Assembly (NCBI GenBank): GCA_021161135.1
Contig: JAGHBD010000125.1
Coordinates: 1 to 15,500, forward strand
Source of the DNA: Thermoplasmata archaeon
Lineage (GTDB): Archaea > Thermoplasmatota > E2 > UBA202 > JdFR-43
Reading direction: 5' to 3'
DNA: 15,500 nucleotides
Below are positions 1 to 15,500 of this stretch, in pieces (the stretch's first letter is position 1; each line of letters opens with the position of its first letter). The notes under the pieces were generated by a model. The model did no database searches. It saw only the letters and a program-made list of their open reading frames with translations, and had not been told where the DNA came from. Both the position numbers and the translations under genes were made by a program.

Positions 1-22
1 AAACAATAAATGGAAGGATAAG

Positions 23-295
23 ATGAAGTACTGGGTAAAGAAGGAATTAAAACCACCCCACGGAAAAGTCTATATTATTAAGGATCGCTGTAAAGGCTGT
101 GGTTTTTGCATAGAATTTTGCCCTCAAGGTGTTTTGCAGGAATCAGAGGAATTCAATTCTAAAGGTTATCATCCGCCAAAACTTGTGGAAAGCGATGAGA
201 AAAAATGCATTGGATGCGGTTTCTGCTCATTGATATGTCCAGAATTTGCAATTTACATTGAAAAGGAGGAGGAAAATGAAGAAGGAACAGATTAA
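23..295 (+). CDS. korD: 2-oxoglutarate:ferredoxin oxidoreductase, delta (ferredoxin-like) subunit
   Basis: A 90-residue dicluster ferredoxin subunit that carries electrons between the catalytic subunits of a 2-oxoacid:ferredoxin oxidoreductase and free ferredoxin in the cytoplasm. Two complete CxxCxxCxxxCP motifs are visible (C23/C26/C29/C33 and C62/C65/C68/C72), enough for two [4Fe-4S] clusters. The acidic tail (EEENEEGTD) is ordinary. The ATG at 23 follows a purine-rich GGAAGGATAAG. The frame stays open to the window edge, so a longer N-terminus cannot be excluded. Another frame ends at TGA 24-26, so an upstream gene could end in an ATGA overlap; this is only a possibility. The immediate korA-korB-korC neighbours fix the role, because as a lone gene it would only be 'ferredoxin'. 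The D-A-B-C order is the one known for archaeal Kor operons. Confidence 0.88.
   Translation: MKYWVKKELKPPHGKVYIIKDRCKGCGFCIEFCPQGVLQESEEFNSKGYHPPKLVESDEKKCIGCGFCSLICPEFAIYIEKEEENEEGTD
265..272 (+). promoter_or_regulatory. ribosome binding site of korA
   Basis: GGAGGAGG, three bases before the ATG at 276, lies inside the end of korD. It decides the korA start against the upstream in-frame ATG at 246, which has no such site. Confidence 0.75.
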
Positions 296-1418
296 ATTTT
301 ACAGCGGCAACATAGCGGCTGCAGAGGGAGCGATAGCAGCTGGCTGCAGATTTTTTGCTGGCTATCCCATCACGCCTTCATCGGAAATAGCTGAGCACAT
401 GGCACGCCGCCTTCCACAGGTTGGCGGTGTTTTCATTCAAATGGAAGATGAGCTGGCTTCGATGGCTGCAATACTCGGCGCCTCATGGGGAGGAGCAAAG
501 GCAATGACGGCTACAAGCGGCCCAGGCTTCTCATTGATGCAGGAGAATATCGGGCTTGGGGCAATGACGGAGACGCCTTGCGTAGTTATAAATGTGCAGC
601 GCGCTGGTCCCAGCACGGGAATGCCCACACTCGTTGGACAAGCAGATGTGATGCAGGCAAGATGGGGAAGCCATGGGGATTATGAGATAATAGCTTTATC
701 GCCATCATCCCCTCAGGAATGTTTTGATTTAACCATAAAGGCATTTAATCTTGCTGAAGAGTATAGGGTGCCAGTCGTTGTTTTGATGGATGAAAGCGTC
801 GCCCATATGTTTGAAAAGGTTGTTATTCCTCCAGAAAATAAAATAAAGATTGTGAATAGAAAAAAGCCAGATGTCCCACCTGAAAAATATCTGCCTTTTA
901 AGCCAGAAGGATATGTTCCTCCAATGGCATGTGCAGGCGAGGGCTATAATGTTCATGTAACAGGATTGACTCATGATGAAAAAGGATATCCTCAAGCTAC
1001 TGATCCTGAAGTGCAGGAAAGGCTTGTAAGGCGATTATGCGACAAGATAAGAAAAAATGAAAGGAAAATGAGAGACATTGATGAATATGAAATGGATGAT
1101 GCAGATGTTGCCCTCGTTTCCTTCGGCATTTCTGGAAGGAGCAGCAAGGCGGCGGTGAAGGAAGCAAGGAGGCGAGGCTATAAAGTAGGGCTTATAAGGT
1201 TGCGAACAATATGGCCATTCCCAGATGAATATTTTGAAAAAATTGCAGGAGACATCAAAAAATTCATTGTTGTCGAGATAAATTATGGGCAAATAAAATT
1301 GGAAGTGGAGAGAAATGTTGGCAAGGAAAAAGTTATTCTGCTGCCAAAATTTGGAGGAGAGATACACAAGCCACATGAGATATATGAAAAAATAAAGGAG
1401 GTGTACAATGGAGATTGA
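276..1418 (+). CDS. korA: 2-oxoglutarate:ferredoxin oxidoreductase, alpha subunit
   Basis: A 380-residue alpha subunit of the thiamine-diphosphate enzyme that interconverts 2-oxoglutarate and succinyl-CoA + CO2 with ferredoxin. The N-terminal pyrimidine-binding domain carries SGNIAAAEGA (10-19) and the signature YPITPSSE (30-37), then MEDELASM and ATSGPG, all typical of KorA/PorA/VorA. A C-terminal transketolase-like domain (ALVSFGISGRS, RLRTIWPFP) follows. The frame is open from an ATG at 246, but the start at 276 is preferred. A strong GGAGGAGG at 265-272 precedes it, and MKKEQIKFYSGNIA is the family's normal N-terminus. It overlaps korD by 20 bases and korB by 11, so translation is probably coupled. 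Substrate assignment (2-oxoglutarate rather than pyruvate or branched 2-oxoacids) rests on gene order and on the beta subunit. Confidence 0.93.
   Translation: MKKEQIKFYSGNIAAAEGAIAAGCRFFAGYPITPSSEIAEHMARRLPQVGGVFIQMEDELASMAAILGASWGGAKAMTATSGPGFSLMQENIGLGAMTETPCVVINVQRAGPSTGMPTLVGQADVMQARWGSHGDYEIIALSPSSPQECFDLTIKAFNLAEEYRVPVVVLMDESVAHMFEKVVIPPENKIKIVNRKKPDVPPEKYLPFKPEGYVPPMACAGEGYNVHVTGLTHDEKGYPQATDPEVQERLVRRLCDKIRKNERKMRDIDEYEMDDADVALVSFGISGRSSKAAVKEARRRGYKVGLIRLRTIWPFPDEYFEKIAGDIKKFIVVEINYGQIKLEVERNVGKEKVILLPKFGGEIHKPHEIYEKIKEVYNGD
1397..1403 (+). promoter_or_regulatory. ribosome binding site of korB
   Basis: GGAGGTG, four bases before the ATG at 1408, is the best match in the window to the anti-Shine-Dalgarno sequence. 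It sits inside the last codons of korA. Confidence 0.75.
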
Positions 1419-2238
1419 GGCAAAAAGTCATCCATTTGATAAATATCTGAGGGCTGATCGCATACCTCACATATGGTGTCCAGGTTGCGGATTGGGGACG
1501 GCTTTAAACTGCTTTTTACAGGCGCTGGAAGAAACAGAGATAGATTTGAAAAATCTTGCAGTTGTATCTGGCATAGGATGTGCAGGAAGAGTTGCTGGAT
1601 ACATAAATGTTGATTCATATCATACCACTCATGGAAGAGCCATTCCTTTCGCCACTGGCTTAAAACTTGCAAATCCAAAGTTGAAAGTGGTTGTATTTAG
1701 CGGGGATGGCGATTTATTTGCGATAGGAGGAAATCACTTCATACATGCAGCTCGCCGAAACATCGACATGACAGTTATATGTGTAAATAACTACAACTAT
1801 GGAATGACAGGCGGGCAACTTGGCCCCACAACACCGCTGGAAGCAAGAACGACGACTGCTCCATACGGCAATATAGAGCATCCATTCAATTTATGTCATG
1901 TTGCCGCCGCCTCTGGCGCAGTGTATGTAGCGAGATGGACAACACTACATGTCCGCCGCTTGAAAGAGAGTATGAAGGAGGCATTGAATAAAAAGGGATT
2001 TTCATTTGTGGAAGTTATAGCTCCGTGCCCCACTGCCTTCGGGCGCCGCAATAGAGAGCCAAGCGGACTGGATACGCTGCGCTATTATAAAGAACATTCT
2101 GTTATAAAGCATGGAATAGATCCCTCTGAGGCAGATATTGAAATAGGAGGAGATATTATAGTTGGCAAATTCGTTGATATTGAAAAGCATACGTTTAATG
2201 AGGCGGTTGAGGAGCTTATAAAGAAGGCGAGAAAATGA
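1408..2238 (+). CDS. korB: 2-oxoglutarate:ferredoxin oxidoreductase, beta (TPP-binding) subunit
   Basis: A 276-residue beta subunit that binds thiamine diphosphate and a [4Fe-4S] cluster. WCPGCG (23-28) supplies two cluster cysteines. GDGD (99-102) begins the TPP/Mg motif and continues to VNNYNYGMTGGQ (126-137). The PCPTAFGRRN segment near residue 206 resembles the PCPT..GRRN stretch of KorB-type rather than PorB-type subunits, which supports 2-oxoglutarate as substrate. There is no fused ferredoxin domain; korD supplies those clusters. Length is normal for the family. It overlaps korA by 11 bases and korC by 4 (ATGA). In an autotroph it would run in the carboxylating direction using low-potential ferredoxin, which fits the hydrogenase/Hdr genes downstream; direction is inferred. 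Confidence 0.93.
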   Translation: MEIEAKSHPFDKYLRADRIPHIWCPGCGLGTALNCFLQALEETEIDLKNLAVVSGIGCAGRVAGYINVDSYHTTHGRAIPFATGLKLANPKLKVVVFSGDGDLFAIGGNHFIHAARRNIDMTVICVNNYNYGMTGGQLGPTTPLEARTTTAPYGNIEHPFNLCHVAAASGAVYVARWTTLHVRRLKESMKEALNKKGFSFVEVIAPCPTAFGRRNREPSGLDTLRYYKEHSVIKHGIDPSEADIEIGGDIIVGKFVDIEKHTFNEAVEELIKKARK

Positions 2239-2774
2239 GGGTGGAGATAAAGTTTGGCGGATTCGGAGGGCAGGGAATAATTTTAATGGGCAATATAACG
2301 GCGAGGGCAGCCGCCATATATGATGGTAAAAACGCTGTCTTCACGCCTTCTTATGGGCCAGAGGCAAGAGGAGGGGCGGCAAGCTCCAATGTTGTCATAA
2401 GTGAGGAGGAAATTGATTATCCATACGTAACGCAACCAGATGTGCTTGTTGTAATGAGTCAGGGTGCTTACGAAAAGTTTGCTCCATTGCTCAAAGATGA
2501 TGGCTTACTCATTATTGATGAAGATTTGGTGAAGCTGCATAACGGCGAGGGTAAAGTTGCGAAAATTCCGGCGACGAGGATAGCTGAAGGACTTGGCAAA
2601 AGAATAGTTGCAAATATTGTGATGCTTGGCTTCTTTACAGGCGTAACAAAGCTTGTTTCATATGAGGCAATTAAAAAGGCTGTTTTGGAAAGTGTGCCAG
2701 CTAAATTTAGGGAATTAAACGAGGATGCTTTAGAAAGAGGGTATAAGCAGGGGATAAAATGGCAAGGAGAATAG
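2235..2774 (+). CDS. korC: 2-oxoglutarate:ferredoxin oxidoreductase, gamma subunit
   Basis: A 179-residue gamma subunit (POR_N/gamma domain), the fourth part of the split archaeal Kor enzyme; it closes the CoA-binding side of the active site. The signature GGFGGQGI occurs at residues 7-14 and YGPEARGG follows near 42-49; both are diagnostic for the gamma domain of 2-oxoacid:acceptor oxidoreductases. Start and stop overlap korB in ATGA, and the 3' end overlaps hdrA by 16 bases. The direct overlap with hdrA is notable because it places the ferredoxin consumer and the ferredoxin-reducing bifurcating flavoprotein in one transcript. Confidence 0.92.
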   Translation: MRVEIKFGGFGGQGIILMGNITARAAAIYDGKNAVFTPSYGPEARGGAASSNVVISEEEIDYPYVTQPDVLVVMSQGAYEKFAPLLKDDGLLIIDEDLVKLHNGEGKVAKIPATRIAEGLGKRIVANIVMLGFFTGVTKLVSYEAIKKAVLESVPAKFRELNEDALERGYKQGIKWQGE

Positions 2775-4696
2775 GTGTTTTCGTTTGCCATTGCGGCGTT
2801 AATATTGCGGGAGTTGTTGATGTTGAAAAGGTTGCTGAGGAGCTGCGAAAATACCCGGGTGTTGCCTTTGCGACGACATATCAGTATATGTGCTCAGACC
2901 CCGGCCAGAATCTCATACGGCAGAAAATAGAAGAAGAAAATCTTGATGCCGTCGTGATAGCCGCATGCTCACCTTCAATGCATGAAGAAACATTCCGCAA
3001 TGTATGCAAGGACTATTTCAATCCTCAGAGATGCGAGATGGCAAATATAAGGGAGCAGTGCTCATGGGTTCATGAAAAGGAGGAGGCGACAGAGAAGGCG
3101 ATAAAAATAGTGAAGGCAACGGTTGAGAAACTCAAGGGCAATGAGGATCTAACGCCCATCTATGTGCCTGTAGAAAAGAAATGCCTTGTTATAGGCGGTG
3201 GCATCGCCGGCATTCAGGCAGCACTAGATATTGCGGATGCTGGCTATGAGGTTATTCTGGTTGAAAAAGAGCCGAGCATAGGAGGAAGAATGGCTCAACT
3301 TAGCGAGACATTTCCAACACTCGACTGCAGCCAGTGTATTTTAACGCCAAAAATGGTTGCCGTTTCCAGGCACCCGAAAATAAAGTTAATGGCTTACAGC
3401 GAGGTTATCGATATCTCCGGCTATGTGGGCAATTTTGATGTAAAAATACTCAAAAAGCCTCGCTATGTCGATGAGGATGCATGTACTGTTTGTGGTGATT
3501 GCGAAAAAGTATGCCCTGTTATAGTTCCAAATGAGTTTGACATGGAAAAGAAGCCGAGAAAAGCTATCTTCATTCCATTCCCGCAGGCGGTTCCATCAAC
3601 ATATACAATAGATAGGGAGGCATGTCTTGGCTTGGCTCCGCTAACTTGCGCTGAATGCAGGGAGGCATGCGAGGCAAATGCAATAAATTATGATATGCAG
3701 CCAAAAATTGTGGAAGAAAAGGTTGGCGCCATTATAGTTGCAACTGGCTATGACTTATATGATAAAAGCAATCTTGTTGAATATGGATATGGAGAGGATG
3801 ACGACATAATAACAAGCTTGGAGTTCGAAAGAATGCTTTCCGCCAGCGGGCCAACAGGCGGCAACATAATAAAGCCTTCCACTGGCGAAACACCCAAAAA
3901 GGTTGTATTTGTTCAGTGTGCAGGCTCGAGGGATAAACAGCACATGCCATACTGCAGCAGCATATGCTGCATGTATACCGCAAAGCATGCCCTGCTTTAC
4001 AAGCATCATGTTCCAGATGGAGAGGCATACGTTTTTTACATTGATATAAGGGCGACAGGAAAAGATTATGAGGAATTCATCAACAATGTTATGGAGGAGG
4101 AAAGGATAAACTATATTCGTGGAAAAGTTGCGAAGATATTCAGGGAGGGAGATAAAATTGTTGTTTGGGGCGTCGATACTCTAACTGGCAAAAAGGTGGA
4201 GATAAAAGCTGATTTGGTTGTGCTTGCCATGGCAATAGTTGGAAGGAAGGAAACGAAAGAAATAGCACAGCTTCTTAAAGTTGCAACAGGCGTTGGAGGA
4301 TTTTTAAAGGAATCTCATCCAAAGTTAAAACCAGTTGAAGCCCTCTCGAGAGGCATTTATTTTGCTGGATGCGCTCAGGCTCCGAAAGATATTCCTGCCA
4401 CCGTCGCCCAGGCAAGTGCCGCCGCTTCCAAAGTTCTTGCTTTATTTGCTAAAGACAAGCTTGAGAAAGATCCGATGGTGGCAGTTGTGGATGAAGAGCA
4501 TTGTTCAGGTTGTGGAGTGTGCATAAGCGTGTGTCCATATGGAGCAATGCAGCGCCAGCCAAACGGAAAAGCAAAATGTATAGAAGCTTTGTGTGAGGGA
4601 TGCGGAACATGCGCTGCCGCATGTCCGAGCAATAACATAGAAATGCGCAATTATAGGGATGAGCAGATTGAGAAGATGATAGAGGTGATAATATGA
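2759..4696 (+). CDS. hdrA: HdrA-like electron-bifurcating FAD/iron-sulfur protein
   Basis: A 645-residue HdrA, the flavoprotein core of the soluble HdrABC-MvhADG complex, which in methanogens splits electron pairs from H2 between ferredoxin and a disulfide. Order of parts: N-terminal cysteine-rich segment GVFVCHCGVN (6-15) with further cysteines at 45, 70, 83, 92 and 101; FAD Rossmann motif GGGIAG (146-151); CSQC (190-193); inserted ferredoxin-like part with C242/C245/C248/C252 and C289/C297/C300/C304; GPTGG and CAGSRD in the FAD domain; GIYFAGCAQAPKDIP (532-546); and a C-terminal dicluster ferredoxin (C582/C585/C588/C592 and C607/C612/C615/C618/C622). All HdrA hallmarks are present and length is normal, with no fusion to MvhD. 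HdrA also occurs in non-methanogens, so its disulfide partner cannot be assumed. It overlaps korC by 16 bases and mvhD by 4. Confidence 0.95.
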   Translation: MARRIGVFVCHCGVNIAGVVDVEKVAEELRKYPGVAFATTYQYMCSDPGQNLIRQKIEEENLDAVVIAACSPSMHEETFRNVCKDYFNPQRCEMANIREQCSWVHEKEEATEKAIKIVKATVEKLKGNEDLTPIYVPVEKKCLVIGGGIAGIQAALDIADAGYEVILVEKEPSIGGRMAQLSETFPTLDCSQCILTPKMVAVSRHPKIKLMAYSEVIDISGYVGNFDVKILKKPRYVDEDACTVCGDCEKVCPVIVPNEFDMEKKPRKAIFIPFPQAVPSTYTIDREACLGLAPLTCAECREACEANAINYDMQPKIVEEKVGAIIVATGYDLYDKSNLVEYGYGEDDDIITSLEFERMLSASGPTGGNIIKPSTGETPKKVVFVQCAGSRDKQHMPYCSSICCMYTAKHALLYKHHVPDGEAYVFYIDIRATGKDYEEFINNVMEEERINYIRGKVAKIFREGDKIVVWGVDTLTGKKVEIKADLVVLAMAIVGRKETKEIAQLLKVATGVGGFLKESHPKLKPVEALSRGIYFAGCAQAPKDIPATVAQASAAASKVLALFAKDKLEKDPMVAVVDEEHCSGCGVCISVCPYGAMQRQPNGKAKCIEALCEGCGTCAAACPSNNIEMRNYRDEQIEKMIEVII

Positions 4697-5103
4697 GTTT
4701 TGAGCCAGAGATCGTAGCTTTTCTATGCAACTGGTGTGCCTATGCAGGCGCAGATATGGCGGGCACATCCCGCCTTAAATATCCGGCGAATGTTGTTCCA
4801 ATAAAAGTCATGTGTTCTGGCAGAGTTGATCCAGAATTCATTCTGGAGGCATTTGAGAGAGGAGCAGATGGTGTTTTCATAGGTGGCTGTCATCCAGGAG
4901 ATTGTCATTATGTAAATGGTAACATAAGAACAAGAAGGCGAGTGGAAATGCTGAAAAAGTTGCTTGAGCAAATGGGAATAAATCCCCGCCGCCTTCGCCT
5001 TGAGTGGGTTTCCGCTACGGAAGGGGCGAAATTTGCGAGAGTTATGAAGGAATTTGTTGAGGAGATAAGGCAACTCGGCCCATCACCATTGAGGAGGAAG
5101 TAA
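4693..5103 (+). CDS. mvhD: MvhD-type [2Fe-2S] electron-transfer subunit
   Basis: A 136-residue FlpD/MvhD family protein that wires the hydrogenase small subunit to HdrA. Conserved cysteines: C12 and C15 (FLCNWC), C41 (MCSGR) and C66/C71 in GGCHPGDCHY. These are the usual ligands for the single [2Fe-2S] cluster of MvhD. The protein is full length and stands alone; in some organisms this domain is fused to the C-terminus of HdrA. It begins in ATGA overlap with hdrA and ends one base before mvhG, so stoichiometric expression with both partners is expected. Confidence 0.93.
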   Translation: MSFEPEIVAFLCNWCAYAGADMAGTSRLKYPANVVPIKVMCSGRVDPEFILEAFERGADGVFIGGCHPGDCHYVNGNIRTRRRVEMLKKLLEQMGINPRRLRLEWVSATEGAKFARVMKEFVEEIRQLGPSPLRRK

Positions 5104-5104
5104 G

Positions 5105-6043
5105 ATGAAGAAGAAAATAGCCATGTACTGGGGTGCTGGATGTGGTGGATGTGATGTTTCGTTGCTTGGCATTCATGAAAAGTTGCTGGAGTTGCTTGAT
5201 GACATAGAAATTGTTTTCTGGCCATGTGCCACAGATTTCAAATATGAGGATCTGGAAAAAATGCCAGATAAAAGCATAGACATTGCTTTTTATAATGGAG
5301 CAATAAGGACGAGCGAGAATGAAGAAATTGCGAAATTGCTGAGAAAAAAATCGAAGATTTTAGTTGCGTATGGTTCATGTGCAATTGAAGGATGCATTAT
5401 AGGACTGGCAAATCTGTATGATAAGGAGGAGATTTTCAGGGCTGTTTATCTGGAAAATGAGACAACGCCTAACAAAGAAAAAATTGTTCCCAAGGAAAAA
5501 GCAGGAGAGCTTGAGCTTCCAGAATTTCTCCCCCACCTTAAAGTGCTGAGTAACGTTGTCAAGGTTGATGCAGTCATTCCTGGCTGCCCACCACCGAAGC
5601 CAGTGCTTATCGAAGCTTTGGAAGCGCTGCTTTCGGGCAAAACACAGTTTGGTAAAAGCGTTGCCCTATGCGATGAATGTCCCCGCAGAGATACGAAGCC
5701 AGATAAGATAGAGATAGATCGCTTCTATAGATGGCATGAGAAGCAGGACGATGGTAAATGCTTCCTAGCCCAAGGCATAATATGTATGGGGCCTGCAACG
5801 CTTGCTGGATGCGGCGGGGAATGTATAGCTGCGAATATTCCATGCACAGGCTGCATGGGGCCGCCGCCGAAGGTTCGCAATCAGGGAGCAGCGATGCTTT
5901 CTGCCATCGCTTCCTTGCTGGGCGAGATGGATGAGGAAAGGGAGAAGGAAGTGATAGAGAGTATTCAGGATATGGTAGGGACATTTTATAAATATACGAC
6001 TGCAAAATTATTACCAAAAGGGAGGGTTAAGGATGAAGGTTAG
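5105..6043 (+). CDS. mvhG: F420-non-reducing [NiFe]-hydrogenase small subunit
   Basis: A 312-residue small (electron-transfer) subunit of a cytoplasmic group 3 [NiFe]-hydrogenase. The proximal cluster ligands are visible as C13/C16 (GAGCGGCD), C92 (GSCAIEGC) and C161 (PGCPPPKP). The C-terminal half has eight more cysteines (C189, C192, C219, C227, C236, C240, C247, C250), enough for the medial and distal [4Fe-4S] clusters. There is no twin-arginine signal or membrane anchor, so the enzyme is soluble. Its partners lie on either side: mvhD one base upstream and mvhA overlapping by 11 bases. I prefer Mvh (group 3c) over Frh (group 3a) because no F420-binding FrhB is present and MvhD/HdrA are adjacent. 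Confidence 0.93.
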   Translation: MKKKIAMYWGAGCGGCDVSLLGIHEKLLELLDDIEIVFWPCATDFKYEDLEKMPDKSIDIAFYNGAIRTSENEEIAKLLRKKSKILVAYGSCAIEGCIIGLANLYDKEEIFRAVYLENETTPNKEKIVPKEKAGELELPEFLPHLKVLSNVVKVDAVIPGCPPPKPVLIEALEALLSGKTQFGKSVALCDECPRRDTKPDKIEIDRFYRWHEKQDDGKCFLAQGIICMGPATLAGCGGECIAANIPCTGCMGPPPKVRNQGAAMLSAIASLLGEMDEEREKEVIESIQDMVGTFYKYTTAKLLPKGRVKDEG

Positions 6044-7463
6044 TATTGATCCCATAACTAGGCTTGAAGGGCATGGAAAAATTGAGATATTTTTGGATGA
6101 CAAAGGAAATGTGGAGAAGGCTTACATGCAGATTCCAGAATTGCGTGGTTTCGAAATGTTTTGCAGGGGGAGAAAAGCAGAGGATATGCCAATAATAACA
6201 GCACGCATTTGTGGTGTATGCCCCGAAGCACATCACATGGCGGCAGCAAAAGCGCTCGATGACGCATTCAATGTTGAGCCACCTGAGACAGCGAAGCTTT
6301 TACGAGAACTCCTTTACAATGCCTATATTTTCTATGACCACTGCCTTCACTTATATTATCTTGGAGGCATCGATGTTCTGCTTGGAGATGTGCCGAAGGA
6401 GGAAAGAAATGTTATTGGCCTAATCAAAAAATTTGGAATGGAGATTGGCAAGGAAGTTGTTAAGCATCGCCGCTATGCCATGGAAATAGTCAAAATGCTT
6501 GGAGGAAGGGAGATACATCCCGTCGCCGCTATTCCGGGAGGAGTGAGCAAAGGGATAGGAGAGGATGAGAGGAAGGAAATAGAGGAGAAGGCAAAGTCAT
6601 GCATAGAATTTGCAAAAACGAGTTTGGCTATATTTAAGGAGGTATTTGAGAGCAAGAGATGGAATGAATTACTCGGCTTAGATAGTTTGCAAACATATTA
6701 CATGGGGCTTGTTGATAAAAATAACCACGTAAATTATTATGATGGTGATATTCGCATTGTAACGCCGAGCGGAAAAGAATTTGCAAAAATAAAGACAGGA
6801 GATATTTTAAATCATATAGAGGAGCATGTTGAGGAATGGACATATGTAAAATTCCCATACCTTAAGAAGGTTGGATGGAAAGGCTTCGTGGATGGAGAGA
6901 AAAGCGGAATATATCGAGTGGGGCCGTTGGCAAGATTAAATGCAGCAGATGGAATGAACACAAAGGAAGCGATGAAGGAATTTGAGGAGTTTAAGAAAGA
7001 AGGCGTTGTTCATGAAACCTTTGCTTTTTATCACGCTCGCCTTATAGAAATGCTTAATGCAGCAGAAAGAATGTATGATTTAGTCCGCCATAATGCCATA
7101 ACTGGCACAGATATAAGGGCAATGCCCAACGAGCCAGATGAAGGCATTGGTGTTGTTGAGGCGGCAAGAGGAGTGCTAATCCATCATTATAAACTCAATT
7201 CGCATGGTATAGTTGAGGAGGCAAATCTCATAGTTGCGACAACAAACAACAATGCTGCCATAAATATGAGTGTGGCGAATGCTGCAAAAAAAGTTATAAA
7301 GAAAGGAAAAGTGGATGACATTATCCTCAATAAAGTTGAGTCAGCATTTCGATGTTATGATCCTTGCCTAGCATGCGCTTCCCATGCCCTCGGTGATACA
7401 CCGCTTGTTGTGAATATTTATAGAGGAAATAAACTCTATAAGAGGCTGAAGAAGAATGTATAG
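6033..7463 (+). CDS. mvhA: F420-non-reducing [NiFe]-hydrogenase large subunit
   Basis: A 476-residue catalytic subunit that splits H2 at a Ni-Fe centre. The L1 motif RICGVCPEAHH (58-68) gives C60 and C63; the L2 motif DPCLACASH (443-451) gives C445 and C448. All four Ni ligands are intact. After H451 there are 25 more residues, the usual position for a peptide removed by a hydrogenase maturation protease once nickel is inserted, and such a protease is the next gene. The N-terminus SIDPITRLEGHG is the conserved family start. ATG 6033 is preceded by GGGAGG inside mvhG. The 8-base overlap with the protease gene suggests coupled translation. Confidence 0.95.
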   Translation: MKVSIDPITRLEGHGKIEIFLDDKGNVEKAYMQIPELRGFEMFCRGRKAEDMPIITARICGVCPEAHHMAAAKALDDAFNVEPPETAKLLRELLYNAYIFYDHCLHLYYLGGIDVLLGDVPKEERNVIGLIKKFGMEIGKEVVKHRRYAMEIVKMLGGREIHPVAAIPGGVSKGIGEDERKEIEEKAKSCIEFAKTSLAIFKEVFESKRWNELLGLDSLQTYYMGLVDKNNHVNYYDGDIRIVTPSGKEFAKIKTGDILNHIEEHVEEWTYVKFPYLKKVGWKGFVDGEKSGIYRVGPLARLNAADGMNTKEAMKEFEEFKKEGVVHETFAFYHARLIEMLNAAERMYDLVRHNAITGTDIRAMPNEPDEGIGVVEAARGVLIHHYKLNSHGIVEEANLIVATTNNNAAINMSVANAAKKVIKKGKVDDIILNKVESAFRCYDPCLACASHALGDTPLVVNIYRGNKLYKRLKKNV

Positions 7464-7893
7464 CGTAATAGTTGGAGTTGGCAACCCCATACTGGGCGAT
7501 GATGCTGTCGGGCTGGAAGTAGCGAAAAGGCTGCACGGCAAAATAAATGCAGATGTCAAGTTTGCAGAAGCGGGAGGGCTTGAGCTTGCTGAAATGATCG
7601 CCGAATATGAATTTGCAATAATAATTGATGCAGTGAAGGGCAGGAAAGGAGTTGTTGAGATAGATGTTGAAGAATATGAAGAAAGTGTTGCAAATCATGA
7701 TATTGCTTTTCCATCTGCATACCGCATACTATCCAGATATATAAGGATGCCCAAGGTTCGTGTAGTTGGCATTGGAATAGATGGAATGGAGGTAAAGGAA
7801 GGGCTTTCGGAGGAAATTAAAAAACTTGTTCCTGTTGCAGTTGAAAAAGTTAAGGAAATAATGGAGGAGGAAAATGAACTGGTTGCTGTCTAA
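7456..7893 (+). CDS. [NiFe]-hydrogenase maturation endopeptidase (HycI/FrhD/HybD family)
   Basis: A 145-residue hydrogenase maturation protease. By family knowledge it removes the C-terminal peptide of the large subunit after nickel loading, here probably the 25 residues after H451 of MvhA. The signature GVGNPILGDDAVG (7-19) is clear. D16, D58 (IIIDAVKG) and H81 (ANHD) fall where the HybD family has its three nickel-sensing ligands (Glu/Asp, Asp, His). It sits directly after mvhA with an 8-base overlap and overlaps hdrC by 20 bases. Dedicated placement between mvhA and hdrC suggests specificity for this hydrogenase. No metallochaperone hyp genes are in the window. Confidence 0.9.
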   Translation: MYSVIVGVGNPILGDDAVGLEVAKRLHGKINADVKFAEAGGLELAEMIAEYEFAIIIDAVKGRKGVVEIDVEEYEESVANHDIAFPSAYRILSRYIRMPKVRVVGIGIDGMEVKEGLSEEIKKLVPVAVEKVKEIMEEENELVAV

Positions 7894-8236
7894 GGTTGAG
7901 GAGCTGAGCGGAGAAAATTTATATGCATGCTATCAGTGTGGAAAGTGCTCTGCTGGCTGCCCAATGGTGGAGGAAATGGATTTGCTGCCGAATCAGGTTA
8001 TACTTCTCGTTAAGCTAGGCGACGAAAGCGTTGTGGAGGCGAAGTCGCCATGGGTTTGCGCCCAATGCTATCAATGTGGCGTAAGATGTCCGAGAGAAGT
8101 GGATATAGCGAAAATAATGGAGGCTATACGGCTAATAAAATTGAGAAAGAATATTGACCATATAAAGCTGGAAAATGTTGAAAAAAATCTGCCTCAAATA
8201 GCAATAGTTAGTGCGACCCGCAAATATACAGGGTGA
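7874..8236 (+). CDS. hdrC: HdrC-like dicluster iron-sulfur protein
   Basis: A 120-residue HdrC, which carries electrons from HdrA to HdrB. Two CxxCxxCxxxCP motifs are intact: C19/C22/C25/C29 (CYQCGKCSAGCP) and C62/C65/C68/C72 (CAQCYQCGVRCP). It ends in LPQIAIVSATRKYTG, close to the usual HdrC C-terminus, so although short it looks complete. The start at 7874 follows GGAGGAGG within the maturation protease gene, which it overlaps by 20 bases. HdrB follows four bases downstream. No membrane segment, so this is the soluble HdrABC type rather than the membrane HdrDE type. Confidence 0.92.
   Translation: MNWLLSKVEELSGENLYACYQCGKCSAGCPMVEEMDLLPNQVILLVKLGDESVVEAKSPWVCAQCYQCGVRCPREVDIAKIMEAIRLIKLRKNIDHIKLENVEKNLPQIAIVSATRKYTG
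8232..8236 (+). promoter_or_regulatory. ribosome binding site of hdrB
   Basis: GGTGA four bases before ATG 8241, including the hdrC stop codon TGA. It supports the 8241 start over the in-frame ATG at 8211, which lies inside hdrC. Confidence 0.55.
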
Positions 8237-8240
8237 GAAA

Positions 8241-9047
8241 ATGGAGATGGGGTATTATCCGGGGTGTACGCTAAAAACGAATGCAAAGGTATTTGAAGAT
8301 AGTTTGTTAAAGGCATTTGAAAAAATAGGAATAAAGCTTAAAGAGCTGAACAAATGGTATTGTTGCGGAACTGTATATAGTTTGGCGACAGACAATTTAA
8401 TGTATCGTCTGGCGGCAATAAGAAATTTAATCAGGGCAAAGGAAGATGGGCATGAAAAATTAGTTGCTCCATGCTCAATATGCTACAATACTCTGAAGCA
8501 GGCAAATTTGATGGCAAAGAGCGATGAGGAGGCAATGAGCAAGATAAATGCATTCATGGATGAAGAGCCAGATTATGATGGGAGTGTAAGCGTAATACAT
8601 CCTCTTGAAGTTATAGAGGCAAAATTGCAAGAAATAAAGGCGGCTGTTAAAAAACCACTCGGCAAAAAATACGCCGCCTACTATGGCTGCCTCCTTTTGA
8701 GGCCGAAAGAGATAGCTATAGATGAGCATGAAAACCCAAGCATAATGGAGCGACTCATTGAAGCTCTTGGCGGAAGCGTCGTCAATTTCCCGCTTAAGAA
8801 TGAATGCTGCGGTTCATATAATGTTGCGAGTAATAAGGAGGCGGTTATAGACGCTAATTATCGCATAATAACTAATGCCCGCCGTAATGGGGCTGATGCC
8901 ATAGTAACGAGTTGCCCCCTCTGCCATTTTAATTTGAAAGAAATGCAGAAGGAAGTTAAGAAAGTTCATCCAGAATTTGCTGGTCTGCCTGTTTATTATT
9001 TCAGCGAGTTGATGGTGGAAGCATTTGGAATTGAAATGGAGGGATAA
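8241..9047 (+). CDS. hdrB: HdrB-like protein with two CCG (cysteine-rich) domains
   Basis: A 268-residue HdrB. In methanogens this subunit reduces the CoM-CoB heterodisulfide at two noncubane [4Fe-4S] clusters. Both CCG motifs are complete: C9, C41-C42, C78, C81 and C150, C189-C190, C225, C228, matching the C-x(31-39)-CC-x(35-36)-CxxC pattern or within one residue of it. The frame is open from an ATG at 8211, but MEMGYYPGCTLK is the family's normal N-terminus and GGTGA at 8232-8236 precedes ATG 8241, so the later start is chosen. The real substrate here is unknown: heterodisulfide if the host makes CoM and CoB, otherwise another acceptor or the FrdB/FrdA pair encoded one base downstream. Confidence 0.93.
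   Translation: MEMGYYPGCTLKTNAKVFEDSLLKAFEKIGIKLKELNKWYCCGTVYSLATDNLMYRLAAIRNLIRAKEDGHEKLVAPCSICYNTLKQANLMAKSDEEAMSKINAFMDEEPDYDGSVSVIHPLEVIEAKLQEIKAAVKKPLGKKYAAYYGCLLLRPKEIAIDEHENPSIMERLIEALGGSVVNFPLKNECCGSYNVASNKEAVIDANYRIITNARRNGADAIVTSCPLCHFNLKEMQKEVKKVHPEFAGLPVYYFSELMVEAFGIEMEG
9038..9043 (+). promoter_or_regulatory. ribosome binding site of the fumarate-reductase-type iron-sulfur gene
   Basis: GGAGGG five bases before ATG 9049, inside the last hdrB codons. It selects 9049 over the in-frame ATG at 9025. Confidence 0.65.
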
Positions 9048-9048
9048 A

Positions 9049-9765
9049 ATGGCGAGAAAAAGTAAGAAGGGAGAAAAGCAGGAAATGGAGATGGTTAGGA
9101 TATATATCATGGGAAAAGAATACAAGGTTCCAGCTGGCCTGACAATAATGAAGGCAATGGAGTATGCTGGTTATCGTTATATACGGGGTGCTGGATGCAG
9201 AGCTGGTTTCTGCGGAGCATGTGCAACAGTGTATAGAAAAGAAGGAGATTATAAGCTCCATGCAGATTTGGCATGTCAAACAACCGTTGAAGATGGAATG
9301 TGGCTTGTTCAGCTTCCTTTCACGCCTGCAAATAAAGCAATTTATGATATGGACAAGATAGAGGCTGATGATAAGACGTTGGTTAATTTTTATCCTGAGA
9401 TAGCGAGATGTGTTTCATGCAATACATGTACGAAGGCATGTCCTCAGGAGCTTGATGTTATGGATTACATCCAAGCCTCGCTGCGAGGAGATATAGCGAA
9501 GGCAGCGGAGCTTTCATTTGACTGCATTCAGTGCGGCTTATGTGCAATGCGCTGCCCTGCAGAAATAGCTCACTATCATGTTGCCCAGCTTGCCCGCCGC
9601 CTCTATGGAAAATACATAGCACCAAAGGCAAGGCATCTGGAGGAAAGGGTGAAGGAGATTGAAGAAGGCAAATTTGATGAAGAGATGAAGAAGATGATGA
9701 AGATGAGTGTAACGCAGCTCCGCAAACTGTATAATGCTCGCGACATAGAGCCGGAGGAGGATTAA
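9049..9765 (+). CDS. frdB: fumarate reductase/succinate dehydrogenase-type iron-sulfur subunit, soluble, two-[4Fe-4S] form
   Basis: A 238-residue iron-sulfur subunit partnering the flavoprotein downstream. The N-terminal half is a plant-type [2Fe-2S] domain with C50, C55, C58 (CRAGFCGAC) and C76. The C-terminal half has two adjacent CxxCxxCxxxCP motifs, C121/C124/C127/C131 and C159/C162/C165/C169, as in HdrC or GlpC. Classical SdhB/FrdB would bind one [4Fe-4S] and one [3Fe-4S]. It also lacks the HdrB-like CCG domain fused to thiol:fumarate reductase TfrB of methanogens, but a free-standing HdrB is encoded one base upstream. No membrane-anchor subunit gene is nearby. The start at 9049 is fixed by GGAGGG and by the position just after hdrB. 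A charged helix (about 195-225) ends the protein. Family is sure; electron partner is inferred. Confidence 0.82.
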   Translation: MARKSKKGEKQEMEMVRIYIMGKEYKVPAGLTIMKAMEYAGYRYIRGAGCRAGFCGACATVYRKEGDYKLHADLACQTTVEDGMWLVQLPFTPANKAIYDMDKIEADDKTLVNFYPEIARCVSCNTCTKACPQELDVMDYIQASLRGDIAKAAELSFDCIQCGLCAMRCPAEIAHYHVAQLARRLYGKYIAPKARHLEERVKEIEEGKFDEEMKKMMKMSVTQLRKLYNARDIEPEED

Positions 9766-9766
9766 A

Positions 9767-11422
9767 ATGGCATATCCGAAGGAATTTGAAAAATCAATCA
9801 GGAAAGTTGAGGAAACAAGAGAGGAGCGCCTTAAAAAGCTCCCGGAAAGAATGAAGGAAAAGGAGAAGGATGAATTGCTCAAAAAATGGCATCCCGATTA
9901 TAAGCCAGAGGCAAAAAGAAAACTCAAAGTGGGTGTTAGCAAGGGGAGCATTGTTCCGAATGAAGTAGCAGATATTATAGAAGCATATCCTCTCATAAAG
10001 CCAGATGAAATTGATTTGAGCCAGGTTGATTATGAAGCGGATGTACTCATCATAGGCGGAGGAGGCGCAGGCACAGCAGCAGCCCTTTATGCCTATTATG
10101 AAGGTATAAAGCCAGAGAACATAATCATTGCAACGAAGCTTCGACATGGAGACAGCAATACAATAATGGCTCAAGGCGGCATACAGGCAGCAGATAAGCC
10201 AAATGACTCACCTCTAATTCATTACCTCGATGTTATTGGAGGAGGACATTTTGCCAACAAGCCGGATTTGGTAGCCCGCCTCGTAATGGATGCCCCCCTC
10301 ATAATAAAATGGCATGAAGAGCTTGGCGTGATGTATGATAAAAAGCCAGATGGCGAAATGATTACGATACATGGAGGAGGTACAAGCCGAAAGAGAATGC
10401 ACTCAGCCAAAGATTATACAGGCATGGAGATTATGAGAGTTATAAGAGATGAGGCAAGGAATGTGGGGATAAAAGTTCTTGAGTTCTCTCCAGCAATAGA
10501 ACTTCTAACTGATGGAAATGGAAGGGTTGCCGGAGCACTGCTTTACAATCTCGAGACAGAGCAGTATTATGTGGTGAGGGCTAAGGCAACTATAATGGCG
10601 ACAGGAGGCTTTGGTCGCCTGCACATTCAGGGCTTCCCAACAACAAATCATTATGGAGCCACAGCTGATGGACTTGTTATGGCATATCGCGTTGGCGCAA
10701 AGCTACGTGACATGGACTCTGTGCAGTATCATCCTACAGGCGTTGCGTATCCTGAGCAAATTGTTGGGCTTCTTGTCACAGAAAAAGTTCGCAGCTTAGG
10801 AGGACAGCCTGTTAATGTTGATGGAGAGCAATTTGTACATCCTTTGGAGCCGAGAGATGTTGAAGCTGCTGCTATAATAAGGGAATGCTATGGACGCAAT
10901 AAAGGCGTTGTTACACCAACTGGAATGCGAGGCGTGTGGCTTGATTCACCGATGATTGATATGATACATGGAGAAGGTACCATAGAGCGACGCCTTGGGG
11001 CAATGTTCAGGATGTTCAGCAGATTCGGCATTGATATGAGGCAGGAGCCCATCCTTGTGTTTCCAACGTTGCACTACCAAAATGGAGGAATAGAAATAGA
11101 TGCTGATGCAAGGGTGCTCGGCAAAAATGGCACCATAGAAGCCCTCTTTGCAGCTGGCGAGGTGGAAGGTGGTGTGCATGGCAAAAATCGCCTCATGGGC
11201 AATTCATTGCTTGATACGCAAGTTTTTGGCAGAATAGCTGGAATAAATGCTGCCAGATATGCAAAGAAGGCGAGAAAGCCCCGCAGCTTGAGCTTGGAAC
11301 ATGTTAATAAATATGTGCAGGAATTGAAGAAAGCAAGAATAAAGGAAGAGAGAAAGGCGCCTCTTCTCCTGCCAGATTACAGAGGCAAAGAAGTGTTATC
11401 GAGAGCAATAGATATTCTTTAG
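9767..11422 (+). CDS. frdA: fumarate reductase/succinate dehydrogenase-type flavoprotein (TfrA/FrdA-like)
   Basis: A 551-residue FAD protein expected to reduce fumarate to succinate in the cytoplasm. FAD Rossmann motif GGGGAGTAAA (97-106); AQGGIQAA (135-142); QYHPTG (320-325); EPRD with the likely proton-shuttle R363; HYQNGGI (436-442); HGKNRLMGNSLLD with R475. All expected substrate residues are visible. Where membrane-bound SdhA/FrdA have the FAD-linking histidine (SHT), this protein has S130-N131-T132, so FAD should be non-covalent, as in TfrA and L-aspartate oxidase. Residues 1-90 form a charged helical N-terminal extension before the FAD domain, and the C-terminal helical region is short. 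NadB is an alternative, but the adjacent iron-sulfur subunit argues against it. It ends the operon, overlapping the opposing gene by 3 bases. Confidence 0.87.
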   Translation: MAYPKEFEKSIRKVEETREERLKKLPERMKEKEKDELLKKWHPDYKPEAKRKLKVGVSKGSIVPNEVADIIEAYPLIKPDEIDLSQVDYEADVLIIGGGGAGTAAALYAYYEGIKPENIIIATKLRHGDSNTIMAQGGIQAADKPNDSPLIHYLDVIGGGHFANKPDLVARLVMDAPLIIKWHEELGVMYDKKPDGEMITIHGGGTSRKRMHSAKDYTGMEIMRVIRDEARNVGIKVLEFSPAIELLTDGNGRVAGALLYNLETEQYYVVRAKATIMATGGFGRLHIQGFPTTNHYGATADGLVMAYRVGAKLRDMDSVQYHPTGVAYPEQIVGLLVTEKVRSLGGQPVNVDGEQFVHPLEPRDVEAAAIIRECYGRNKGVVTPTGMRGVWLDSPMIDMIHGEGTIERRLGAMFRMFSRFGIDMRQEPILVFPTLHYQNGGIEIDADARVLGKNGTIEALFAAGEVEGGVHGKNRLMGNSLLDTQVFGRIAGINAARYAKKARKPRSLSLEHVNKYVQELKKARIKEERKAPLLLPDYRGKEVLSRAIDIL

Positions 11423-12336
11423 CTCCTCTGCCTCCTCACTATTTTTCCTTTCTTTATTTTTATTAGCTCTGCCTTTTCCAGTGCTTCAAGAATTTCATTC
11501 ATTGCCGCCCTGCTCACAAAAATTGTGCCATTCTCCTCCTTTATTTCCTCCATTTCATCCATGAATGCATCCAAATCTCTTTTTCCTTCTATCCTGTCAA
11601 GAAATCTCGCCATCAAATCAGCTGCAAATAGAAGATGGGCATATCTTCCTTTTTTATTATTAACGATTTCCTCAAGCCTTTTTGCCTCGAAGAGTAAATC
11701 TATCAGGCTTGCATACACATCCACACTTTTTCTAACAAAAACCCTGTATTCATATCTTACCTCCTCATCAGCCTCCTCATCCTTCGCCTCCACATACACT
11801 TTTACGAAAGGGTCGTCAGCAATTTGTCCCTTCATTACCTCTCCTTCATATTTTATGCCATTCCTTTCCAGCAGTGAATGAAAGAAATTCATGTAATGCA
11901 TTTCATCAATAAATTGCAGCATGTATTCCTCTGTATTTTTTCTTCCGAATTTTTCTGCCACTTCGTCAAAAACTTTTGCAGCATCCTGCACGCTTTTAAG
12001 CCCCTTTGCCTTTTCCCGAAGAAATTTTCTGATTTCTTCGAATTTCTTTCTTTCTGGCATAACTGCATTGAGAAATTTTTCCTCAAACTCCTTTGTTTTT
12101 ATTCCTTCATGAAAAAATTCTCTTGCCTTCGCAAAATGCTTTTCTACTTCTTCTATCTCCTTGAATTTATCACCGAATTTCTTTTTCAGCTCGCTCAACT
12201 TTCCCTCAATATAATAACTTCCTTCCGTGTTCAAATCTATGGCATGCCTCAATTCCACTTTTATTCCTGCCTTTCTTAGATCATCCGCTACTTGTTCTGC
12301 TTTCTCCTCATCAAATGTTCCTACATATACTCGCAT
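11419..12336 (-). CDS. conserved-looking charged protein of unknown function
   Basis: A 305-residue soluble protein I do not recognise. The frame is open from 12393, but start ATG 12336 is preferred: a TATA-like element lies about 20 bases upstream, and MRVYVGTFDEEKAEQ begins a plausible domain. Residues 1-50 look alpha/beta (VYVGTF, then an amphipathic helix, then GIKVELRHA) and recall small 'putative signal transducing' DUF2007-like domains; this is only a resemblance. Residues 50-150 are highly charged and helical, probably coiled coil. The middle (about 185-215) has beta-rich VKVYVEAKDEE and YEYRVFVRK. The last 35 residues (SRAAMNEILEALEKAELIKIKKGKIVRR) look like a small winged helix. No cysteine clusters, signal peptide or membrane segments. 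It is tail-to-tail with frdA, stop codons overlapping. Confidence 0.8.
   Translation of the reverse strand: MRVYVGTFDEEKAEQVADDLRKAGIKVELRHAIDLNTEGSYYIEGKLSELKKKFGDKFKEIEEVEKHFAKAREFFHEGIKTKEFEEKFLNAVMPERKKFEEIRKFLREKAKGLKSVQDAAKVFDEVAEKFGRKNTEEYMLQFIDEMHYMNFFHSLLERNGIKYEGEVMKGQIADDPFVKVYVEAKDEEADEEVRYEYRVFVRKSVDVYASLIDLLFEAKRLEEIVNNKKGRYAHLLFAADLMARFLDRIEGKRDLDAFMDEMEEIKEENGTIFVSRAAMNEILEALEKAELIKIKKGKIVRRQRS
11441..11465 (+). terminator. possible T-rich terminator of the large operon
   Basis: A run of T tracts (ATTTTTCC, CTTTATTTTTATT) about 20-45 bases after the frdA stop. Archaeal RNA polymerase stops at oligo-T without a hairpin. The same bases encode the Lys-rich C-terminus of the opposing gene, so the T content may be a coding by-product. 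Confidence 0.4.
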
Positions 12337-12351
12337 AACCCTGATTATGGC

Positions 12352-12362
12352 TATATTTTTAA
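12352..12362 (-). promoter_or_regulatory. TATA-like promoter of the 305-residue gene
   Basis: On the minus strand TTAAAAATATA, about 16-26 bases before ATG 12336. The predicted transcript would begin at or very near the ATG, a leaderless start; no Shine-Dalgarno sequence is seen. Confidence 0.5.
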
Positions 12363-12409
12363 TACTATCGCAGCAGTAACTTGTTATACACAATTTATTT
12401 GTGAATTAC

Positions 12410-13699
12410 TCATAATGAAAGAATTGTGGTTTCGTCGCCTGCTTCTTCTTTGCCACCTATTGCCACCATCCTCAATTTATGCCATCCTCTGGGCAGCGAT
12501 ATCTTGGCGGATATTCTATTTTTACCCTCCATGAAAGGTTCGTTATCTATATACAAGAAAAGTTTTTCGCACTGGATGCCATATCCATCAAAAGTTATAT
12601 CGCCAATATATATGCGATATTTTGTTGCATCAAATATCTTCCTGCCATTGAAAAATATACCCTTTTCTGGCTTTTTTATACATGCTGCTATCTGGCTTGC
12701 ATATGGCATTTCTTCCTTGCTTAACCCAGCCGCCCATGCCACGCTCCGTCGCAAAATCCACCAGTTATAGCTTATGTTGCTTTTATTTCCTATCCATTCA
12801 TAAATGAACCAGGTAAATCTTCCCATATAAGGGCGAACTGGAAATTCTCTCACATATCCATCGAAAAATGTCGCCTTTTCAGGATGAGGGCCAAATAAAA
12901 CGAGGCGCCCCTTTCCATAGTTGGATGCCACCACAGCATATTGCCCCATTATATCTGTTGTAACATTCATATATGGATACCATCCGCCATCCCTCCATTT
13001 CCAGTAATGTAAAGGAGCCACTTCCATAGGTTCTTCAGCATAAATGGCGAGGGGAATAACTTTGCCAAGCAACGGCTCATTGAAATTTGCATTATACATG
13101 CCTGGCCCTCCCCAGTATCTCATATTTATATAGCTGCCATAAAAGCCATCGAATATTGGCACCTCGCTTTCAGCAATGTATAATCGAATTGGTATTCCGC
13201 CATACTCCCAGTTCGACTTCCATAAATACTGCCACTCCTCATCCTGCTCGTTATTAACATAAATATTTGCAATCTTTAACGCCCCCACGCCCAGCAATTC
13301 ATTTATCCCAGCCTCCTTTCCAAACCCCATACTTGCAAGATTTGCTCCCCCGCATATGCCAACGTAGCCTCCTCCATCAGCGATGAATTCACGAACATTC
13401 TTTCTCCATTCAGGAAGGAGAGCATCGAAGTAATGCCGCCCGCTGCCTGGAATTATGAAAACATCAAAGTTGCTCAGCCTTCCATTCAGCACGTCCTGCC
13501 TATTCACTATTTCTGGTTTTATTCTGTATTTTATGCCACCTATTTCCCATGAATAATCGATGGCAATCCTTATTTCGTCGGCAAACCTTTCGATGTTGGA
13601 AAAATAAATTGCAGCTTTTATTTCCACTTCTCTTTCATCAAATGCATATATGGAAGGAAGGAAAATGAGGGCTGCAATGATTATGGCAATGATTCTCAT
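12410..13699 (-). CDS. predicted exported class I glutamine amidotransferase-fold protein (BPL_N-like)
   Basis: A 429-residue protein with a classical signal peptide (MRIIAIIIAALIFLPSIYA, cleavage probably after A19). Residues about 28-300 have the flavodoxin/class I amidotransferase layout: FDVFIIPGSGRHY (78-90), nucleophile elbow GICGGAN with C116, and GPHPE with H272/E274, giving a Cys-His-Glu triad as in the BPL_N family (biotin-protein-ligase N-terminal-like). Residues about 360-429 form a separate beta-rich domain (IYIGDITFDGYG, LFLYIDNEPF, RGWHKLRMVA) like an Ig-type fold. There is no C-terminal membrane anchor. The true substrate of exported BPL_N proteins is not known to me, and a biotin role should not be assumed. 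It lies three bases after the response-regulator gene, with no clear ribosome site, so coupled translation is likely. Confidence 0.78.
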   Translation of the reverse strand: MRIIAIIIAALIFLPSIYAFDEREVEIKAAIYFSNIERFADEIRIAIDYSWEIGGIKYRIKPEIVNRQDVLNGRLSNFDVFIIPGSGRHYFDALLPEWRKNVREFIADGGGYVGICGGANLASMGFGKEAGINELLGVGALKIANIYVNNEQDEEWQYLWKSNWEYGGIPIRLYIAESEVPIFDGFYGSYINMRYWGGPGMYNANFNEPLLGKVIPLAIYAEEPMEVAPLHYWKWRDGGWYPYMNVTTDIMGQYAVVASNYGKGRLVLFGPHPEKATFFDGYVREFPVRPYMGRFTWFIYEWIGNKSNISYNWWILRRSVAWAAGLSKEEMPYASQIAACIKKPEKGIFFNGRKIFDATKYRIYIGDITFDGYGIQCEKLFLYIDNEPFMEGKNRISAKISLPRGWHKLRMVAIGGKEEAGDETTILSL

Positions 13700-13702
13700 G
13701 AT

Positions 13703-14119
13703 TCACAACATGCTTGCCACTTTTTCCGCAAATCCATCAAAGCCAATCTCTCTGCCAAAAACTGCTTTCGCTCCTATTTCTCTCAACCTTTTTCCCCATT
13801 CTAGGTGGGCGTAGGCGGTAAAGCCAACGATGGTGGCACTGGCATCCATCTTCATTATTTCTTTAGATGCCTCCACACCATCTATGTCTTCTCCTTTAAA
13901 CTGTTTCATCAGCTCGCTCATTGCCATGCTGCCTGAGAGGTTTAAATCCATTATAACGATATCGGGTCTCTTGTTCTGATTCAAAAGTTTTTCATATATT
14001 TTGACGGCTTCCCTGCCATTATATGCATGATAAAATTCCGCATCAATTGAGGAGAGGTATTCTTCAATAAGCTCATGCATCTCCTTCTCATCATCCACAA
14101 TAAGGATAATTTTTTTCAT
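13703..14119 (-). CDS. stand-alone response regulator receiver protein
   Basis: A 138-residue single receiver domain without output domain. Acidic pair D9-D10 in ILIVDDE and phospho-acceptor D58 (IVIMDLN) are intact, with T101 (VGFTAYAH) in the switch position. Two departures: the invariant lysine after strand 5 appears to be arginine (R123 in VFGREIGFD, where KP is usual), and about 16 extra residues lie between D58 and the DGVEA helix (61-77, SGSMAMSELMKQFKGED). The first could alter dephosphorylation or switching. No histidine kinase is in the window, so the donor must be elsewhere. It is first in a two-gene unit with the exported amidotransferase-fold protein. The start is probably leaderless, with a TATA element 21-32 bases upstream. 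Confidence 0.88.
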   Translation of the reverse strand: MKKIILIVDDEKEMHELIEEYLSSIDAEFYHAYNGREAVKIYEKLLNQNKRPDIVIMDLNLSGSMAMSELMKQFKGEDIDGVEASKEIMKMDASATIVGFTAYAHLEWGKRLREIGAKAVFGREIGFDGFAEKVASML

Positions 14120-14140
14120 TTTTAACTTAAATGCTGCAGA

Positions 14141-14150
14141 GAATTTAAAT
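14141..14150 (-). promoter_or_regulatory. TATA-like promoter of the response regulator unit
   Basis: Minus-strand ATTTAAATTC preceded by purine-rich GGAAA (BRE-like), centred about 27 bases before ATG 14119. This predicts a leaderless transcript and lies in the 80-base divergent spacer shared with panE. Confidence 0.55.
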
Positions 14151-14165
14151 TTTCCTAAATTCGGC

Positions 14166-14173
14166 TATATAAA
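14166..14173 (+). promoter_or_regulatory. TATA-box promoter of panE
   Basis: TATATAAA centred about 30 bases before ATG 14200, a near-ideal archaeal TATA box. It predicts a transcript start around 14195 and a leader of only a few bases; no Shine-Dalgarno motif is seen. Confidence 0.65.
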
Positions 14174-14199
14174 TTTAAAGTCGAACACGTTTCCGTCTC

Positions 14200-15099
14200 A
14201 TGAAATTCATTGTATTCGGAGCAGGCGCTTTGGGCTCTCTCATCGGCGGATTGCTCTCCACTTATCACCATGTATTGCTTGTGGGTAGAAAAGGGCATAT
14301 TGAGGCGATAAAAAGGGGCGGACTGATAATAGAGGGAAAAACAAAGGGTATATTCCATCCATCTACAGAGGCAACTGAAGAGAAATATGATCTCGTGATT
14401 CTAACAACTAAAGCATATGACACCAGCAGGGCGGCAGCGGAAATTAAAAAGAGATTTGGCATCCTTCCTGTGCTTTCTCTTCAAAATGGGCTGAGAAATG
14501 AAGAGATTCTTGCAGAATTTTTTGGAGAGGAAAATGTTATAGGCGGAGTAACAAGTGAAGGAGCAACACTTCTGGAAAATGGCAGAATATTTCATGCTGG
14601 AAAAGGGGAAACAATAATAGGTGAAATGGATGGAAAGATAAGCAATAGGGTGGAAAAAATAGCAGAAGCTTTCAATGAATGCGGGATAAAAACAAAAATA
14701 AGCACAGATATAAAAAAGGAAATATGGAGGAAGGCAGTGATTAATGCATCGATAAATACAATAACTTCCATTCTGAAATGCAAAAATGGTTTTCTCGTGG
14801 AAAATAAAAATGCAGAAAAATTGCTGGAAATGGTGTGTATGGAATGCATTTCAATAGCTGCGGCAAATGGAGTGGATATAGGAAAAGAGGTGATTGAAAA
14901 AACGAAGGATGTTGCAAGAAAAACAGCAGAAAATTATTCATCGATGCTGCAGGATTTGATGAGGGGAAAAAGAACAGAAGTGGAAGAAATAAATGGCGAG
15001 TTTGTAAAGGCTGCAAAAAAGATAGGAATGGAGGCGAAAGTGAATGAATTCATTCTTCATGCAATAAAAGCGATGGAAAATGTGCGGCATCTGGGTTGA
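14200..15099 (+). CDS. panE: 2-dehydropantoate 2-reductase (ketopantoate reductase)
   Basis: A 299-residue cytoplasmic enzyme that reduces 2-dehydropantoate to pantoate with NAD(P)H, for coenzyme A synthesis. Nucleotide-binding motif GAGALGS (7-13), LTTKAYDT (68-75) with the conserved lysine, SLQNGLRNEE (about 93-102), catalytic lysine in IWRKAVINASIN, and the C-terminal signature SSMLQDLMRGKRTEVEEING that holds the substrate. All expected blocks are present and length is normal. It is a single gene, divergent from the response regulator, with its own TATA box. The last 16 bases (15084-15099) are shared with the antisense 3' stem of the minus-strand guide RNA candidate, so the C-terminal HLG codons are constrained by, or constrain, that RNA. 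Confidence 0.92.
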   Translation: MKFIVFGAGALGSLIGGLLSTYHHVLLVGRKGHIEAIKRGGLIIEGKTKGIFHPSTEATEEKYDLVILTTKAYDTSRAAAEIKKRFGILPVLSLQNGLRNEEILAEFFGEENVIGGVTSEGATLLENGRIFHAGKGETIIGEMDGKISNRVEKIAEAFNECGIKTKISTDIKKEIWRKAVINASINTITSILKCKNGFLVENKNAEKLLEMVCMECISIAAANGVDIGKEVIEKTKDVARKTAENYSSMLQDLMRGKRTEVEEINGEFVKAAKKIGMEAKVNEFILHAIKAMENVRHLG

Positions 15100-15198
15100 C
15101 CTGACGCTCATCCTTTATCGCGCAGGGGCCCGTAGATGCCGCTGTTGCTCCACGCTTGCACCTCTATTCATGGATCATAGAGGCCTTCGGATGGAGCA
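15078..15198 (-). ncRNA. two-hairpin H/ACA guide RNA candidate
   Basis: Read on the minus strand, two hairpins each end in an ACA box. Hairpin I: lower stem 15197-15192 with 15152-15147 (6 bp), pocket strands 15191-15184 and 15160-15153 (8 bases each), upper stem 15183-15177 with 15167-15161 (7 bp), apical loop GATCCATGA, ACA at 15145-15143. Hairpin II: lower stem 15142-15134 with 15092-15084 (9 perfect bp), pocket strands 15133-15127 and 15099-15093 (7 bases each), upper stem 15126-15120 with 15107-15100 (7 bp, one bulge), apical loop GA-TAAAGGAT-GA, ACA at 15083-15081. Both loops open and close with GA directly on the stem, the K-loop expected for L7Ae. Distance from upper stem to ACA is 15 and 16 bases, within the 14-16 rule for archaeal H/ACA RNAs. 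It would guide rRNA pseudouridylation with Cbf5, Nop10, Gar1 and L7Ae. Ends are approximate. Confidence 0.78.
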
Positions 15199-15216
15199 TT
15201 ATTATATCCACAACAA

Positions 15217-15230
15217 CATAAAAATTTTGC
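15217..15230 (-). promoter_or_regulatory. TATA/BRE-like promoter of the H/ACA RNA
   Basis: Minus-strand GCAAAATTTTTATG, purine/A-rich BRE-like part followed by a TATA-like TTTTTATG centred about 25 bases upstream of 15197, where the first stem of the guide RNA begins. Confidence 0.5.
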
Positions 15231-15285
15231 CTTCTTTTCTGCCTTTGCCTTTCACCGTAACTGCAACCGCATCCTTATCATTATT

Positions 15286-15500
15286 ATGTTTTTGATGCCT
15301 AATATGAATGGCATCAAAATTTCTTTTTTGAATAAAAAAGAAATAAAAAATAATGAGGATGATAAGCTCATCATCACCAATCTTTTCCACAAGATAATAC
15401 ATGAAATCCTCCAGTTTATGATAAAAAATCCAGACTTATATGATGAAGAAATAGACCAGAGCCAAGAAAAAGCAGATGATTATTACAAATATGATAGACA
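15286..15500 (+). CDS. partial hydrophilic open frame running off the right edge
   Basis: An uninterrupted frame of about 71 codons to the window end, for example MNGIKISFLNKKEIKNNEDD from 15304, then a helical segment (LIITNLFHKIIHEILQFMIK) and an acidic stretch ending in ADDYYKYDR. I do not recognise it. Composition (Lys, Glu, Asp, Ile-rich, amphipathic helices) is more protein-like than the opposing frame. The start is uncertain: ATGs at 15286, 15295 and 15304 are in frame, none has a Shine-Dalgarno sequence, and a weak TTATTATG around 15281-15288 would suit a leaderless start at 15304. Upstream of it, 15199-15285 has the guide-RNA promoter and T-rich DNA (15225-15252) that could terminate panE. 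Confidence 0.4.
   Translation, partial: MFLMPNMNGIKISFLNKKEIKNNEDDKLIITNLFHKIIHEILQFMIKNPDLYDEEIDQSQEKADDYYKYDR

Follow-up and report, generated by a model that had tools for sequence, protein, structure and literature searches.

Why should a Thermoplasmata-like archaeon place a 2-oxoglutarate:ferredoxin oxidoreductase (Kor), an Mvh-Hdr hydrogenase set and a fumarate reductase (FrdBA) in one operon? We addressed this for a 15,500 nt stretch of DNA (hereafter the window; contig JAGHBD010000125.1 of GCA_021161135.1). With a probability of roughly 55% we suggest that the operon is one functional unit in which H2 drives the joint reduction of fumarate and ferredoxin. Its genes are as follows.

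korD, 23..295, + strand: ferredoxin-like delta subunit of 2-oxoglutarate:ferredoxin oxidoreductase; best NCBIfam matches OGOR_delta (57.9 of 125 bits) and OorD (57.6 of 93 bits), below cut-off.
korA, 276..1418, + strand: alpha subunit; PRK08659 589.8 bits, above the cut-off of 411; nearest PDB chains 1yd7 (2-keto acid:ferredoxin oxidoreductase) and 8ys5 (2-oxoglutarate synthase).
korB, 1408..2238, + strand: beta subunit; top match PRK09628 (2-oxoglutarate ferredoxin oxidoreductase beta) 264 bits, below the cut-off of 364.
korC, 2235..2774, + strand: gamma subunit; TIGR02175 102.5 bits, above the cut-off of 81.1; PRK08537 219 bits, below the cut-off of 235.
hdrA, 2759..4696, + strand: FAD subunit of 645 aa with a C-terminal ferredoxin-like domain; residues 4-642 align to HdrA of PDB 5odc (E 7e-215); NCBIfam HdrA2 842.7 of 1100 and HdrA 630 of 1400 bits, both below cut-off.
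mvhD, 4693..5103, + strand: hydrogenase-HdrA link; FlpD PF02662 200.6 bits, over cut-off.
mvhG, 5105..6043, + strand: hydrogenase small subunit; NCBIfam VhuG 206 bits, below the cut-off of 450.
mvhA, 6033..7463, + strand: [NiFe] hydrogenase large subunit, group-3c-like; VhuA 372 bits, below the cut-off of 800; a CGVC motif close to the N-terminal end, DPCLACASH close to the C-terminal end; matches PDB 7t2r_D and 5odc_F (E about 1e-116).
hydrogenase maturation protease, 7456..7893, + strand: TIGR00072 77.1 bits, above the cut-off of 47.45.
hdrC, 7874..8236, + strand: two-[4Fe-4S] relay of 120 aa; TIGR03290 63.9 bits, below the cut-off of 160.
hdrB, 8241..9047, + strand: two CCG domains (non-cubane cluster sites); ATG start at 8241, GTG alternative at 8211.
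frdB, 9049..9765, + strand: [2Fe-2S] and two [4Fe-4S] motifs (Pfam), no CCG domain; ATG start at 9049, TTG alternative at 9025.
frdA, 9767..11422, + strand: fumarate-reductase-type flavoprotein with an N-terminal extension of ~88 residues.

The ORFs of the window and the profile searches bore out the earlier description of 13 genes on one strand, with gaps of at most 4 bases, in the order korDABC-hdrA-mvhDGA-protease-hdrCB-frdBA. With the ATG starts for hdrB and frdB the largest overlap at the 12 junctions is 20 bases and the widest gap 4, and a purine-rich stretch precedes every start codon; from this spacing the operon is presumably a single transcript. It should be noted that several subunits score below the curated NCBIfam equivalog cut-offs, as listed. 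A survey for the same gene order recovered the full set in four other loci (L031, L032, L033 and L035), and as these keep every gene the grouping is not due to chance. In L031, L032 and L033 the gene upstream of kor is on the opposite strand, hence korD looks like the first gene of the operon. In L035 a TPR gene is inserted between hdrB and frdB.

Further we examined the best 80 of 520 loci by FrdB similarity, many of them related to each other. By tblastn an hdr gene was present in 74 of the 80; the fetched DNA of the other six held none, two of these having a weak HdrB-like ORF and one more mvhD. The pair hdrC-hdrB lies directly upstream of frdB in 47/76 loci, 29/76 having no hdrB in that position, and frdA adjoins frdB in 73/74. 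The unit spans two domains, archaea and bacteria, and many phyla. Among 61 loci with long flanks, kor, sucCD, fumAB or malic enzyme was found nearby in 39 (same strand in 36), gene identities resting on one representative each: kor 25 (same strand 22), malic enzyme 18 (17), sucCD 16 (14) and fumAB 10 (8). In one Bipolaricaulota locus (L048) a single run of same-strand genes comprises sucCD, kor, hdrA, mvhDGA, hdrCB, frdBA, fumAB and malic enzyme. As judged by gene order, the hdr-frd-kor grouping is not an accident of the window's genome. L056, counted among the 25 kor loci, matches at only 30-33% identity and has the gene on the opposite strand. L080 has frdBA behind hdrA-mvhDGA and lacks hdrBC in that region; we set this locus aside as a natural proof that HdrBC is dispensable, CCG proteins being encoded elsewhere in its genome.

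The donor genes vary across the 80 loci: Mvh in 31, f18-type in 16 (L059 and L072 reassigned by hand), HdrA-mvhD without either in 13, Flx-like in 4, none or other in 8, and too short in 8. On the FrdA tree, with 58 labelled rows of 69, the donor module changes at least 14 times, at least 13 times without L089, and at least 10 times for Mvh versus all else. The tree thus indicates that the donor module is swapped while the FrdBA output is kept. The Flx-like genes of L089 sit far downstream.

A methanogen host is rejected, as the hypothesis needs: mcrA was not found in the window's MAG (87% complete), nor was ComA (CoM synthesis) in any of 18 genomes, this MAG and 17 relatives. SucCD and malic enzyme are encoded in the MAG, along with a dehydrogenase of the glutamate type and an Mbh-type hydrogenase that has its two CxxC motifs. 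Neither CdhC nor citrate synthase was found in it; fumarase was also not found there and is present in 2/3 same-genus MAGs. All nine genomes with a strong FrdB are without a citrate synthase domain, hence Kor is the visible route to 2-oxoglutarate. The counts are 0/9 versus 7/9 in the other genomes (Fisher 0.002), or 1/10 versus 6/8 (Fisher 0.013) when G010, which has FrdB pieces, is moved. As this anticorrelation follows phylogeny, and as some citrate synthase matches fall in frames of ~620 aa resembling ATP-citrate lyase, we take it as support only.

In FrdB the 12 cluster cysteines are invariant across 26 aligned sequences and both cubane motifs read CxxCxxCxxxCP, whereas quinone-linked enzymes carry [3Fe-4S] where FrdB has the second [4Fe-4S] motif. 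Its PDB matches are mostly to ferredoxin domains. FrdA residues H322, T338, E339, R363, H436 and R475 are invariant in 16 aligned sequences and align with SDH/FRD chains; they make up the catalytic His/Thr-Glu/Arg/His/Arg set of fumarate reductases, which FrdA keeps, and fumarate is its predicted substrate. Asn131 stands at the His-FAD position, so the FAD is likely non-covalent. Identity as a quinone-linked Frd/Sdh was rejected on this Asn, the missing [3Fe-4S] motif and the lack of a membrane anchor gene in the operon. L-aspartate oxidase was likewise rejected for FrdA (TfrA 333 versus nadB 255 bits), both scores being below cut-off and the comparison being one of profiles rather than substrate evidence. 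FrdBA resembles the TfrAB of methanogens in that both are soluble and pair a flavoprotein of fumarate reductase type with an iron-sulfur subunit. TfrB however carries C-terminal HdrB-like CCG domains, its thiol-oxidising part, whereas FrdB has none and HdrB is a separate gene beside HdrC; FrdA falls short of the TfrA cut-off of 718 bits, and FrdB reaches 44.5 of 385 bits for TfrB.

The hdrB of the window is the sole HdrB match within its MAG. Its cluster cysteines are conserved and both non-cubane sites retained. It scores 157.8 bits against SdhE (cut-off 500) versus 145.2 bits against the CoB-CoM HdrB profile TIGR03288 (cut-off 345.15). SdhE acts as a wired relay in methylmenaquinol:fumarate reductase. 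For the HdrBs of the window and eight tested Frd loci the CoB-CoM score is 135-178 bits, whereas two HdrBs that are not part of the Frd unit reach 263 and 308. SdhE beats the CoB-CoM profile in 4/9 Frd-locus HdrBs and not in 5/9, and the two outside HdrBs have similar SdhE scores (134 and 149); by these profiles SdhE-likeness is not general among Frd-locus HdrBs. Since FrdB is without the thiol-oxidising domain and HdrB falls well short of the cut-off for the CoM-S-S-CoB family, a direct protein relay from HdrB to FrdB seems likelier than a thiol shuttle. The two non-cubane sites count against the relay, which may not need them. No HdrB-FrdB fusion emerged when the 80 loci were searched for ORFs with matches to two genes of the window; a candidate in L091, one long and suspicious frdB ORF, was rejected as hdrB and frdB are in different frames.

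In the proposed mechanism MvhAG would split H2 and pass the electrons via MvhD to HdrA, whose flavin would bifurcate them. The high-potential electron would run through HdrC, HdrB, FrdB and FrdA to fumarate, HdrB serving as a wired relay rather than reducing a disulfide. The low-potential electron would reduce ferredoxin. The reduced ferredoxin would serve KorDABC in carboxylating succinyl-CoA to 2-oxoglutarate, and the Mbh-type hydrogenase encoded elsewhere in the genome could re-oxidise it. Together with malic enzyme, fumarase, SucCD and glutamate dehydrogenase, FrdBA and Kor would then lead reductively from pyruvate to glutamate. For the original prediction that H2 powers Frd and Kor together, comparative gene order supports the functional link of Mvh/Hdr, Frd and Kor, while bifurcation, the physical relay through FrdBA-HdrABC contact, ferredoxin dependence and the reductive direction are what we infer. 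In energetics computed from partly assumed potentials, with ferredoxin at -500 mV, fumarate as acceptor gives -70 kJ/mol at 1 bar H2 and -24 at 1e-4 bar, and a -140 mV disulfide acceptor +9 kJ/mol at 1e-4 bar. Further, we tentatively speculate on a quinone-free soluble fumarate respiration, in which H2 and fumarate drive ferredoxin reduction by Hdr-type bifurcation and the wired HdrB-FrdB relay, and ferredoxin fixes CO2 (Kor) or pumps ions (Mbh). If true, fumarate lets the cell conserve energy at traces of H2 beyond the reach of methanogenic disulfide-coupled bifurcation, and HdrABC is a general engine whose acceptor can be exchanged, fumarate being one of the natural ones.

The idea is already in print, a point the original prediction had left open, and the window operon adds another case. 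Rubin-Blum et al. (2019; PMC6315080), in the portion available, propose an HdrABC-FlxABCD-KorABCD-TfrAB complex for tubeworm symbionts and Chromatiaceae, with interspersed genes and with bifurcation at HdrA feeding both Kor (or ferredoxin) and fumarate reductase; it differs in being bacterial, in its NADH donor via Flx where the window has H2 via Mvh, and in its TfrAB, which may or may not be of the FrdBA family. The gene set of such a unit (hdrABC, donor, kor, fumarate reductase) is complete in the window. Closer in donor, Williams et al. (2021; PMC8542988) infer, in the excerpts at hand, H2-driven rTCA from a TFR-OGOR-fumarase-SCS-Mvh-Hdr cluster of Ca. Celaenobacter (Cloacimonadota), with the same gene content; that bacterium however has ATP citrate lyase, and the authors give CoM-S-S-CoB as the Mvh-Hdr acceptor. 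Our literature search found no biochemistry demonstrating an Hdr-fumarate-reductase-Kor unit at work. Methanogen HdrABC-MvhADG (PDB 5odc family) shares the architecture of HdrA (FAD and C-terminal ferredoxin domains), MvhD, MvhG and MvhA, whereas the window has a diverged HdrB, no CoM gene found and a fumarate reductase in the operon, and misses the HdrA, VhuA and VhuG equivalog cut-offs.

The same enzymes might run in reverse, Kor oxidising amino-acid-derived 2-oxoglutarate, FrdBA oxidising succinate and HdrABC-Mvh confurcating succinate and ferredoxin electrons to H2 in fermentation or syntrophy. The glutamate-type dehydrogenase, SucCD and Mbh-type hydrogenase of the MAG favour this, the malic enzyme and fumarase neighbours fit either direction, and the Culexarchaeia authors, in the accessible text of PMC9723716, propose succinate oxidation coupled to proton reduction. 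The forward reaction turns to +4.5 kJ/mol at 1e-5 bar H2, succinate/fumarate 1000 and ferredoxin at -500 mV, but it is exergonic in 33/40 computed fumarate conditions, and the strong-FrdB genomes show no visible route to 2-oxoglutarate other than Kor, glutamate uptake and deamination being possible; we therefore regard reversal as unlikely.

More doubtful still is a diffusible thiol joining two separate enzymes: FrdBA would act as a thiol:fumarate reductase, and HdrABC-Mvh would reduce the disulfide so formed. Retention of both CCG sites in HdrB would suit it, similar enzymes are annotated Tfr in the available parts of PMC8542988, PMC9635834, PMC9723677 and PMC8163825, and the 2019 proposal (PMC6315080), as far as its text was available, keeps a DsrC thiol as alternative. 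Against it stand the CCG-free FrdB, the missed TfrA and TfrB cut-offs, the low CoB-CoM score of HdrB and the failure to find ComA in the 18 genomes, although another thiol is possible. Least probable to us is mere co-regulation, FrdBA being fed by free ferredoxin or another donor and only sharing the operon with Hdr-Mvh; the six loci without hdr and the arrangement in L080 point that way, but the tight hdrC-hdrB-frdB-frdA order repeats across two domains and many phyla.

If the H2-driven unit operates as we suggest, its repeated occurrence in both domains, the fumarate output staying while the donor changes, would make it a widespread energy-coupling device and give Mvh-Hdr a role in organisms without methane metabolism. 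Some genome papers label soluble fumarate reductases as thiol:fumarate reductase; our reading suggests that these enzymes may work without a thiol, and the electron acceptor of HdrB outside methanogens becomes a directly testable question.

The Culexarchaeia Ehe cluster, as presented in the accessible sections of PMC9723716, resembles the window in that HdrA2B2C2 adjoins SdhA, and differs in being tied to a membrane hydrogenase. The related locus L046 carries hdrA-hdrC-hdrB-frdB-frdA. The 'CdhA' reported in that cluster may be this FrdB, and FrdB of the window gives 37.7 bits with the cdhA profile.

All 13 open reading frames from position 23 to 11422 lie on one strand in the order korDABC-hdrA-mvhDGA-protease-hdrC-hdrB-frdB-frdA, as the original prediction had it, with family identities taken from NCBIfam and Pfam. 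With ATG starts taken for hdrB and frdB, the largest overlap between neighbouring genes is 20 bases and the widest gap 4 bases. As several products, including HdrA, MvhA, MvhG, HdrB, HdrC, FrdA and FrdB, fall below the curated NCBIfam equivalog cut-off, we named the genes by best-matching family and not by equivalog. The gene set is also found elsewhere, all 13 genes being retained in the related loci L031, L032, L033 and L035, the last with a TPR gene between hdrB and frdB. A gene of about 247 aa (neighbour family f84) lies at this position in L035, L037, L038 and L039; the L035 copy is the TPR-repeat protein, and in L038 the contig end cuts hdrB upstream of f84. Beyond the operon the window holds:

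11419-12393, minus strand, reading of 323 aa that converges on frdA; Pfam and NCBIfam give no match at E 0.001
12410-13699, minus strand, 429-aa glutamine-amidotransferase-like ORF, Pfam BPL_N over cut-off and GATase_3 below, no NCBIfam match
13703-14119, minus strand, response-regulator-like protein (NCBIfam)
14200-15099, plus strand, 2-dehydropantoate 2-reductase, TIGR00745 over cut-off

It is plausible that the operon products form an electron chain from H2 to fumarate and ferredoxin. Electrons would pass from H2 through MvhA, MvhG and MvhD to HdrA, and from there both through HdrC-HdrB-FrdB-FrdA to fumarate and through ferredoxin to Kor. The window's HdrA can be aligned along its full length to an HdrA of known structure, and MvhA to the hydrogenase of the same structure. 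For the energetics, potentials of -140 mV for the disulfide and -500 mV for ferredoxin were used. The fumarate potential was +33 mV, as given in a passage of PMC5861303. With ferredoxin at -500 mV, the computed reaction of two H2 with ferredoxin and fumarate yields -69.7 kJ/mol at 1 bar H2 and -24.0 kJ/mol at 1e-4 bar, and with the -140 mV disulfide as acceptor instead -36.3 and +9.4 kJ/mol. The forward reaction is exergonic in 33 of the 40 computed fumarate conditions. It reaches +4.5 kJ/mol when H2 is at 1e-5 bar, ferredoxin at -500 mV and the succinate/fumarate ratio 1000, hence it is possible that the reaction runs backwards in syntrophic settings.

The likeness of FrdA to SDH/FRD flavoproteins begins at about residue 89; its catalytic residues are retained and invariant across 16 aligned sequences, and Asn stands at the position of the covalent-FAD His. 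FrdB carries one [2Fe-2S] motif plus two of the form CxxCxxCxxxCP, with 12 of 12 Cys invariant across 26 aligned sequences, and Pfam finds no CCG domain in it. Thiol:fumarate reductase (Tfr) has its CCG domain within TfrB, whereas in the window the CCG domains are on a separate gene, hdrB, directly upstream of frdB. HdrB retains its cluster cysteines; it matches SdhE of methylmenaquinol:fumarate reductase at 157.8 bits and CoB-CoM HdrB at 145.2. We compared it with ten hand-picked HdrBs (six adjoining frdB, two non-adjacent but from its locus, two elsewhere). The CoB-CoM score is 135-178 bits for the eight from other Frd loci, and 263 and 308 for the two outside the Frd unit (in L046 and L089). 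SdhE outscores CoB-CoM HdrB in four of the nine Frd-locus HdrBs (window counted) and not in five; as the outside pair, with SdhE scores of 134 and 149, do not differ in this from the Frd-locus proteins, the latter are distinguished by a low CoB-CoM score and not by a high SdhE score.

An FrdB alignment search of the genome collection gave 520 encoding stretches, of which the best 80 were kept as loci; the counts below refer to these, with neighbour genes identified from one representative per family. Named groups among them include Thermoplasmatota, Bathyarchaeota, Thermoproteota, Culexarchaeota, Njordarchaeota, Bipolaricaulota, Chloroflexota, Bacillota and Fibrobacterota. frdA adjoins frdB in 73/74, the order hdrC-hdrB-frdB occurs in 47/76, at least one hdr gene in 74/80, and hdrA in 49 of the 56 loci whose upstream stretch is at least 6 kb long. 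Of the 61 loci with at least 8 kb of flank, 39 hold kor, suc, fum or malic enzyme (36 when restricted to the frdB strand): kor in 25, malic enzyme in 18, suc in 16 and fum in 10, the kor count including L056 solely through 30-33% identical genes on the opposite strand. mvhA or mvhG is found in 23/61, and L048 has the whole gene set in one run. In the bacterial locus L080 (1-20716) hdrA-mvhDGA-protease-frdBA is followed by sucCD and kor genes; no hdrBC was found in that region, and CCG proteins are found elsewhere in its genome.

Donor modules, labelled by which genes the fetched stretch carries on the same strand as frdB, were Mvh in 31 of these best 80 of 520 loci, f18-type in 16 (L059 and L072 reassigned by hand), HdrA with mvhD only in 13, Flx-like in 4, none or other in 8 and too short in 8. 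On a quick FrdA tree, which has stars on 35 of 66 inner branches and 69 rows (the window and 68 of the 80 loci, FrdA below 400 aa excluded), the label changes at least 14 times over the 58 labelled rows. The figure is at least 13 when L089, whose Flx-like genes lie far downstream, is dropped or relabelled, and likewise when f18 is counted as Flx. Mvh against all else changes at least 10 times, and the domain label needs 5 changes. The L107 module consists by Pfam of a FAD/NAD-binding protein and two iron-sulfur proteins, which we take to be Flx-like; f18 is distantly homologous to one such protein, sharing 23-27% identity with it in the eight pairs listed.

The window's MAG (1.35 Mb, 87% complete) has Thermoplasmata MAGs as nearest named relatives. 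On the host's mcr and CoM genes, singled out by the original prediction, the outcome agrees with it: mcrA is absent from this 87% complete MAG, and ComA, like CdhC, from all 18 genomes (the MAG and 17 relatives). Fumarase, found in 15/18, was not found in the MAG at this completeness, nor was a citrate synthase domain, found in 7/18. This domain occurs in 0/9 strong-FrdB genomes versus 7/9 others (G000-G011, G017-G022), some matches lying in frames of about 620 aa resembling ATP-citrate lyase. FrdB matches at E<=0.001 occur in 41 of 59 genomes (the window's and 58 relatives), many being weak and ferredoxin-like. SucD is over the family cut-off in 12/18, the MAG among them, where the adjoining SucC, at 367.5 bits, is just under its cut-off (370). 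Dehydrogenases of the glutamate/leucine/phenylalanine/valine family occur in 17/18 including the MAG, which also encodes a protein 74% identical to the malic enzyme of L095. Its contig 120 holds the cluster of a group-4 hydrogenase whose large subunit has both CxxC motifs and which includes an antiporter-like subunit; the best NCBIfam names, NuoD and FpoD, are below cut-off, and we class it by its motifs and gene order as putatively Mbh-type.

The predicted H2-driven action of Mvh-Hdr on Kor and Frd is plausible and strengthened by comparative genomics, with its direction and complex formation both putative. A bifurcating Hdr-Kor-Frd/Tfr unit is not new in kind. Passages of PMC6315080 propose an HdrABC-FlxABCD-KorABCD-TfrAB complex with HdrA bifurcating to Kor and Tfr, and in those of PMC8542988 an Mvh-Hdr-TFR-OGOR-fumarase-SCS cluster of Ca. 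Celaenobacter leads the authors to infer H2-driven rTCA. Parts of other papers describe a thiol:fumarate reductase in synteny with Eha and an Hdr-like complex (PMC9635834), SdhA with HdrA2B2C2 (PMC9723716), and Hdr-Mvh coupled to thiol:fumarate reductase via CoM/CoB (PMC9723677). Passages of PMC12542636, PMC7325909, PMC11176372, PMC11287216, PMC12220078, PMC6046458, PMC8163825, PMC5317091 and PMC8671834 propose no such complex, and our literature search, which missed most subscription papers and preprints, found no biochemical demonstration. The Culexarchaeia 'CdhA' beside SdhA and HdrA2B2C2 in a passage of PMC9723716 may be a window-type FrdB, a protein whose profile has a weak match to cdhA; in L046, a Culexmicrobium locus, frdB adjoins frdA and hdrCB.
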